Source of the DNA: Spartobacteria bacterium
Lineage (GTDB): Bacteria > Verrucomicrobiota > Verrucomicrobiia > Chthoniobacterales > UBA10450
Direction of reading: 5' to 3'
Assembly (NCBI GenBank): GCA_003134785.1
Contig: PLCN01000011.1
Span: 1-64,000 of the forward strand
DNA length: 64,000 nt
Under the pieces are notes generated by a model, which did no database searches, was not told the origin of the DNA, and saw only the letters and a list, made by a program, of their open reading frames with translations. The translations under genes and the position numbers were made by a program. Positions within the stretch are counted from its first letter, which is position 1; the number at the start of each line of letters is the position of its first letter. This document shows, piece by piece, positions 1-64,000 of the stretch.

Positions 1-2075
1 AGAATCGTCCCGTCCGCCTGCACTACGATGGAATCGAGCTCACCGTCCGTGTTGGGATCAAAGCCGAGGTCGAGGCTGCCATCGCTATTGACGCGCGCGA
101 TGTGGTTGCGCGTCGTGGGGGTGGGGGCGCCATTGGGCTGGAGCGTGGTGAAGTCGCCGCCGAGGAGAATCTTCCCATCCGCCTGCACCGCCAGGCTGTA
201 CACCTGATTGTTCGCGTTGGGATCAAACCCGGTGTCGAGGCTGCCATCGCTGTTGAGCCGCGCAATACCATTACGCGTCGTGGGGGTGGCGGCGCCATTG
301 GGTTGGAGCTTGGTGAAGATGCCGCCAAGGAGAATCTTCCCGTCCGCCTGCACCGCCACACTCAAAACCTGATTGTTCGCGTTGGGATCAAACCCGGTGT
401 CGAGGCTGCCATCGCTGTTGAGCCGCGCCATTTGGCTGCGTGCCGTGCCGTTCACGGAGGAGAAGACGCCACCGAGCAGAATCTTCCCGTCCGCCTGCAC
501 CGCCGTCGTCAGCACACTGCTAGTCACGTTGGGATCGTAGGTGGCGCCTACGCTCCCGGCCGGGCCGAAATCGTCGACCTGCTGGATGAGGCCGGAACCG
601 CCGTTCTCATATCCACCGGTGGTGCGGCCACTCGCGCGGAGGGAGCCGCTGGCGGGAAGCGAGAGGCCGGTGAGCTGCCAATTGGAAGTCGTCCCGACGC
701 GCGTGCCAGCGCCGAGCGGGCTCCAGGTGGCGCCGCCATCGGTGCTCTGGTCGAAGGTCACCTGCGAGACCTCCGGCGCGGCCCCGCCGCGCTGCCACTG
801 CACCTGCGTGGAGTCGGGCGCGCTCAGGCTCTGCGGCGCGTTGTCATTGTTTAACCTCGCAATATGGTTGCGCGCAGTGCCACCCACCGTGCTGAAGGTG
901 CCGCCGAGCAGAATCTTTCCATCTCCCTGCACCGCCACGCTGAAAACGAAGCCGCCGCCCGCGTTGGGATCAAACCCGGTGTCGAGGCTGCCATTGCTGT
1001 TGACCCGCGCAATGAAGTTGCGCGTCGTGGCGCTGGCGGCGCCATTGGGCTTGAACGTGGTGAAGAAGCCGCCGAGCAGAATTTTCCCGTCCGCCTGCAC
1101 CGCCACGCTGTAAACGGGGTTGTTTGCGTTGGGATCAAAACTGGGGTCGAGGCTGCCATCGCTGTTGAGCCGCGCGATGTGGCTGCGCGTCGTGGGGGTG
1201 GCGGCGCCATTGGGCTGGATCGTGGTGAAGAAGCCGCCGAGCAGAATTTTCCCGTCCGCCTGCACCGCCACGCTGAAAACGAAGCCGCCGCCCGCGTTGG
1301 GATCAAACCCGGTGTCGAGGCTGCCATTGCTGTTGACCCGCGCAATGAAGTTGCGCGTCGTGGCGCTGGCGGCGCCATTGGGCTTGAACGTGGTGAAGTC
1401 GCCGCCGAGCAGAATCTTCCCGTCCGCCTGCACCGCCGCGCTGAAAACCTCGGCGTTCGCGTTGGGATCAAAACCGGGGTCGAGGCTGCCATCGCTGTTG
1501 AGCCGCGCGATGTGGCTGCGGGTCGTGGGGGTGGCGGCGCCATTGGGCTGGAGCGTGGTGAAGTTGCCGCTGAGCAGAATCTTCCCGTCCGCCTGCACTG
1601 CCACGCTGTCAACCCTGCCATTCGCGTTGGGATTAAAACCGGTGTCCAGGCTGCCATCGCTGTTGAGCCGCGCAATGTTGTTGCGGATCGCGGGGGTGGG
1701 GGCGCCATTGGGCTGCAGCGTGGTGAAGTTGCCGCCGAGCAGAATCTTCCCGTCCGCCTGCACCGCCACGCTGAAAACCTCGGCGTTCGCGTTGGGATCA
1801 AAACCGGTGTCCAGGCTGCCATCGCTGTTGAGCCGTGCAATGTTGTTGCGGGTCGTGGCGGTGGCGGCGCCGTTGGGCTGGAGCGTGGTGAAGTTCCCAC
1901 CGATGATCGTCTTGCCGTCCGGCTGCACCGCCGTGGCGGCCACGTAGTTGCCAGTCACGTTGGGATCGTAGGTGGAATCGATCGTCCCCGGCGCCTGCGC
2001 CGAGGCTGGCTCAGCGGCAAGAAGGGTGAGAGCAGCCGAGACGATTGTCAGTGCGAGACGAGGAATAATTTTCAT
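1..2075 (-). CDS. Delta-60 repeat exported protein, N-terminal part (runs off left edge)
   Basis: The frame is open from the ATG at 2075 to the first base of the window, about 691 codons, so the C-terminus is outside. The N-terminus (MKIIPRLALTIVSAALTLLA) is a Sec signal peptide ending near ASAQA. The mature part is a chain of about 50-residue units with the pattern GFDPNAN..V.S.AVQADGKILLGG.FTTLQPNG....RN.IARLNSDGSLD, which is the delta-60 repeat (DUF5122 type), expected to form a beta-propeller. At about 550-850 a different, Ser/Gly-rich beta domain interrupts the repeats; the same kind of interruption occurs in the complete delta-60 paralogue at 31325-35164. The paralogue ends in a clade B module, so this gene probably ends in a module too, but that is not visible. 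Function is unknown; a surface or extracellular role is inferred from the signal peptide and repeats. Confidence 0.85.
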   Translation of the reverse strand, partial: MKIIPRLALTIVSAALTLLAAEPASAQAPGTIDSTYDPNVTGNYVAATAVQPDGKTIIGGNFTTLQPNGAATATTRNNIARLNSDGSLDTGFDPNANAEVFSVAVQADGKILLGGNFTTLQPNGAPTPAIRNNIARLNSDGSLDTGFNPNANGRVDSVAVQADGKILLSGNFTTLQPNGAATPTTRSHIARLNSDGSLDPGFDPNANAEVFSAAVQADGKILLGGDFTTFKPNGAASATTRNFIARVNSNGSLDTGFDPNAGGGFVFSVAVQADGKILLGGFFTTIQPNGAATPTTRSHIARLNSDGSLDPSFDPNANNPVYSVAVQADGKILLGGFFTTFKPNGAASATTRNFIARVNSNGSLDTGFDPNAGGGFVFSVAVQGDGKILLGGTFSTVGGTARNHIARLNNDNAPQSLSAPDSTQVQWQRGGAAPEVSQVTFDQSTDGGATWSPLGAGTRVGTTSNWQLTGLSLPASGSLRASGRTTGGYENGGSGLIQQVDDFGPAGSVGATYDPNVTSSVLTTAVQADGKILLGGVFSSVNGTARSQMARLNSDGSLDTGFDPNANNQVLSVAVQADGKILLGGIFTKLQPNGAATPTTRNGIARLNSDGSLDTGFDPNANNQVYSLAVQADGKILLGGDFTTLQPNGAPTPTTRNHIARVNSDGSLDLGFDPNTDGELDSIVVQADGTI

Positions 2076-2090
2076 CGCGATGGGATCAAC

Positions 2091-2356
2091 CCCCGAAGGC
2101 TCTCGGGTCCACTGGCACGGGTTCAGTTCCAACCGAAGCCGAAAACAAGTCCGCTCCAAAAAGCGACTCGCTTCGGTTTAACAGGCGCGCGGTTTGCATC
2201 TGGAAATTGCGTGAGGCGGCTCTCCAGCCCCGAATGCTTTCGGGGTTGAAACGTCGGATGACGTAATCTGCGTCGTTGCTACTAGGGAACGCAGACGCTT
2301 GTCGAGGATTATTTACAGAGTTTCGGCAAAATCTTGGACCCCAAAAGCTTTCGGGG
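2091..2356. repeat. Three 18-bp palindromes in the 2076-2393 spacer
   Basis: The 318-base spacer between two minus-strand genes holds no gene. It has three versions of one palindrome: ccccgaaggctctcgggt at 2091-2108, ccccgaatgctttcgggg at 2228-2245 and ccccaaaagctttcgggg at 2339-2356. Each can fold into a short CCCCGA/TCGGGG hairpin. They may be REP-like elements or terminators; none is followed by a clear T tract. Confidence 0.6.
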
Positions 2357-2393
2357 AGATCACGGACGGAGAATCTGCCAGCGCCTTCTTGCT

Positions 2394-4808
2394 TTATTGC
2401 AGCGCAAAGACTTCGACGACCCCTACACCGACTGCGTTGTTTACGCCGCGCACCACCGCGGTGTATTGCGCGCCACCTGCTGGTAACGTCGCGATGATGG
2501 CCGACTCGAAGTCGCTACTTGGTGGAATAGTGCTGTCGATGATGGCCTGTTTGTTCGGGCTATCGACCCAGTTATCGTTCGAGTCCAGGAGAGTTCCGTT
2601 CACGTCCCGCAGTTCCAGGATAGGATCGTCCAGTTTCCCAGGCACGCTCAACGATGGACCTAACGCTTCCACGAGCACCTTCTGCGGCGCCTGGCCAACC
2701 ACAATCGTTCCCGCGATCAAGACATCGTCGCCCGTTTGCACCAGGCCGCGGGTCGAGATATTCGCCAGCTTCGAATCGACCGAGCGATCCAGATCGTACG
2801 CTTGCACGACCCCGATACCAGTGCCACTACTCACGCCGCGAACTATGGCAGTATATTGTGAATTGTTCGCCGGTAGAGTAGCTACAATGGCCGATTCCAG
2901 GTCGTTGGTTGGCGCAACGCCGCTGTCAATGATCGCCTGCTTGTTCGCTGATTGCTGCCAATCGTCATTTGAGTCGAGCAGCGTGTTGCCTTGATAGAGT
3001 TCCAGAGTCGGATTGAGTAGTTTGTCCGGGAAAGGCAACGAAGGGCCGATGGCGAGCACGATAATCTTTTTCGGCTGCGTCCCAGCGACAATAAAGCCTC
3101 CGATCAGAACGTTATCGCCCGTCTCCACCCGGAGCCGCGTGGAGATATTAGCAAGCGTGGTAGGTGTAGCTGTAGGGTTAGGATTAGGTGTAGGTGTCGG
3201 CGTCGATGTAGGTGGCGGCGTAGGTGTAGGTGTTGGGGTGGCTGCAGTTTGCACCTCGAAGGCGCCGATGTCCGTGTCGTCTCCACCGGTGGCATTCGGG
3301 ATTGCGGGATCGTTGAATCTGCGCGGAAAGCCTGAGCCGCGCTGGTCGGTGGCCAGATTACCCGTGAGACTGTTGCTCGTGCCTTTGTCGATGGCCGGGC
3401 TGCCGAATAAGAGCGCGATTGTTTGGGTTGAGCCGCCGTTGTTTTTCAAGCCACCTGGATCGAGCTTCGGATCAACCGGCGACGCACCTGTGCCGACGAT
3501 GTCGTTCTTAGCGTTCGGGTTGCCGACGGGAAAACTCGTCACTGCACCGTCATTCTTGCCAATCAGGTTGAATCCTTGAGAAGTAAGCGTGCCGGCGACG
3601 TCCGGTGTTACGCTGAATCCCGTCGCAGTATTCGACGCGATCATGGTGCTCTTCACGTTGATAGTGCTGCTGCCGGCATTCCAAACGCCGCCGGCGCCCC
3701 CATTCGGACTGTTCACCGCCGTATTGCCGGCTATGGTGCAGTTGCTTAGATTAATCGTGCCGCTAAAACCAGCGATCGCGCCGCCGCCGCCCTGGATGGC
3801 AGTGTTACCACTAAGAGTGCTGTTAATTACAGTCACCACGCCGCTGCCTGTGCTGGCGATGCCACCTCCCTGGCCGGCAGAGTTCCCGCTCAGGGTGCAG
3901 CTGATGATGTTTATCGCGCCGGTGCCATTGCTGATCCCACCCCGTGATGAGTAGTCACTTGCATTATTGCCGGCGAAGACACAGTTAGCCGCGTTGATCG
4001 TGCCACTCCCGTTAGCGATGGCGGGGCCATCACTCACGGTCATATTATTGCTGAGAGTGCTGCCGCTAAGATTTACAATACCGGTATTGTTCGAAATAGC
4101 TCCTCCGCCATTAATTGCGACGTTACTGGCGAGTATGCAGTCAGTGACATTGATGGTGGCGCCATTGGCGTTTAGTATTCCTCCGCCGGCTCCGCTGGGT
4201 TCGACTGTGCCGTGACTTATGGTGATGCCGGAGAACGTCACGGTGCCAGCCGCGGTCACCTTGAAGATGCGGAATGTAGTGGACGTATTCGAAGCGCCCT
4301 GGACCGTCAGCATATCCGCGCCGGGGCCCTCAATGTCGAGATCGGTACTCAAATCGGGCAAGGCTGTGCCTAGATTGATGGTCCATCCTCCGTTACTAAA
4401 GCCGGGATCGCTCATCGGAATCTCGAAGACGATGGTGTCGGCAGTCGGCTGGGCATTCGCCTCCTCAATCGCGGCTCGCAAAGTGCATTGGTGATTGTTC
4501 TTGGCAGTTTCGCAAACGCCGTCGCCCGTTATGGCGTCGTTGCCATCGCCCGTGCTGTTGACCATGAAGAGAATTCCAACTTGAGGTGCCGAAGGTGGGG
4601 CCATCCTCTCGCCTCCCTGCGGCGCAAGGGCTCTAGCCTGCTGTATTTGAGTCCCAGCCAGGGGCAATGAAAACAACGCTACCCATGCGAGCGTCAGCCA
4701 TTTTCTCCGCTGGCTGGACGACTCTCTCAAGAAAAGCGACCGCGCGAATTCCGTGAAGAGCAGCAGAGCCGTTCCAACCCGGTAAGGAAAAAAGTGGCGC
4801 CGTTTCAT
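2394..4808 (-). CDS. Beta-helix (choice-of-anchor Q type) exported protein with clade A C-terminal module
   Basis: The 804-residue product has a long, basic N-terminus followed by a hydrophobic segment (KWLTLAWVALFSLPLAGT), best read as a signal peptide. A CSLREA-like motif (CTLRAAIEEAN) opens a parallel beta-helix of short turns (GTINLSNCTIAGNTA and similar), ending in the family's typical GGSTQTIALL...PAIDKG...TDQRG...DIGAFEVQ region. A Pro-Thr linker then leads to the two-part clade A module (LANISTRLRVETGDNVLIGG ... VVEVFALQ). The start chosen is the ATG at 4808, because a 27-codon reading frame with an excellent ribosome site ends four bases before it. An in-frame extension to 4979 lacks signal-peptide character. 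The product is probably cell-surface or secreted; its ligand is unknown. Confidence 0.85.
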   Translation of the reverse strand: MKRRHFFPYRVGTALLLFTEFARSLFLRESSSQRRKWLTLAWVALFSLPLAGTQIQQARALAPQGGERMAPPSAPQVGILFMVNSTGDGNDAITGDGVCETAKNNHQCTLRAAIEEANAQPTADTIVFEIPMSDPGFSNGGWTINLGTALPDLSTDLDIEGPGADMLTVQGASNTSTTFRIFKVTAAGTVTFSGITISHGTVEPSGAGGGILNANGATINVTDCILASNVAINGGGAISNNTGIVNLSGSTLSNNMTVSDGPAIANGSGTINAANCVFAGNNASDYSSRGGISNGTGAINIISCTLSGNSAGQGGGIASTGSGVVTVINSTLSGNTAIQGGGGAIAGFSGTINLSNCTIAGNTAVNSPNGGAGGVWNAGSSTINVKSTMIASNTATGFSVTPDVAGTLTSQGFNLIGKNDGAVTSFPVGNPNAKNDIVGTGASPVDPKLDPGGLKNNGGSTQTIALLFGSPAIDKGTSNSLTGNLATDQRGSGFPRRFNDPAIPNATGGDDTDIGAFEVQTAATPTPTPTPPPTSTPTPTPNPNPTATPTTLANISTRLRVETGDNVLIGGFIVAGTQPKKIIVLAIGPSLPFPDKLLNPTLELYQGNTLLDSNDDWQQSANKQAIIDSGVAPTNDLESAIVATLPANNSQYTAIVRGVSSGTGIGVVQAYDLDRSVDSKLANISTRGLVQTGDDVLIAGTIVVGQAPQKVLVEALGPSLSVPGKLDDPILELRDVNGTLLDSNDNWVDSPNKQAIIDSTIPPSSDFESAIIATLPAGGAQYTAVVRGVNNAVGVGVVEVFALQ

Positions 4809-4812
4809 CTGC

Positions 4813-4896
4813 TCAAATCCGCGAGGACACAGCCTGTTTATCAAAAGCAATGCGCAAGAGCAAGCCCTGACTCGTCCGGCGAAATTTTGATGACAT
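4813..4896 (-). CDS. 27-codon leader reading frame ahead of the 2394-4808 gene
   Basis: An ATG at 4896 follows GGAGGTGCTT, the strongest ribosome-binding sequence in this neighbourhood. It opens a 27-codon frame (MSSKFRRTSQGLLLRIAF...) that stops with TGA four bases before the ATG of the exported protein. The same GGAGGTGCTTATG begins the chimeric gene at 57493, so the leader may be the leftover start of a lost gene, or it may couple translation to the downstream start. It is too short for any family assignment. Confidence 0.4.
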   Translation of the reverse strand: MSSKFRRTSQGLLLRIAFDKQAVSSRI

Positions 4897-5022
4897 AAGC
4901 ACCTCCAACTATTCCGCGACTCCGCGCGGAGCGGGACGGGAAGAGAGTGAGGTGCTTTGCTGGAGACCAGCCTTCGCAAGGCTACGGCTCGGCAAGCGCC
5001 TGACGGACTTAGTGCGACCGCG

Positions 5023-5051
5023 ATCTAATCAAAATCGAGGGCTGCTGAAAA
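5023..5051 (-). promoter_or_regulatory. Candidate promoter, copy 1 (for the 2394-4896 genes)
   Basis: On the minus strand TTTTCA (5051-5046) and TTAGAT (5028-5023) are separated by exactly 17 bases. The same arrangement with TTTACR and TTAGAT at 17 bases occurs upstream of the genes at 18829 and 23704 within homologous spacers. The -10 match to the sigma-70 consensus is weak, so the call rests mainly on conservation and spacing. Confidence 0.4.
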
Positions 5052-5130
5052 TGCTTTTCTCTCCATTGCGGAAAGACATCCTTCGCCTGCATGCGGCGGA
5101 AGCGGACGGAAAGGCCAGGAGCGGCCTAGC

Positions 5131-5216
5131 CACGGATGAACACGGATTTGCACGGACACAGAAAATCGGGACAGCAGTCTGCCCTAATCCGTGTTTCATC
5201 CGTGCAAATCTGTGGC
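5131..5216. repeat. Inverted pair of cacggat-type repeats after the 5220 gene
   Basis: Two copies of a short motif face each other: cacggatgaacacggatttg (from 5131) and an inverted relative, atccgtgtttcatccgtgca (from 5187). They lie directly after the stop codon of the 5220-8792 gene on the minus strand and could fold into a hairpin. I recall similar 'cacggatgaacacggat' repeats from other Verrucomicrobiota and Planctomycetota genomes. The rest of the 4897-5219 spacer holds the candidate promoter and no gene. Confidence 0.6.
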
Positions 5217-5219
5217 TGC

Positions 5220-8200
5220 TTAGTTCAGCGCGAAGACCTCGACGACAGCTACACCGGTAGTTCCATTCACTCCGCGGACGATGGCGGTATATTGCGCGCC
5301 ACCAGCCGGTAATGTCGCGATGATGGCTGATTCCAGGTCGTTGCTCGGCGGAATAGTGGTATCAATGATCGCTTGTTTGTTCGGGCTATCAACCCAGTTA
5401 TCGTTCGAGTCCAGGAGAGTTCCATTCACATCGCGCAGCTCTAGAATAGGATCTTCCAGTTTCCCAGGCACGCTCAACGATGGACCTAACGCCTCCACCA
5501 GGACCTTCTGCGGTGCCTGGCCAACCACGATCGTGCCGGCAATCAAGACGTCGTCGCCCGTTTGCACCAGGCCGCGCGTCGAGATGTTCGCCAGCTTCGA
5601 ATCGACCGTGCGATCCAGATCGTATGCTTCTACCACTCCGATGCCAGTCCCATTATTTACTCCACGCACGATCGCGGTGTAACCCGAGCCATTAGCCGGC
5701 AGCGTCGCCACGATGGCCGATTCCAAATCGTTAGTAGGTGCAATGGTGCTATCGATGATCGCCTGCTTGTTCGGGCTATCGACCCAGTTGTCGTTCGAAT
5801 CAAGCAGCGCGCCGGAAGAATCATGCAACTCCAGGATCGGATCGGCCAGGTCATCCGCAAAAGGCAGGGAAGGACCGATCGCGCGGATCATTACCTTCTT
5901 CGACTGTGTCCCAGTGACGATGAAGCCGCCGATCAGCACGTTGTTCCCAGTTTCGACCCGGAGGCGGGTAGAGATGTTGGCGAGAACAGAGGCACCGCCC
6001 TGCGTCACAGTAAAAGTCTGTCCGGCGACCGTCAGTGTGCCGGTGCGTTGGGAAGTAGTGGGATTAGCAGCGATCGTGTAGGTAACCGTGCCGTTGCCGC
6101 TGCCACTCGCACCGGAATTAATGCTGAGGAATGGATCGTTGCTTGTCGCCGTCCAGGCGCACCCAGCGCTCGCCGTGACATTCACGGTATTCGTGCTGGC
6201 ACTGGCTCCGAGGTTTTGTGAAGTAGGAGCGATTAAGTAGCTGCATTGTGTGCCATCCTGCGAGACGGTAAAGCTTTGGCCTGCGATCGTGAGAGTGCCG
6301 ATGCGTTGCGCCGAATCCGGATTGGAAGCAACAGTAAAGCCGACGGTGCCATTGCCGGTGCCGCTACTGCCGGAGTTGACAGTAATGAAGGAAGCATTAC
6401 TGACGGCCGTCCAGCTGCAGCTTGCGCTGGTAGCGGTTACGTTCACAATGCCGGTACTGCCGCTCACGCCGAAATTCTGGCTCGTTGGGTTCAAACTGAA
6501 AGCATAAACCGCAAGTGTGACCGGATTGGAAGTGTCACTGCCGCAGGAGGTGGAGACGACCACATCGTAACTACCTGCATCACTCGCACTCGCGCTATTG
6601 ATAGTGTATAGCTCGGAGGTTTCGCCTGGAATGTTCACGCCGTTCTTGCGCCATTGAAAGCTCGGCGTACCAGTCGTCAATCTGTAGTAATCTAAAATGA
6701 AATTGACAAGAGAGCCCGGGCAGGCGGTAGTGGTTGGGCCGGTAGCAATGCTCCCATATGGCGGCACGCAGGCGAGACGATAGACGAAAGTTGCACCCGC
6801 GCCGGCTGTTCCTGCGGCTGTGGCGTGACGTGCACCAACGATGACGGTGTTGCCGCTGATGCCGAGACCGATGCCGAACTCGTCGCCGGCCTGGTTGTCG
6901 CCTACGGTTATCGCCTGCTCTGTCCAGACCGTGCCGCTACGCATGAAGATATAGGCCTCGCCCGCATTCTGGATTGTACCTTTGTTTAGGTCGAAATAAG
7001 AGTACCCGTAAGCGCCTGCCACGATGGTGTTGCCTTGAATGGCGATGTGACTTGCACCAAAGAAGTTGCCCGCGGTCGCGTCGCTGCCCGTGAGCTTCTG
7101 CTGCTGGCTCCAGTTCCTGCTCGTGTCGCGCACGAAGACATAGGCTGCACCGGCGCTGCTTCCTTTTTCGCTATTCAAAGGCGCACCCACCACCGCGGTA
7201 TTACCGCTGATAGCGACGCTTTGGCCGAAGTTATCGGACGCCGCTCTGTCGTCAGCGTAGAGGTATTTCGGAGGTGTGGAACTGGAATTAACATCGAGAA
7301 CAACGGCTTTCCCTGATCCGGAATCAAAACCGGGGGCACCCACAACGAAGGTGTCTCCATCAATGGCAACGCTCGTGCCAAACTGGTCCCCACTGGCGCC
7401 ATTATATGGGGTGGGGTCGGCGTAACTTAAGCCAGATTCAAGAGTGAATTGGAATGCGATCCCTGAGTCCGTCCCCTGGGAATCATTTAAAGGCTCACCC
7501 ACTATCACTTGATTGTTACTGATGGCGACGCTTGCTCCATAGCGGTCGCCAGTATTCCGAAGGCCCATGCCAAATGGCGGCAAAAGCTCCGCGGAACCAT
7601 TGGTGCTGAGGTCTCTGACAAAAGCTCTACCCGTATTATTGTTCGCTCCCGGGCAGCCGTACACGACCAAGGGGCGGCTGATGGCTACGCTTTCACCACA
7701 TGCGTCACCGGCACTGGTGCCGGAGTTATTTCGTGAGGATAAGGTCCAGGAAGAGCCTGATCGAGAAAAGATGTAAACAACGCCCACATCGGCAAGAGCG
7801 CCCGAATCCTCCCGCCACGCCCCCACTACCGCCGTGTCACCCTCAATTGCCACCGCAAAGCCGAAGCGCGCGTCGAGTTGCACATTCGGGGTAGCATCCA
7901 ATTTCTTCTCCAGTGATGCCATGACTGGATCAATCACAATCGGATAACGCGCACCCTCGTCCTCCACCAGGAGCGCGATCTCTCGTCCGTCCGCGCTCGC
8001 TTCCATCCGCGCCGCGAGCTTCTTGCCGTCGGCATCCTGAGCTACAAGCTTACTATAACTGAGAGCACCGTTGCCCCTGGCATCGTTTAACGCGATCGTT
8101 CCCTCGCCTTTCGGCCGGGCGCGCAAATCGCCTGTTACCGCCAGTAGCACGCGCAATGGTTCGTTGAGGGCGCCACCGTTTCGCTCAGGTGGCTGGTTGA

Positions 8201-8792
8201 GCGTAAATCCCTGCTCGATCCCTTCCGCACGGTTCTCGTACCACTCTACCAATTGCGAATTTCGGATTGGGGATTGCCGATTTGAAGAGACACGTTCGTA
8301 CTCAATTCGATTCGCTTTGACCATACGGGAGACGATCGGTGGTATATCGACGAGCTGCTTGCCGTAACCGTAAGCCGTCAGTCGCACGACCGTGCTCCAC
8401 GCCTGGTCCCGTTTCTCTTCGGACAGCGTGGGTCGCACTGTCATGCCCTGATCGTCGAACCACACCTTCAAATTCTGGTCGTGACTCAAACCCAAATATC
8501 CGCCGCCGGTCTTGCTGTTGCCCGGCGGATGCTCCTGCCATTGCAAACCAAAGCGCGCCGCCGTCAGCGCCTCCATCAACGACTGACCGTCGCCAGTTCG
8601 TTCAAGGTAATTGCGCGCTTTTTCTCCAGATAGTTGCGCGACCGGTTGTTTTTGGCCGCTGATTTTGTGATCGGCGCTTTCGCAAGCAACCGGCGTGTTT
8701 TGCATGGCCGCGGCAAGACTCAGCAGGGTGACGGCGGCAACACTCAGGACCGAGGCAGCCAATAGGCGAAGAGTTGTCAGGTTAGTTGTCAC
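5220..8792 (-). CDS. FG-GAP propeller / Ig / BACON exported protein with clade A module
   Basis: The product is about 1190 residues. After a signal peptide (LRLLAASVLSVAAVTLLSLA) comes a roughly 270-residue domain that ends in an ARYPIVIDP motif; this domain often precedes FG-GAP repeats in related proteins. An integrin-like FG-GAP propeller follows, with repeated F G.SVAI.GDT.VVGAP motifs. Then come an Ig-like domain (QWRKNGVNIPGETSELYTI), two tandem BACON-type domains (SQNFGVSGSTGIVNVTA..., SQNLGASASTNTVNVTA...) and the clade A module ending VVEVFALN. There is no Pro-Thr linker; the second BACON domain joins the module directly. The start is uncertain: GTG at 8792 puts the signal peptide near the N-terminus, while a TTG at 8876 would add 28 residues. 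Neither has a good ribosome site. BACON domains are often linked to carbohydrate or mucin binding, but that is only a family-level hint. Confidence 0.85.
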   Translation of the reverse strand: MTTNLTTLRLLAASVLSVAAVTLLSLAAAMQNTPVACESADHKISGQKQPVAQLSGEKARNYLERTGDGQSLMEALTAARFGLQWQEHPPGNSKTGGGYLGLSHDQNLKVWFDDQGMTVRPTLSEEKRDQAWSTVVRLTAYGYGKQLVDIPPIVSRMVKANRIEYERVSSNRQSPIRNSQLVEWYENRAEGIEQGFTLNQPPERNGGALNEPLRVLLAVTGDLRARPKGEGTIALNDARGNGALSYSKLVAQDADGKKLAARMEASADGREIALLVEDEGARYPIVIDPVMASLEKKLDATPNVQLDARFGFAVAIEGDTAVVGAWREDSGALADVGVVYIFSRSGSSWTLSSRNNSGTSAGDACGESVAISRPLVVYGCPGANNNTGRAFVRDLSTNGSAELLPPFGMGLRNTGDRYGASVAISNNQVIVGEPLNDSQGTDSGIAFQFTLESGLSYADPTPYNGASGDQFGTSVAIDGDTFVVGAPGFDSGSGKAVVLDVNSSSTPPKYLYADDRAASDNFGQSVAISGNTAVVGAPLNSEKGSSAGAAYVFVRDTSRNWSQQQKLTGSDATAGNFFGASHIAIQGNTIVAGAYGYSYFDLNKGTIQNAGEAYIFMRSGTVWTEQAITVGDNQAGDEFGIGLGISGNTVIVGARHATAAGTAGAGATFVYRLACVPPYGSIATGPTTTACPGSLVNFILDYYRLTTGTPSFQWRKNGVNIPGETSELYTINSASASDAGSYDVVVSTSCGSDTSNPVTLAVYAFSLNPTSQNFGVSGSTGIVNVTATSASCSWTAVSNASFITVNSGSSGTGNGTVGFTVASNPDSAQRIGTLTIAGQSFTVSQDGTQCSYLIAPTSQNLGASASTNTVNVTASAGCAWTATSNDPFLSINSGASGSGNGTVTYTIAANPTTSQRTGTLTVAGQTFTVTQGGASVLANISTRLRVETGNNVLIGGFIVTGTQSKKVMIRAIGPSLPFADDLADPILELHDSSGALLDSNDNWVDSPNKQAIIDSTIAPTNDLESAIVATLPANGSGYTAIVRGVNNGTGIGVVEAYDLDRTVDSKLANISTRGLVQTGDDVLIAGTIVVGQAPQKVLVEALGPSLSVPGKLEDPILELRDVNGTLLDSNDNWVDSPNKQAIIDTTIPPSNDLESAIIATLPAGGAQYTAIVRGVNGTTGVAVVEVFALN

Positions 8793-8927
8793 GGCGTTGT
8801 GTTTTGAGCGGCAATAGGTGACAGTCCTCCAGACCAAACCAATGAGAGGCGGTTTCCAAACCCGCCCGTGCTTCAATCTTGGTTACACTAAGACTCATCT
8901 GGGTTTCATCTGCCTTAATCTGTCGTT

Positions 8928-11921
8928 CTATTGCAGCGCGAAAACTTCTACGACGGCTATGCCGGTCGCGTTGTTCACGCCGCGGACGATAGCTGTATAT
9001 TGCGCGCCGCCGGCCGGTAACGCCGCGATGATAGCCGACTCGAAGTCGTTACTCGGTGGGATGGTGCTGTCGATGATCGCCTGCTTGTTCGGGCTATCCA
9101 CCCAGTTATCGTTCGAGTCCACTAACCCACCATTCCCGTCGCGCAGCTCTAGAATAGGATCTTCCAGTTTCCCAGGCACGCTCAACGATGGACCTAACGC
9201 TTCCACGATCACCTTTTGCGGTGCCTGGCCAACCACGATCGTTCCCGCGATCAAGACGTCGTCCCCCGTTTGCACCAGGCCGCGAGTCGAGATGTTCGCC
9301 AGTTTCGAATCCACCGTGCGATCCAGGTCGTATGCTTCCACCACTCCAATGCCTGTCCCATTATTTACTCCACGCACGATAGCAGTGTAACCCGAGCCAT
9401 TAGCCGGCAGCGTCGCCACGATGGCCGATTCCAAATCGTTAGTAGGTGCAATGGTGCTATCGATGATCGCCTGCTTGTTCGGGCTATCCACCCAGTTGTC
9501 GTTCGAATCAAGGAGCGCGCCGGAAGAATCATGCAACTCCAGGATCGGATCGGCCAGGTCATCCGCAAAAGGCAGGGAAGGACCGATCGCGCGGATCATT
9601 ACCTTCTTCGACTGTGTCCCAGTGACGATGAAGCCGCCGATGAGAACGTTATCGCCTGTCTCCACCCGGAGCCGCGTCGAAATATTAGCGAGCGTCGTAG
9701 GGGTGGCCGTAGGTGTAGGTGTAGGTGTAGGTGTAGGGATGGGCGTAGGCGCTTGCACTTCAAAGGCGCCGATGTCGCCGGCATCGCCGTCGCCGTTGGG
9801 GACGTTAGGTAGATCAATCGGGCGAGCGAAGCCGCGTTGATCGGTGGTCGAGCGGAAGGATAAACCTTGGTCTATGGCAAAGCTGCCGGATAACAGTGCG
9901 TGCGTCTGGGTGGGGCCGCCATTGTCTTGCAGTGGACCTAGATTCAACTGGGTTGCTGTGACGCCGACTTGGTCGCCGGTTGTCGGCGTGATAGTCGCGC
10001 CGGAGGCGTTGCCGATGAGGTTAAAGCCTTGCGACGTAAGCGGGCCATTCACATCAGGACCGCTCGGGGAGTTATTCAGGGCAATGATGGTGTTCCCCAA
10101 GACCACCGAGCCTTTGTTTACATTGCGAAGGCCGCCGCCCAAGTCTCCCGAGTTGCCGGAGATGGTGCTGTCGGTGAGATTGACCGTGCCTATATTGGTG
10201 AAAATGCCGCCGCCGCTGTCGCTGGTGCTGGACGGTCCGTTTGCGGTGTTGCCGGAGATCGTGCTGTTGGTGAGATTGACCGTGCCGCCATTGTTAAAAA
10301 TGCCGCCGCCGCTGCCAGCAACGATGCTGTTGACTGTGTTGCCCGACATCGTGCTGTTAGTAAGCGTCACTGTGCCACTGTTGAAAATGCCGCCGCCATT
10401 GGTGGCAGTGTTGCCCGAGATGGTGACGCTGGTGAGAGTCAGCGTGCCAGGGTTATTAATGCCGCCGCCGCTGCTGATAACTCCATTGGCAATCGTCAGG
10501 CCGGAGATGGCGGCGTTGACACTGGCGGATGCGATATTGAAGATGCGGAAATTACCGGCAGAGGCGCTGCGCTGCACGCTCAACAGATTCGCGCCGGGGC
10601 CGCTGATCGTCATTGCCTTATTAATCAACAACTCATTGCTCGTTAGGTTGATCGCGCCCCTGACGTTCGCAGCAAAAGTAATCGTGCTGCCCCCGCAGGC
10701 ATTCGCGATCACGTCACGCAACGAAGCTGCGTCGGCATCACTGTTGTTCTTGACCACCAGGTTTATCTCGCTGCAGCCGGCTAGCTGGTCGGGCTGCACT
10801 TCGTAGGCGCCAATGTCGCTGCCGTCGCCGCCCGTGGCATTAGCGATAACGGGAGTGTCAATCGGCCGGGTAAAGCCGCGTTGATCGGTGGATGAACCGC
10901 TGGAGTCGCCTTTGTCTATGGCTTTGCTGCCGGAAAGCAGTGCTTGTGTCTTGGTTGGCCCGCCATTGTCTTGCAGCGAGTCGAGCAGCGGATCAAGAGG
11001 CACGGCGACCGTTCCTGTCTGGTCAGTGGCCGCGGTGAAGCCCGTGCTCCCGTCGGTCTTGCCGATGAGGTTGAATCCTTGTGAAGTGAACGATCCAGAA
11101 ACATCGGGACCAATCGGGGCTGTGTTCAGGGCAATGATCGTGTTCTTCGCTGTCACGGTGCCGGTCTGGTTGAAAATGCCGCCGCCACCAGAGCTGTTGC
11201 TTCCCGTGTTGCCTGAGATGGTGCTGCTGGTGATGGTCACCGGGCCGCTGCCCTGCTTGTAAATGCCGCCGCCGTAGAGTCCGGAGTTTCCGAAGATGGT
11301 GCTGTTGGTAATAGTCACCGGGCCGCCGCCAAAGTGGCAAATGCCGCCGCCGCCATTGCCTGCCGAGTTGCCGGAGATGGTACTGTTGATGATCGCCAAA
11401 CTTAGATTGCCGCTACTGTTGCAAATACCACCGCCGGTATCGGCCGAGTTGCCGGAGATGATGCTATTGGTGATAGTCAACGTGCCACGGTTGAAAATGC
11501 CGCCGCCGCTGCTGCCGACAGCAGCAGCGCTTCCATTGGAAATCGTCAAGCCGGAGATGGTGGCGCTGGCGTTGGATGCAATATTGAAGATGCGGAACTG
11601 AGGTGTGCCGCTTGCGGTGCTGCGCTGCACGGTCAAGAGATTCGCGCCGGGGCCGTTGATCGTCAGACCGCTGTTAATCGGCAACTCGCCGTTCGTCAGG
11701 TTGATCGCACTGTTCGCTGGCAGCGAAAAGGTAATCGTATCAAAATTCCCGGCGTTTAGAATGGCATCACGCAACGTACACTTGCTCGCCGTGCACGTCC
11801 CCGTCCCGTCATCGGCGGTGCTGTTTACCGTGAGGGTCGCGGCCTCAACCGAAGCCGCCAGGAGCAGGGCCAAGATGAACCCAGCGAACGAAATTCGATA
11901 CCGGCAGCGTGATTTTTTCAT
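8928..11921 (-). CDS. Double beta-helix (CSLREA) exported protein with clade A module
   Basis: The 997-residue product starts at the ATG at 11921, preceded by GAAGGTGCTTGTTT and followed by a clear signal peptide (RISFAGFILALLLAASVEA). An upstream in-frame extension would overlap the divergent regulator's coding sequence and was rejected. Two beta-helix passengers stand in tandem, each opening with a CSLREA-like or related motif (CTLRDAILNAG; SLRDVIANACG) and ending with NGGPT.TQALLSGS.AID.G....TDQRGF.RPID...DIGA.EVQ. A short Pro-Thr linker (GTAGGT hexamers near 9705-9740) leads to the clade A module ending VVEVFALQ. The gene is divergent from the wHTH/TPR regulator, with 201 bases between the two starts. 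Confidence 0.88.
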   Translation of the reverse strand: MKKSRCRYRISFAGFILALLLAASVEAATLTVNSTADDGTGTCTASKCTLRDAILNAGNFDTITFSLPANSAINLTNGELPINSGLTINGPGANLLTVQRSTASGTPQFRIFNIASNASATISGLTISNGSAAAVGSSGGGIFNRGTLTITNSIISGNSADTGGGICNSSGNLSLAIINSTISGNSAGNGGGGICHFGGGPVTITNSTIFGNSGLYGGGIYKQGSGPVTITSSTISGNTGSNSSGGGGIFNQTGTVTAKNTIIALNTAPIGPDVSGSFTSQGFNLIGKTDGSTGFTAATDQTGTVAVPLDPLLDSLQDNGGPTKTQALLSGSKAIDKGDSSGSSTDQRGFTRPIDTPVIANATGGDGSDIGAYEVQPDQLAGCSEINLVVKNNSDADAASLRDVIANACGGSTITFAANVRGAINLTSNELLINKAMTISGPGANLLSVQRSASAGNFRIFNIASASVNAAISGLTIANGVISSGGGINNPGTLTLTSVTISGNTATNGGGIFNSGTVTLTNSTMSGNTVNSIVAGSGGGIFNNGGTVNLTNSTISGNTANGPSSTSDSGGGIFTNIGTVNLTDSTISGNSGDLGGGLRNVNKGSVVLGNTIIALNNSPSGPDVNGPLTSQGFNLIGNASGATITPTTGDQVGVTATQLNLGPLQDNGGPTQTHALLSGSFAIDQGLSFRSTTDQRGFARPIDLPNVPNGDGDAGDIGAFEVQAPTPIPTPTPTPTPTATPTTLANISTRLRVETGDNVLIGGFIVTGTQSKKVMIRAIGPSLPFADDLADPILELHDSSGALLDSNDNWVDSPNKQAIIDSTIAPTNDLESAIVATLPANGSGYTAIVRGVNNGTGIGVVEAYDLDRTVDSKLANISTRGLVQTGDDVLIAGTIVVGQAPQKVIVEALGPSLSVPGKLEDPILELRDGNGGLVDSNDNWVDSPNKQAIIDSTIPPSNDFESAIIAALPAGGAQYTAIVRGVNNATGIAVVEVFALQ

Positions 11922-12122
11922 AAACAAGCACCTTCTTTGTCCGAACGAGCCTTTCGTCTCCGGTAATCTTTCTCCTTTTTCTCGATTCCTTTTTCTGGTT
12001 TTATCGTTTTTGGGTATTTGTCGCGGCATTACGCGGACTTTTGTGTGCTCAGCTTTCCGGCAACGCTCTTGAAAGTCTTTAGGATGCCGCTGAATTTTTG
12101 TGAAAATTCCTGAACTCCTGCG
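11922..12122. promoter_or_regulatory. Divergent intergenic region between surface protein and wHTH regulator
   Basis: These 201 bases separate two divergently transcribed starts and must hold both promoters. The region is pyrimidine-rich on the plus strand (tttctcctttttctcgattc and similar). I see no convincing -35/-10 pair or operator palindrome. Placement makes it a natural site for regulation by the adjacent DNA-binding protein, which is an inference only. Confidence 0.4.
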
Positions 12123-14351
12123 ATGAAGGCACCACCAGCTCCGGTCTACGAGTTCGGCGACTTCTTCTTGGACGCCGGCAAACGTCTCGTCACGCGGCGT
12201 GACGGCGCCGCAGTCGCGCTGACGCCGAGGGTGTTCGAAACGCTGCTCTACCTGGTGGAGCACCACGACAGCGTGCTCGATAAAGAGCGCCTGATGGAGG
12301 CGATCTGGCCGGACTCGATCGTCGAAGAAAACAATCTCAGCCAGAATATCTCGACTTTGCGCCGCGTTTTCGGCGAGAACCCGGGCTCGCATCACTACAT
12401 CGTGACGGTGCCTGGTCGCGGCTATCGCTTTGTCGCCGAGGTCAGAACACGGGAGGCGAAGGCATGGCCGGGGCCGCAGAAAATACCGGCGACCGCCATC
12501 GAATCCGCAGCGAGCGAGACAGCAGGAGTTGCTCCGGTTTCTCCGCCGGATCAACCAGCCGCGATCCGCAGCTTCAGGCCAGTTTTGCTGGCCGCCGCAG
12601 CTGTGCTGGCGCTTAGCGTTGCCGCGCTCTTTTTTTGGCGCGGCCGAATGCAAAATCCGCCTGATGCGCCGGTAAAAAGTATCGCGGTGCTGCCGTTTCA
12701 AAATTTGAGCGAAGAACAAGAGAACGCCTACTTTTCCGAAGGCATCCAGGACGAGATTTTGACGCGCTTATCGAAGATCGCCGATCTGAAGGTCATCTCG
12801 CGCACCTCCACGCAGTATTATAAGAGTGCGCCGGAAAACCTGCCTGAGATCGCCAGGCAACTTGGCGTCGCCTACATCCTGGAAGGAAGCGTCCAGAAGA
12901 GCGGCGACGCTGTGCGCGTGAACGTGCAGTTAATCAAAGCAGCTAATGATTCCCACCTTTGGGCTGAAACCTTTGACCGCAAACGGACCGACATTTTTTC
13001 GGTCGAGAGTGAGGTGGCCAAAGCCATCGCCGATCAGTTGCAGGCGCACCTGAGCGGTCGGGAAGAGCAAGTGATCGCCACCAAACCAACAGGCAATCCT
13101 GAGGCTTACGATGCCTACCTGCGTGGTCTGGCTTACAATCTGAAATCGCAAACCTCACCCACCAACTCCCTTGGCGCACAGAAATATCTCAGGGAAGCGG
13201 TGCGGTTGGACCCGAAGTTCGCCCTTAGTTGGGCGCTGCTGTCATACGTGGATGCGGTTGGCTACCTCACAGTGAATCTTCAACCAACGGCCGCCCTCCG
13301 CGAAGAAACACGGCAGGCCGCCGAAACCGCGCTGACTCTTCAACCCAATCTGGGCGAGGCCGTATTGGCCAAGGGATTCTATCACTACGCCTGCCTAAGG
13401 GATTACGACACGGCGGAACGTTACTTCGCCCAGGCACGTCAGTTCCTGCCGAATAGCAGCCAGATTCCTGAATCGCTCGCCTATGTCGCGCGGAGGCGGG
13501 GCGACTGGGACCGGAGCGAGTCGTACTTCAACGATGCCGAGCGGCTCGACCCGCGCAACGTTAACCTACTTACCCAGCACGCGGGTTCCTATATTAACCT
13601 TCGTCGCTTCCCAGAAGCGCTCCGGAAGCTTGACCAGGTCCTGGATATCACGCCGGACAACCTGGATACGATTGTGGCCAAGGCGAGCATTGCCCAAGCC
13701 GAGGGCGACCTGCCGCGTGCCTCGGCGCTTCTCGCTCCGCTTCATCCGGCCGCCGACGACACCCAGGCCCTGGAGACACAAGTTTACGAAGCGATCCTGG
13801 AGCGCCGCCCCGGACAAATCAGCGCTCAGATAAAGGAAATATTAGCCAAGCCTGATCCGGCGCTGGGTTTTTACAATGGCGAACTGCGCTTTTGGTTAGG
13901 CTGGGCGCAAGAAGTCGGCGGCGACCATGCCGCCGCCCAGGAAGTTTGGCAACAGGCGCGCAGCGAACTGGAATCTTTTCTCAAAGAACAGCCGGAAAAT
14001 TATGTCCTTATTGGGGATCTCGCGCTGACCGATCTGGGTCTCGGTGACAAAGCCGCCGCGTTCGCTCTCTCGGAGCGGGCTATGGCTGCGATCCCAATCG
14101 AGAAAGACGCGTTGGCTGGTCCCACTCCGATCGAGATCCTTGCCCGGGTGGCGACGTGCATGGGGGACTCCGACCGTGCCATCGCCGCTTTACAAAAACT
14201 ATTCTCGATCCCGTACAATGGCGCCCTGGCTTCACAAGTGCCGCTCACTCCGGCGCTGCTCCGGCTGGACCCCATGTTCGATCCGCTTCGGAATGATCCG
14301 CGCTTCGAGAAACTCGTCGCCTCGTCCGCGCCGAAAGATATTTCGCACTAA
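12123..14351 (+). CDS. CadC-like winged-helix regulator with FlgO/TolB-N-like domain and TPRs
   Basis: The 742-residue protein has an OmpR/CadC-type winged helix at about residues 8-107 (VALTPRVFETLLYLVEHHDS ... VPGRGYRFVAEV). A transmembrane helix follows at about 153-173 (PVLLAAAAVLALSVAALFFW). Residues 185-310 form a FlgO/TolB-amino-terminal-like domain (SIAVLPFQNLSEEQENAYF, ISRTSTQYYKS, YILEGSVQKSG). The remainder, to the C-terminus, is TPR-like helical repeats. This layout is that of ToxR-like membrane regulators that sense outside the cytoplasm and bind DNA inside. It is the only plus-strand gene in the first 58 kb. From the membrane helix onward it matches the kinase protein at 52702-55560 very closely. 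It is a good candidate to control the neighbouring surface-protein genes, but targets are not shown by the sequence. Confidence 0.9.
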   Translation: MKAPPAPVYEFGDFFLDAGKRLVTRRDGAAVALTPRVFETLLYLVEHHDSVLDKERLMEAIWPDSIVEENNLSQNISTLRRVFGENPGSHHYIVTVPGRGYRFVAEVRTREAKAWPGPQKIPATAIESAASETAGVAPVSPPDQPAAIRSFRPVLLAAAAVLALSVAALFFWRGRMQNPPDAPVKSIAVLPFQNLSEEQENAYFSEGIQDEILTRLSKIADLKVISRTSTQYYKSAPENLPEIARQLGVAYILEGSVQKSGDAVRVNVQLIKAANDSHLWAETFDRKRTDIFSVESEVAKAIADQLQAHLSGREEQVIATKPTGNPEAYDAYLRGLAYNLKSQTSPTNSLGAQKYLREAVRLDPKFALSWALLSYVDAVGYLTVNLQPTAALREETRQAAETALTLQPNLGEAVLAKGFYHYACLRDYDTAERYFAQARQFLPNSSQIPESLAYVARRRGDWDRSESYFNDAERLDPRNVNLLTQHAGSYINLRRFPEALRKLDQVLDITPDNLDTIVAKASIAQAEGDLPRASALLAPLHPAADDTQALETQVYEAILERRPGQISAQIKEILAKPDPALGFYNGELRFWLGWAQEVGGDHAAAQEVWQQARSELESFLKEQPENYVLIGDLALTDLGLGDKAAAFALSERAMAAIPIEKDALAGPTPIEILARVATCMGDSDRAIAALQKLFSIPYNGALASQVPLTPALLRLDPMFDPLRNDPRFEKLVASSAPKDISH

Positions 14352-14433
14352 CAACTGCGCGAAGACAGTCCTCAGGTTGCGAGGATACCAGACTGATCTC
14401 GTTGCACCTTGTTGCGGGAAATGAAAGCCAAGT

Positions 14434-14494
14434 TTAGTTCAGCGCGAAAACTTCTACGACCGCTATGTCCGTCGTTCCATTCACGCCGCGGACC
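14434..14494 (-). pseudogene. Displaced clade A tail fragment downstream of the 14527 gene
   Basis: Read on the minus strand this stretch encodes VRGVNGTTDIAVVEVFALN and a stop, the last 20 or so codons of a clade A module. It lies after the stop codon of the 14527-18501 gene, separated from it only by a hairpin. It has no start and looks like the former 3' end of the gene, left behind when a new end was acquired. Confidence 0.7.
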
Positions 14495-14497
14495 GCT

Positions 14498-14525
14498 GTA
14501 GAGGGCTTGTGTCAAGCGCCTCTAC
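14498..14525. repeat. Single-arm GTAGAGG..CCTCTAC palindrome
   Basis: gtagagggcttgtgtcaagc followed by gcctctac is an imperfect palindrome directly after the stop codon of the gene at 14527. It is a shortened copy, with one base missing, of the larger nested palindrome at 18767-18827 and 27579-27639. It could act as a terminator hairpin. Confidence 0.65.
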
Positions 14526-14526
14526 A

Positions 14527-17500
14527 TTATTGCAGCGCGAAGACTTCGACGACAGCTACACCCGTCGTGTCGTTCACGCCGCGGACGATGGCGGTATACT
14601 GCGCGCCACCGGCCGGTAACGTCGCGATGATGGCCGACTCGAAGTCGTTGGTAGGCGGAATGGTGCTGTCGATGATGGCTTGCTTGTTCGGGCTATCAAT
14701 CCAGTTATCGTTCATGTCTATTAACGCGCCATTCCCGTCGCGCAACTCCAGGATGGGATCGGCCAGGTTCCCCGGCACGCTCAACGATGGACCTAGCGCT
14801 TCTACGATTACCTTCTGCGGTGCCTGGCCAACCACGATCGTGCCGGCGATCAAGACGTCGTCGCCCGTTTGCACCAGGCCGCGGGTCGAGATGTTCGCCA
14901 GCTTCGAATCGACCGAGCGATCCAGATCGTAAGCTTGCACGACACCGATACCCGTGCCGTTATTCGCGCCACGAACGATCGCCGTATAAGCCGAGCTATT
15001 AGCCGGCAGAGTCGCCACGATGGCCGATTCGAGGTCGTTGGTCGGGGCAACGCCGCTGTCAATGATCGCCTGCTTGTTCGCGCTATCTCCCCAGTTGTCA
15101 TTCGAGTCGAGCAGGGTGTCGGCTTGATAAAGTTCCAGGGTTGGATCGGCCAGTTTGTCCGCCAAAGGTAACGAGGGCCCTATGGCGAGGACGATAATCT
15201 TTTTCGGCTGCGTCCCCGTGACGATGAAGCCACCTATCAGAACGTTATCGCCTGTCTCCACCCGGAGACGTGTCGAAATATTAGCAAGCGTGGTTGGGTT
15301 AGGTATGGGGGTGGCCGTAGCTGTTGGTGTAGGTGTAGGTGTAGGTGTGGGTGAAGCTGCCGGAGTTGGTGTAGGTGTCGGCGATGGAAACGGCCCGGTG
15401 GATTCAAAAGCGCCTATGTCAGTGCCATCTCCACCGTTCGCGTTGGGAATGGTAGGCGCGTCGATCGTCCGCGCAAAGCTTCCTCCCCGTTGATCAACCC
15501 CGAGCTCGACACCGAAGGCCTTCCCCTGATCCAGCGCAGGGCTGTCAGCCAGCAGAGCAAACGTGTTAGTGGGGCCGCCATTATTTTGCAGTACTCCTAG
15601 CTTGGCGTCGATGGGCGCCGCTGTGGTACCGACCTGGTCGGCGGGAGGGTTAAAGCCCGTGCTGGAGTCCCCGATACCAATCAAGTTGTAGCCCCCGGAG
15701 CTAAAGGCCCCATTCACGTCCACGCCGCCGCCGTGATCGCCGCTATTATTAGCGCTGATAGTATTCCGGACGGTGCTCGTTCCGCTGACAGCAGATAATC
15801 CGCCATTACCCGTTCCGCTGCTGCCGCCGCTAAACTTGTTACTACCTGCGCCGCCTGCCCCACCCAAGCCGGTGTTCCCGCTAAGTGTCGCAGCGGTTAT
15901 GGTCATCGTGCCCATGTTAATTACTGCTCCGGTGGCGCTGCCGCCGTTGCCGCCGAACTGCCCATCGCCACCCGCGCCGGCGGTCGCGCCGTTGCCGCTG
16001 AAAGTCGAGTTGTTAATCGTCAAGGTTGCGCCCGTGCCGTTGAACACCGCTCCGCCCTGAGCGTCGCCGCCTTTGCCGCCGCGGACGTTGCCGTCCTTCG
16101 TACCGCTGCTATCGGCACCCCGCCCGCCCTGAGCGCCGTTGTTGCTTAAGGTGCAACGGTTCAACGTCAGCACACCACCGTTAAGAATTGCGCCACCCTG
16201 GGCTGTCGCGCCGTCGCCGGACGCGGTAATGGCATCACCGGCTTGTGCGCTGTTGAGAAGGAAGGCACAGTCGTTAAAGGTCAGCACCGTATTAAGAGCG
16301 TTAAAGATACCCGCGCCACCCGCGGAGGTGCCGGAACCGGGCGACTGAAATCCATCCCGAATCGTTAGGCCAGAAACTATGCTGGTGCCCCCGGTGAAGC
16401 TAAACACGCGGAAGACCTGTCCCTCAGCGCTGCCGCTGACCGCCAGGACGCGCGCGCCCGGCCCGACAATCGTGGTGGAGTCCGTGACACTTAGAGGACC
16501 AAGCGTGCCTCCCAGCGTAATGGTCCCAGTGACGTTGTTAGCGAACGTGATGGTGTTCGCGCCACTCAATTGGTTCGCCCTCAGGATGGCTTCCCGCAGG
16601 GTGCAATCAACCACGCTGCAAACATCTGGGGTATGATCGCTCGTCGTGTTAACTACCAGCGTAGGGCCAGGCTGGGTGAAATCGTTATTCTCATAGGCGC
16701 CGATGTCCGCCAGGGACTTACGTGGCACTCCGCGCTGGTCGGTCGGGAGAGCTCTCGCGCCATCGGCTGTTGCGTAGGCAGAGCTAGTCGTAGCAATAGC
16801 CATCGTTGGCGTCTCTCCAGGCTGGTTAAGAGTGAGAGCTGCGAGATGGGGATTATTTGATGTTGCTACGCCGTTGATCGCGCCCGTGCTCGCATTGGTT
16901 TCAATGAGGTTGCCGCTATTGTTGTTCTGCGCAACACTACCGCCATTGACGGAGAATAATTGTCCGTTGGGCGAGCCTGCTTTGTTGTTCGCCAGGATGC
17001 TGTTCAACAGGGTCAAGGTGGCGGTGGCTCCGTCGCCCACGATCGCTACGTCCACAATCCCAGTTCCATTCGGGTCGGAGCTATCGCTCACCGTGATGTG
17101 GGTCAGGTTGATTGTGCCGTTGCGCGAAAAGATGGCGTTGCCCTGGCCGTCACCGTTGTCAAAGCCGGCGCCCCCGTAGGCGCTGTTGCCGACGAAGGTG
17201 CAATTGAAGAGGCTGAGCGTGCCGCTATCGTTGAAGATGGCACCGCCGAGGCCGGCTCCGCCTCCGCCCGTAGTTGTGTTGGCCTTGCCGCCGAAGGGGC
17301 CACCAGTCCCGGGGTTGTCGTCGCTTCCGGGATCTGCACCGCCGCCGCCGCCGAAACCTCCGTCGCCACCATCGCTGCTGGTGATGTTGCCTTCACCGCC
17401 ACTGGCGCCTCCTCCTCCCCCAAAGCCTCCGTTACCGCCGTCGCTCCCAGCTGCGGCATTACCTGAGTAGCCGCCGGCGCCACCACCACCACCGCCGTAG

Positions 17501-18501
17501 TTACCTTTACCCCCGTTTCCCGGTGACTGACAATCTCCTGGGATGCATCCAAAAGCTGCACTGCCGCCGCCACCGCCGCCACCCCCTTCGCAAGAACCAT
17601 CGTGACCGTTATCTGCGGGTGATCCTCCCGTGCCGCCGCACCTGAAGCCAGCATCGGGCGTCCCGCCGCTGGTTAAAGTTCCGCCGCCGCCACCGCCAAA
17701 AAAATTGTTAGAAGTCCCGGCGCCGCCATTGCCCAATGAACCGCCACCACCGCCGCCATTTTTGTTGCCTGGCAGGGCTCCATTGCCCGACAAACCGCCA
17801 GCACCACCACCCTTGCCGGCGCCGCTATTACCCCCAAACGCGAAGTTGCCTTGGAATGTGCTGTTCACCAGCGTGAGCTCGCCGTCCCTGAGGTAGATCG
17901 CGCCGCCCGCGCCGAGGCCGCCGCCACCGCCACTTGCGCCGTCACCGCCCCTGCTCTGGAAGTTCTTGAGGTAAACATTGTTAATCGTCAGTTCACCCGT
18001 GCCCGAGACCACCCGACCCGGATCGATCTCGCTAAGATCAACCGTGGCAGTGCCCACGGCGAAGGCGCGGAAGTTCTGGTTGGGCGTTCCCACCACCGGC
18101 GACCCGTTGGCTTTTCCCACCAACTGCGATCCGTTGGCTTCAATCGTGATATTAGAAAAGATGAGCGGCGTCGCCGTAGGGCCTAACGAATTGAATTGAT
18201 CCACCGCCGGCCCGTTCAATTGGAAGACCGCTCCCTGGGGCAAAACGATGATGTCATCTCCACTGCCCTTATTGCAACCGGTGACGATGAAGTTGCTCGG
18301 GTCTGCTGGATCAATGGCGATGTTATCGTCGTAGTTGGCCGAGAAGATTGCTTCCTGCAAAGAGCAAGTGTTGTCACCATGAACTCCCGGGTCGGTAGTG
18401 GTGACGACGATAGTGGCGGCGGATACTTGGTGAAGGCCGAGGCCGAATTGGGCAGCAATTAACGCAAGTAACAGCGGGCCAATCAGACGGCGATTATTCA
18501 T
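14527..18501 (-). CDS. Glycine-rich beta-helix (CSLREA) exported protein with clade A module
   Basis: The 1324-residue product starts at the ATG at 18501, seven bases after AAGG; a GTG six bases upstream is also in frame. A signal peptide (LIGPLLLALIAAQFGLGL) leads to a CSLREA-type motif (CSLQEAIFSAN) and a beta-helix whose middle is extraordinarily glycine-rich, coded at about 17200-17960, with runs such as GGGGGGGG and repeated GNGGFGGGGGASGG units. A second CSLREA motif (CTLREAILRAN) opens a further beta-helix with more Gly-rich turns. The choice-of-anchor Q ending (NGGPTNTFALLADSPALDQG...DIGAFEST), a Pro-Thr linker (15300-15375) and the clade A module (ending VVEVFALQ) complete it. The Gly-rich region resembles adhesin or PGRS-like low-complexity sequence; its role is unknown. 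Confidence 0.87.
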   Translation of the reverse strand: MNNRRLIGPLLLALIAAQFGLGLHQVSAATIVVTTTDPGVHGDNTCSLQEAIFSANYDDNIAIDPADPSNFIVTGCNKGSGDDIIVLPQGAVFQLNGPAVDQFNSLGPTATPLIFSNITIEANGSQLVGKANGSPVVGTPNQNFRAFAVGTATVDLSEIDPGRVVSGTGELTINNVYLKNFQSRGGDGASGGGGGLGAGGAIYLRDGELTLVNSTFQGNFAFGGNSGAGKGGGAGGLSGNGALPGNKNGGGGGGSLGNGGAGTSNNFFGGGGGGTLTSGGTPDAGFRCGGTGGSPADNGHDGSCEGGGGGGGGSAAFGCIPGDCQSPGNGGKGNYGGGGGGAGGYSGNAAAGSDGGNGGFGGGGGASGGEGNITSSDGGDGGFGGGGGADPGSDDNPGTGGPFGGKANTTTGGGGAGLGGAIFNDSGTLSLFNCTFVGNSAYGGAGFDNGDGQGNAIFSRNGTINLTHITVSDSSDPNGTGIVDVAIVGDGATATLTLLNSILANNKAGSPNGQLFSVNGGSVAQNNNSGNLIETNASTGAINGVATSNNPHLAALTLNQPGETPTMAIATTSSAYATADGARALPTDQRGVPRKSLADIGAYENNDFTQPGPTLVVNTTSDHTPDVCSVVDCTLREAILRANQLSGANTITFANNVTGTITLGGTLGPLSVTDSTTIVGPGARVLAVSGSAEGQVFRVFSFTGGTSIVSGLTIRDGFQSPGSGTSAGGAGIFNALNTVLTFNDCAFLLNSAQAGDAITASGDGATAQGGAILNGGVLTLNRCTLSNNGAQGGRGADSSGTKDGNVRGGKGGDAQGGAVFNGTGATLTINNSTFSGNGATAGAGGDGQFGGNGGSATGAVINMGTMTITAATLSGNTGLGGAGGAGSNKFSGGSSGTGNGGLSAVSGTSTVRNTISANNSGDHGGGVDVNGAFSSGGYNLIGIGDSSTGFNPPADQVGTTAAPIDAKLGVLQNNGGPTNTFALLADSPALDQGKAFGVELGVDQRGGSFARTIDAPTIPNANGGDGTDIGAFESTGPFPSPTPTPTPAASPTPTPTPTPTATATPIPNPTTLANISTRLRVETGDNVLIGGFIVTGTQPKKIIVLAIGPSLPLADKLADPTLELYQADTLLDSNDNWGDSANKQAIIDSGVAPTNDLESAIVATLPANSSAYTAIVRGANNGTGIGVVQAYDLDRSVDSKLANISTRGLVQTGDDVLIAGTIVVGQAPQKVIVEALGPSLSVPGNLADPILELRDGNGALIDMNDNWIDSPNKQAIIDSTIPPTNDFESAIIATLPAGGAQYTAIVRGVNDTTGVAVVEVFALQ

Positions 18502-18708
18502 ACCCACACCTTAACGCGAAGCTTGTGATTGTCGATTCAGCGCGACTGACTGCCACCGGCGCAGCCTCCGCGCTGGGCCGCAGAACCGATTCCGGCGAGA
18601 AGCCGGCTACTCCGCGCTGCTTTAGAAGCGAAATGCTGATGAGAACGTTGTTATCAAAAAGATCCAGGCAAGACAAGTGCGATTTTCACGGCCGGAAAGG
18701 CGATTAAT

Positions 18709-18763
18709 TCAGGCGAAAAATTCGACGACCGCTGCACCGGTAGTTCCGTTCACGCCGCGGACC
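18709..18763 (-). pseudogene. Displaced clade A tail fragment downstream of the 18829 gene
   Basis: The minus strand encodes VRGVNGTTGAAVVEFFA and a stop, a slightly degraded module end. It lies after the stop codon of the 18829-23505 gene, beyond the nested palindrome. The arrangement is the same as at 14434-14525 and 27515-27639. Most of the remaining 18502-18828 spacer (about 18502-18708) shows no feature I recognise. Confidence 0.7.
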
Positions 18764-18766
18764 GCT

Positions 18767-18827
18767 GTAGAGGCGCTTGTGTCAAGCGCCTAACCGAACA
18801 CCAGGCGCTTGGCACAAGCGCCTCTAC
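18767..18827. repeat. Nested 25-bp inverted repeat (GTAGAGGCGCTTGTG family)
   Basis: Two 25-base arms, gtagaggcgcttgtgtcaag+cgcct and its near-perfect inverted copy, flank the spacer aaccgaacacc with one mismatch. Each arm is itself palindromic (GGCGCTT/AAGCGCC), so the element can fold as one long or two short hairpins. It begins one base after the stop codon of the 18829 gene on the minus strand. Nearly the same element is at 27579-27639. Confidence 0.8.
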
Positions 18828-18828
18828 A

Positions 18829-21800
18829 TTATTGCAGCGCGAAGACTTCGACGACAGCTACGCCGGTCGTTCCATTCACGCCGCGCACAATGGCGGTATA
18901 CTGCGCACCACCGGCCGGCAGGGTCGCAATGATAGCCGATTCGGAGTCGTTGCCCGGTGGAATGGTGCTGTCGATGATCGCCTGCTTGTTCGGGCTATCG
19001 ACCCAGTTATCGTTCGCGTCGAGGAGAGTTCCGTTTCCGTCTCGTAACTCCAGCGTAGGATCGCCCAGCGCGCCAGGCACGGGCAGGGAGGGACCTAAGG
19101 CTTCCACGATCACCTTCTGTGGCGCTTGACCCACCACGATCGTCCCGGCAATCAAAACGTTGTCCCCGGTCTGGACCAGCCCGCGCGTAGAAATGTTAGC
19201 CAGCTTCGAGTCAGTGGACGTGTCCAGGTCGTATGCTTCTACTACTCCAATCCCAGTCCCGTTGTTTACCCCGCGCACGATCGCGGTGTAACCCGAATTG
19301 TTAGCCGGCAGTGTCGCGATGATGGCCGATTCCAGGTCGTTAGTAGGTGCAATCGTGCTATCAATGATCGCCTGCTTGTTCGGCGAGTCCACCCAGTTGT
19401 CGTTCGAATCAACCAGCGCGCCCGTTGAATCATGCAGCTCCAGGATCGGATCGGCCAGGTCATCCGCAAAAGGCAAGGAAGGCCCGATCGCGCGGATCAT
19501 TACTTTCTTGGGCTGAGTGCCGGTAACGATGAAACCGCCGATCAGCGCGTTGTCGCCCGTCTCGACGCGAAGGCGCGTCGAAATATTAGCCAATGTAGTA
19601 GGTGTTGGCGGCACGGGACTCACGACGACCGATTCATTCGGGTCGCCACAAGCGGTCGTTACCTCACTGTTATTCGCATCTCCGCTATAGCTCGCGACCC
19701 AGCAATAGGTGCCCGGCGTCGTCACGGTAAAGCTACCGGAGGAGTAGCTAGTTGCGCCTGTAACAGAAACGGTCACGGTGACAACAGGCGAGCCGCCGCA
19801 GCTCGAATCATTCGGTCCATAAAGGCTAAACGTGATCGTTCCCGTTGGCGCACTTCCACCAGCCAACGTCGCGGTGTCCGAGATGCTTCCGCCGCTATTC
19901 ACTCCCGCGGACGCCTGCGCCGTAAGAGTCGGAGCCGGCAAGGCGAAGACCAGATACCGCGCGTCACTCGGGATGCCATTGGTAAAGACGGTCACCAGAG
20001 CCGGGCCGGAAGGAAAGCCAATCACGGGGATCGAAGTAAAGGCTGTGGCCGACCAGCCAGCGATCGGGTCCACCGGAAGAAATGCGACCTGGCTGCTCTC
20101 GAGACCGCGGAGTTGGACAATCGGGTAATTGCTGGAGGAATCCTGGGAGTTTCCGCCGGAAGCTTGCGAGATTCCTTGGAAACGCGAGCCGGTCAGCACA
20201 AGGCTGCTGCCGGACGACAGTGTTGAAGTGGCCGTGGCAATCTGCGGCTGCCAGTCGGGCCTGATAAACCCGAGCCCAATATCGTACAGTTCCGCGCTCG
20301 CCAGAGGGAGGCCGCCAGCGCTTTGTCCTCCTGCGACGAGCACCTTGCCGCTGGGCAGCAACGTCGCCGTGTGCAGCCGGCGTGCGGTGTTGAGGCTGCC
20401 TGTCGCCGTCCAGGTGCCGCTCGCCGGATCGTACAGTTCCGCGCCCGCGAAAACGCTGTTGCCGCTATTAATTCCTCCTGCGACGAGCACCTTGCCGTTG
20501 GGCAGCAATGTCGCCGTGTGATTATCGCGTGCGGTGGCGAGGCCGCCCGTGGTACTCCAGTTCCCGCTCGCCGGATCATACAGTTCCGCGCTCGCCAGAG
20601 TGCCATTGGTGTCGTTAACTCCTCCTGCGACGAGCACCTTGCCGTTGGGGAGCAACGTCGCTGTGTGCAAATAGCGTGCGGCGCCGAGGCTGCCGGTCGC
20701 CGTCCAGGTCCCGCTCGCTGGATCGTACAGTTCCGCGCTCGCGAGAGAGACGCCGCCGTTAACTCCTCCTGCGACGAGCACCTTGCCGTTGGGGAGCAAC
20801 GTCGCTGTGTGCAAATAGCGTGCGGCACCGAGGCTGCCGGTCGCCGTCCAGGTCCCGCTCGCTGGATCGTACACTTCCGCACTCGCGAGATAGCCGCTAC
20901 TGTTAGCTCCTCCTGCCACAAGCACCTTGCCGTTGGGCAGCAACGTCGCCGTGTGCCCAAAGCGTGCGGTGGCGAGGGTGCCAGTCACAGCCCAGGTCCC
21001 GCTGGCCGGATCGTACACTTCCGCACTCGCGAGATAGCCGCTGCTGTTAGCTCCTCCTGCCACGAGCACCTTGCCGTTGGGCAGCAACGTCGCCGTGTGC
21101 CCAAAGCGTGCGGTGGCGAGGCTGCCGGTCACCGACCAGGTCCCGCTGGCCGGATCGTACAGCTCCGCGCTCGCGAGAACGCTGGTGGTGTTATAACCTC
21201 CAGCAACGAGCACCTTGCCGTTGGGCAGCAACGTCGCCGTGTGACTCTCGCGTGCGGCACCAAGGCTGCCTGTCGCCGTCCAGCTCCCGCTGGCCGGATC
21301 GTACAGTTCCGCGCTCGCGAGATTACCTCCTGCAACGAGCACCGTGCCGTTGGGCAGAACCGTCGATGTGTAACTAACGCGTGCGGCACCGAGGCTGCCG
21401 GTCGCCGTCCATTTCCCGTTCGCCGGATCGTACACTTCCGCGCTCGCCAAAGAGATGCCGTTAAACCCTCCTGCCACGAGCACCTTGCCGTTGGGCAGCA
21501 ACGTCGCCGTGTGATTATCGCGTGCGGCACCGAGGCTGCCGGTCGCACTCCACGTCCCATTCGCCGGATTGTACACTTCCGCGCTCGCGAGAGTGCCGCT
21601 GGTGTCGTTAACTCCTCCTGCGGCGAGCACCTTGCCGTTGGGCAGCAACGTCGCCGTGTAATTAACGCGTGCGGTACCGAGGCTGCCAGTCGCCGTCCAG
21701 CTCCCGCTCGCTGGATCGTACAGTTCCGCGCTCGTGAGAGAGACGCCGCTGTGATTTCCTCCTGCCACAAGCACCTTGCCGTTGGGCAGCAACGTCGCCG

Positions 21801-23505
21801 TGTGTTGATTGCGTGCGGTGGCAAGGCTGCCGGTCGCCGTCCAGGTCCCGTTCGCCGGATCGTACACTTCCGCGCTCGCGAGATAGCCGCTGCCGTTATT
21901 TCCCCCTGCCACGAGGACCTTGCCGTTGGGCAGCAACGTCGCTGTGTGACTAACGCGTGCGGCACCGAGGCTGCCGGTCGCCGTCCAGGTCCCGCTCGCC
22001 GGATCGTACATTTCCGCGCTCGCGAGATAGCCGCTGGTGCCAGTTCCTCCTGCGATGAGCACTTTGCCACTGGGCAGCAACGTCGCCGTGTGACTAGCGC
22101 GTGCGGTGGCGAGGCTGCCGCTTGCCGTCCAGGTCCCGGTCGCCGGATCGTACACTTCCGCGCTCGCGAGAGCGCCACTGCTGCTACTTCCTCCTGTGAC
22201 AAGCACCTTGCCGTTGGGCAGCAGCGTCGCCGTGTGAAATTCCCGGGCGGTGGCGAGGCTGCCCGTGTTGCCAAACGTAAACGGCCCACCCTGCACTTCA
22301 AACGCGCCGATGTCGCTGCCGTCGCCGCCACTGGCGTTGGGTATGGCCGGATTATCAACCGGGCGGCGGAAGCCACGTTGATCGGTGTTAGAACCGCTCG
22401 AGTTACCTGCATCGATGGCTGGGCTGCCGGAAAGCAGGCCTTGGGTGAAGGTGGGCCCGCCGTTATCCTGCAAAGGGCCTAGCGTCGGATCGACATTGAG
22501 CTGGTTGCCGGTAGTCGTGCCGGTGATGGTCGTGCCAGCGGTATTGCCGATCAGGTTGTAGCCTTGTGAGGCGAGCGTGCCATCGAAATCAGGGCTACCG
22601 GCAGCAGTCGTGTTCTTGGCAATGATGGTATTCTTTGCATTCACCGTGGCGCTGGTGGTGTTGAAAATACCGCCGCCGGAGCCACTAGCGGTATTTCCGG
22701 AGACGGTGGAGTTGATAAGCGAGAGAGTGCTCCCACTGTTTACCGCATCGTTTTCAATACCCCCGCCCGAGCCGCCGGCTGCGGTATTGCCGGAGATGGT
22801 GGAGCTGGTCACGTTCACTGTGCCCTCACCGAAGTTTGCAATGCCGCCGCCGGAGCTGCTGGAGATATTGCCGGAGACGGTGGAGTTCGTGATGCTCACA
22901 GTCCCACTCCCACCGTTTTCAATGCCGCCGCCAGGCCCACTGGCGGTATTGCCGGAGATGGTGGAGTTGGTCACGTTCACTGTTGTGCCGTCGTTGTTGA
23001 AAATGCCGCCGCCGTAACTGCTGGCGGTATTGCCGGAGAGGGTGCAGCCCACGATCGTCAACGTGCAACCGCTATTAATAGCGCCACCGACATGGACGGT
23101 GCCGTTGGGGCTTCCGTTCGAAATCGTCAGGCCCGAGATGGTGACGTTGATGTTCACGGTATTTCCGTTGCTATCTGTTTTGGCGATTCTAAAGATGCGG
23201 AAACTTGCAGTGCCGCTGGCCGCGCTGCGCTGCACGCTCAGCAAATTAGCGCCCGGGCCGCTAATCGTGAGATCCTTGTCGATCATCAACTGATCGCTTG
23301 TCAGGGTAATGGCCGAGGTGCCCGGCGGAAGCGAGAAGTTGATCGTGTCACCGGAATTGGCATCACTGATTGCCTGGCGCAACGTCCCCGCGCCGCTATC
23401 GGCGGCGCTGGTCACCGTGATCGTCGCCGCAAGGAGCGGCATAGCGCTAAAAAGAAGCGCCAGCCCAGGCGCGATCCAGTGAAGCATCCGAAATCTTCCT
23501 GACAT
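18829..23505 (-). CDS. Beta-helix + kelch fusion exported protein with clade A module
   Basis: The 1558-residue product starts at the ATG at 23505 behind an ideal GGGAGG-TAATT spacing, followed by a signal peptide (MLHWIAPGLALLFSAMPLLA). The first part is a beta-helix ending in the choice-of-anchor Q sequence (TDQRGFRRPVDN...SDIGAFEVQ). It is joined directly, at about 22285, to GGPFTFGNTGSLATAREF, the same sequence that begins the mature kelch proteins at 23704 and 27641. Fourteen kelch-like units (HTATLLPNGKVLVAGG) follow, enough for two seven-bladed propellers. Next come an early-set-like domain (GISQASGGNSQDSSSNYPIV), an Ig-like domain (GSISDTATLAGGSAPTG), no long Pro-Thr linker, and the clade A module ending VVEVFALQ. 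The gene is best read as a passenger-to-passenger fusion. Confidence 0.88.
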   Translation of the reverse strand: MSGRFRMLHWIAPGLALLFSAMPLLAATITVTSAADSGAGTLRQAISDANSGDTINFSLPPGTSAITLTSDQLMIDKDLTISGPGANLLSVQRSAASGTASFRIFRIAKTDSNGNTVNINVTISGLTISNGSPNGTVHVGGAINSGCTLTIVGCTLSGNTASSYGGGIFNNDGTTVNVTNSTISGNTASGPGGGIENGGSGTVSITNSTVSGNISSSSGGGIANFGEGTVNVTSSTISGNTAAGGSGGGIENDAVNSGSTLSLINSTVSGNTASGSGGGIFNTTSATVNAKNTIIAKNTTAAGSPDFDGTLASQGYNLIGNTAGTTITGTTTGNQLNVDPTLGPLQDNGGPTFTQGLLSGSPAIDAGNSSGSNTDQRGFRRPVDNPAIPNASGGDGSDIGAFEVQGGPFTFGNTGSLATAREFHTATLLPNGKVLVTGGSSSSGALASAEVYDPATGTWTASGSLATARASHTATLLPSGKVLIAGGTGTSGYLASAEMYDPASGTWTATGSLGAARVSHTATLLPNGKVLVAGGNNGSGYLASAEVYDPANGTWTATGSLATARNQHTATLLPNGKVLVAGGNHSGVSLTSAELYDPASGSWTATGSLGTARVNYTATLLPNGKVLAAGGVNDTSGTLASAEVYNPANGTWSATGSLGAARDNHTATLLPNGKVLVAGGFNGISLASAEVYDPANGKWTATGSLGAARVSYTSTVLPNGTVLVAGGNLASAELYDPASGSWTATGSLGAARESHTATLLPNGKVLVAGGYNTTSVLASAELYDPASGTWSVTGSLATARFGHTATLLPNGKVLVAGGANSSGYLASAEVYDPASGTWAVTGTLATARFGHTATLLPNGKVLVAGGANSSGYLASAEVYDPASGTWTATGSLGAARYLHTATLLPNGKVLVAGGVNGGVSLASAELYDPASGTWTATGSLGAARYLHTATLLPNGKVLVAGGVNDTNGTLASAELYDPASGNWSTTGGLATARDNHTATLLPNGKVLVAGGINSGNSVFAGAELYDPASGTWTATGSLNTARRLHTATLLPSGKVLVAGGQSAGGLPLASAELYDIGLGFIRPDWQPQIATATSTLSSGSSLVLTGSRFQGISQASGGNSQDSSSNYPIVQLRGLESSQVAFLPVDPIAGWSATAFTSIPVIGFPSGPALVTVFTNGIPSDARYLVFALPAPTLTAQASAGVNSGGSISDTATLAGGSAPTGTITFSLYGPNDSSCGGSPVVTVTVSVTGATSYSSGSFTVTTPGTYCWVASYSGDANNSEVTTACGDPNESVVVSPVPPTPTTLANISTRLRVETGDNALIGGFIVTGTQPKKVMIRAIGPSLPFADDLADPILELHDSTGALVDSNDNWVDSPNKQAIIDSTIAPTNDLESAIIATLPANNSGYTAIVRGVNNGTGIGVVEAYDLDTSTDSKLANISTRGLVQTGDNVLIAGTIVVGQAPQKVIVEALGPSLPVPGALGDPTLELRDGNGTLLDANDNWVDSPNKQAIIDSTIPPGNDSESAIIATLPAGGAQYTAIVRGVNGTTGVAVVEVFALQ

Positions 23506-23580
23506 AATTACCTCCCATGTTCCTTCCTTTCCGCGTGACTTGGTTTGACGGAATCCATAACCCCTTAAAGCGATGCCGCT

Positions 23581-23713
23581 TTCCCTATCCAAAGGGATTG
23601 CCGACGCGCCGCTGCACGAAATCGCGATCTAACCAAGATTGCAGGCAGGCGTAAATGTTCTTTTCCCATGATCGCGTCCAGGCAATGCCGTGCCGATTCA
23701 AGTTCAGTTCAGC
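23581..23713. repeat. About 130-bp spacer repeat, copy 1
   Basis: This spacer is nearly identical to 27393-27526 (both contain caaagggatt, cacgaaatcgcgatctaacc and gtaaatgttcttttcccatg). It spans the upstream region of one surface gene and the stop codon of the next, so it marks the junction of duplicated gene units. Confidence 0.75.
23627..23655 (-). promoter_or_regulatory. Candidate promoter, copy 2 (for the 18829-23505 gene)
   Basis: On the minus strand TTTACG (23655-23650) and TTAGAT (23632-23627) are 17 bases apart, about 120 bases ahead of the ATG at 23505. The surrounding spacer is conserved at 27393-27526 with the same spacing. Confidence 0.45.
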
Positions 23714-26700
23714 GCGAAGACTTCCACGACGGCTATGCCGCTAGTTCCATTAACGCCGCGCACAATGGCGGTGTATTGCGCGCCATCGGCCGGCAGGGTC
23801 GCGAGAATGGCTGATTCGAAGTCGTTGCCCGGCGGAATGGTGCTGTCAATGATGGCCTGCTTGTTCGGGCTATCGACCCAGTTATCATTCATGTCTACCA
23901 AGCCGCCATTCCCGTCGCGCAGCTCCAGGATAGGATCTTCCAGCTTCCCCGGCACGCTCAACGATGGACCTAGCGCTTCCACGATTACCTTCTGCGATCC
24001 CTGGCCGACAACGATTGTGCCGGCAATCAAAACGTTATCGCCGGTTTGAACCAGACCGCGTGTGGAAATGTTAGCCAGCTTCGAATCAACTGACGTATCC
24101 AGGTCGTATGCTTCCACTACTCCGATGCCTGTCCCATTATTTACTCCGCGGACGATCGCGGTGTAACCTGAGCCATTCGCCGGCAGTGTCGCGATGATGG
24201 CGGACTCCAAGGGGTCACTCGGTGCAATGGTGCTATCGATGATCGCCTGCTTGTTCGGCGAGTCCTGCCAGTTGTCGTTGGAATCAAGCAGCGCGCCGGA
24301 AGAGTCATGCAGCTCAAGAATGGGATCGGCCAGTTTATCGGCAAAGGGCAGGGAAGGACCTATCGCGCGGATCATTACTTTCTTAGGCTGTGTCCCGGTA
24401 ACGATGAAGCCGCCAATAAGCGCGTTGTCGCCCGTTTCGACGCGAAGTCGCGTTGAAATGTTAGCCAGGGTGGTGAGTGGTGGCGTTCCAACAGGAGTAG
24501 GAGTTGGAGTGGGTGTTGTCGAAGGAATAGGAGTAGGTGTTGGCGCCGGGTTAACTACCACCGTCTCGCTCGCGTCATCACATGCAGTCGTTACCGCACT
24601 GTTGTTGGCGTCGCCGCTATAACGCGCGACCCAGCGATACGTTCCCGGCGTTGTCACGGTAAAGCTACCGGATGAGTAGCTGGTGGCGCCCGTAACGGGA
24701 ACCGTTGAGCTGACAACAGGCGTACCGTTGCAGCTCGAATCATCCGGCCCATAAAGGCTAAATGTGATTGTCCCTGTCGGAGCATTTCCGCCCGATAACA
24801 TCGCTGTGTCGGAGACGCTTCCTCCGCTATTCACTCCCGCGGAGGCCTGCGTTGTGAAAGTAAGCACGGGGAATCCAACCAACAGATAGCTGGCGTCGCT
24901 CGGGATGCCATTGGTAAAGACGGTTACCAAGGCCGGACCAAGCGGAAAGCCGGTTATAGGTGTCGAAGTAAAGGAGGTATTCGACCATCCGGCCGTTGAG
25001 TCGACGGGGAGAAAGGTGACTTGGCTGCTGTCAATACTGCGCAACTGCACGATCGGATAGTTACTCGATGAGTCCTGGGTGTTGCCGCCCGAGGCTTGCG
25101 AGATGCCTTGGAAGCGAGTGCCAGTGAGGGCGAGGCTGCCGGCCGGCGAAAGAGTGGAAGGCGCTGTCGCGATCTGAGGTTGCCAGGCGCTACTGAAACT
25201 AAGGCCCACATCGTACAGTTCCGCGCTCGCCAGATAGTTGTAACTGTTACTGGTGACATTATTACCTCCTGCAACAAGCACCGTGCCGTAGGGCAGCAAC
25301 GTCGCGCTGTGCACATAGCGGGCGGTGGCAAGACTGCCGGTCGCCGACCAGGTCCCGCTTGCTGGATCGTACAGTTCCGCGCTCGCGAGAGCATTAAAGC
25401 TGCTGTCCTCTCCTCCTGCGACGAGCACCTTGCCGTTGGGCAGCAACGTCGCAGTGTGATTAGCGCGGGCGGCGCCTAAGTTGCCGTTCGGGGTCCAGGT
25501 CGCGTTCGCCGGATTGTACACTTCCACGCTCGTGGCAGCGCTGGTGCTGTTATAACCACCTGCGACAAGCACCGTGCCGTAGGGCAGCAACGTCGCGCTG
25601 TGCACATAGCGGGCGGTGGCAAGACTGCCGGTCGCCGACCAGGTCCCGCTGGCCGGATCGTACACTTCCGCGCTCGCGAGATAGCCGCTGCCGTTAGCTC
25701 CTCCTGCGACGAGCACCTTGCCGTTGGGCAGCAACGTCGCCGTGTGACTAGCGCGTGCGGTGGCGAGGCTGCTAGTCGCCGTCCAGGTCCCGCTCGCCGG
25801 ATCGTACACTTCCGCGCTCGCGAGAGCGCCACTGCTGCTACTTCCTCCTGTGACAAGCACCTTGCCGTTGGGCAGCAACGTCGCGGTGTGGCCGTAGCGC
25901 GCGGCGCCCAAGCTACCGGTCACACTCCAAGTCCCGCTCGCCGGATCGTAGAGTTCCGCGCTAGCGGCAGCGCCTCCACCAAATCCTCCTGCGACAAGCA
26001 CCTTGCCGTTGGGCAGCAACGTCGCCGTATGACCATAGCGTGCGGTAGCAAGACTGCCGGTCGCCGTCCAGGTCCCGAGCGCTGGGTCGTAGAGTTCCGT
26101 GCTCGCGACGTCAAGGCCCTCGTTATTCCCTCCAGCAACGAGCACCTCGCCGTTGGGCAGTAACGTCGCCGTATGACCCAAGCGGCCGGTAGCAAGACTG
26201 CCGGTCGCCGTCCACGTCCCGTTCGCCGGATCGTACAGTTCCGCGCTCGCTACCCCGGCGGGGTTACCTCCTCCCGCTATGAGCACGTTGCCGCCAGGCA
26301 GCAAAGTCGCCGTGTGGTAATAGCGTGCGGTGACGAGGCTACCGGTATCCGTCCAGGTCCCGAGCGTTGGATCGTAGAGTTCCGCGCGCGCGAGATAGGC
26401 AGTGCCATTAAAACCGCCTGCGACGAGCACCTTGCCATTAGGCAGTAACGTCGCCGTGTGAATAAAGCGGCCGATGTCGAGACTGCCGGTGGCAGCCCAA
26501 GTCCCGTTCGCCGGATTGTACAGTTCCGCGCTAGCGAGAGTGCCGCCGTTATAACCTCCTGCAACAAGTACCTTGCCGTTGGGCAGCAACGTCGCGGTGT
26601 GAGAATAGCGGGCGGTGGCAAGACTGCCGGTCGCCGTCCAGGTCCCGTTCGCCGGATTGTACAGTTCCGCGCTCGCGAAAAAGCTGGTGCCGTTATAACC

Positions 26701-27366
26701 ACCGGCGACAAGCACCTTGCCGTTGGGCAGCAACGTCGCGGTGTGACCATAGCGTGCGGTGGCGAGACTGCCGGTCGCACTCCAGGTCCCGTTCGCCGGA
26801 TCGTAGAGTTCCGCGCTCGCGACAGTGCTGGTGCCGTTATAACCACCGGCGACGAGCACCTTGCCGTTGGGCAGCAACGTCGCGGTGTGAAAATAGCGGA
26901 CGGTGGCAAGACTGCCGGTGGCCGACCAGATCCCGCTGGCTGGATCGTAAAGTTCCGCCGTCGCGAGAGCGCTGCCGTTGAAGGTGTGCGCTCCTCCTGT
27001 AACAAGCACCTTGCCATTAGGCAGCAAAGTCGCGGTGTGCAAATAGCGGGCGGTGCCCAAACTGCCGGTCGCCGTCCAAGCCCCGCTCGCCGGATCGTAC
27101 ATTTCCGCGCTAGCGAGAGTGCCGCCGTTTAAACCTCCTGCGACAAGCACGTTGCCATTGGGCAGCAACGTCGCTGTATGACCCTCGCGTGCGGTGGCGA
27201 GACTGCCAGTGTTGCTAAAAGTAAACGGAAACTGAGCCCCTTGAACAGCCGGCGTCGCGCCCAAGAAGGCGGCGGCAATGTAGAGAAGGAAGATAAACCG
27301 AGCTGACCAGGGCGCGGTCCTGGCCGATTTGCTGCCCGGGAATTCCCGGTTCGAATTTTCATTCAT
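23704..27366 (-). CDS. Fourteen-repeat kelch exported protein with clade A module
   Basis: The 1220-residue product begins at the ATG at 27366, with a hydrophobic signal segment at about residues 25-43 (FIFLLYIAAAFLGATPAVQG). A GTG at 27429 is also in frame. Fourteen kelch-like units of about 50 residues follow (LATAR..HTATLLPNGKVLVAGG...ASAELYDPASGTW), consistent with two seven-bladed propellers. Then an early-set-like domain, an Ig-like domain (GSVSDTAMLSGGNAPTG), a Pro-Thr linker (about 24485-24545) and the clade A module ending VVEVFALN. The repeats are very similar at DNA level, so copy number could change by recombination. A seven-codon leader overlaps the start. Kelch folds usually bind proteins or sugars; no ligand can be named. 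Confidence 0.88.
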   Translation of the reverse strand: MNENSNREFPGSKSARTAPWSARFIFLLYIAAAFLGATPAVQGAQFPFTFSNTGSLATAREGHTATLLPNGNVLVAGGLNGGTLASAEMYDPASGAWTATGSLGTARYLHTATLLPNGKVLVTGGAHTFNGSALATAELYDPASGIWSATGSLATVRYFHTATLLPNGKVLVAGGYNGTSTVASAELYDPANGTWSATGSLATARYGHTATLLPNGKVLVAGGYNGTSFFASAELYNPANGTWTATGSLATARYSHTATLLPNGKVLVAGGYNGGTLASAELYNPANGTWAATGSLDIGRFIHTATLLPNGKVLVAGGFNGTAYLARAELYDPTLGTWTDTGSLVTARYYHTATLLPGGNVLIAGGGNPAGVASAELYDPANGTWTATGSLATGRLGHTATLLPNGEVLVAGGNNEGLDVASTELYDPALGTWTATGSLATARYGHTATLLPNGKVLVAGGFGGGAAASAELYDPASGTWSVTGSLGAARYGHTATLLPNGKVLVTGGSSSSGALASAEVYDPASGTWTATSSLATARASHTATLLPNGKVLVAGGANGSGYLASAEVYDPASGTWSATGSLATARYVHSATLLPYGTVLVAGGYNSTSAATSVEVYNPANATWTPNGNLGAARANHTATLLPNGKVLVAGGEDSSFNALASAELYDPASGTWSATGSLATARYVHSATLLPYGTVLVAGGNNVTSNSYNYLASAELYDVGLSFSSAWQPQIATAPSTLSPAGSLALTGTRFQGISQASGGNTQDSSSNYPIVQLRSIDSSQVTFLPVDSTAGWSNTSFTSTPITGFPLGPALVTVFTNGIPSDASYLLVGFPVLTFTTQASAGVNSGGSVSDTAMLSGGNAPTGTITFSLYGPDDSSCNGTPVVSSTVPVTGATSYSSGSFTVTTPGTYRWVARYSGDANNSAVTTACDDASETVVVNPAPTPTPIPSTTPTPTPTPVGTPPLTTLANISTRLRVETGDNALIGGFIVTGTQPKKVMIRAIGPSLPFADKLADPILELHDSSGALLDSNDNWQDSPNKQAIIDSTIAPSDPLESAIIATLPANGSGYTAIVRGVNNGTGIGVVEAYDLDTSVDSKLANISTRGLVQTGDNVLIAGTIVVGQGSQKVIVEALGPSLSVPGKLEDPILELRDGNGGLVDMNDNWVDSPNKQAIIDSTIPPGNDFESAILATLPADGAQYTAIVRGVNGTSGIAVVEVFALN

Positions 27367-27386
27367 GAAATTGCAATTCCGTTCAT
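27363..27386 (-). CDS. Seven-codon leader reading frame overlapping the kelch gene start
   Basis: An ATG at 27386 behind AAAGGGAGAG opens MNGIAIS and a TGA that overlaps the kelch gene's ATG as ATGA. The kelch ATG itself has no good ribosome site, so translation could depend on coupling. A similar arrangement exists at 4813-4896. It may be coincidence. Confidence 0.3.
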   Translation of the reverse strand: MNGIAIS

Positions 27387-27392
27387 GCCACT

Positions 27393-27526
27393 CTCCCTTT
27401 CCAAAGGGATTCCGGAGACCGTGCTGCACGAAATCGCGATCTAACCAAGATTGCAGGCAGGTGTAAATGTTCTTTTCCCATGATCGCGTCCAGGCAATGC
27501 CGTTCGATTCAAGTTCAGTTCAGCGC
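27393..27526. repeat. About 130-bp spacer repeat, copy 2
   Basis: This is the near-identical partner of 23581-23713 and contains the same candidate promoter and the same tail-end sequence (agttcagttcagcgc). Confidence 0.75.
27439..27467 (-). promoter_or_regulatory. Candidate promoter, copy 3 (for the 23704-27366 gene)
   Basis: TTTACA (27467-27462) and TTAGAT (27444-27439) on the minus strand have a 17-base spacer and lie about 75 bases ahead of the ATG at 27366. The -35 box differs from TTGACA at one position; the -10 box is a poor match. Confidence 0.45.
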
Positions 27527-27575
27527 AAAGACTTCGACGACGGCTACACCGGTCGTCCCATTCACGCCGCGGACC
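27515..27575 (-). pseudogene. Displaced clade A tail fragment downstream of the 27641 gene
   Basis: The minus strand encodes VRGVNGTTGVAVVEVFALN and a stop, an intact module end without its gene. It lies beyond the palindrome that follows the stop codon of the 27641-31300 gene. Confidence 0.7.
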
Positions 27576-27578
27576 GCT

Positions 27579-27639
27579 GCAGAGGCGCTTGGGTCAAGCG
27601 CCTAACCGAACACCAGGCGCTTGGCACAAGCTCCTCTAC
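27579..27639. repeat. Nested inverted repeat, second full copy
   Basis: gcagaggcgcttgggtcaag+cgcct, the spacer aaccgaacacc and an inverted arm ending ctcctctac. It differs from 18767-18827 at a few positions and also starts one base after a stop codon. Confidence 0.78.
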
Positions 27640-27640
27640 A

Positions 27641-30600
27641 TTATTGCAGCGCAAAGACTTCCACAACGGCTATGCCGGTCGTCCCATTCACGCCGCGGAC
27701 GATGGCGGTATACTGCGCGCCATTGGCCGGCAAGGTCGCCACGATAGCTGATTCGAAGTCGTTGCTCGGCGGAATAGTGCTGTCGATGATCGCCTGCTTG
27801 TTCGGGCTATCGCCCCAGTTATCATTCATGTCTACCAAGCCGCCATTCCCGTCGCGCAGCTCCAGGATAGGATCTTCCAGCTTCCCCGGCACGCTCAACG
27901 ATGGACCTAGCGCTTCCACGATCACCTTCTGCGGCGTCTGGCCAGCTACGATGGTTCCCGCGATTAGGACGTCATCGCCCGTTTGCACCAGGCCGCGCGT
28001 CGAGATATTCGCCAGCTTCGAGTCAACCGAGCGATCCAGATCGTAAACTTGCACGACACCTATCCCGGTGGTGTTGTTCGCGCCGCGAACGATCGCGGTA
28101 TATTGGGAGTTATTCGCCGGCAGAGTAGCGATGATGGCGGACTCGAGGTCGTTGGCTGGCGCAAAACCGCTATCGATAATCGCCTGCTTGTTGGCCGATT
28201 GCTGCCAGTCATCATTCGAGTCGAGCAGGGTGCTGCCTTGATAAAGTTCCAAGGTCGGATTAGCCAAAGCGTCAGCTATTCCGAAACCGGTGAGCGACGG
28301 GCCGATGGCGAGCACGATAACCCTTTTCGGCTGTGTTCCAGTGACGATGAATCCGCCGATCAAGGCGTTATCACCGGTCTCGACGCGCAATCGTGTGGAA
28401 AGATTAGCCAGCGCGGTAGGATTAGGTGGCGGCGTAGGTGTAGGTGTAGGCGTGGGTGTGGGGGTAGGGATAGGGGTAGGAGTCGGTGTTGGCGGCACGG
28501 GACTCACCACGACCGATTCATTCGGGTCGCTACAACTTGTCGTTACCGCACTGTTATTCGCGTCGCCGCTATAGGTTGCCACCCAGCGGTAAGTGCCAGC
28601 GGCAGTTGGGGTGAACGAATTCGAAGTGTAACTACCGTTGCCGGCGGCGCTGTTCGTCGAGGTGAAGACGGCGGCGGCGCCACAGGTTGCGTCCCCCGGC
28701 CCGAATAACGCGAAGGTCATCGTCCCGGTCGGCGTAAAGCCATTGGCAAGTGTCGCAATATCCAAAATGCTGCCGCCCACTGGCGTCGCCCCCGAGGCTT
28801 GGGTCGCGATTGTCGGAGTTGCCTTCGTTACTAGCAGGTATTTCGCGTCGCTCGGGATTCCGTTGGCGAAGACGGTGACCATAGCCGAGCCAAGCGGAAA
28901 GCCGCTGACCGGTATCGAAGTAAAGGCCGAGCTCGACCACCCCGCCGCCGGGTCAACAGGTAGGAAGGTGGTTTTGGTGGTCTCAATATTGCGCAACTGC
29001 ACGACTGGGTAACTGGTCGAAGAATCCTGCGTGTTGCCGCCCGAGGCTGGAGAGATGCCTTGGAAGAGTGAGCCGGTCAGCGCGAGGCTGCCGCCGAGTG
29101 GGAGGGTGGAAGGCGCTGTGGCAATCTGCGGCTGCCAAAGAGAGCGCAGGTATCCCAGCCCCCCTAAGTAATGGTCCACATTCTGCAGATACTGGTCGTT
29201 CGCCCCGCCTGTGACCAACACAATGTCATTGGAAACCAGGGTCGCGGTGTGATTGTGGCGCGCGCCGTTGAGGTTGCCCGCGGACGTCCATTTTCCGCTC
29301 GCCGGATCGTATATTTCCGCACTCGCAAGCGGGCCAGTATTGTTTCCCTGCCCGCATGCTATCAGCACTTTCCCGTTGGGAAGTAGTGTAGCCGCTGTTG
29401 AATCGCGTGCGGCGGCGAGACTCCCCGTTACCGTCCACGTGCCGCTCGCTGGATCGTACAGTTCCGCACTCGCCAGTTGACTGGAGTTGCCGGTGGTTCC
29501 AGACCCTCCTGCGATCAGCACCTTTCCGTTGGACAGCAGCGTCGCCGTGTGGTTTCGGCGCGCGATGTTGAGGTTGTTCGTTGCCGTCCATTTCCCGCTC
29601 GCCGGGTCATACAGTTCCGCGCTCGTGGAAACATTGAAACTGCTGTCATATCCTCCTGCGACCAGGACCTTGCCGTTTGGCAGCAGCGTCGCAGTGTGAG
29701 TCTGGCGCGTGGTGTTGAGGTTGTTTGTTGCCGTCCATTTCCCGCTCGCCGGGTCATACAGTTCCGCGCTCATGGAACTTTGGTGGCTGCTATCCTGTCC
29801 CGCGGCGACGAGCACCTGACCGTTGGTCAGCAATGTCGCCGTGTGATTGGAGCGTGCGGTGTTGAGGTTGCCCGCCGTCGCCATCCATTTCCCACTCGCC
29901 GGGTCGTACAGTTCCGCGCTCGCGGAAACATCGCTAAGTGAATCCACTACTCCCGCTGCGACGAGCACCTGACCGTTGGGCAGCGACGTCGCCGTGTGAC
30001 CATAGCGTGCGGTGTTGAGATTGCCCGTGGCCGTCCATTGCTCTGTCACCGTATCGAAGAGTTCCACGCTCGCCAGAGGGCCGCTGCCGTTCACCCCGCC
30101 TGCTACCAGCACATGGCCATTGGCCAGCATTGTTGCGGTGTGCTCCTCGCGTGGTGTTGCCATCACCGGCGGGCTCCCCCAGCCACCGCTACTCGCGGGA
30201 TCGTACAGCTCGGCGCTGGTTAGATATCTGGCGCTCGGAATCTTTTGGAAATTGTCGAAACCAGCCGTGAAGAGTATGCTGCCAGTAGGCAGCAGGGTGG
30301 CGGTCTCATTAGAACGGGGGGTCACCAGGTTGGCGGTCGCCGTCCAGGTGCCGTTGGCGCCTTGGCCTGGAGTGTAAAGCTCTGCGCTGGCTAAAGAGTT
30401 GGTGCCGTCAGTTCCTCCCGCCACCAGCACCGTCCCATTAGGCAACAATGTCGCCGTGTGACTGTAACGGGAATTGACCGGATTGGGAGTCGTATTCCAA
30501 GTCCCGTTCTTGGGATCGTAGAGCTCCGCGCTTCCCACGGCGCCGCCGTTTTGTCCAACGGCTACGAGCACATTGCCGCTGGAGAGCAACGTCGCGGTGT

Positions 30601-31300
30601 GAAAATAACGGGCGTTGCCGAGGCTCCCGGTAACCGCCCACATCCCGCTCGCCGGATCATAAAGCTCCGCCGTGTTCAAAGTGCCGCTGTTGCCTTGTCC
30701 TCCCGCGACCAACACCCTGCCATCAGAGAGCAGGGTCGCCGTGTGATTATCCCGTGCCGCCATGAGGTTGCCGGTTGCCGTCCAGGTCCCGGTCGCCGGA
30801 TCGTAGAGTTCCGCAGTGCCTTGAAAGCCGTTGGTGGCGTATCCTCCCGCGACCAGCACCTTGCCGTTAGGGAGCAAGGTGGCGGTATGGGCATAGCGTG
30901 CGCTTGCGAGACTCCCGGTCGCTTTCCATTTTCCCGTCGCTGGATCGTAAAGTTCCGCGGTCGTGAGAACCGTATTACTGGCGCCAACTCCTCCAGTGAC
31001 GAGCACCGCGCCGTTGTGCAACATCGTCGCGGTGTGAGCCTCACGCGGAGTTATCAGACTGCCCGTCGCTGTCCAAGTCCCGATCAACGGGTCGTAGAGC
31101 TCCGCGGTGCCCACGATGCCGGGGTTAGCTCCTCCGGCAACCAATACCTTCCCGTTTTGCAGCAAGGTACTCGTGTGAAGAGTGCGTCCCTGCGCCAGAT
31201 TACCTGTGCTGGTGAAAGTAAACGGCGCACCCGTCGCCGTTACGAGAACCCACCAATGGATCGCCGCGAGAATCGAAAGACGAAGGCCGAGCGTTTTCAT
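27641..31300 (-). CDS. Fourteen-repeat kelch exported protein with clade A module
   Basis: The 1219-residue product starts at the ATG at 31300 with a short signal peptide (LRLSILAAIHWWVLVTATGA). The mature end begins PFTFTSTGNLAQGR. Fourteen kelch-like units are more diverged from each other than in the 23704 gene (ETATLLPTGSILFTAG, HTATLVSNDIVLVTGG). An early-set-like domain, an Ig-like domain (GSILDIATLANGFTPTG), a long Pro-Thr linker (about 28425-28495) and the clade A module ending VVEVFALQ follow. Only 24 bases separate it from the upstream delta-60 gene's stop, and no clear ribosome site is present, so it is probably the last gene of an operon 35210 to 27641. In that operon it carries module A while the two genes before it carry module B. 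Confidence 0.88.
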   Translation of the reverse strand: MKTLGLRLSILAAIHWWVLVTATGAPFTFTSTGNLAQGRTLHTSTLLQNGKVLVAGGANPGIVGTAELYDPLIGTWTATGSLITPREAHTATMLHNGAVLVTGGVGASNTVLTTAELYDPATGKWKATGSLASARYAHTATLLPNGKVLVAGGYATNGFQGTAELYDPATGTWTATGNLMAARDNHTATLLSDGRVLVAGGQGNSGTLNTAELYDPASGMWAVTGSLGNARYFHTATLLSSGNVLVAVGQNGGAVGSAELYDPKNGTWNTTPNPVNSRYSHTATLLPNGTVLVAGGTDGTNSLASAELYTPGQGANGTWTATANLVTPRSNETATLLPTGSILFTAGFDNFQKIPSARYLTSAELYDPASSGGWGSPPVMATPREEHTATMLANGHVLVAGGVNGSGPLASVELFDTVTEQWTATGNLNTARYGHTATSLPNGQVLVAAGVVDSLSDVSASAELYDPASGKWMATAGNLNTARSNHTATLLTNGQVLVAAGQDSSHQSSMSAELYDPASGKWTATNNLNTTRQTHTATLLPNGKVLVAGGYDSSFNVSTSAELYDPASGKWTATNNLNIARRNHTATLLSNGKVLIAGGSGTTGNSSQLASAELYDPASGTWTVTGSLAAARDSTAATLLPNGKVLIACGQGNNTGPLASAEIYDPASGKWTSAGNLNGARHNHTATLVSNDIVLVTGGANDQYLQNVDHYLGGLGYLRSLWQPQIATAPSTLPLGGSLALTGSLFQGISPASGGNTQDSSTSYPVVQLRNIETTKTTFLPVDPAAGWSSSAFTSIPVSGFPLGSAMVTVFANGIPSDAKYLLVTKATPTIATQASGATPVGGSILDIATLANGFTPTGTMTFALFGPGDATCGAAAVFTSTNSAAGNGSYTSNSFTPTAAGTYRWVATYSGDANNSAVTTSCSDPNESVVVSPVPPTPTPTPIPTPTPTPTPTPTPPPNPTALANLSTRLRVETGDNALIGGFIVTGTQPKRVIVLAIGPSLTGFGIADALANPTLELYQGSTLLDSNDDWQQSANKQAIIDSGFAPANDLESAIIATLPANNSQYTAIVRGANNTTGIGVVQVYDLDRSVDSKLANISTRGLVQTGDDVLIAGTIVAGQTPQKVIVEALGPSLSVPGKLEDPILELRDGNGGLVDMNDNWGDSPNKQAIIDSTIPPSNDFESAIVATLPANGAQYTAIVRGVNGTTGIAVVEVFALQ

Positions 31301-31324
31301 TGGTACGTTTTTGCTCTGGCTGCG

Positions 31325-34300
31325 TTACTGAAGGAAGTAAACCTGGACAACACCGATGCCAGTAGTCTCCGGTTTGCCTCGCACCTGGGCGGTATATTGG
31401 CCGGGTTGAAGAGTAGTGACAAAGGCTGCTTCCAGATCGTTGGTCGGTTGCAAACCAGTAGCTTCGAGTTCTGCCTGCTGACTACTGCCGTCGGTGCGGA
31501 CCTTCCAGTCATCGTTCTCCACCACGATGGCGCCGTTTCCGTCCCTTAGCTGAAGGGTGGTATCGGCCAGAGCGTTGGTAATGCCAAAGGCGCTTAGGGA
31601 AGGTCCTATCGCGCGCACCACGGCTCGGACTGGTCCATTCTGGATAATAAAACCCGCGATCATGAGTTTATCGCCCGGTTGAATCAGACCTCGGGTGGCG
31701 ATGTTAGCCAACCGGGCGGGGGACGCGGCACTCAAATCGAAGGCGTCCACGACCCCGGTGCCAACCGTGTTCCCCAAGCCGCGCACGACCGCGGTGTAAC
31801 TGCCCGGAGCCAGGTTCGCGATAATCGCAGACTCGAGGTCATTACCCGGTGCGAACCCGCTCGCGGCGATCTCCGCGGATTGATCGGCCGTGATAAGGCC
31901 TCCAAGCTGCGTGATTCCCCAGTCGTCATTGCTCGCAACGATGGCATTTGCATTATTCGCATCATGGATCTCCAGAGTGGGATTAGCTAGCGCGTCCGTT
32001 ATTCCAAAAGGCGCGAGCGATGGGCCAATCGCTCGGACGATGATTTTCTTGGCCGAGCCGGCCGGCCCTTGGACAATGAAACCCTCGATCAGGACGTTAT
32101 CATCCGTGCCGACCGGAAGGCGCGTAGAGACGTTGCCGACCAGGCCAGTTGTAGGTGTAGGTGTAGGTGTAGGTGTAGGTGTTGATGCTGGGTTGACCGC
32201 AACCGTCTCGCTCGCGTCACCGCAGGCAGTGGCAAAGGAGGCATTGTGTGCGTCGCCGGTGTAGCTCACGACAAAGCGATAGGTGCCGGCCGCAGTCGGA
32301 GTAAACGCCGCGGAGTTATAGGTCCCATCCCTATTCACTTTGGAACTAGAACTGAAGGCCACCGGGCCGCCGCAAGTAGAATCGTTAGGTCCGTAAACCT
32401 TGAACGTAATGAGGCCAGTGGGGCTTACTCCGCCCGAGAGGGTGGCGGTGTCGGAGATCGTTCCGCCGACGGTCGTCGCAGACGAAGCCGTCCCCGAGAT
32501 TCCCGTGACCACAAAGAATGCATTCCGCACCGATTCGGTGACGCTCTCCGAGCCGTTGCCCTGGCCGCCGCGATAATAACCGCGCGCGCGGATGTAGATG
32601 TTCTGGCCGGCTGGCAAATTCAAACCAGTCAGGATCCAGTTATTGCCGGACGCCGTGCCGCTGCCGAATGCTGTGCCGCTGCCAAGAGGGGTGTAGTTCA
32701 CATTGTCGGTGGAAGACTCAAAGGTAACGCGCGTGAAGTGCGGGCTGGCGCCGCCGAGCCCCCAACTAATGGCGCTTGGTTCCGTCACGGCCAGGTTTTG
32801 CAGCGCGGCGGTGTCGTTGGTCAAGCGAGCGAAATAATTGCGAGACTGTCCGCCAATGCTGTTCGCTCCGTTGAAAGCACCACCCGCCAGAATCTTGCCG
32901 TCCGCCTGCATCGCGATGGCATTTACTCCGCCGTTCGCGTTCGGGTTGAACAACGGATCAGCTTTCCCGGTGGAATCGAGCCGGGCGATGTAATTGCGCG
33001 CCTGTCCGCCGATGTTGGGCGCTCCGAATTGGGTGCTGAAAATGCCGCCCGCCAGAATCTGGCCGTCTGCCTGCACCGCGATTGAAAAGACGTCGCTGTT
33101 CGCGTTCGGGTCGAACGCATCCGCCAAGCCCGTGGTGGCATCGAGTCGGGCGATGTAATTACGCGTCGCTCCGCCGATCGTGGAGGTGCCAATCGGTCCG
33201 TTGAAAGCGCCGCCCACCAAAATGTTGCCATCCGCCTGCACCGCGATTGAAATGACCTGAGCGTTCGCGTTCGGGTCGAAAGAATCGGCCGCCCCGGTCG
33301 TGGGATCGAGCCGGGCGATGCCATTGCGGGTCTGGCCACCGATGCGCGTAAATTGGCCGCCCGCCAGAATCTTGCCGTCCGCCTGCACCACGATTGCCTC
33401 GACAATTTCGTTTGCGTTCGGGTCGAAACCTGTGTCGAGCGTGCCGTCGGTGTTCAAACGCGCGATGTTATTGCGCGGTGTGGCGCTGCTGGCGCCATCG
33501 GGCTGGAGTGTGCTAAAGCGGCCGCCCACCAAAATCTTCCGGTCCGTCTGCACCGCGATTGCACCGACAGAAAAGTTCGCGTTCGGGTCGAACAACGGAT
33601 CAGCTTTCCCGGTGGGATCGAGCCGGGCGATGTTATTGCGCGGTTGGCCGCCGATGCTGTTGCCTCCGCCCGAGCTGAAGAAATCGCCGCCTACTAAAAT
33701 CTTGCCGTCTGCCTGCACCGCGATTGAAAAGACGTTACTGTTCGCGTTCGGGTCAAAAGTCATGTCGAGCGTGCCGTCGGTGTTCAGGCGTGCGATGTTG
33801 TTGCGCGGCACGCCCAAAACGCTGGAAAAGTGTCCCCCGATAAGAATCTTCCCGTCAGGCTGAACGGAGGTGGCGTAAACAGTGTTAAGCTGATTTGAGT
33901 CGATACTGAGACTGGCATCGAGCGTCTGGTCGAGTCGGCCATCGGTTTCCAGCCGGGCAATCCGGTTGCCCGTCACCGCCGCTCCGCCATTCGGTGCGAT
34001 CGTGGTAAAAAGGCCGACCGCTAATACCTTGCCGTCCACCTGCACCGCGACGGCGTTGACCGTAGCACTCGCGTTCGGATCGAATGAATCAGGAGCTCCG
34101 GTGTTGGGATCGAGCCGCGCGATTCGGTTGCGCGGGATCGCTAATGAGCCGGGAGGCTTGAGCGCTGTAAAATCGCCGCCCAGCAAAATCTTGCCATCCG
34201 GCTGCACCGCGATTGAATCGACGTTACTGTTCGCGTTCGGGTCGAACGACAAATCCGCCGCTCCGGTGGCGCCATCGAGCCGGGCGATCTCGTTGCGTCC

Positions 34301-35164
34301 CGCCCCGCCGATGCCCGTGAAAACGCCGCCCGCCAAAATCTTGCCATCCGCCTGCACCGCGATGGCACGGACAGTACTGTTCGCGTTGGGGTCGAATGAA
34401 TCCGCCAGCCCGGTGGTAGAATCGAGCCGGGCGATGAAGTTGCGCGGCTGCCCGCCGATCGTTGGCGTTGCAAAGCTGAAATCGCCGCCCACTAAAATCT
34501 TCCCGTCCGCCTGCACCACGATGGCACGGACTCTATTGTTCGCATTCGGGTCAAACGAATCAGCCGCTCCGGTGGTGGGATCGAGCCGGGCGATGGAATT
34601 GCGGATCTTGCCGCCAATAGTGGGCGTTCCGTTGCCAAAGTCGGTGAAATCGCCGCCCACTAAAATCTTGCCGTCCGCCTGTACCGCGATGGCATAGACA
34701 TCCAGGTTCGCGTTCGGGTCGAAGGAAGGATCAGCCGTTCCGGTGGCGGGATCGAGCCGGGCGATGTGGTTGCGCGTCTGTCCGCCTATGGTAGGCGTGC
34801 CGTTGGATTGGCTGAAAGCGCCGCCCACTAAAATATTGCCGTCCGCCTGCACCGCGATGGCATTGACAGGACCATTCGCATTCGGGTTGAAGTTGAGGTC
34901 GAGGGTGCCGTCCGGGTTGAGCCGGGCAATGTTGTTACGCGTCACCGCCGCTCCGCCATTGGGCGAGAGCGCGGTAAACTCGCCGCCGATCAGAATTTTG
35001 CCGTCCGGTTGCACCACAACCGCGCGGATCGCGCCGTTGGCATTCGGATCGAAACCATCGAGCGCGGATTGCGCGCGGACCGTAGCCGCGCCGCCCGCCA
35101 GCAGCAGGGCAACGGAAAAAAATAGAAGCGCAGCTTTGTTACGGGCTTTGGATGTTGTCTTCAT
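31325..35164 (-). CDS. Delta-60 repeat exported protein with clade B module
   Basis: The 1279-residue product starts at the ATG at 35164 with a signal peptide (AALLFFSVALLLAGGAATVRA). More than a dozen delta-60 units follow (SFDPNANS.V.SIAVQADGKILVGG.F). A fibronectin-like stretch (ISWGLGGASPHFTRVTFESS) and an Ig-like domain (GGTISDTATLSGGVSPTG) come next. A Pro-Thr linker (near 32145-32185) leads to the clade B module (VGNVSTRLPVGTDDNVLIEG ... GIGVVQVYFLQ). The start lies 45 bases after the stop of the 35210 gene, so the two are likely co-transcribed. It is the complete relative of the truncated protein at the left edge of the window. Confidence 0.88.
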   Translation of the reverse strand: MKTTSKARNKAALLFFSVALLLAGGAATVRAQSALDGFDPNANGAIRAVVVQPDGKILIGGEFTALSPNGGAAVTRNNIARLNPDGTLDLNFNPNANGPVNAIAVQADGNILVGGAFSQSNGTPTIGGQTRNHIARLDPATGTADPSFDPNANLDVYAIAVQADGKILVGGDFTDFGNGTPTIGGKIRNSIARLDPTTGAADSFDPNANNRVRAIVVQADGKILVGGDFSFATPTIGGQPRNFIARLDSTTGLADSFDPNANSTVRAIAVQADGKILAGGVFTGIGGAGRNEIARLDGATGAADLSFDPNANSNVDSIAVQPDGKILLGGDFTALKPPGSLAIPRNRIARLDPNTGAPDSFDPNASATVNAVAVQVDGKVLAVGLFTTIAPNGGAAVTGNRIARLETDGRLDQTLDASLSIDSNQLNTVYATSVQPDGKILIGGHFSSVLGVPRNNIARLNTDGTLDMTFDPNANSNVFSIAVQADGKILVGGDFFSSGGGNSIGGQPRNNIARLDPTGKADPLFDPNANFSVGAIAVQTDRKILVGGRFSTLQPDGASSATPRNNIARLNTDGTLDTGFDPNANEIVEAIVVQADGKILAGGQFTRIGGQTRNGIARLDPTTGAADSFDPNANAQVISIAVQADGNILVGGAFNGPIGTSTIGGATRNYIARLDATTGLADAFDPNANSDVFSIAVQADGQILAGGIFSTQFGAPNIGGQARNYIARLDSTGKADPLFNPNANGGVNAIAMQADGKILAGGAFNGANSIGGQSRNYFARLTNDTAALQNLAVTEPSAISWGLGGASPHFTRVTFESSTDNVNYTPLGSGTAFGSGTASGNNWILTGLNLPAGQNIYIRARGYYRGGQGNGSESVTESVRNAFFVVTGISGTASSATTVGGTISDTATLSGGVSPTGLITFKVYGPNDSTCGGPVAFSSSSKVNRDGTYNSAAFTPTAAGTYRFVVSYTGDAHNASFATACGDASETVAVNPASTPTPTPTPTPTTGLVGNVSTRLPVGTDDNVLIEGFIVQGPAGSAKKIIVRAIGPSLAPFGITDALANPTLEIHDANNANAIVASNDDWGITQLGGLITADQSAEIAASGFAPGNDLESAIIANLAPGSYTAVVRGLGNTVGTGVVDAFDLSAASPARLANIATRGLIQPGDKLMIAGFIIQNGPVRAVVRAIGPSLSAFGITNALADTTLQLRDGNGAIVVENDDWKVRTDGSSQQAELEATGLQPTNDLEAAFVTTLQPGQYTAQVRGKPETTGIGVVQVYFLQ

Positions 35165-35209
35165 AATGTGAAGCTACCTACAACGGATGCCTGGCGCGGC
35201 GGCACTCTG

Positions 35210-38200
35210 TTACTGAAGGAAGTAGACCTGGACAACACCTATGCCAGTAGCCTCCGGTTTGCCTCGCACCTGGGCGGTGTATTGGCCGGGTTGAAGGGTG
35301 GTGACGAAGGCTGCCTCCAGATCGTTAGTCGGTTGCAGACCAGTAGCTTCGAGTTCCGCTTGCTGGCTGCTGCCATCGGTACGGACCTTCCAATCATCAT
35401 TCTCTACCACGATGGCGCCGTTCCCGTCCCTTAGCTGAAGAGTGGTATCCGCCAATGCGTTGGTAATGCCAAAGGCGCTCAGGGAAGGTCCTATCGCCCG
35501 CACCACGGCGCTGACTGGTCCATTCTGGATAATAAATCCCGCAATCATGAGTTGATCGCCAGGTTGAATCAGACCTCGCGTGGCGATGTTGGCCAACCGG
35601 GCGGGGGACGAGGCGTTGAGATCGAAGGCATCCACGACCCCGGTGCCAACCGTGTTCCCCAAGCCACGCACGACCGCGGTGTAACTGCCCGGAGCCAGGT
35701 CCGCGATAATCGCGGACTCGAGGTCATTACCCGGTTCGAACCCGCTCGCGGCGATCTCCGCGGCTTGGTCGGCCGTGATGAGGCCTCCTACTTGAGTAAC
35801 TCTCCAGTCGTCGTTAGTCGCAACTATGGCATTTGCATTATTCGCATCATGGATCTCCAGGGTAGGGTTGGCTAGCGCGTCCGTTATTCCAAAAGAAACG
35901 AGCGATGGGCCAATCGCGCGCACGATGATTTTCTTGGCCGCGCCGGCCGGGCCTTGGACGATAAAACCCTCGATCAGAACATTATCATCCGTGCCCACCG
36001 GGAGGCGCGTTGAAACGTTGCCGACCAGGCCAGGTGTGGGTGTGCTGCCGGGCGTGGGTGTCGCTGTTGGAGCTGGTGTAGGTGTGGGTATAGGTGTAGC
36101 CGTGGGTATTGGTGTAGGAGTAGGTGTGGGCGCGGGTGTCACAGCCACTGATTCATTCGCATCATTGCATGCGCCGGCTACGGGATTATTGTTCGCATCA
36201 CCGCTATAGCTAGCGACCCAGCGATAGGTGCCGGGAGTTGTTGTCGTAAAACTTCCGGATGAGTAACTGCCAACCCCTGTAACGGGAACAGCCGTGGTGA
36301 AAACAGACGCACCGCCGCAGCTGGAGTCATTCGGTCCGTAGAGTGTAAACGTGATCGTTCCGGTTGGCGCGTTTCCACCCGACAACGTCGCGGTGTCGGA
36401 GATGCTTCCTCCGCTATTCACGCCCGCCAACGCCTGAGTCGTTAAAGTGGGTGTTGGGAGTATAAAGAACATAGTCCGGGCATCGCTCGGGATGCCGTTG
36501 ACAAAGACGGTCGCGAGCGCTGGGCCGGGAGGAAAGCCAGTCACCGGTTTGGAGGTGAAGGCTACGTTAGACCAGCCCGCCGGAGGTAGGAAGATAGACT
36601 GCTCGTTCCCAATGCTGCGCAACTGCACGATCGGGTAATTAGTCGATGAGTCCTGAGTGTTCCCGCCCGAGGCTTGTGATATGCCTTGGAAGCGCGAGCC
36701 AATCAGCTGAAGGACGAAACCTAAGTTTGATAAGCTGGAACCCGCTGTCGTAATCTGAGGCTGCCACGCGCTCTGGAATCCGAGGCCGACATCGTAGAGT
36801 TCCGCGCTCTGGAGAGCTCCGCTGCTGTTATTAAATCCTCCCGCGGCCAGCACCTTACCGTTGGGCAGCAACGTCGCCGTGTAAAATTCGCGGGCGGTGT
36901 TGAGGCTGCCAGTGATCGTCCAGAACCCGCTCGCCGGATCGAAGAGCTCCGCGCTCATGAGATAAGTGCTGCCCAAACCTCCCGCGACGAGCACCTTGCC
37001 GTTGGGCAGTAACGTCGCCGTGTGCCTAGCGCGGGCGGTGTTGAGGCTTGTGGTCGTCATCCAGGTCCCGTCCGCCGGATCGAAGAGCTCAGCGCTCGTG
37101 CCATTGCTGTCACCCCCTGCGACGAGCACTTTGCCGTTGGGCAGCAACGTCGCCGTGTGCTGCTCGCGTGCAGTGTTTAGGGGATGGAGGGTCGTCGTCC
37201 AGTTCCCGCTCGCCGGATCGTAGAGCTCAGCGCTCGGGAGAGGGCCGCTGCTGTTATCAAATCCTCCCGCGACGAGCACCTTGCCGTTGGGCAGCAATGT
37301 CGCCGTGTGCGATTGGCGGACGGTGTTGAGGCTGCCGGTGACCGTCCAGAACCCGCTCGCGGGATCGTAGAGCTCCGCGCTCGTGAGAGAGTTGCTGCCG
37401 TCATTCCCGCCTGCGACGAGCACTTTGCCGTTGGGCAGCAACGTCGCCGTGTGAAAAGTGCGCGCCATGTTGAGGGGGTGGAGGGTCGCGGTCCAGTTCC
37501 CGCTCGTCGGATCGTAGAGCTCAGCGCTCGGGAGAGCGCTACCGGGGCCGGCATTATTACCTCCCGCGACAAGCACCTTGCCGTTGGGCAGCAACGTCGC
37601 CGTGTGGAATTCGCGGGGGAAGCTGAGGTCGCCGGTCGTCGTCCAGCTCCCGTCCGCCAGATCATAGAGCTCCGCGCTCGCTACATAGCCGCCGTCATTG
37701 GAGCCGCCTGCTACGAGCATCTTGCCATTCGGCAGCAGTGTCGCCGTGTGCAGGTAGCGTGCGGCGCCGAGGTTGCCGGTCGCCGTCCAAATCCCGGGAG
37801 CGGCAGCGGGATTGAAAAGTTCCGCGCTCGCGAGAGTGCCGGCGGTGCCTTCTCCGGCGGTGACGAGCACCTGGCCATTGGGCAGGAGCGCCGCCGTGTG
37901 CTGCTGGCGTGCGTTGTTGAGGCTGCCGGCCGCCGTCGAGGTTCCGGTCGCCGGATCGTAGAGTTCCGTCGTCGCGAGATAGGTGCTGCCGTCGTAACCT
38001 CCCGCGAGTAGCACCTTGCCGCTGGCCAGCAGCGTCGCGGTGTGTCGCACGCGGGCAGAGGTGAGGTTGCCGGTGGTGGCCGTCCAGGTCCCGCTGGCCG
38101 GATCGTAGAGCTCCGCGGTCAAGAGAGTGCCGGCGCCGTTGCGTCCGCCTGCCACGAGCACGAGCGCCTTGCCGTTAGGCAGAAGCGGCAGCAATGTCGC

Positions 38201-38866
38201 CGTGTGCTGCACGCGAATGGTGCCGAGGCTGCCGGTGGTGGCCGTCCAGGTCCCGCTGGCCGGATCGTAAAGCTCCGTGCTCGTGCTGCTAAAACCGCCT
38301 GCCACGAGCACCTTGCCGCTGAGTAGCAGTGTCGCCGTGTGTAGATCGCGGGCGGTGTTAAGGCTGCCGGTCGCCGTCCACATCCCGCTCGCCGGATCGT
38401 AGAGCTCCGCGCTCGCGAGAACGATGTTGTTGTTATTAACCCCACCCGCGATGAGCACTTTGCCGTTTTGCAGCAACGTCGCCGTGGCCTTCTCGCGTCC
38501 GGTGTTGAGGTTGCCGGTCACGGTCCAGATGCCGGTCGCCGGATCGTACAGTTCCGCGCTCGCGAGAGCGCCGGTGGCGCCTTCTCCTCCCGCGACGAGG
38601 ACCAGGCCGTTTTGCAACAGCGTCGCCGTGTGTTGATTGCGGGCGGTGCCGAGGGCGCCGGTTTTAGCAGAAGCGAAGGCAACAGCTGGCGGCGCGCACA
38701 AGAGCGCGGCCGCGGCAGTGGCGAGGAGGATGAGAGAAGTGACATGTGACGAGCCTTTGCTACGCCGTAGCTCCGGCTGCGCAGGCGAGGGACGAGTGAC
38801 GAGATCGCCGACGGCCCGAAGACACAGGGAGAGTGCGGCCTTAGATGTTGCTCTCACGAATGACAT
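35210..38866 (-). CDS. Thirteen-repeat kelch exported protein with clade B module
   Basis: The 1218-residue product starts at the ATG at 38866; the in-frame extension to 39160 runs through the neighbouring 354-residue gene and was rejected. The hydrophobic segment (SLILLATAAAALLCAPPAVA) begins about 43 residues in, which is late for a signal peptide. The intervening coding DNA holds a palindromic REP-like sequence (38748-38795). Thirteen kelch-like units follow, one with a small internal duplication (LLPLLPNGKALVLVAGG). The protein ends with an early-set-like domain, an Ig-like domain, a Pro-Thr linker rich in GTAGGT and GTGGGT units (36040-36130) and the clade B module ending VVQVYFLQ. Its kelch part resembles the module A kelch proteins, so here the same passenger type carries a different C-terminus. 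Confidence 0.87.
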   Translation of the reverse strand: MSFVRATSKAALSLCLRAVGDLVTRPSPAQPELRRSKGSSHVTSLILLATAAAALLCAPPAVAFASAKTGALGTARNQHTATLLQNGLVLVAGGEGATGALASAELYDPATGIWTVTGNLNTGREKATATLLQNGKVLIAGGVNNNNIVLASAELYDPASGMWTATGSLNTARDLHTATLLLSGKVLVAGGFSSTSTELYDPASGTWTATTGSLGTIRVQHTATLLPLLPNGKALVLVAGGRNGAGTLLTAELYDPASGTWTATTGNLTSARVRHTATLLASGKVLLAGGYDGSTYLATTELYDPATGTSTAAGSLNNARQQHTAALLPNGQVLVTAGEGTAGTLASAELFNPAAAPGIWTATGNLGAARYLHTATLLPNGKMLVAGGSNDGGYVASAELYDLADGSWTTTGDLSFPREFHTATLLPNGKVLVAGGNNAGPGSALPSAELYDPTSGNWTATLHPLNMARTFHTATLLPNGKVLVAGGNDGSNSLTSAELYDPASGFWTVTGSLNTVRQSHTATLLPNGKVLVAGGFDNSSGPLPSAELYDPASGNWTTTLHPLNTAREQHTATLLPNGKVLVAGGDSNGTSAELFDPADGTWMTTTSLNTARARHTATLLPNGKVLVAGGLGSTYLMSAELFDPASGFWTITGSLNTAREFYTATLLPNGKVLAAGGFNNSSGALQSAELYDVGLGFQSAWQPQITTAGSSLSNLGFVLQLIGSRFQGISQASGGNTQDSSTNYPIVQLRSIGNEQSIFLPPAGWSNVAFTSKPVTGFPPGPALATVFVNGIPSDARTMFFILPTPTLTTQALAGVNSGGSISDTATLSGGNAPTGTITFTLYGPNDSSCGGASVFTTAVPVTGVGSYSSGSFTTTTPGTYRWVASYSGDANNNPVAGACNDANESVAVTPAPTPTPTPIPTATPIPTPTPAPTATPTPGSTPTPGLVGNVSTRLPVGTDDNVLIEGFIVQGPAGAAKKIIVRAIGPSLVSFGITDALANPTLEIHDANNANAIVATNDDWRVTQVGGLITADQAAEIAASGFEPGNDLESAIIADLAPGSYTAVVRGLGNTVGTGVVDAFDLNASSPARLANIATRGLIQPGDQLMIAGFIIQNGPVSAVVRAIGPSLSAFGITNALADTTLQLRDGNGAIVVENDDWKVRTDGSSQQAELEATGLQPTNDLEAAFVTTLQPGQYTAQVRGKPEATGIGVVQVYFLQ
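38748..38795. repeat. REP-like double palindrome inside the signal region of the 35210 gene
   Basis: GCTACGCCGTAGC and a second TGCGCA palindrome sit inside a GCCT...AGGC frame (about 38754-38785). The segment lies between two gtgacgag direct repeats (38746-38753 and 38796-38803). It codes for TRPSPAQPELRRSKG, a stretch missing from related signal peptides, and looks like a small element inserted into coding DNA. Confidence 0.5.
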
Positions 38867-38901
38867 GAACACGGGTGCTTCATTGAGAAGGCAACAAACG
38901 A

Positions 38902-38976
38902 TTTGTGGCCATTCACAGGTGTACTGTCCCAAATATGCCGCGCGGTTACGCGGAAAGATCGAGATTTCGGCCCTTG
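38902..38976 (-). repeat. Conserved 65-75 bp intergenic element, copy 1
   Basis: The element reads (plus strand) tttgtggccattcacaggtg then tactgtcccaaatatgccgc, gcggttacgcggaaagatcg and agatttcgg. It has a CCGCG/CGCGG hairpin. It lies between the stop of the 38977 gene and the start of the 35210 gene, ending 35 bases before that ATG. Other copies are at 42175, 49484 and 52448. Confidence 0.75.
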
Positions 38977-40041
38977 CTACTGGAGGAAGTAAACCTGGAC
39001 AACACCTATGCCAGTGGTCTCCGGTTTGCCTCGCACCTGGGCGGTGTATTGGCCGGGTTGAAGAGTGGTAACAAAAGCCGCTTCCAGATCGTTGGTCGGT
39101 TGCAGACCAGTAGCTTCGAGTTCCGCTTGCTGGCTGCTGCCATCGGTCCGGATTTTCCAATCATCGTTCTCCACCACGAGGGCGCCGTTCCCGTCCGTTA
39201 GTTGAAGAGTGGTATCCGCCAATGCGTTGGTAATGCCAAAGGCGCTTAGAGAAGGTCCTATCGCGCGCACCACCGTCTGGACTGGTCCATTCTGGATAAT
39301 GAAACCGGCGATCATGAGTTTATCGCCGGGTTGAATAAGACCGCGGGTGGCGATGTTAGCCAGCTGGGCGGGAGACGAGGCGCTGAGATCAAAGGCATCC
39401 ACCACCCCGGTGCCAACGGTGTTCCCCAGGCCACGCACGACCGCGGTGTAACTGCCCGGAGCCAGGTTGGCGATAATCGCCGACTCGAGGTCATTACTCG
39501 GTGCGAGTCCACTGGCGGCAATGTCCGCGGATTGATCTGCCGTGATAAGGCCGCCTGGCTGGGTAACTCTCCAGTCGTCGTTGCTCGCAACAATGGCGTT
39601 GCTGGCATCATGGATCTCCAGGGTAGGGTTAGCTAACGCGTCCGTTATGCCAAAAGGAAGGAGCGACGGGCCAATCGCGCGGACGATGATTTTCTTGGCC
39701 GAGCCGGCCGGGCCTTGCACGATGAAACCTTCGATCAGGACATTATCATCCGTGCCGACCGGGAGGCGGGTAGAGACGTTGGCCACCAAACCAGGTATGG
39801 CTGTAAACCAGAAGCCGACCTGCATGGAAAACTGTCCGCTGCTGAGATTTTCTCCCGCGGCGGCCTGGCCCATGGTCGCGTCCATGGTGACGTTTCCGCC
39901 GTCCGTGCTAGACCCGCCGCCGCCTGCGATCACAGAGGAGGTAAGATCAAGACCACGGCCTTTCTCTGGAATTAAAGCGAGCGCAAGCGCGAACGAGGCA
40001 ATAAGAAAGCGGCCAGAACGTTTTGCGAATGGCGTCTTCAT
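38977..40041 (-). CDS. 354-residue exported protein: short GFW domain plus clade B module
   Basis: A signal peptide (RFLIASFALALALIPEKGRG) is followed by a 45-residue segment, SSVIAGGGGSSTDGGNVTMD...GQAAAGENLSSGQFSMQVGFW, of a type common in secreted proteins of this phylum. The rest is the clade B module (VANVSTRLPVGTDDNVLIEG ... VVQVYFLQ). It is therefore almost a free-standing module. It follows the tail-fibre-like gene at 40209 with a 167-base gap and shares its orientation. The same gene pair is present at 49559-52121. Confidence 0.88.
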   Translation of the reverse strand: MKTPFAKRSGRFLIASFALALALIPEKGRGLDLTSSVIAGGGGSSTDGGNVTMDATMGQAAAGENLSSGQFSMQVGFWFTAIPGLVANVSTRLPVGTDDNVLIEGFIVQGPAGSAKKIIVRAIGPSLLPFGITDALANPTLEIHDASNAIVASNDDWRVTQPGGLITADQSADIAASGLAPSNDLESAIIANLAPGSYTAVVRGLGNTVGTGVVDAFDLSASSPAQLANIATRGLIQPGDKLMIAGFIIQNGPVQTVVRAIGPSLSAFGITNALADTTLQLTDGNGALVVENDDWKIRTDGSSQQAELEATGLQPTNDLEAAFVTTLQPGQYTAQVRGKPETTGIGVVQVYFLQ

Positions 40042-40208
40042 GTTAGTTCAGAAATGGTGAAGTCCCGACCAATAAACAAAGTGTGTCCTACCTCCTGCAG
40101 ATCTCTCACTCCGGGTACTCCAACATGATGGTTAGGACGGCCGCTTGTCATTTCTGTTCCTTCTGCAGCGCCTTTGCTTTCAGCCATCTTTCTTCAGCGA
40201 CGTTTATG

Positions 40209-41894
40209 TCATCGCGGTCCGACGGCGATGAAAAGGAAGGGAATTTGCACCCCATTGCCATCAAAAGTGTCTATTATTACGATCTTGACTTGCTTACTCC
40301 GATCGCAGCCGCAATTTGGGTCGATCTGGGCCACAATGATGTCGGAACTTCTCTCCGCCGTGGCCGTAACTGCCGGGGTTCCACTGAACGGCGTATTAAA
40401 CGTGATGTAAAAAACGCCGTCGTTCGTGCTTGAAACCGTGAAGCCGGATCCAGCGGCAATGTTCCCATTACCGGTGATGTTGCCACGAATGATGCGCAGA
40501 TTCTCTTCTCCAGCCGGCGCGAAGAACTGGCCCGTGCTGCCGAGTTTTACATCGCCTCGCACATCCAACTTGGACTGCGGCGAATCGGTGCCGATGCCCA
40601 CATTGCCGGAGCCGTTGATTATGACCCGATCTGGCTCGCCGCCTCCCGGCGCTGCGGTGCGAAAGAGGATGTTGGTACCTTGCGCGGCACCGGAGCTCGA
40701 ATGGCCGATAATCTGGAGAGTGTCGCCAAATCCATCAAGCCGAAACGAGTTGTTCGAATCGCCGTTATCGTTAGCCATGAAAAGGGCATTTGCGCCTATG
40801 CTCGGATCGCTGGTGAGACCGATAAACACGTTGCCGCGCACGTCGAGCGGCGCCAGCGGCGCAGTTGTGCCGATGCCGACGTTCGTGCTCACGCCGGCAC
40901 CATTGACACCCTTAATGGCGCCAAGCACGAGAGAGTTATTCCGATCGACCTCGGAACGAATGCCAATGGCGGTCGAGTCGCTGATGCCGGGGGGCACCTT
41001 GGCGAGGAAGCCCAGTGCCGTATCGTCGTTGCCAGTGGAATTGATACCGGCATTGTATCCGACAAACGTGTTGTTGAGGCCCGTCGTGTTGCTGAATCCC
41101 GCCCCAGATCCGAAGAAAGCGTTATTCGAGCCGGCAGTATTAGTACCGCCCGCCTCACCTCCAAAAAAGGCGTTAGATGAACCCGTTGTGTTTTGGCTCC
41201 CTGACTGATTGCCGACGAAAGAATTACTCTGACCGGAGTTGCTGGTCCCGGCCCCTAAGCCCAGAAACAGATTGGAGGTGTCCGCACTCAAGAGGCGATT
41301 ACCGCCCAGGTTATATTGTGTCGTTGCGTCGAAAATATTTGCAGTGCCGTTGCCTGCGATGGTGAAGTTCCCTGTCGCGTTCGTCGCAAAGGTCGCGTTT
41401 GTGGCATTGGTAGCGTTGGTAGCGTTGGTCGCCGTGGTCGCATTAAGGCTGAAAAGCGCATAAGGCGTCGGCGTGATCGGTTGCCGGGGATCGAGGATGG
41501 TTAAGGGGTTGCCGCTACCCGCAGGCGTGACTCCTACTTCCAGGAATCGGTCGGCGCCCGAAAACGCGGCGGCGGTGAAATCCAACTGCACGGTGAAGAC
41601 CCCGCTTGTTACTTTCACCCCAGGGAGAGTTATGGTGGAGCCAATCTGTGTCCCGGTGCCTGCGGCAGGCGTGTCGAAGAGCTTGAGCTGCATGTCGTAG
41701 CTGCCATTCGCCGGCGTCCCGCTGTCATTGAGCCGCCCTTGAAAAGTGAAGCTGCTGGTTTGCGCCTGCGCTCCCGCAACAAAAAAGAAGAGCGCGACAG
41801 AGCAAGCGAGCAGAAGTTTATGAAATCCAAGAATTGCTTTCCCAACGCGCGCTTCGGGTTGAATCACACCCTGGCGCTTCATTTCATTTGACAT
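40209..41894 (-). CDS. Tail-fibre-like exported protein with NAT-repeat stalk
   Basis: The 561-residue product starts at the ATG at 41894, five bases after GGGAGG, with a signal peptide (LLLACSVALFFFVAGAQAQ). The N-terminal domain (FTFQGRLNDSGTPANGSYDM ... PRQPITPTPYALFSLNA) is of a type often found ahead of fibre domains. A short NAT repeat follows (TATNATNATNATNATFATNA), then left-handed-helix-like GxxxFxG turns (SNNAFFGSGAGFSNTTGLNN) and GIGT...LDVRGNVFIG motifs typical of phage and surface fibres. It ends with a C-terminal domain (IPFLFIAVGPR) without the shared module. It is likely a trimeric surface fibre; this is inferred from fold signatures. Confidence 0.82.
   Translation of the reverse strand: MSNEMKRQGVIQPEARVGKAILGFHKLLLACSVALFFFVAGAQAQTSSFTFQGRLNDSGTPANGSYDMQLKLFDTPAAGTGTQIGSTITLPGVKVTSGVFTVQLDFTAAAFSGADRFLEVGVTPAGSGNPLTILDPRQPITPTPYALFSLNATTATNATNATNATNATFATNATGNFTIAGNGTANIFDATTQYNLGGNRLLSADTSNLFLGLGAGTSNSGQSNSFVGNQSGSQNTTGSSNAFFGGEAGGTNTAGSNNAFFGSGAGFSNTTGLNNTFVGYNAGINSTGNDDTALGFLAKVPPGISDSTAIGIRSEVDRNNSLVLGAIKGVNGAGVSTNVGIGTTAPLAPLDVRGNVFIGLTSDPSIGANALFMANDNGDSNNSFRLDGFGDTLQIIGHSSSGAAQGTNILFRTAAPGGGEPDRVIINGSGNVGIGTDSPQSKLDVRGDVKLGSTGQFFAPAGEENLRIIRGNITGNGNIAAGSGFTVSSTNDGVFYITFNTPFSGTPAVTATAERSSDIIVAQIDPNCGCDRSKQVKIVIIDTFDGNGVQIPFLFIAVGPR
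41376..41450 (-). repeat. Short tandem repeat coding the NAT stalk (561-residue fibre)
   Basis: Near-repeated nine-base units (such as gtagcgttg, gtggcattg) code for Asn-Ala-Thr triplets. Unit loss or gain would keep the frame and change stalk length. Confidence 0.6.
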
Positions 41895-42174
41895 ATCTAC
41901 CTCCCAAAGTTCCTGAGTCCCCCGCGGTCTTGTAAGAAGAAAATCAGGCGGTGGATTGGAGACGCCTGAGACGGACTGATTTGTGATGTCTGATTTTCAC
42001 TTGCGTCATGAGAAAATTAACCGCGGAGGGACGTAGAGAACGTGGAACGGGAAAGAATGTTTCGTCCTGTTTCTTTGGCGATCTCTGCGCTCTCCACGGT
42101 GAAGATAAAGGGACGAAGGAAGGCGGAACGGTGCCGGGTTTATCCGTTTTAGTCTTCCGATGAGGGCAGAGGTC
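41895..42174 (-). promoter_or_regulatory. Upstream region of the fibre gene, duplicated at 52122-52447
   Basis: No gene is present. The region shares most of its sequence with the spacer upstream of the second fibre gene, including ttaaccgcggagg near 42017, gatctctgcgctctcc near 42080 and the stretch ggcggaacggtgccgggttt near 42123. Conservation suggests it carries the promoter or simply moved with the duplicated unit. I could not pick out a convincing -35/-10 pair. Confidence 0.5.
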
Positions 42175-42243
42175 ATTTGCGGCCATTCACAGGTGTACTG
42201 TCCCAAATATGCCGCGTGGTTACGCGGAAAGATCAAGATTTCG
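42175..42243 (-). repeat. Conserved 65-75 bp intergenic element, copy 2
   Basis: Same sequence as 38902-38976 with a few changes (tttgcggccattcacaggtg; gccgcgtggttacgcggaaa). It lies 280 bases ahead of the fibre gene start at 41894. Confidence 0.75.
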
Positions 42244-42281
42244 ATGGCCACGCCCGCATTTGTCAGGCGGGGCCGGTCATT

Positions 42282-42341
42282 ACGTCATCGCCCGTATCGA
42301 CAAAGCCGCGCGTCGAGATATTCGCCAGCTTCGAATCGACC
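42282..42341 (-). pseudogene. Clade A module fragment stranded behind a clade C gene
   Basis: The minus strand encodes [20 protein letters not shown], the start of the second half of a clade A module. It lies directly downstream of the stop codon of the 42345 gene, whose own module is clade C. It has no start and is a relic of an earlier or neighbouring module A. Confidence 0.7.
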
Positions 42342-42344
42342 GGC

Positions 42345-45300
42345 CTATGGCAGGGCAAACACTTCGATGAGTCCTACGCCGGTCCCGCCGTTCACCCCTT
42401 GCGCGATCGCAGTGTAAGCTCCTGGCGCCAAGGTGGCAATTATCGCGGATTCCGCCGAATTACTCGGCGCCAGCCCGCTGTTCTGGATGGCGGCGGACTG
42501 GTCGCCGGTAATTATCCCGCCGATCTGCGTCGTCTGCCAATCATCGTTCATCGCTAACGTGCCATTGGCGTCGTGAAGCTCGAGCTGTGGATTAGTGAGA
42601 GCGTTATTGACTCCAAAGGGGATGAGTGATGGACCGGTGGCGCGGATAAGCGCCTTCGCGGCATTACCGGCGACAATGAAACCGCCGATCATGACGTTAT
42701 CTCCGGTCTGGATAAATCCCCGGGTGCTGATATTCGCGAGGATCGCTCCGTTGTTGGGACTTAAGTCATATACTTCCGCGGTCGCTACGCCCTGGGTGCC
42801 GCCCACTCCCTGCACGATCGCGGTGTACTGTCCGGCGGGCAGCGTCGCTATGATCGCCGGCTCCGCCGGATCGGACGGCGCGACGCCGCTGTTCTGGATC
42901 GCAGCGACTTGATCGGAGGTAATCACTCCGCCGAGTTGAGTGGTTTGCCAGTTATCGTTAGTCCCGATGGTGTTATTCGCATCGTGAAGTTCCAGCCGCG
43001 GATCGCCCAAGGCTCCCGGGACACCGAATGACGACAGCGAAGGACCCGCGGAACGAATGAGCACTGTCTTGGACGCGTTCCCCTGAATGATAAAGCCGGC
43101 GAACAAGACGTTGTCCCCAGTGCCCACCTGCAGCCGCGTCGAAACGTTACCAAGAGTGCCTGACGCAGGTGTGGCTGTAGGTGTCGGTGTAGGAGTAGGT
43201 AGAGGAACCTGCAATTCAAAGGCGCCGATGTCACTGCCATCCGCATTACCTGCGTTTTTGATATCCGCGAAGTCAACCGGGCGCGGAAGTCCTCGTTGAT
43301 CTGTGGGACTCGGATTTGGAACGTAGACGGAGCTGTTATCGCCTTGATCAATGGCCACACTGCCAGAAAGCAGTGCGTGCGTGAACGTAGGGCCGCCGTT
43401 GTCTTGCAGCGGACCAAGGTTTAATTGCGCAGCACTGACGCCGGACTGGTCCGAAATTCCAGGGCCACTGATGGCCGCGGGGGGAGAGGCATCGCCAAAG
43501 ATGTTAAACCCTTCCGACTGCAATGGCCCTTTTACATCCGTGCCGCTGGGCGCGGTGTTCAGCGCGATGATGGTGTTACCCACCTGGAAATTCGCTCCAT
43601 TCTCGCCCAGCACACCGCCGCCATTGTCCGATTTGTTCGCAGAAATCGTGCTGCTATAAATTTTCACTGTCCCGGTGTTACTATAAATGCCTCCGCCGTG
43701 ATCGGTCGTGCCTCCGGTACTTACGGCCGAGTTCCCGGAAATGGTACTATTAGTCACGGTTATTGTGCCGCCGAAATTGAAGATGCCGCCGCCACTCCCC
43801 GGCACGGACGAGTCGATTTTATTGCCGGAGATGGTGGTATTAGAGACGGTCAATGCGCCGCTGGAATAAACGCCGCCGCCGTTGCCTCCAATCGCACTAT
43901 TCAGTGAGACGGTGTCATTGCTGAGAGTCAGCGTCCCCGCGTTTAGAATCCCTCCGCCTTTAATCCCGGAAGTATCGCTGGGACCCGCGCCGTTGCTGAT
44001 CGTCAATCCGGAGATTGCGTCTCTGAAGTTCCCGGTGATGTGAAAGATACGGAAGTTAGTGGCTGCACTAGCGCTGCGCTGAACGGTAAGCAGGTTCGCC
44101 CCGGGACCGTTGATAATAATGTTTTTGTTCAAGACTAACTCACCACTCGTCAGGTTAATCGCTCCGCGCACATTGTCGGCGAAGGTGATCGTGCTACCTC
44201 CGCAGGCGCCTGCTATGACGGCGCGCAGTGAGCCTGTGCCTGTGTCGTTTGCGTTGTTGACGATAACAGATGAACACCCGGCGGCCAGCTCGTCGGACTG
44301 GACTTCGTAAGCACCGATATCACTTCCGTCGTCCGCATTGGCAACCGGCGTGTCGACCGGTCGGGTGAATCCGCGTTGATCGAGGGTCGAGCCGCCAGAG
44401 CTACCCTTATCGATCGCGGGACTGTTCGTGAGTAACGCTTGCGTCTGCGTCGGTCCGCCATTGTCGTGGAGCGGGTCGAGCCGCGGGTCGATCGGGTTGC
44501 CGGGCGTGCCAATCTGGTCGCCCGTAGTGGCCTTCATGTTGGTATTCTGATTGTTGCCGATGAGGTTGTAACCCTGCGAAGTGACCGTGCCCACGTTGTC
44601 AATATCGGGGCCAGTCGTGGCCGTATTCTTAGCCACGATGGTGCTGAACAGCTTACAGGTGCCGCCGGAGCTATTGGAAATTCCACCGCCATTACTGTTC
44701 GCAGCGGTCGTGGTATTACCGGAAATCGTGCTGTTCGCGATCGTTACGCCGACTGTAGCGTCTGTGCTGGTATTAAAGATCGCGCCGCCGGTTGACGCAG
44801 CGGTATTGCCCGAGATCGTACAATTGTTAATCGTTAGCTTGCTAGCCCTGAACGAACCATTTTCAATGCCTCCACCGGTGGGCGCCGAATTACCGGAGAT
44901 TGTGCTGTTGGTTATCGTAGCAACGGCTGCATCTCCGGAGTTACATACACCGCCTCCGCGGGCCCCGGTGTTACCTGAGATTGTGCTGCTGTTCACATTC
45001 AGGGTTCCGCTATTGAAGATCGCGCCCCCCTCCGTGTTACCCACGTTGCCGGAGATCGTGCAGCCTGTAAGGCTCAGGGTGCCGGCATTGTGAATTGCGC
45101 CGGCGCTTTCGCCCAGGTCATCGACCCCATTCGAAATCGTTACTCCCGAGATGTCGACTATCCGTCCCGCGGCGATATCGAGAATGCGAAAATGAGCGGC
45201 CGTCGAGCTGCGTGCTATGGTGAGCGAGCTCGCGCCGGGGCCGGTGATAACGACGTTGTGGTTGAGCGGCAAGGTACCACCGGTAAGCACAATGGTGCTA

Positions 45301-45518
45301 TTTGCCGGCAGCGAAAAACTGATCTGCTCGGTCGGTATGGCATCATGCAAATTCAGAAATGCATCACGCAACGTACATTTCGTCGGCGTGCAGGCTCCGT
45401 TTCCGTCATCGGCGGTGCTGTTAACCGTCAGGGTGTCAGCCTGCGCGGAAACCGCGGCCAGCAAAAAGACCAGGGCGCCGGCAAGCCAGAAATGATTCCG
45501 ATAGTGTCTCTCGTTCAT
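42345..45518 (-). CDS. Double beta-helix (CSLREA) exported protein with clade C module
   Basis: The 1057-residue product starts at the ATG at 45518, with AGGGAGA ten bases upstream and a signal peptide ([18 protein letters not shown]). Two beta-helix passengers in tandem ([22 protein letters not shown]) parallel the organisation of the 8928-11921 protein. The 5' leaders of the two genes also share GTTCGTTCG and a GCTT..TATG start. Here the short Pro-Thr linker (43170-43200) leads to a clade C module ([20 protein letters not shown] ... [11 protein letters not shown]) instead of clade A. So two genes with similar passengers and leaders carry different C-termini, and a module A fragment remains behind the stop codon. 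Confidence 0.88.
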
Positions 45519-45703
45519 AAGCAAATAATCTCCCTGTCGCAACGAACGAACCCTTCGTCCGCCTGTCATTTGCGGGAAGAAGGCAAGATGGTGGATGCTC
45601 GCAAACTTGACGCGAGAACTACCATCGACGAGATGGCGCTCCGCGTAAAGCGTAATTACGCTGCTGGAACCGCGGGTTGGTCTGGGAGCCGGGAGCTGTC
45701 GGC

Positions 45704-48700
45704 CTATGGCAGCGCGTAAACTTCGACGAGTCCCACGCCGGTCCCGTCGTTCACCCCTTGCGCGATCGCAGTGTAAGCTCCCGGCGCCAGGGTGGCGATG
45801 ATCGCTGACTCCGCCGGGTCGCCCGGAGCCAGTCCGCTATTCTGGATGGCGGCGGACTGGTCGCTGGTAATGATCCCGCCCAGTTGCGTGGTCGGCCAAT
45901 CATCGTTCCCCGCTAACGCGCCATTGGCGTCATGGAGCTCGAGCTGCGGGTTGGCCAGAGCGTTATTGATCCCGAAGGGGATTAAGGAGGGGCCGGTGGC
46001 GCGGATAAGTACTGTCGAGGCCTGGTCCACGACAATAAAGCCGCCGATCATGACGTTGTCTCCTGTCTGGATAAATCCTCGCGTACTGATGTTGGCGAGG
46101 GTGGCTCCGTTATTCGGGCTTAAGTCGTACACTTCCACGGTCGCTACGCCTTGCTTGCCGCCCACTCCCTGCACGATCGCGGTGTAACCTCCCGCAGGCA
46201 GCGTCGCTATGATGGCCGGCTCCGCCGGATCGAGTGGGGCCGCGCCGCTGTTTTGGATCGCAGCGACTTGATCGGAGGTAATCACTCCGCCGAGCTGGGT
46301 CGTCTGCCAATCGTCGTTGGTCCCGATGGTGCTGTTGGCATCGTGGAGTTCCAGCTGCGGATCGCTCAACGCGCCCGGGAGACCAAATGATGTGAGCGAA
46401 GGACCCGCGGACCGGATGAGCACGGTCTTGGAGGCGCTCCCCTGGATGATGAAGCCGGCAAATAAGACGTTGTTCCCAGTGCCTACTTGAAGCCGCGTCG
46501 AAATGTTACCCAAGCTGCCGGACGATGGTGTAGGTGTAGGTGTAGGAGTAGAGATAGGCGTGGCGGTAGGCACGGGTGTGGGATTAGGAGTAGGTGTGGT
46601 GGTAGGTACAGGTGTGGGATTAGGAATAGGTGTAGCGGTAGGTATGGGTGTGGGGTTAGGAGTAGGCGTAGTGGTTGGAGCAGGTGTCGGTGTTGGTGTC
46701 GGCAGCTGCCCAAAATTTTGGACTTCAATCGCGCCGATGTCGCTGCCATCGCCTCCGGTCGCGTTAGCGATACTTGGATTGTCCCGTATCCTGGTCAATC
46801 CGCGTTGATCGGTTGTTAGACCGAAGGACTTTCCGGCGTCGATCGCCGGGCTGTTTGATGTCAGGTTAAAGGTGTCGGTCGGTCCGCCATTGTTCGACGG
46901 CGGCCCGAGCACGCCCGCGTTCAAGACCGAGGCATCGGTGCCTTTGATGTCTCCGATGGCGGTAAAGCCCGTGCTATGGTCGGCGGTACCTAACAAGTTG
47001 TAACCACCAGAGGTGAATGCGCCGTCAACATCCGCGCCGGCGCCGCCGTTCGCGGTGTTGTTCGCGCTGATCGTGTCCCTCACGATCGCGGCGCCTCCGC
47101 TAAGGTTTGCGATCCCGCCACTGGCTGGACCTGGCGAACCGTTGCCACCGGGGCCGGTGCCTCCACTGCTGTTGCCGCCGGCATTGCTGCTTATCGTGCA
47201 AGCCGTCATCGTGATCTGCCCCGCGTTGCAGATAGCTCCTCCATGTGCCGCGCCACCGTTACCACCGGTGCTGCCGCCGTTGCCGCCGTTACCACCGCGA
47301 GCGATGTTCCCGAAGAAGGAACAACTGGTGAGCGTCAGAGAATGGGCTGCCTCGTTGAAGACCGCACCGCCCTGGCCCGCGCCGCCATTGCCGCCGGGCC
47401 CTCTGGTTATGCCGGCTCCGGCGTTACCGCCCGTAGCCGTATTTCCGGAAAACGTGCAGCGATTCAGGATGAGAGTGCCGGCGCTATAAATCGCGCCGCC
47501 GTTTCCCTTGGCGCCAGAGCCGCCTGGGCCGGAGCCGTTGCCGCCAGTTGCGCTATTTCCGGTGAACATGCAGTCATTCACGGTCAAGGAACTTGCGTTA
47601 AGAATCCCGCCACCCGTGCCTGCTTGCCCGGTCGCTCCCGCCGCAAATCCGTCTTGAATCGTTAGGCCAGAAATCACGCTGGTGCCGCTGGAGAAATTGA
47701 AAACGCGGACTGTGCCATTCCCGCTGACAGCCAGCGCCCGCGCACCAGGTCCAACGATGGTAACGGAATTGCTGATCGTGAGGCCGCCTAGAGTCGCCTG
47801 TAAAGTGATAACGCCCGTCACCTGGTTCTTGAAGCTAACGGTAGATCCAGAAGTAGCGTTGGCCGCATTGATAGCTTCGCGGAGCGCGCAATCGGCGAAG
47901 CTACAGGCCCCATCGTCGTGATCGTCAGTCGTTGTGACCACAAAGGCGGGCCCAGTCTGGATGGCATCCATTTCGACCGCGCCGATATCGCTGCCGTCGC
48001 CCCCACTCGCGTTGGATATGCTGGGAATATCAACTGGCCGCGGCGATCCACGTTGATCGGCGGTCAGGCTGAAGCTCTTGCCTTTGTCCCAGGCCGGACT
48101 GCCGGGAAGCAAAGCCATCGTTTGCGTTGGGCCGCCGTTGTCTTGCAGCGGGCCGAGCTTGGGATCGGTATTGATCTGGTCACCGGCAGCGGTGAGGAGA
48201 CCGTTGGCATTGTCACTGCTTAAGTTGTAACCATGCGACGTGACGCTCGCGCCCGGGCCAGTACTGATAAGATTAGCGCCGGGCGTAGTGTTCGCGCTGT
48301 AGAGGATCGTATCTTCAAGGATCAAGAGACCCCGGCCGTTATTTGTCCCCTGGTTGTAGATACCTCCGCCATTGGGGGCGCTATTGTCGGAAAGCGTGCT
48401 CGTGGTAACGGTGGCGTTCCCCGTATAACCATTACCGTAGCCCTGGTTGTAGATGCCACCCCCAATGGCCGCACTATTCCCGACCAAGGTAGAGTTACGC
48501 ACAGTAAGAGATCCGCTATCATTATAAACCGCGCCGCCGTTCGCTTGGGCAGTATTCTTGGCAAAGGTACAACCGACGATCGTGATCGTACTGGTTTGGC
48601 CCCAGATCGCGCCGCCTACATTACCGCTGTTTTCGTAGAAATAACTATTCTGTACCGTAACAGATGCATTCTCGAAAAAGTTGCCAATCGCTCCACCTTG

Positions 48701-49330
48701 ACCGCCGGTGTTATTGCTAAAAGTGCAGCCATTGATCATTAACTGCGCCGTCGCTGCATTTTCGATGGCGCCCCCTGGGCCGTTGCTTGTGAAAGTGCAG
48801 GAGGTAAGTGTCGCGGGGCCCTCGTTGGTAATAGCGCCCGAACTGTTATTGCTGAAAACGCAGTCGGTGGCAGTCAGCGGGCCATCACTGAAAATCGCCC
48901 CGTATTGGCTGGCATTCGCGCTGAAACTACAGGACGCTAGGGTCAGGTTGCCATGATTTAGGATGCCCCCGGGCTGAAAATCGCCCCCCTGTCCGTTCGT
49001 GATTGAGATACCTGAAATGCTCACGGTAAGACCGCTATTGATGACAAAAAGAAGGACGGTGCCGCTATCCCGTGTCACGGTCAGTTGAGCTTGTCCTGGA
49101 CCGCTTATCGTAACGTTCTTGGTAATCGTCAGAGAACTGTCCAGCTTGATTTGTCCGGTGACGGAGAACTGGATCGTGTCTCCCGCCGCCGCAGCAGCAA
49201 GCGTGTCGCGCAATGTCCCACCGCCGCTATCATTGAGACTGGTGACTGTCCGCGTCGCTGCTTGCGCAGCGCCCGGTCCAATCGCTAGACTGAACACCGC
49301 GATAGCCAGGATAAGCGGGCCCTGTTTCAT
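45704..49330 (-). CDS. Beta-helix (CSLREA) exported protein with long Pro-Thr linker and clade C module
   Basis: The 1208-residue product starts at the ATG at 49330 (GGGCGGGG nearby) with a signal peptide ([20 protein letters not shown]). A beta-helix with variants such as [20 protein letters not shown] is followed by a second one opened by a clear CSLREA motif ([11 protein letters not shown]) with Gly-rich turns. The Q-type ending leads to the longest Pro-Thr linker of the window, about 60 residues coded at 46523-46704. The clade C module ends [10 protein letters not shown]. Just upstream lies a decayed start of a fibre gene. The next gene in the same direction, 42345-45518, begins 185 bases further on and carries the same module clade. 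Confidence 0.88.
46523..46704 (-). repeat. GTAGGT-type hexamer array coding a long Pro-Thr linker
   Basis: Units of gtaggt, gtgggatta and relatives repeat for about 180 bases and code for PTPTPNPTP on the minus strand. Shorter arrays of the same type precede the module in most of the other giant genes (for example 3171-3240, 9705-9745, 15300-15375, 28425-28495, 36040-36130). Confidence 0.75.
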
Positions 49331-49339
49331 GAATATCCC

Positions 49340-49460
49340 CGCCCTTCAGGAGCAAAGCTAAAAACCCCAAAAAGGAGGCGAGCAGAGGTTTGTGAAACCG
49401 AAGCATGCCTTTTCCCAAAGCGCGCTTGGGGTTGAATCTCCCCAGGCCGTTTCGTTTCAG
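49340..49460 (-). pseudogene. Decayed 5' end of a fibre gene ahead of the 45704 gene
   Basis: The frame on the minus strand reads LKRNGLGRFNPKRALGKGML and RFHKPLLASFLGFL, a clear relative of the fibre proteins' MKRQGVIQPEARVGKAML and EFHKLLLACVLGLL. It stops being related shortly before the ATG at 49330. It lacks a start codon at the equivalent place and is a relic. Confidence 0.65.
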
Positions 49461-49483
49461 TTTTTCGGTGAAGGCGGAGTGTG

Positions 49484-49552
49484 TTTGTGGCCATTCACAG
49501 GGGTACTGTCCCAAATATGCCGCGCGGTTACGCGGAAAGATCGAGATTTCGG
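49484..49552 (-). repeat. Conserved 65-75 bp intergenic element, copy 3
   Basis: Nearly identical to 38902-38976. As there, it follows the stop codon of a 354-residue gene within a few bases and precedes a giant gene. Confidence 0.75.
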
Positions 49553-49558
49553 CTCTTG

Positions 49559-50623
49559 CTACTGGAGGAAGTAAACCTGGACCACGCCGATGCCAGTGGT
49601 CTCGGGCTTGCCTCGCACCTGGGCGGTATATTGGCCGGGTTGAAGAGTGGTAACAAAAGCCGCTTCCAGATCGTTAGTCGGTTGCAGACCAGTAGCTTCG
49701 AGTTCTGCCTGCTGACTACTGCCGTCGGTGCGGACCTTCCAGTCGTCGTTCTCGACCACGATGGCGCCATTCCCGTCCCTTAGCTGAAGAGTGGTATCGG
49801 CCAGCGCATTGGTAATGCCAAAGGCGCTCAAGGAAGGTCCTATCGCGCGCACCACGGCTCTGACCGGCCCGTTCTGGATGATGAAACCCGCGATCATGAG
49901 TTTATCGCCGGGTTGAATAAGACCTCGGGTAGCGATGTTGGCAAGCTGGGCGGGAGACGAGGCGCTGAGATCGAAGGCGTCCACCACTCCTGTGCCAACG
50001 GTGTTGCCCAAGCCGCGCACGACCGCGGTGTAACTGCCTGGAGTAAGGTTCGCGATAATCGCCGACTCGAGGTCATTACTCGGTGCGAACCCGCTCGCGG
50101 CGATCTCCGCGGATTGATCGGCGATGATAAGGCCGCCTGGCTGAGTGACTCTCCAGTCGTCATTGCTCGCAACGATGGCGTTGCTGGCATCATGGATCTC
50201 CAGGGTGGGGTTAGCTAGTGCGTCCGTTATTCCAAAGGGAACGAGCGAAGGGCCAATCGCGCGCACGATGATTTTCTTGGTCGAGCCGGCCGGGCCTTGG
50301 ACGATGAAACCCTCGATCAGGACATTATCATCCGTGCCAACCGGGAGGCGAGTAGAGACGTTAGCGACAAGGCCAGGTATAGCCGTAAACCAGAAGCCGA
50401 CCTGCATGGAAAACTGTCCGCCGCTGAGAATTGTCCCCGCGGCGGCCTGGCCAATGGTTGCGTCCAGCGTCAGGTTTCCCGCGTCCATGCTCGTTCCGCC
50501 GCCGCCGGCAATCACGCCGGTAGAAAGATCAAGGCCGTTGCTTCTCTGTGCAATCAAAGCAAGCGCCAGCGCGAGCGATGCCAGAAGAAACCGGCAGCGA
50601 TCCGCTGTAGTTGAGTTCTTCAT
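49559..50623 (-). CDS. 354-residue exported protein, second copy (GFW domain plus clade B module)
   Basis: This is a close paralogue of 38977-40041 of the same length. It has a signal peptide (RFLLASLALALALIAQRSNG), the GGGG...GQAAAGTILSGGQFSMQVGFW segment and a clade B module ending VVQVYFLQ. The ATG at 50623 lies 49 bases after the stop of the second fibre gene, with AAGGAG in that gap. The pair is therefore likely an operon. Confidence 0.88.
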   Translation of the reverse strand: MKNSTTADRCRFLLASLALALALIAQRSNGLDLSTGVIAGGGGTSMDAGNLTLDATIGQAAAGTILSGGQFSMQVGFWFTAIPGLVANVSTRLPVGTDDNVLIEGFIVQGPAGSTKKIIVRAIGPSLVPFGITDALANPTLEIHDASNAIVASNDDWRVTQPGGLIIADQSAEIAASGFAPSNDLESAIIANLTPGSYTAVVRGLGNTVGTGVVDAFDLSASSPAQLANIATRGLIQPGDKLMIAGFIIQNGPVRAVVRAIGPSLSAFGITNALADTTLQLRDGNGAIVVENDDWKVRTDGSSQQAELEATGLQPTNDLEAAFVTTLQPGQYTAQVRGKPETTGIGVVQVYFLQ

Positions 50624-50672
50624 ATTAGTTCACCGATGCTTTCAGCCGTGGCTCCTTGATTGCGTGTCTGTC

Positions 50673-52121
50673 TCATCGCGGTCCGATAACGATGAAATGG
50701 AAAGCACCCTCGCGATTGGCACATGCAAGGGCGGAAGAATCGCTAACACCACACAAGCTTATCCCGACAGAGCTTGAGCTCGCTCCTGTAGTCAGGGCGA
50801 CTACAACGCCGGTGGGGCCAAAAAAGGGCGTTACTGTTATGATTGGGGCGGCTGGGAAAGGGGTGTCAAAGGTGATCGTGTAAGTAATGGCTCCACCACC
50901 ATCAACGTTGCGAGTCGCCTGAAAACCGACTCCCCTGGAAACAGTTCCGTCCGGATTGATCACGCCGCGAACAATGCGCAGATTCTCTTCCCCGCCCGGC
51001 GCGAAAAGCTGGCCCGTGCTGCCCAGCTTTACATCGCCTCTGACATCCAGTTTTGTTTGCGGCGAATCAGTGCCGACACCCACATTCCCAACCGCATCGA
51101 TCTTAACCTGGTCCACTTCGCCTGCCCCTTTCGCGGCGGTGCGAAAGATGATGCCGGTATCGGAGGCAGCGCCGGGATTTGAGTGACCGATGATGAAGAG
51201 ATTGTTGCCCGCCGCATCGAGGCGGAACGAGTTGTGCGGATCGCCGCCATCATTAGCGAGGAAAAGAGAATTCCCTCCCGGAGAAGCGGGATCGGCCGTC
51301 AGGCCGATGAACACGTTCCCGCGCACGTCGAGCGGCGCGAGCGGCACTGTCGTGCCAATTCCGATTTTGCTGCCGGCCGTCAGAGTTCCACTGACCTGGC
51401 CGTTGCCGGCGATGTTGAAGTTCGCCGGCTGCGGCGAGACCGTGTTCTGAATGTAGTCAGTAGAGCCGGGTGTCGGTGGCCGGGCGTCAGCGAGACGAGA
51501 ATCGCTCGTCAAGACATACTGGCTTGCAGCTATCCCATTTAGCTCGGTGGAATTCGTCGCCGTGGTTGCGGTCGTGGCGTTCGTGGCGTTAGTGGCGTTA
51601 GTGGCGTTAGTGGCATTAGTAGCGTTAGTGGCATTAGTAGCGTTAGCAGCGGTCGTCGCTGTGGTCGCATTAAGGCTGTAAAGCGCATAAGGCGCCGGCG
51701 TGATCGGCTGCCGCGGATCGAGGATGGTCAACGGATTGCCGCTACCCGCAGGCGTGACTCCCACCTCCACAAACCGATCGGCGCCGGGAAACGCGGCGGC
51801 GGTGAAATCCAACTGCACGGTGAAGACTCCGCTTGTTACCTTTACGCCAGGGAGGGTGACAGTCGAGCCGATTTGCGTGCCGGTGCCTGAAGCGGCCGTA
51901 TCGAAGAGCTTGAGTTGCATATCGTAATTGCCATTGGCCGGTACACCGCTGTCATTGAGCCGTCCTTGAAAAGTGAAGGCGCTGCTTTGCGCCCGCGCTC
52001 CGGGGGCAAAAAATAAAAGCCCTAGAACACAGGCGAGCAGCAGTTTATGGAACTCGAGCATTGCCTTGCCAACGCGCGCTTCCGGTTGAATCACACCCTG
52101 ACGCTTCATTTTATTTAACAT
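50673..52121 (-). CDS. Tail-fibre-like exported protein with longer NAT-repeat stalk
   Basis: The 482-residue product starts at the ATG at 52121 (GGAGG-CAGAT spacing) with a signal peptide (LLLACVLGLLFFAPGARAQ). It shares the N-terminal FTFQGRLNDSG...PRQPITPAPYALYSLNA domain with the 40209 protein. It then has about eight uninterrupted NAT triplets, a GIGTTVPLAPLDVRGNVFIG fibre segment and a different C-terminal domain ending FHFIVIGPR. The fibre turns rich in SNNAFFG found in the 40209 protein are absent. The different heads on a common stem resemble phage fibre variation. Confidence 0.82.
   Translation of the reverse strand: MLNKMKRQGVIQPEARVGKAMLEFHKLLLACVLGLLFFAPGARAQSSAFTFQGRLNDSGVPANGNYDMQLKLFDTAASGTGTQIGSTVTLPGVKVTSGVFTVQLDFTAAAFPGADRFVEVGVTPAGSGNPLTILDPRQPITPAPYALYSLNATTATTAANATNATNATNATNATNATNATNATTATTATNSTELNGIAASQYVLTSDSRLADARPPTPGSTDYIQNTVSPQPANFNIAGNGQVSGTLTAGSKIGIGTTVPLAPLDVRGNVFIGLTADPASPGGNSLFLANDGGDPHNSFRLDAAGNNLFIIGHSNPGAASDTGIIFRTAAKGAGEVDQVKIDAVGNVGVGTDSPQTKLDVRGDVKLGSTGQLFAPGGEENLRIVRGVINPDGTVSRGVGFQATRNVDGGGAITYTITFDTPFPAAPIITVTPFFGPTGVVVALTTGASSSSVGISLCGVSDSSALACANREGAFHFIVIGPR
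51557..51670 (-). repeat. Nine-base tandem repeat coding the NAT stalk (482-residue fibre)
   Basis: Units of gttagtggc and gttagtagc repeat in near-perfect tandem and code for Asn-Ala-Thr. The array is longer than at 41376-41450, so unit number has changed between the two paralogues without loss of frame. Confidence 0.75.
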
Positions 52122-52447
52122 ATCTGCCTCCTAAATTTCCCCTGGGTTTCCCGCGGTCTTGGTAAGAAGAGAGTCTGGTAATGGATTGGAGACGCCTGCG
52201 ACGGACTGATTTCTGATCCCTGATCCCTGATTCTCACTCGCATCATGAGAAATTAACCGCGGAGGACGCAGAGAGGGCGGAGTTGGTGAGAGTTTTTTCG
52301 TCCTGTTTCCCCGGCGATCTCTGCGCTCTCCGAGGGGAAGATAAACGGGACGAAGGAAGGCGGAACGGTGCCGGGTTTATCCGCAAGGCTGACCGGTTCG
52401 ACGCAAAGCCGTCAGCCGTTTCAGCCTTCCGGTGAGGGCAGAGGTCG
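52122..52447 (-). promoter_or_regulatory. Upstream region of the second fibre gene
   Basis: This is homologous to 41895-42174 over most of its length, with no gene seen. The remaining spacer from 52511 to 52701, beyond the conserved element, shows nothing I recognise. Confidence 0.5.
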
Positions 52448-52510
52448 TTTGTGGCCATTCACCGGGGTACTGTCCGAAATCTGGCGCGAGGTTACGCGGA
52501 AAATTTGAAA
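52448..52510 (-). repeat. Conserved 65-75 bp intergenic element, copy 4 (diverged)
   Basis: tttgtggccattcaccgggg, tactgtccgaaatctggcgc and gaggttacgcggaaaa match the other copies with several changes. It lies about 325 bases ahead of the fibre gene start. Confidence 0.65.
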
Positions 52511-52701
52511 AATGTTGAATACTACGCTGTCTCGTCGCGCAGCTGCGGCACTACGGCGCGCCAGGCTTCGGGCGCGCAAAGAGAAGTGTCAGAGCGCAGC
52601 TGAGTCTTGCACGATAAGAGTTGCGTGATCTGTGCCCAAACAAAATGTCGCGCCAGAGCAACGCGGCTAGCGGCTGCGGACAGGGATTGAGTGAGTCGCT
52701 G

Positions 52702-55560
52702 CTACCGATCTACTGCTTCTTTCGGCGAGCTGGGCGCGACGAGTTTCTGGAATCCGGCGTGATTCCGCAGCGGATCGAACATTGGATCAAGGCGGAGCAG
52801 CGCAGGAGTGAGCGGCACGCTCTCAACCAGGGCGCCACTGTACGGGATCGAGAGCAGCTTCTGTAAAGCGGCAATCGCGCGGTCGGGCTCTCCGGCCTGC
52901 GCCGCTACCCGGGCGAGAATCTCGAGCTCTCGAGGACCAGTCATCGCGTCTTTCTCGATCGGGATCGCGGCGATCGCGCCTTCGGCCCAAGACAACGCTG
53001 CGGCTTTATTCCCAAGAAACATATTGGTCAGGGCCAAACCTTCAGTCAGGCTATTATTTTCCGGCTGCTCCTCGAGGAAAGATTCCAGTTCGCTACGCGC
53101 CTGTTGCCACGTTTCTTGGGCGCCGGCATGGTCGCCGCCCACTTCTTGCGCCCAGCCTAACCAGAAGCGCCGTTCACCATTGTAAAAACCCAACGCGGAA
53201 TCAGGCTTCACCAATATTTCCTTTAACGCAGCGATGACCGGTGCAGGGTGGCGCTCCAGGATCGCCTGGTAAACTTGTGTCTTTAACACGCTGGGGTCGT
53301 CGACCGCCAGGCGGATCGGAGCAAGGAGGGCCGAAGCCCGCGGCAGGTCGCCCTCCGCTTGTGCGATAGCCGCCATTATCGCGAGCGTGTCGGGATCGTC
53401 CGGTGTAATGTTGAGAACCTGCTCAAGCTTTCGCAGCGCTTCAGGGAAATGGCGGCGTAAGATATGGGTTTGTGCGTGCTGGGTAAGCAGATAAACATTG
53501 CGCGGGTCAAGCCGCTCGGCTTCGTTGAAATACGACTCGCTCTGGTCCCACCGGCCTCTCCTCCGCGCGGCGTAGGCCAGCAATTCAGGAATCCGGCTGC
53601 TATTCGGCAGGAGCTGGCGTGCTTGCTCATAGTAACGCTCGGCACTCTTGTAATCCTTTTGACAGGCGTAATGATAATACCCTTTGGCCAGTACCGCCTC
53701 GCCGAGCTTCGGCTGAAGAGTAAGCGCAGTTTCAGCCGCCCGCCGTGTCTCCTCACGGAGGGCAAGCGTTGGTTGCAGATTTCGTGTGATGTATTCGCGC
53801 GCATCCACGTATGACAGCAACGCCCAGCTAAGGGCGAACTTCGGGTCCAACCGCACCGCTTCCCTGAGATATTTCTGTGCAGCAAGGGCGTTGGCCGGTA
53901 CGTATGTAGTTCTCAGACTATAAGCCAGCCCGCGCAGGTAGGCATCGTGGGCCTCGGGGTTGCCGGTTGGTTTGTCCGCGATAACTTGCTCTTCTTGACC
54001 AGTGAGCTTCGCCCGCAACTGATCAGCGATGGCCCTGGCCACCTCAGTCTCGACTGAGAAGATGTCAATTTGTCTTCTGTCATAGGTGTCGGCCCAAAGA
54101 TGAGAACCGTTGGCCGCTTTGATCAGCTGCACGTTGACGCGCACGGCCCCGCCGCTCTTCTGCACGCTTCCTTCCAGGATGTGGGCGACGCCAAGTTGCC
54201 TAGCGATGTCACGCAGGTTTTCCGGCCGGCTCTTGTAATTTTGCGTAGATGTCCGAGAAATGACTTTCAGGTCAGCAATCTTCGATAAACGCGTCAGAAT
54301 CTCGTCCTGGATTCCCTCGGCCAGGTAGGCGTTGTCTTTGTCTTCACTCAGATTTTCGAAAGGCAACACGGCGATGCCAGTTGAGGGCAAAGGGCGGATG
54401 AAGTCGCTTCTCCAAATGAGGACGCCCACCGCAATCGCCAGACCGGCCAGCGAGGCCGCTGAGATGGCGGCGGCTGGATTGCGCCGCACCCACTTTCGTC
54501 CGCGCGCGAAAATGCCGGTGGGACGGGCGCGAATGGGCTCATGACGAAGCCATCTCTCGACATCCTGGGCGAGCGATTCGGCCTTCTCATAACGCTTTTT
54601 CGGATCCTTCTCCAGGCACTTGAGGCAGATCGTCGCAAGATCGACATCTACTTTTGGATTCCAAAGCCGCGGATTCCGCGGCTCGGTCTCGATGACTAAT
54701 CGAATCGTTTCGTAGGTCGTGCCACCTGCGAATGGCGGCTGGCCGGTGAGCATCTGATAAAAGACCGCGCCAAGTCCGTAAACATCGGCGGCAGCTGTCA
54801 GCTCCCTGGTGCGACCCGCGGCTTGCTCCGGCGCCATGTAGCTCGGAGTGCCCATGACATCGAATGAGTTTGTGACCGTGCTTTCCTGTTCGATCAGGCG
54901 CGCCAAACCGAAATCGGTCAAATGGGGTTCGCCATGTCGATCTAACAAAATGTTGCCTGGCTTAATGTCGCGATGAAGAATTCCGCGCTCATGGGCGAAT
55001 TGAACCGTCCGCGCAATCTTTACCACCAATTCCGCGGCGTGCCGGGTTGACATCCGCTCGCGCCTAACGACCTCGTCGAGCTGACCGCCTTCGACAAATT
55101 TCATACTGAAGTAACAGGAGCCATCGCGCTCGCCGATTTCGTAGATCGGAACGATTTGCGGATGCTCCAGACTGGCCGCCGCCTCCGCCTCGTGACGAAA
55201 TCGTTTCAAATGGGGCGTGCTCGCCCAACGACCAAGGCCAATTACTTTCAGTGCGACTGTGCGATTGAGACTCTTCTGCCGCGCGCGATATACCACACCC
55301 TGACCACCGCGGCCGATTTCCTCGAGCAACTCATAGTCGCCGAAATCCATCTGAATGGGCGCAGCGGCTGGTTCAGGCGCCGCGTCATTTTCCTCCCCGA
55401 ACCCGCCCAAGCCGGTCCTGAACAAACAAATGCTGCAAAAACCTCGCGGTTCGTCCGCGAAGACCGCCGCTCCGCACTTTGCGCAAACTCTGGCCGCGTT
55501 TATCATCCCGGTTCTCTGTCCATCTGTCGTCTCGACTTGTACTGCCCGGAATTCTTTCAT
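52702..55560 (-). CDS. Membrane serine/threonine protein kinase with FlgO/TolB-N-like domain and TPRs
   Basis: The 952-residue protein starts with a zinc-ribbon-like CxxC pair (C26/C29, C42/C45). A complete Hanks-type kinase domain follows at about 76-340: GRGGQGVVY loop, Lys105, Glu124, HRD (196-198), DFG (216-218) and APE (243-245). A membrane helix is at about 363-383. The outer part has a FlgO/TolB-N-like domain (GIAVLPFENLSEDKDNAYLA, AHILEGSVQKSG) and TPR repeats to the end. All key catalytic residues are present, so the kinase should be active. The ATG is three bases after the stop of the sigma factor gene, so the two are translationally linked. From the membrane helix on it is a close relative of the wHTH regulator at 12123-14351. 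Substrates are unknown; the sigma factor is an obvious candidate. Confidence 0.93.
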   Translation of the reverse strand: MKEFRAVQVETTDGQRTGMINAARVCAKCGAAVFADEPRGFCSICLFRTGLGGFGEENDAAPEPAAAPIQMDFGDYELLEEIGRGGQGVVYRARQKSLNRTVALKVIGLGRWASTPHLKRFRHEAEAAASLEHPQIVPIYEIGERDGSCYFSMKFVEGGQLDEVVRRERMSTRHAAELVVKIARTVQFAHERGILHRDIKPGNILLDRHGEPHLTDFGLARLIEQESTVTNSFDVMGTPSYMAPEQAAGRTRELTAAADVYGLGAVFYQMLTGQPPFAGGTTYETIRLVIETEPRNPRLWNPKVDVDLATICLKCLEKDPKKRYEKAESLAQDVERWLRHEPIRARPTGIFARGRKWVRRNPAAAISAASLAGLAIAVGVLIWRSDFIRPLPSTGIAVLPFENLSEDKDNAYLAEGIQDEILTRLSKIADLKVISRTSTQNYKSRPENLRDIARQLGVAHILEGSVQKSGGAVRVNVQLIKAANGSHLWADTYDRRQIDIFSVETEVARAIADQLRAKLTGQEEQVIADKPTGNPEAHDAYLRGLAYSLRTTYVPANALAAQKYLREAVRLDPKFALSWALLSYVDAREYITRNLQPTLALREETRRAAETALTLQPKLGEAVLAKGYYHYACQKDYKSAERYYEQARQLLPNSSRIPELLAYAARRRGRWDQSESYFNEAERLDPRNVYLLTQHAQTHILRRHFPEALRKLEQVLNITPDDPDTLAIMAAIAQAEGDLPRASALLAPIRLAVDDPSVLKTQVYQAILERHPAPVIAALKEILVKPDSALGFYNGERRFWLGWAQEVGGDHAGAQETWQQARSELESFLEEQPENNSLTEGLALTNMFLGNKAAALSWAEGAIAAIPIEKDAMTGPRELEILARVAAQAGEPDRAIAALQKLLSIPYSGALVESVPLTPALLRLDPMFDPLRNHAGFQKLVAPSSPKEAVDR

Positions 55561-55563
55561 TGG

Positions 55564-56310
55564 TTACGTTTGCAACACAGAAATGAAATGACGCAGCTCA
55601 TCCTCGACATCGCCCGGCGCCGCGACGGTGTGTGCAATCTCTTCATGCAACAACTCCCGGTAACGCTGGCGCAAGCGGTGAAACGCCTGCTTCACCGCGT
55701 TCTCCGTCATTCCTAATCCAGCGGCAATGTCCGCCTGCGACGGACGGCCCGGTTCATCGGCGAGTAATTCCTTGAGCTGTTCGAACAGAGGCGCGTTACC
55801 GGCCACTCGATAGTCGTCCTCGAGACGCGCCAGCACTTGTTCAAGCAACGTCAAAGCCCAGCGGCGCTCATAAATTTTGTCGGCACTCAGAGTGTCCGCC
55901 GGCTCCAGGTCGGCGCTCTCCCGCGCCAGCAGCTCGTCCAGGGGGACAAGCGTTTGACCTTCTCCTCGCTTCACGGCCATCTCCCGGCGATGCGCTTTCG
56001 CCAGAAAATTCTTGAGCGAGACAAGCAGATAGGAACGCAAGCGCCCTTTCTCGCGCCGGACACTCTCGAAATCTCTTCGCTCCAGCAGCATCGCGAAAAA
56101 ACCTTGCGTCAGATCCTGCGCTTCTTCGGGACTATGACCTTGCCGCCTGACAAATCCATAAAGCGGCCACCAATAGGTCCGGCAAAGCCTTTCCAAGGCT
56201 GCTTCCGCGGCCGGAGATCGCTCTTGTGCCGCCAGCACTACGCTCCAGTGCGTCGTGACAAAGGCGTTTTCTAAACCCGCGCAGTTGTTTCCGGACACGC
56301 ACCATTCCAA
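55564..56310 (-). CDS. ECF-like RNA polymerase sigma factor
   Basis: The product of about 245 residues has sigma region 2 (AFVTTHWSVVLAAQ...LCRTYWWPLYGFVRRQGHSP, EEAQDLTQGFFAMLLE) and a region 4 helix-turn-helix (SQADIAAGLGMTENAVKQAF). The length and the sigma-kinase gene pairing are typical of the ECF-like sigma factors of Planctomycetota, Acidobacteriota and Verrucomicrobiota. The start is unsure: TTG at 56310 and GTG at 56298 are both possible, and the family usually begins close to the FVTTHWS motif. It stops three bases before the kinase start. It may direct polymerase to some of the surface genes, which is not shown here. Confidence 0.9.
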   Translation of the reverse strand: MEWCVSGNNCAGLENAFVTTHWSVVLAAQERSPAAEAALERLCRTYWWPLYGFVRRQGHSPEEAQDLTQGFFAMLLERRDFESVRREKGRLRSYLLVSLKNFLAKAHRREMAVKRGEGQTLVPLDELLARESADLEPADTLSADKIYERRWALTLLEQVLARLEDDYRVAGNAPLFEQLKELLADEPGRPSQADIAAGLGMTENAVKQAFHRLRQRYRELLHEEIAHTVAAPGDVEDELRHFISVLQT

Positions 56311-56406
56311 CGCAAACCAACCTCTAAATCAAGCTTAGAAGCGAACGGGACGTGAGGGTGGGTTCTTCTCTCCTGGCAGACCGCGCAGCGGCGTTGCAAG
56401 ATCTGG

Positions 56407-57381
56407 CTAATTTAGCGCGTAAACTTCTACGACCGCGATGCCGGTAGAGCCATCCACACCACGCACAACCGCGGTGTAGTTGCCTGGAGTCAACGTTCGC
56501 AGAATCGCCGACTCCAGGTCGTTCGAAGGCGGGATCGTGCTATCGATGATGGCTTGCTTGTTTGGGCTATCGACCCAGTTGTCGTTGGAATCCAGCAAGC
56601 CGCCGTTACCGTCTCGCAGCTCGAGCGTCGGATCGGCCAGGGCGCCAGAGAGCGGCAGAGACGGGCCAAGGGCACGGACGATGACTCTCTGGGCCTCGCC
56701 TACGATAATCGTTCCCGCTATCAAAACACTATCGCCCGTCTGCACGAATCCGCGCGTGGAAATGTTAGCCAGTTCCGAGTTGGCCGTTTGATCCAGATCG
56801 TAGGCTTCGACTACTCCTATCCCGGTGCCATTGTTTACTCCACGAACGATGGCTGTATAAGCGCCGGGCGCTACACTTGGCACGATCGCGGACTCGAGCG
56901 GGTTACTGGGTGGAATAGTGGTATCGATAATCGCCTGCTTGTTCGGGCTATCCATCCAATTATCGTTGGATTCCAGCAAAGTATCGCCTTGATAAAGCTC
57001 CAGGGTAGGATCGGCCAGCGCACCTGCCAAAGGAAGCGATGGCCCTATGCCGCGGATAATTACCTTCTTACTTTGAGTGCCAGTAACAATAAACCCGCCG
57101 ATGAGGACATTGTCGCCGCCTAGCACAGGCAGACGTGTGGAAATGTTTACCAGCTTGGCAGAAGGCGCAGTCCAGAACCCGGCCTGCATGGAAAACTGCC
57201 CACCACTAAAGGTCGTTCCCGCGACTACCTGGCCTCCTGTCGCCTCTAGCGTCGGTGCCCGGAGCAGGCGTATCGAACAGCTTGAGTTCCAGGTCGTAGT
57301 TGCCATTGGCCGGCACGCCGCTGTCGTTGAGCCGTCCTTGAAAGGTGAAGGCGCTGGTTTGCGCACGCGCTTCGCCCGCAA
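56407..57381 (-). CDS. Clade A module protein with GFW domain (3' part of a frameshifted chimera)
   Basis: From about 57255 down the frame reads TLEATGGQVVAGTTFSGGQF...AGFW, the GFW segment of the 354-residue proteins. It then continues as a clade A module (KLVNISTRLPVLGGDNVLIG ... VVEVYALN). The frame upstream of the join (MRAKRVRKPAPSPF...) is the wrong frame of a fibre gene, so no natural signal peptide is in phase. The protein is probably not made in secreted form unless a frameshift or an error in the sequence restores the join. Unlike its relatives at 38977 and 49559 it pairs the GFW segment with module A instead of B. Confidence 0.6.
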   Translation of the reverse strand: MRAKRVRKPAPSPFKDGSTTAACRPMATTTWNSSCSIRLLRAPTLEATGGQVVAGTTFSGGQFSMQAGFWTAPSAKLVNISTRLPVLGGDNVLIGGFIVTGTQSKKVIIRGIGPSLPLAGALADPTLELYQGDTLLESNDNWMDSPNKQAIIDTTIPPSNPLESAIVPSVAPGAYTAIVRGVNNGTGIGVVEAYDLDQTANSELANISTRGFVQTGDSVLIAGTIIVGEAQRVIVRALGPSLPLSGALADPTLELRDGNGGLLDSNDNWVDSPNKQAIIDSTIPPSNDLESAILRTLTPGNYTAVVRGVDGSTGIAVVEVYALN

Positions 57382-57493
57382 GAAAGAAAAGCGCGACCGA
57401 GCAGGCGAGCAGAAATTTACGCCTTCCGAGCGCAGCCTGCCAGCCCTTCGCTCTCGGTTGAATCATTGCGTTGCCACGGATCCTATTCAACAT
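57206..57493 (-). pseudogene. Fibre gene 5' end fused out of frame to the 56407 module gene
   Basis: The ATG at 57493 follows GGAGGTGCTT and opens a good signal peptide (KFLLACSVALFFLAGEARAQ) and the fibre N-terminal domain (FTFQGRLNDSGVPANGNYDL, ELKLFDTPAPGT). After LFDTPAPGT, where the intact paralogues continue GTQIGS, the DNA switches to the GFW segment in another frame, and this frame stops at 57206. It is a recombination joint between the two genes of a fibre/354-residue pair, with loss of everything between. Confidence 0.75.
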
Positions 57494-57499
57494 AAGCAC

Positions 57500-57754
57500 C
57501 TCCGAATTTCCCTTTTGTTGCCTTCGCTATGCGCGAAAAGAACGGCGAGGCGCTCCGAACAAAACGCCTGATGGACTTAACGCGATCGCAGTCTGGGCAA
57601 AGGCCAGACCGCTGTAATATTTTTCTTTTGCCTTGGCAAAAAGACTCATGAGCTTGGACCAGAAGAAAAGCTTCGGGGACGAGCATTGTAGAGGCGCTCG
57701 CCGCAACGAGTCACTCTCCTTCTGGAGCGTGTCATGTTGGGAGAAGCACCCATT
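57500..57754 (-). promoter_or_regulatory. Spacer upstream of the chimeric gene
   Basis: No gene was seen. The stretch acgcctgatggacttaacgc (57570-57590) matches the region around 5000-5020 upstream of the 2394 gene, so this is a relative of the promoter-bearing spacers. The TTAGAT box itself is not preserved here. Confidence 0.35.
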
Positions 57755-57822
57755 GGTAGGGCGAAACTCTGTCGAGCCGGGCCGGCGCTTTTCCTCCGGC
57801 TCGACAGAGTCTCGCCCTACCG
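57755..57822. repeat. 25-bp inverted repeat (GTAGGGCGA...TCGCCCTAC)
   Basis: ggtagggcgaaactctgtcg+agccg (57755-57779) faces its near-perfect inverted copy (57797-57822) across a 17-base loop. I recall elements with the core GTAGGGCGAG..CTCTGTCGAGCC from other Verrucomicrobiota. Confidence 0.8.
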
Positions 57823-57851
57823 GAAAGCTGTTATCAAAGTGCATCACATGC

Positions 57852-57990
57852 TCTAGTTCAAGGCGTACCACAGCTACACCGATGGCTCCATTCACACCGG
57901 GCACTATGTGTGTACTGCGCGGCGTTTGCCGGCAAGGTGATCACGATGGCCGATTCCAGGTCGTTGCTCGGTGGAATGGTGCTGTCGTCT
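57852..57990 (-). pseudogene. Clade A module remnant, frameshifted
   Basis: The minus strand reads STIPPSNDLESAIVITLPAN, then AQYT in one frame, and continues PGVNGAIGVAVVRLELE in another. This is the last 40 or so codons of a clade A module with at least one frameshift. The break at about 57990 abuts the stop of the unrelated 58000 gene. Confidence 0.75.
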
Positions 57991-57999
57991 TCACAAACA

Positions 58000-58623
58000 T
58001 TATTCGGCCTTTATCTCTACCTTGATCAGGCCGCTAATGCCTTCGCGGGTCATGTCGCCGCCAGTCCAGCCATCTGAAGGATAGTAGTACTGTTCGTAAC
58101 GCCATAGCAAATCCAGCTTCGCGCCCGAATGTTTCTGCCAGGTTAATTGATAGTAACGATACCGCTTCCACGACGGAGCATGCCCCGTCAAGAAGTTGAA
58201 ATCGAACGGGGTCGCCCAACTAAGAAGGCTTCGGCGAACTGTAAGCAAGGCTTCGTCCGCCTTGTCCGTTCTGACCGTGAAGGTAGCGCCGGATTCTGGA
58301 GCCGAGGCCGGCACGAGTTCTCCGAGTGGAAACGACTTACCGGAAACAGAGAGGACTAACTTATTGTTAACGTCGGGCACGATACTCAACGGGACTGGAC
58401 GATTATCGGGCCCCACAGAGCTGAGCATTCTGTCGCCCAAGTGGAAGATTCCACCAGTTTGAGCGCCTTCATAGCTAAGCTCGGTCACGGGTATTCGTTC
58501 CATCTCTACAGTTCCGAATCCGTCAAGAAAGAGGGCTAGGTGCCTGCCGCCAAAAATCCAGCCGAAGCCAAGTGCTCCAAGGCAAACAACGATCAGGACA
58601 ACTCTAAGAATAACCCGGCGCAT
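58000..58623 (-). CDS. Membrane-anchored protein of unknown function
   Basis: The 207-residue product has one N-terminal hydrophobic helix (VILRVVLIVVCLGALGFGWIFGG), either an anchor or an uncleaved signal. The exported part is rich in beta-type sequence (TVEMERIPVTELSYEGAQTG) with a Trp/Tyr-rich C-terminal region (SWKRYRYYQLTWQKHSG, RYEQYYYPSDGWTGGD). I do not recognise the family. The start is the ATG at 58623; no strong ribosome site is visible. It is not related to the module proteins, although a module remnant ends ten bases after its stop. It marks the right boundary of the surface-protein cluster. Confidence 0.75.
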   Translation of the reverse strand: MRRVILRVVLIVVCLGALGFGWIFGGRHLALFLDGFGTVEMERIPVTELSYEGAQTGGIFHLGDRMLSSVGPDNRPVPLSIVPDVNNKLVLSVSGKSFPLGELVPASAPESGATFTVRTDKADEALLTVRRSLLSWATPFDFNFLTGHAPSWKRYRYYQLTWQKHSGAKLDLLWRYEQYYYPSDGWTGGDMTREGISGLIKVEIKAE

Positions 58624-58677
58624 CAGCTAAGGTTAACAAGTCTGCTGGAAGAGCGAAGTGCCTTCAAATGCGTTGCC

Positions 58678-59115
58678 TCAAAGGATGGTCGTTTGTTCGG
58701 GCGGGGCGTTCGCTGCCCGCAGGGCGGTGGCGACGTCCCAATTGTTCCATCCGCTCATTATCTTGCCGTTGCGCACTTGGATCATGCACATCACGGGAAC
58801 CGTTACTACCTTGCCAGTCGGTGGCAGGCCGCCAAGTGGGCCGGTGTGCTTGAGACGCAGGCTAAGACGGACAGCTACCTGGTCTTCGACCCCGAAGATA
58901 TCGTCAACGGTGAAATGCGTTTCGCCGAAAGCGGCGAGCAATGTTTGCGCGGCGGCACGAAAGGCCTCGCGGCCGTAAATGGTGGCGCCAGGGCCGGCAA
59001 GATCGTATGAGACCACATCGGGAGCCAGAAGCTCGTCGATCGTTTCGAGCCGGCGCTGGTTCCACAGCTCTTCAAACCAACGGCGCACGATCGCGGTATT
59101 TTCGTTCTCAATCAT
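58678..59115 (-). CDS. SnoaL-like (NTF2 fold) protein
   Basis: The 145-residue product has the SnoaL-like ester cyclase pattern: NTAIVRRWFEELWNQRRLET, a conserved LLAPDVVSYD, GREAFRAAAQTLLAAF and GKVVTVPVMCMIQVRNGKI. The family includes polyketide cyclases and many proteins of unknown substrate, so no reaction can be named. The ATG at 59115 was chosen because the extension to 59232 is Pro/Arg-rich and lies over a repeat element. It is cytoplasmic, with no signal peptide. Confidence 0.85.
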   Translation of the reverse strand: MIENENTAIVRRWFEELWNQRRLETIDELLAPDVVSYDLAGPGATIYGREAFRAAAQTLLAAFGETHFTVDDIFGVEDQVAVRLSLRLKHTGPLGGLPPTGKVVTVPVMCMIQVRNGKIMSGWNNWDVATALRAANAPPEQTTIL

Positions 59116-59206
59116 TTTGCGATCATGCGCGTACCTCTGCGGAGAAGGCAAGCGTGGTGATGGACGATGGGGCGTTGGGTGGGGGGGCGAGCAAAAGCTC
59201 TTCCTT

Positions 59207-59348
59207 GGGGAGCGCAGGCTGCCAGCCTGCACGTCTCGTCAGCCTGCCGAGACGCATCGGTCCAGTTGCCGCTCAAAAGGATGTTTGGTTCGCAAAAGGT
59301 GTTGCCGGCAAGCTGCCGGCAACTGCAGGCTGGCAGCCTGCGCTCCCC
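59207..59348. repeat. Perfect 25-bp inverted repeat with inner hairpins
   Basis: ggggagcgcaggctgccagc+ctgca (59207-59231) and its exact inverted copy (59324-59348) enclose a further GTTGCCGGCA/TGCCGGCAAC hairpin (59301-59323) and a GTCTCG/CGAGAC hairpin. The 142-base element fills most of the spacer before the response regulator and resembles a small cruciform-forming mobile element. Confidence 0.85.
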
Positions 59349-59404
59349 AGAGAAGAAGCCTTTCGCATGCGCGTATCCAAAAATCACTTACCGTGGCTGA
59401 CTCC

Positions 59405-60088
59405 ATGAAGGTCCTGGTAGTAGAAGACGATCCGCGCATTTCCGATGTGCTGGAATACGCGCTCAAGGCTGATGGCTACGAGGTCCAAACCGCCCAGCGC
59501 GGACGCGAAGCAGCCGAGATAGCGCGACGTTCTTCGCCGGGCCTCATCGTCCTGGATGTCGGATTGCCCGATATCGATGGGTTCGAAGTTTGCCGGATCG
59601 TGCGCACGTTCTCCGATGTGCCGGTGATTTTTCTCACTTCTCGCGCCGACGAAATCGATCGCGTGGTCGGTCTCGAAATCGGCGGTGATGATTACGTGGT
59701 CAAGCCATTCAGTCCGCGGGAGCTGCTCGCCCGGATCAAGGCGATCTTGCGGCGCAATCATCGGCCGGCAAAGCCACCGGCAGAGGATCCAACGGAAAGT
59801 CAGTTGCGTTACGGACCGATCACGATCGATCCCGAGAAGTTTCGCATCCATTGCCAGGGACGCGAAATCGTCCTGACGGCGCAGGAGTTCAAGCTCCTCG
59901 AACTACTCGTTAGGCATCCCGGCCGCGTCTTTACCCGCGAACAGGTGCTCAACCGCGCGTGGGGCGAAGGCGGGCTGGTGACGGATCGCACCATCGACGT
60001 GCATGTGAAAAGCCTGCGCAGGAAATTTGGCAACTTCGAGTTCATCGAAACGGTTCGCGGCATCGGCTATCGAGCGCGGGAGTTATAG
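59405..60088 (+). CDS. OmpR/PhoB-type response regulator (CreB-like)
   Basis: The 227-residue product has a receiver domain (acidic pocket E7/D8/D9, phosphoacceptor Asp51, Thr78, Lys100) and a winged-helix DNA-binding domain (LTAQEFKLLELLVRHPGRVF ... VHVKSLRRKFG). The start is the ATG at 59405; a GTG twelve bases upstream is in frame. The histidine kinase begins at the base after its stop. Together with the CreC-like sensor and the possible CreD-like gene downstream, the arrangement recalls the CreBCD system, but the sequence alone does not prove the name. Confidence 0.93.
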   Translation: MKVLVVEDDPRISDVLEYALKADGYEVQTAQRGREAAEIARRSSPGLIVLDVGLPDIDGFEVCRIVRTFSDVPVIFLTSRADEIDRVVGLEIGGDDYVVKPFSPRELLARIKAILRRNHRPAKPPAEDPTESQLRYGPITIDPEKFRIHCQGREIVLTAQEFKLLELLVRHPGRVFTREQVLNRAWGEGGLVTDRTIDVHVKSLRRKFGNFEFIETVRGIGYRAREL

Positions 60089-61555
60089 ATGCGTTTCCCG
60101 GGGTTGCACAGCATTCACTGGAAGGTATTCGTCTTTCACCTCGCGGTGTTGATCCTGCCGCTAACCTACATTTCGTGGAAGGTTCGCACGAGCATCGAGA
60201 CGAGCTATCTCCACTCGACGGAGGAGGGGATGATCGACACCGCGGCCGTGGTCAGCGAGTTCTATGCGCGCTTGTATGGACAATTCGGAGCGGATTCAGG
60301 AAAGGTCGCCGCGGAGCTGTCGCGGGTTTATTCGAATCTGAACGAGACTTATGAAATCAAGGCGCGCTTGTTTGGCTTCACCAAGGCGGAGGTGGATACG
60401 CGGCTGCTCGTTTATGATCCGAGCGGGCGCGTCATCTTCGATACCAAGGGCGTGGCGACGAGTGAGGATTTCTCGAAGTGGACAGATGTCCGTCACGCGC
60501 TTAGTGGCCAATATGGTTCGCGCTGGGAACTCGATAAGCCGCATCAGCGAGTAAACATTTATAGCACATTGCCGGTCTTCGTTGACGGGAAGATCGTCGG
60601 TGCGGTTAGTGTATCGAAGTCGACGAATCGCATTCGCAACTTCATTTCGCGCTCGCTCGAGAACCTTCTCCTGCCGGGCGCGATCGCGCTGGTCCTGGCG
60701 GCCGCGATGGCTTATGCGCTTTCGGCTTACATCACGCGCATCATCTGGGCGCTGGCCTCACAGGCTGAGCGCATCGCCGCGGGCGAGAGCAATGTGCGAT
60801 TGGAAACGTGGACGCGGAGCGAGCTGGGCACGCTCGCGCGCGCGGTGGGCCGGATGCGCGAGAAACTGGAGGGAAAAGCATACGTCGAAGAGATGGCGAC
60901 GAATCTTTCCCATGAGTTGAAGACGCCGCTGGCAACCATTCGCGGATCGGCCGAACTGTTGGAAGGTCCCGCCGCCGATGATCCGGTCGCGCGGGCCAGG
61001 TTCCTTACCAACATCCAGACCGAGGTCGAGCGGCTCGATCGCATCGTCAGCGAGTTGTTGAAGCTCTCGCGGATCGAAACGCAACCGGCCGCGGGTGAAG
61101 CAACGTCGATCGATGCTGGCGCCGTTGCGCGCGAGATCGCCGAAGTCTATCACCGCCGCGCCGCGGATAGTGGCATTGTCTTCCATTCGGAGATCGCGGA
61201 CGAGCCGCTGCCAAGCAGAATTTCGGAGCTGCAATTGAAACAGCTTCTGACGAACTTGCTGGATAACGCCCTGCAGTTTACACCCGTAGGCCGCGAAGTG
61301 CGATTTCGCGTCCACTGTCAGGATGGTTCGATTGAATTTGAAGTCAGGGATGAAGGTGCGGGGATCGAGCTGGAATTATTGCCGAAGGTCTTCGATCGTT
61401 TCTTCACCACGGAGAACCCGCGCACGGGAAACCGCGGCACCGGGCTCGGTCTGGCGATTGCCAGGTCGATCGTGAATACAAATGGCGGTAGGATTTCTGT
61501 TCGCAGCAAGCTGGGCCAGGGCACCACCTTTACGGTAGTTTTTACCGCGGCCTAA
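60089..61555 (+). CDS. CreC-like sensor histidine kinase
   Basis: The 488-residue protein has a first membrane helix at about 11-29 and a periplasmic PAS/Cache-like domain (about 31-190). A second helix at about 192-213 is followed by a HAMP linker. The HisKA motif is NLSHELKTPLATI with His275, and the HATPase part has QLLTNLLDNALQFTP, EGAGIELE and GNRGTGLGLAI. All catalytic boxes are intact. The gene starts directly after the stop codon of the response regulator, so the two form one operon. The signal sensed is unknown. Confidence 0.93.
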   Translation: MRFPGLHSIHWKVFVFHLAVLILPLTYISWKVRTSIETSYLHSTEEGMIDTAAVVSEFYARLYGQFGADSGKVAAELSRVYSNLNETYEIKARLFGFTKAEVDTRLLVYDPSGRVIFDTKGVATSEDFSKWTDVRHALSGQYGSRWELDKPHQRVNIYSTLPVFVDGKIVGAVSVSKSTNRIRNFISRSLENLLLPGAIALVLAAAMAYALSAYITRIIWALASQAERIAAGESNVRLETWTRSELGTLARAVGRMREKLEGKAYVEEMATNLSHELKTPLATIRGSAELLEGPAADDPVARARFLTNIQTEVERLDRIVSELLKLSRIETQPAAGEATSIDAGAVAREIAEVYHRRAADSGIVFHSEIADEPLPSRISELQLKQLLTNLLDNALQFTPVGREVRFRVHCQDGSIEFEVRDEGAGIELELLPKVFDRFFTTENPRTGNRGTGLGLAIARSIVNTNGGRISVRSKLGQGTTFTVVFTAA

Positions 61556-61708
61556 CGAATCGAAAGCATCTACCTCTGTTCTCCGTTTTGCGATTTAGAG
61601 GAAGGGGAAGAGGTAGAGGGAAGAGGTAGAGGAGGAAGACGATTGGAACTTCATCGAAGTTTCACGCGAACTTCATCAAGGCTTAACAGTCCCACACGAT
61701 ACAAGGGC

Positions 61709-63370
61709 ATGGTTAAACACATTTGTGCCCAGATCGCGGCGCTCGTTTTTGGCGCGTGCGCGTTCGCGGCCGGACCCGCTACCACTCCGGATTTAGGCGA
61801 CGCTCGCGTGACCTTGCCTTACGCCGAGCTAAAGACACTCTGGCAGGCCGCGCAACACGAGACACCGGAAAAACGCAAGCCACCGGTCGAAGCCACGCTC
61901 CTTGCCGCACGTTACCAACTCATCCTCAAAGGCGATCAGGCCACTGGCGTGGTCCATTACGAAACGCAGAGCTTCACGGATGAATGGACGGTCATTCCGC
62001 TTCTCGGCGCGCAAACCCAGATCGATGAAATCGAGCCGGCCGATGTGCAGTTGATCACGCGCGAAGGCCATTACGCACTGGTCACAAATCGAGCCGGTAA
62101 GCTGAAGCTGCGAATCAAGTTCGCGGTAAAATTGACTGGCACTACAGATGGCGCGCATTTCCGCCTCGCCATCTCGCCCGCGGCGATCAACACGCTCGCA
62201 GTTGCGGGGATTCCCGAAAAGCAGACGCTGCGGCTCGCGGACGCGACTCAGCTTTCCTCCGAGAAGGATCGCGCCAGTTTCCGGTTACCGGCACAAGAAC
62301 AACTGGATTTCGATGTGATCCCGGAGAAGGCGCTCGTGCCGCCCACGCCGAGCCGATGGAAACTCGACGCGCAAGCGCTCGTGCAATTCGGTGATGGCAA
62401 ACTAAACTACATCGCGCATCTCGCCGCGAATACCGATCACGGTTCCGGCCTGGCCATGGAGCTGGAATTTCCGGCGGGTGTCGACGTCACTAAGATCACC
62501 GGCCCCGATCTTGGAGACTGGCAGGCGACTACCGGCGAGAACCAAAGCCGCCGGGTGCATTTGCGCTGGCAAACCCGCGACGTTCTCCGGCGCGAACTGG
62601 AGATTGAATACGATTTCCCGCAGCCCTTGACCGGCGGCGAATGGAATCTGAAATCCCCACGGTTGGTCGATGGCGAAAACAATCCGCCGCTTTTTGTTGT
62701 CGTGCCGGTGGAAGGACTGGAGCTGACGGCGGCGACCCAAGCCGCCGTGCCGCGGCAGTTACCTCTCTGGCTGGTCGAGAAAGCGGACGGAAAAAATCAC
62801 CTGGTCTTTCTCGGCGACGCGCCGCTCACCGCAAAGTGGCTGCCGCTCGTGGAGACGGCGCAGGCTGTCGTCGAGACCGCGATCGCGAAAACGAGAATTG
62901 TTTCGGACGGAGCGCTGCTGACCGAGATCAACTATACGATTCGGCACGAGCGCGCGTTGCGTTGGAGCGTCGATCTTCCGGAAGGTTGCGAGTTACTTGC
63001 ATCGAATGTTGAGAAACAGCCCGTCAAGCCAATCGACCGAGGCGGGCACGTGATCGAGTTCTCGCTTCCAAGTGGGAAAGGAGTGACAGCAGTAGCTCTC
63101 TCTTACACCGCGAAGAAACCCGCCTTCAAGCCGATCTCAGGGCAGATCGCGGTCGAGTTGCCACAGACCGATCTGCTGGTGCACTGGATCGATTGGGAGC
63201 TGCGCATCCCCGTTGCGTATGAAATCGCGGCCTTCGAAGGCAACGTCGAATCGGCGCCTTCCGGCAAAACGGACGGCGCCTCCCGCGCCATTCAATTGCA
63301 CAAGGAGCTTTGCAAGAAGGAGCACCCGCGCGCCGAGTTCTTCTACCAGAAACCACAACCTAACAAGTAA
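61709..63370 (+). CDS. Large exported beta-rich protein of the CreBC-like operon
   Basis: The 553-residue product starts at the ATG at 61709 with a signal peptide (ICAQIAALVFGACAFAAGPA). A start at 61643 in the same frame would put 22 polar residues ahead of the signal. The body is predicted to be beta-rich (YQLILKGDQATGVVHYETQS, ELEIEYDFPQPLTGGEWNLK) with no motif I can name. It follows the sensor kinase by about 150 bases and shares its strand with two small genes, so it may be a target or partner of the two-component system. The spacer from 61556 contains a purine-rich stretch (aggaaggggaagaggtagag). Confidence 0.8.
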   Translation: MVKHICAQIAALVFGACAFAAGPATTPDLGDARVTLPYAELKTLWQAAQHETPEKRKPPVEATLLAARYQLILKGDQATGVVHYETQSFTDEWTVIPLLGAQTQIDEIEPADVQLITREGHYALVTNRAGKLKLRIKFAVKLTGTTDGAHFRLAISPAAINTLAVAGIPEKQTLRLADATQLSSEKDRASFRLPAQEQLDFDVIPEKALVPPTPSRWKLDAQALVQFGDGKLNYIAHLAANTDHGSGLAMELEFPAGVDVTKITGPDLGDWQATTGENQSRRVHLRWQTRDVLRRELEIEYDFPQPLTGGEWNLKSPRLVDGENNPPLFVVVPVEGLELTAATQAAVPRQLPLWLVEKADGKNHLVFLGDAPLTAKWLPLVETAQAVVETAIAKTRIVSDGALLTEINYTIRHERALRWSVDLPEGCELLASNVEKQPVKPIDRGGHVIEFSLPSGKGVTAVALSYTAKKPAFKPISGQIAVELPQTDLLVHWIDWELRIPVAYEIAAFEGNVESAPSGKTDGASRAIQLHKELCKKEHPRAEFFYQKPQPNK

Positions 63371-63374
63371 TCAC

Positions 63375-63494
63375 ATGAGACTCACTCACATCGAAAAACG
63401 TCTCGAGCGTCTGCTCGCTCGCACGGGCAAGCGTCCTCGTCCCTTACCCTCCAAGAAACACAAGCTCCGTAAAAGAAAGGCTTCACGATCATGA
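63375..63494 (+). CDS. 39-residue basic peptide
   Basis: ATG at 63375, four bases after the previous stop, codes for MRLTHIEKRLERLLARTGKR followed by a Lys/Arg-rich tail (KKHKLRKRKASRS). Its TGA overlaps the next gene's ATG as ATGA, which favours real, coupled translation. The N-terminal half could form a short amphipathic helix. I recognise no family. It could be a translation-coupling leader, a small nucleic-acid-binding peptide, or a chance frame. Confidence 0.5.
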   Translation: MRLTHIEKRLERLLARTGKRPRPLPSKKHKLRKRKASRS

Positions 63495-64000
63495 CTCTGA
63501 AACGACTTATCTGTATTGGTGGCATCATTGTTTGCACCGCTGTCGGCTGGTTCATCCTCGGATCGAGCGTGCTGGTCCGCTCGGGAGTATCCTTGAACCG
63601 CTGTGCTCCCGAAGTAACTGGCGGTTGGGGGCCCGTGATGACACAACCGCATCCGGTCATTTACTATAACTCGCCCGGCAGCGCGAACGGGCGGCATCTG
63701 ATCCAACCATCCCAAAGCGATGTTGCGGTTTCCTTGCGCTACGAGCCAAAGAGGAAGGGACTTCTCTGGTATCGGACCTACCTGGTGGATTTCCACGGCG
63801 ATTACAGCCTGCAGAATCCCACTCAGATCACACAGACTATCTACGTCCGTTTCGAGTTTCCCGCGGCGGATGCAAGCTACAGTGATTTCTCGTTCGTGAT
63901 CGAGGGGACGCCTTCCACCGAGAACAACAAGACGGCCGAAGGCATCACGGAAGCCGTCACCCTTGCGCCCGGGCAAAGCGCGAAGTTCACCGTGGCTTAC
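63491..64000 (+). CDS. Possible CreD-like membrane protein, N-terminal part (runs off right edge)
   Basis: The 170 codons in the window begin with a membrane helix or signal (LICIGGIIVCTAVGWFIL). Next come VTGGWGPVMTQPHPVIYY and a region YRTYLVDFHGDYSLQNPTQI that resemble the WG..Q..GP and RGIYEVPVY..GF patterns of CreD proteins. CreD would fit a gene downstream of a CreBC-like pair. The likeness is weak and only part of the protein is visible, so the family name is tentative. Confidence 0.6.
   Translation, partial: MTLKRLICIGGIIVCTAVGWFILGSSVLVRSGVSLNRCAPEVTGGWGPVMTQPHPVIYYNSPGSANGRHLIQPSQSDVAVSLRYEPKRKGLLWYRTYLVDFHGDYSLQNPTQITQTIYVRFEFPAADASYSDFSFVIEGTPSTENNKTAEGITEAVTLAPGQSAKFTVAY

Follow-up and report, generated by a model that had tools for sequence, protein, structure and literature searches.

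The window, a stretch of 64,000 nucleotides from the Spartobacteria bacterium genome (a draft of 25 contigs, 97% complete), carries minus-strand genes for proteins that end in a conserved module. By direct reading, the genes ending at 14527, 18829 and 27641 show the order reported in a preliminary description, i.e., the stop codon, a palindrome, and, after GCG, a second in-register tail that runs from VRG to FALN or FA. Below, the tail that closes the open frame is called live, and the second one is called stranded, or a stub; the palindromes are listed with the repeat class to which we assign them. The features are:

14434..14493, minus strand: stranded tail (stub) VRGVNGTTDIAVVEVFALN and stop, behind gene 14527, ending FALN
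14497..14526, unstranded: 30-bp REPIN derivative, outer arms retained, inner stem deleted
14527..18507, minus strand: module gene, choice-of-anchor Q passenger and two C-terminal modules of about 125 aa, live tail ending FALQ
18703..18762, minus strand: stranded tail VRGVNGTTGAAVVEFFA and stop, frameshifted, ending FA
18766..18828, unstranded: full-length 63-bp REPIN, two inverted REP hairpins, GTAG at the outer ends
18829..23592, minus strand: module gene, choice-of-anchor Q and Kelch passenger, two modules, live tail ending FALQ
23704..27429, minus strand: paralogue without the insertion, Kelch-type passenger by similarity to 18829, tail ending FALN with TGA stop; empty-site comparison for 27641
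27515..27574, minus strand: stranded tail VRGVNGTTGVAVVEVFALN and TGA stop, 3' flank common to gene 23704
27578..27640, unstranded: full-length 63-bp REPIN, 95% identical to the 18766 copy, its closest
27641..31300, minus strand: module gene, Kelch passenger, two modules, live tail ending FALQ

The palindrome directly abuts the live TAA in all three genes (CAATAA-TGTAGAGG), and the stranded tails, each of 60 nt, begin 3 nt (GCG) past it. Their first codons are exactly GTC CGC GGC (VRG) in each case, so that the claim of a common breakpoint in the old tail was borne out; one junction, CTCTRCA-GCG-GTCCGCGGCGTGAA, is common to the three genes. The palindromes are present at the positions that had been named, although each is 1 nt longer at either end, and the one given as 14498-14525 is not a full copy, having lost the inner stem. 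The live tails all end FALQ-TAA and the stranded ones FALN, FA and FALN, respectively; this contrast holds for the three genes but is no general marker of new and old ends, since genes 2394 and 8928 end FALQ with no palindrome. Outside the window, a fourth, decayed case was found on contig C7 (66887-66949), with a FALQ-TAA remnant, a full palindrome and a frameshifted tail, and it carries the same junction (GCGGCCCGCGGCGTGAA). The 24-letter junction matched with 0 mismatches at four of four sites in this genome, while no site with fewer than 2 mismatches was detected in 82 other genomes of the family; two weak matches elsewhere in the family (2-3 mismatches) were taken as chance. Together with the hairpin z-scores of the palindromes, from -5.7 to -10.3, the exact junction at four sites indicates that the arrangement is not a product of chance.

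The module of about 125 amino acids (ANISTR..TGDNVLIAG..AVVEVFALQ) was observed in the window at 14530-19200 and in at least 150 places in the genome. It met no Pfam or NCBIfam model, and no Pfam family was found in the 14527 protein. The predicted model of the module (pLDDT 82) is a beta-sandwich with weak PDB matches, which included pre-peptidase C-terminal and collagen-binding beta-sandwiches, none of them at E ≤ 0.001.

The 63-nt palindrome consists of two 26-nt arms and an 11-nt spacer, and is predicted to fold into one hairpin with two REP stems (DNA fold z-score -10.3). Its consensus is TGTAGAGGCGCTTGTGCCAAGCGCCT, a spacer of about 11-13 nt, and AGGCGCTTGGCACAAGCGCCTCTACA, and both ends carry TGTAGAGGCGCTT..AAGCGCCT, with GTAG at the feet of the hairpin, in most of the 32 full-length copies that were compared, these being part of the total. 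The arm pattern, with at most one mismatch, gave 42 forward and 42 reverse matches in the Spartobacteria bacterium genome as opposed to 2 and 1 for a control pattern, and full-length copies lay on at least 14 of the 25 contigs, all REPIN counts being lower bounds. Most copies were not at module genes, and the palindrome was also present in relatives across the family, those named here being Spartobacteria and Chthoniobacterales MAGs. An edge of the repeat was near the stop codon of an open frame in 25 of the 32 copies, compared with 15% of random positions, and in about 18 of 32 upon a recount that left out the TAG codons supplied by the repeat itself. The same placement behind stops, and the same supply of TAG stops by the repeat, have been described in a paper on GTAG repeats, and REPIN deletion derivatives that retain the outer arms only are also on record (PMC3116915). 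Because the GTAG feet, the REP-dimer fold and the placement near stops are like those of other REPs, the palindrome that follows the FALQ stops is unremarkable in both type and position. On these sequence features, the palindrome is a REPIN, i.e., an inverted pair of GTAG-tagged REPs, and no special partner of the module genes.

In the family, this repeat class is also associated, as far as gene neighborhoods indicate, with a RAYT-type Y1 (Y1/HUH) transposase, and flanks one RAYT clade in the relatives. All seven examined RAYT genes with 61-77% identity to the C10:28475 RAYT had the palindrome on both sides, and so did one at 58% identity (L247-L253 and L255, the latter gene included); nine more distant genes (52-58%) had no flanking palindrome. 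Relatives with a flanked RAYT were G004, G006, G013, G020, G030, G074, G099 and G100. The RAYT-type Y1 transposase gene of the Spartobacteria bacterium genome itself (C10:28352-28825, L077) had only a short palindrome copy, upstream, and is apparently frameshifted near the N-terminus, as the motif YFVTFNTHQ was read in another frame. The gene is thus a possible pseudogene, in a genome that still holds dozens of REPINs.

It had been proposed that tail and palindrome spread between genes as a unit, by gene conversion or by the element itself. In the latter case, a RAYT-moved REPIN would take along the neighboring 57-60 nt of the coding tail and insert repeatedly at VRG; the breakpoint identical at four sites, the putative cognate RAYT family, and six tail stops in the genome directly followed by TGTAGAGG, two stubs on contig C8 among them, are consistent with such movement. 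However, no tail sequence flanked other REPIN copies, among the copies listed, and a tail attached to the palindrome was found neither outside module genes nor in relatives. The arrangement was absent from the 82 other family genomes, and when module-gene 3' ends of relatives were surveyed, it did not recur at any of 81, two of them having a match resembling a REPIN arm within 150 nt but no stub. A search of 58 genomes with the tail-REPIN-tail stretch returned, outside the Spartobacteria bacterium genome, separate tails or palindromes only, among the matches listed. Moreover, stubs with no REPIN occur, at other breakpoints. We regard movement of tail and palindrome by RAYT as quite improbable, and a self-moving element in these genes as unlikely. 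The part of the proposal that appears to stand is copying as one stretch, for which gene conversion is the better of the two mechanisms, given the junction at four sites, the closest palindromes, the mosaics and the flanks presented below; spread by the element itself was not supported, the palindrome being a scattered REPIN that lies mostly away from module genes.

With a score matrix for the tail, 93 stretches at the 3' ends of module genes in this genome were scanned, which revealed stubs not preceded by a palindrome at C8:2400, C8:6660, C3:6510 and C7:65995. Their breakpoints vary, from positions far ahead of VRG to a few nt before it or about 15 nt past it. At C8:2400, a live FLQ-TAA is followed after about 16 nt by CATTGTGCGCGGC..FALN and a stop, and at C7:65995 three older tails come after the live stop and before the fourth tail, which has the palindrome. 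A congener also has a palindrome-free stub (G004:C31), with a second candidate in L223. In the two C8 stubs, FALN-TAA is followed by TGTAGAGG, after which similarity to the REPIN is lost (8 letters match exactly and about 12 at most can be aligned); judged by its letters, this is likely a truncated REPIN remnant. Since stubs occur with no palindrome and at other breakpoints, the palindrome did not give rise to the duplicated tail, and stub formation is a general process separate from the REPIN. The stretch C7:65396-67019 (L070:4897-6520) holds a live module gene and then four tail remnants in a row, two of them from a different module subfamily and the last with the REPIN; this string looks like serial displacement.

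By analogy, the closest known process to the stranded tails is the displacement described for Rhs C-termini and T6SS orphan immunity arrays, in which strings of displaced 3' remnants have been explained by homology-facilitated illegitimate recombination (PMC5361080). There, too, the new part enters via an anchor of conserved sequence and the old 3' remnant is left downstream, in strings like that of a live tail and four remnants on C7. In contrast to those systems, what is conserved here is the C-terminal module, short stubs of which form the remnants, and no toxin or immunity role is indicated.

Gene 23704 sits between two of the affected genes, ends FALN-TGA and has no palindrome, and its 3' flank matches the flank behind the stranded tail at 27515 (90% over 131 nt). 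This match suggests that the 27641 locus once ended in what is now its stranded tail and that its live end and palindrome were added, unless 23704 lost the insertion by deletion between repeats. Deletion between the flanking direct repeats could indeed explain its lack; direct repeats around a hairpin are prone to deletion, and the loss would restore exactly the FALN-TGA end of 23704. The whole arrangement might then have arisen once, before the tandem Kelch genes duplicated, and have disappeared from 23704 when the tail repeats on both sides of the hairpin recombined, which suits the standing of 18829, 23704 and 27641 as tandem paralogues with 60-73% similarity in the passenger (73% between 18829 and the unaffected 23704, 60% between 18829 and 27641). 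Nevertheless, we consider such vertical descent unlikely: gene 14527, with another passenger and another 3' flank, needs transfer anyway, the 3' flank of 18829 is unlike that of 27641 and 23704, and the C7 copy is on another contig. The passengers differ by kind, with choice-of-anchor Q in 14527 and Kelch in 18829 and 27641, and comparison of the flanks behind the stranded tails at 14434, 18700 and 27515 gave no mutual match. The preliminary description had named a scattered palindrome and one block duplication of whole genes as the outcome that would speak against it; the palindrome is scattered, whereas passenger and 3' flank are not homologous in all three genes, and block duplication is excluded for 14527. 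In the gene at 18829-23592, a choice-of-anchor Q part, reaching to about residue 438, is fused to a Kelch part, and the passenger thus combines both kinds of neighbor.

The account that we think probable is one founder event, after which the tail-REPIN-stub stretch was copied among paralogues by homologous recombination (gene conversion). It is favored by the junction shared at four sites, against the varied breakpoints of stubs in general, and by the closest palindromes, the unrelated 3' flanks and the mosaic modules. Passenger similarity, which places 18829 nearer to the unaffected 23704 than to 27641, also runs counter to the distribution of the palindrome among these genes. The palindromes at 18766 and 27578 were the most similar pair among the 32 full-length copies compared (95%, with an identical 11-nt spacer), and in the same comparison the nearest neighbor of the C7 copy was the one at 18766. 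In the seven closest paralogues, the modules were mosaic over the final 780 nt, with identical runs of up to 62 polymorphic sites, and long identical runs were significant for four pairs (p<0.001, permutation test on 324 polymorphic sites), in a test that treats sites as exchangeable and whose result uneven conservation along the module could inflate. Genes 14527 and 18829 were identical over the final 33 nt ahead of the palindrome (p=0.014), and when tails were split, the proximal 26 nt and the distal 34 nt had different nearest partners. The mosaic runs and the split-tail partners are consistent with transfer tracts running from the live module into the stub, the ends of which rest on few sites in tails of 60 nt. 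Flanks on the recipient side differ among the genes, as expected for conversion in which the recipient flank is kept. With 6-10 differences in 60 positions, as compared with 7-15 for palindrome-free tails, the live tails of the three genes were not clearly more alike, suggesting that the transfers are old or the tracts very short.

At 27641, the live and stranded tails share their first 26 nt exactly, with a variant (GGGACGACC) absent from the other tails compared, an identity that local duplication might also explain. In that case, template switching provoked by a REPIN behind a stop would copy the local tail twice around the hairpin at each locus. This recurrent duplication in place seems very improbable to us, because the TGA stop and the flank of the stranded tail at 27515 recur in 23704 and the live end CTGCAATAATGTAGAGG is common to the three genes, which argues that the live ends are not simply local copies; in addition, the two tails at 18829 have 14 distal differences, and the flanks of the other REPIN copies listed suggest that REPINs behind stops have no duplication next to them.

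Under one founder and subsequent copying, REPINs of the RAYT-associated class would settle mainly just behind stop codons and, independently, module-gene bodies would be displaced by recombination, with short 3' stubs of the old gene staying behind the new stop. In one founder gene, a live tail would have come to be followed by a REPIN and a stub (junction REPIN-GCG-GTCCGCGGC), and gene conversion among paralogues, both tandem and dispersed, would have brought this stretch to further module genes. Of the two exchange points, one would fall within the live module or tail and one within the stub, each recipient retaining its own 3' flank. We infer that copying probably went outward from this single founder, and that conversion, not loss, accounts for the state of gene 23704. 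As for the founder event, the REPIN could have inserted after a stop codon and ahead of a stub already present, C8:2400 resembling such a pre-insertion site, or an incoming module end with the REPIN could have been joined illegitimately to an old tail (one-sided homologous plus illegitimate joining). The stub-side flank of the REPIN, GCGG, is unusual, as most copies have T there, and this may weakly favor a rejoined end in the founder. That REPINs, via RAYT or hairpin-provoked breaks, actively promote 3'-end exchange in this surface-protein family, with repeat and live tail traveling together, appears highly doubtful.

The repeats resemble known GTAG REPs, REPINs and their RAYTs in the GTAG outer ends, the two inverted REP hairpins forming one longer hairpin, the tens of copies, the position behind stop codons, the RAYT flanked by the same palindromes, and the outer-arm-only derivatives (PMC3116915, PMC3733652). 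Unlike known REPINs, three or four copies lie between a live tail and its stranded copy and were seemingly multiplied with paralogous genes. Likewise, the mosaic modules and the long identical runs in otherwise diverged neighbors are as in gene conversion among tandem paralogues, whereas the tract here, unlike the usual one, seems to carry the REPIN and the duplicated tail as passenger heterology. We found no literature report that joins REPs, gene conversion and paralogous tails. The ingredients are known and their combination is unusual; it is a neat event and not a new kind.

Among Verrucomicrobia, O. terrae, outside the present group, had been named as rich in GTAG REPs in one of the papers on these repeats (PMC3116915, PMC3733652), and our analysis documents a REPIN-RAYT class in uncultured, Chthoniobacterales-like soil Verrucomicrobia. 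It suggests that REPINs can multiply passively with paralogous genes, not by transposition, which matters for models of REPIN copy number, and the 3' stubs preserve traces of past recombination in a module family that numbers at least 150 copies in a single genome. A further family of palindromes (TGTAGCGGCGG..CCGCC, GTAGCCGCTTCGC) was observed behind or near module-gene stops (L127, L114, and L070 at about 7100-7450), and is probably another REP class.

Follow-up and report, generated by a model that had tools for sequence, protein, structure and literature searches.

The 42345 gene of this Spartobacteria genome ends in a pair of clade C modules, and directly behind its stop codon lies the head of a second module of clade A type. 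We read this stranded fragment as the scar of a C-terminal displacement, in which a clade C pair would have been laid over the resident clade A pair in an ancestor of the gene, and give this reading a probability of about 0.55. The window, i.e., the whole stretch of DNA analysed, covers the initial 64 kb of contig C2 in a genome of 4.39 Mb; of the genomes used for comparison, G004 is a relative in the same genus and G007 a sister species.

Most long minus-strand genes of the window carry two tandem C-terminal modules of ~130 residues, and the genome holds at least 150 module copies (150 of 262 candidate places were scored, giving 150 matches). Sorting 69 genes by their terminal module gave 23 of clade A, 9 of B, 8 of C, 4 of C′, 2 of C2 and 23 others; these labels are motif rules of the present analysis and agree with the order in a FastTree tree of the last modules. 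The module pair had no match in a PDB sequence search, and PPC (PF04151) matched weakly in 4 of 17 module pairs (best E 0.0021), the 42345 pair not being among them. The structure model of the pair is a tandem beta-sandwich (pLDDT 72) with the tandem collagen-binding domain of ColG as its top Foldseek match (E 6e-8, TM only ~0.3). The modules may plausibly act in anchoring or binding at the C-terminus. The gene and its downstream region are organized as follows.

42345..45518, minus strand: the 42345 gene, a choice-of-anchor Q double beta-helix passenger with a C-terminal pair C (reading frame listed from 45569, likely start 45518)
43155..43212, minus strand: Pro/Thr-rich linker (PTPTPTP) at the boundary of passenger and module pair, the site of clade change between related genes
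42762..43151, minus strand: module 1 of pair C
42348..42737, minus strand: module 2 (terminal) of pair C
42272..42342, minus strand: stranded head of a clade A-type second module (~70 nt), beginning at the inter-module linker and out of frame with the 42345 gene
42244..42271, minus strand: short stretch (28 nt) between fragment and leader
42144..42243, minus strand: repeated 5′ leader (100 nt) with a hairpin, which ends the scar and precedes the next gene

The gene product scored 142 bits against NF041518, the NCBIfam choice-of-anchor Q model (cut-off 25), and the passengers of genes 8928 and 45704 likewise match this model. A Pfam search of 42345 gave no match at 0.01, and choice_anch_Q and CSLREA were its only NCBIfam matches; nothing that would make it an Rhs/CdiA polymorphic toxin (RHS repeats, or a toxin tip with an immunity gene) was found. 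The C-terminus is clade C, as the earlier note on this DNA had stated, with both modules belonging to pair C.

The TAG stop of the gene occupies 42347..42345, and the bases after it (GCCGGTCGATTCGAAGCTGGCGAATATCTCGACGCGCGGC...) code for 26 residues in a frame other than that of the gene. The homology starts with the inter-module linker, 2 nt past the stop. When searched against its own genome, the fragment matched second-module heads of clade A at 5548-5608 and 27969-28029 (61 nt at 89%, E 9.4e-16). Against module heads by clade, its score was highest with A (88), followed by other types (67), C (56) and B (43), the maximum in 40 shuffles being 23-24. A clade A-type second-module remnant directly behind the stop, the central claim of the earlier note, is thus confirmed; the limits given there (42282-42341) were right as to place and slightly too narrow, with a gapped alignment carrying the homology on to 42272. 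Very close agreement with the window's clade A is confined to the first ~36 nt, and the remainder (GFVDTGDDVM) resembles other module-2 types too. Compared with the head of gene 5220, the fragment shows 9 differences in 64 nt, distributed 3/0/6 over codon positions 1/2/3 (counted by hand from the printed alignment), with no stop and no frameshift, and the residues that differ (F, D and M) recur in intact modules elsewhere. Given this pattern, the fragment probably diverged while it was still coding and was stranded late, nine changes being suggestive rather than firm.

The 3′ side of the scar is formed by a leader of 70-100 nt, 86-96% identical between copies, which stands ahead of several cluster genes and occurs in G004 as well. 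Further minus-strand copies are located at 49453-49551, 38901-38969 and 52416-52502, behind 49559, 38977 and 52702, respectively. The leader carries a short hairpin (CCGCGTAACC.CGCGG) and GGGACAGTAC..CCTGTGAATGG, found no match in an Rfam search, and may be a shared promoter or regulator site. The sequence acaaatgcgggcgtggccatcgaaatcttgatc behind the fragment was considered as a module tail (GVAIEIL) and rejected, as its gaaatc... part belongs to the leader that is repeated at three other places of the window, and the form GTGGCCATCGAAATC serves as leader behind a G004 gene. Two similar two-gene units of the cluster, 38977-41894 and 49559-52121, are apparently duplicated within it, each comprising a leader, a gene lacking Pfam and NCBIfam matches, and a gene of 354 aa in which hardly any passenger precedes pair B. 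At the edge of the surface-protein cluster, 52702-55560 encodes a serine/threonine kinase with TPR repeats (Pfam Pkinase E 3e-54).

Two further genes of the window bear on the origin of the fragment.

8928..11921, minus strand: paralogue 8928, with a passenger homologous to that of 42345 and pair A
45704..49330, minus strand: neighbour gene 45704, with pair C, a passenger close to that of a pair A gene of G007, and no recognisable scar behind it

Alignment of the 42345 and 8928 passengers, the comparison proposed in the earlier note, showed them to be homologous (60% over 613 aa; 47-50% over 846-872 aa in another comparison), and 8928 does carry clade A. The 'related 5′ leader' attributed to 8928 came down to one 17-nt match just above chance (score 24, which none of 500 shuffles reached; maximum 23). 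In a tree of 13 passengers, 42345 with its pair C adjoins two pair A genes, 8928 and one from G002 (support 95 for those two together), and 45704, also with pair C, adjoins the G007 gene with pair A (support 100). Apart from G013, whose contig stops short of the modules, the nearer part of the tree contains no further gene that could carry C on the tails seen.

The aligned sequences show that C-terminal module pairs of clades A, B and C are exchanged under conserved N-terminal parts. The protein of 45704 (pair C) is 87% identical over 880 aa to that of the G007 gene with pair A, 31325 (pair B) matches a G004 gene with pair C at 76% over 1002 aa, and 27641 (pair A) matches a G004 gene with pair B at 82% over 910 aa. 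At the DNA level, L086_p3648 of G004 (pair C) and a G007 gene with pair B share 88.6% over 1376 nt. The clade changes at the Pro/Thr linker in all four protein pairs aligned. The idea that A was replaced by C at 42345 is in keeping with these exchanges, with the tree neighbours that carry A and with the A-type fragment; what moved would have been a pair, not the one module that the earlier note had in mind.

Gene 45704, for which orthology makes the swap clearest, lacks a scar, and 42345, which bears the window's clearest clade-switch scar, lacks an orthologue. Behind the stops of 45704 and its G007 counterpart no shared 3′ flank was found, so in-place replacement is not demonstrable for 45704. 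For 42345, a search of 58 genomes (its own and 57 relatives) gave no close orthologue, the best match in another genome being ~60%, and the swap therefore cannot be tied to this gene. Passenger searches with L085, L086_p3648 and L086_p7546 returned one useful orthologue (L221, pair B), and in two of the clade C genes with orthologues the relative carries B, not A. Among the passengers searched, which excluded those of L084_m2709 and L087_m2513, no gene combined a clade-switch scar with a close orthologue of the scar's type.

The scar at 42345 is not a special case. Up to 400 nt behind the stops of 152 terminal modules with at least 60 nt downstream, taken from the window as well as from loci in several genomes, were searched for pieces of intact modules, using the opposite strand and 1,520 dinucleotide shuffles as controls. 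Module remnants were present on the same strand in 14 of 152 cases at E 1e-5, compared to 0/152 on the opposite strand and 0/1,520 shuffles; only this strict level is usable, because the controls also matched at E 0.001 (16, 3 and 2 for same strand, opposite strand and shuffles, respectively) and at E 0.01 (20, 7 and 30). The remnants measure ~30-320 nt, and 13 of the 14 scars are tails or longer pieces, with 42345 as the sole pure head. Half of the eight clade C genes have a clade A remnant behind them: a head at 42345, a head and a tail with the inside lost at L085, and tails at L084_2709 and L086_7546. Scars are commoner behind C genes (4/8, vs 10/144 for the others) with a Fisher p of 0.0026, an optimistic value since paralogues are not independent. 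A B head suspected behind L086_p3648, whose G007 orthologue has pair B, did not score above shuffles, nor did heads behind L084_6358, L087_2513 and 45704.

The L085 locus of G004 shows the same junction as 42345, an A-type linker directly behind the C stop, under an unrelated passenger, and the 42345 scar may for this reason predate the swap in that gene. Location of the swap at the 42345 gene itself, as the earlier note had it, is accordingly supported only in part. The A head could instead be the inherited 3′ flank of a C cassette, i.e., one old A-to-C event would have created a unit of C pair, stop and A remnant that later moved into 42345, which would also account for the clade A tails behind L085, L084_2709 and L086_7546, all in G004 and with unrelated passengers. 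However, the fragment at 42345 shows little decay and has its nearest matches in the clade A heads of its own cluster, which is unexpected for an old neutral remnant, and among the eight C genes only 42345 and L085 have heads clearly over the shuffle maximum. We consider such an inherited flank unlikely.

Survival of a third module fits the data less well. If 42345 once had three in-frame modules (1, C, A), a stop or frameshift after the second would have cut off the third; arrays of more than two modules exist in the source genome (C22:10030-11643), and the A head retains its linker. Internal modules, however, end in YDL plus linker, whereas the second modules of clade C have a terminal-type ALP-stop end in seven of eight genes (KIP-stop in the eighth), and the tabulated genes include no C module with an in-frame A module after it. 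A truncated three-module gene is very improbable on these grounds.

Scars of another kind occur at three clade A genes, where a REP-like palindrome (TGTAGAGGCGCTTG...) separates the stop from a further clade A tail of 50-60 nt.

27521..27574, minus strand: stranded clade A tail behind gene 27641, after the palindrome at 27578-27640
18713..18762, minus strand: stranded clade A tail behind gene 18829, after the palindrome at 18766-18828
14434..14493, minus strand: stranded clade A tail behind gene 14527, after a shorter palindrome at ~14496-14526

The middle of module 2 of 27641 resembles 23704 (144/150, vs 114/150 for 18829), the sequence just behind the stop is 18829-like (72/75), and from the scar onward it is 23704-like again. 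The pattern fits insertion of an end with its palindrome into the resident's own tail, with the likeness of the 27641 and 23704 flanks being weaker than it looks because both precede paralogous next genes. In G006 (L090, after 1656), a different palindrome is found at the same position. At ~2083-2230 of L206 (G004 C13), the current C′ end is followed by a C-type tail and then by an A tail, which on our reading of the printed sequence would be a layered record of successive tail replacements; the blast match covers the A tail. A further locus, L186 (G000 C22:253150-254600), has a 172-nt module-end repeat, 98% identical, directly behind its own stop, which is either a very recent duplication or an assembly error.

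The fragment could also be all that is left of a separate module gene deleted between 42345 and 40209, an origin that the earlier note had itself raised against its reading. The cluster is a tandem array, in which deletions are expected, and the next gene's leader lies close to the end of the fragment. Passengers are ~3 times the length of the module pair, so after deletions their scraps would be expected to be at least as common as those of modules; in 50 downstream regions, however, no interior passenger remnant was recognised outside intact reading frames, and module remnants were found. The six matches that fell outside tabulated reading frames were, by reading, a leader copy (42345), module tails overlapping a long reading frame (L086, L085), next-gene starts missing from the table (L087, L088) and one 27-nt match that could not be placed (L084). 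At 27641, moreover, the resident gene resembles 23704 to either side of the inserted end. A deleted neighbour is thus disfavoured, and we regard it as quite unlikely.

The displacement that we favour may have proceeded as follows. The ancestor of 42345 would have carried a clade A module pair, into which a clade C pair with its own stop codon recombined, the left junction lying in the Pro/Thr linker or module 1 and the right junction at the inter-module linker of the resident pair. This would have stranded the resident second module downstream of the new stop, where it was neither in frame nor used; later loss would have shortened it from the 3′ end, up to the present start of the next gene's 5′ leader. 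Both the order of these events and the recombination route are our suggestion, as is the placing of the swap in the 42345 gene rather than in a donor. A more speculative and rather doubtful extension is that the stranded head serves as a ready-made right homology arm, formed by the clade A linker (VDSKLAN) downstream of the stop, while the repeated Pro/Thr linker would be the left arm. If this were true, ordinary homologous recombination could carry the C pair as a cassette into any gene of clade A, and each such transfer would strand the resident's second module.

The name of the choice-of-anchor family implies variable C-terminal anchors. In the NF041518-matching genes 42345, 8928 and 45704, it is the clade within a single module family that varies, inside one genus, and the exchange leaves scars in the DNA. 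A literature search on choice-of-anchor proteins in Verrucomicrobiota found no paper, and the literature searched held no description of how tails are assigned to passengers in such surface-protein families.

By analogy, the process in these choice-of-anchor Q surface proteins appears to work like the C-terminal displacement published for rhs tips (Jackson et al. 2009, PMC2935791): C-termini of different type occur on a conserved core (45704 and its G007 counterpart), and same-strand remnants lie behind stops. Both systems combine a conserved N-terminal part with an exchangeable C-terminus, core and tip evolving separately, and both keep displaced older C-terminal pieces downstream of the current stop. 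Unlike the rhs tips, the tails here are homologous surface modules rather than toxins and have no immunity genes, and the remnants are scraps, not dissociated tips with core repeats. For the effector-immunity modules of the Vibrio cholerae T6SS, sequential displacement with one homologous and one illegitimate junction has been proposed (PMC5361080). The layered remnants behind the current 3′ end in that system resemble those of the module genes, and its junction scheme fits them; the pieces retained there are immunity genes and may be useful, whereas the remnants here look useless. Salmonella orphan Rhs toxin fragments (PMC3967940) likewise lie as displaced C-terminal pieces behind the main gene and are long enough for recombining back and expression, for which the 42345 fragment is too short.

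Large families of huge surface proteins fill the genomes of soil Verrucomicrobiota. In a family other than toxins, scars behind stop codons document tail exchange directly in the DNA and, where they are layered, its order as well, so that the direction and rate of anchor and module switching become measurable from genomes alone.
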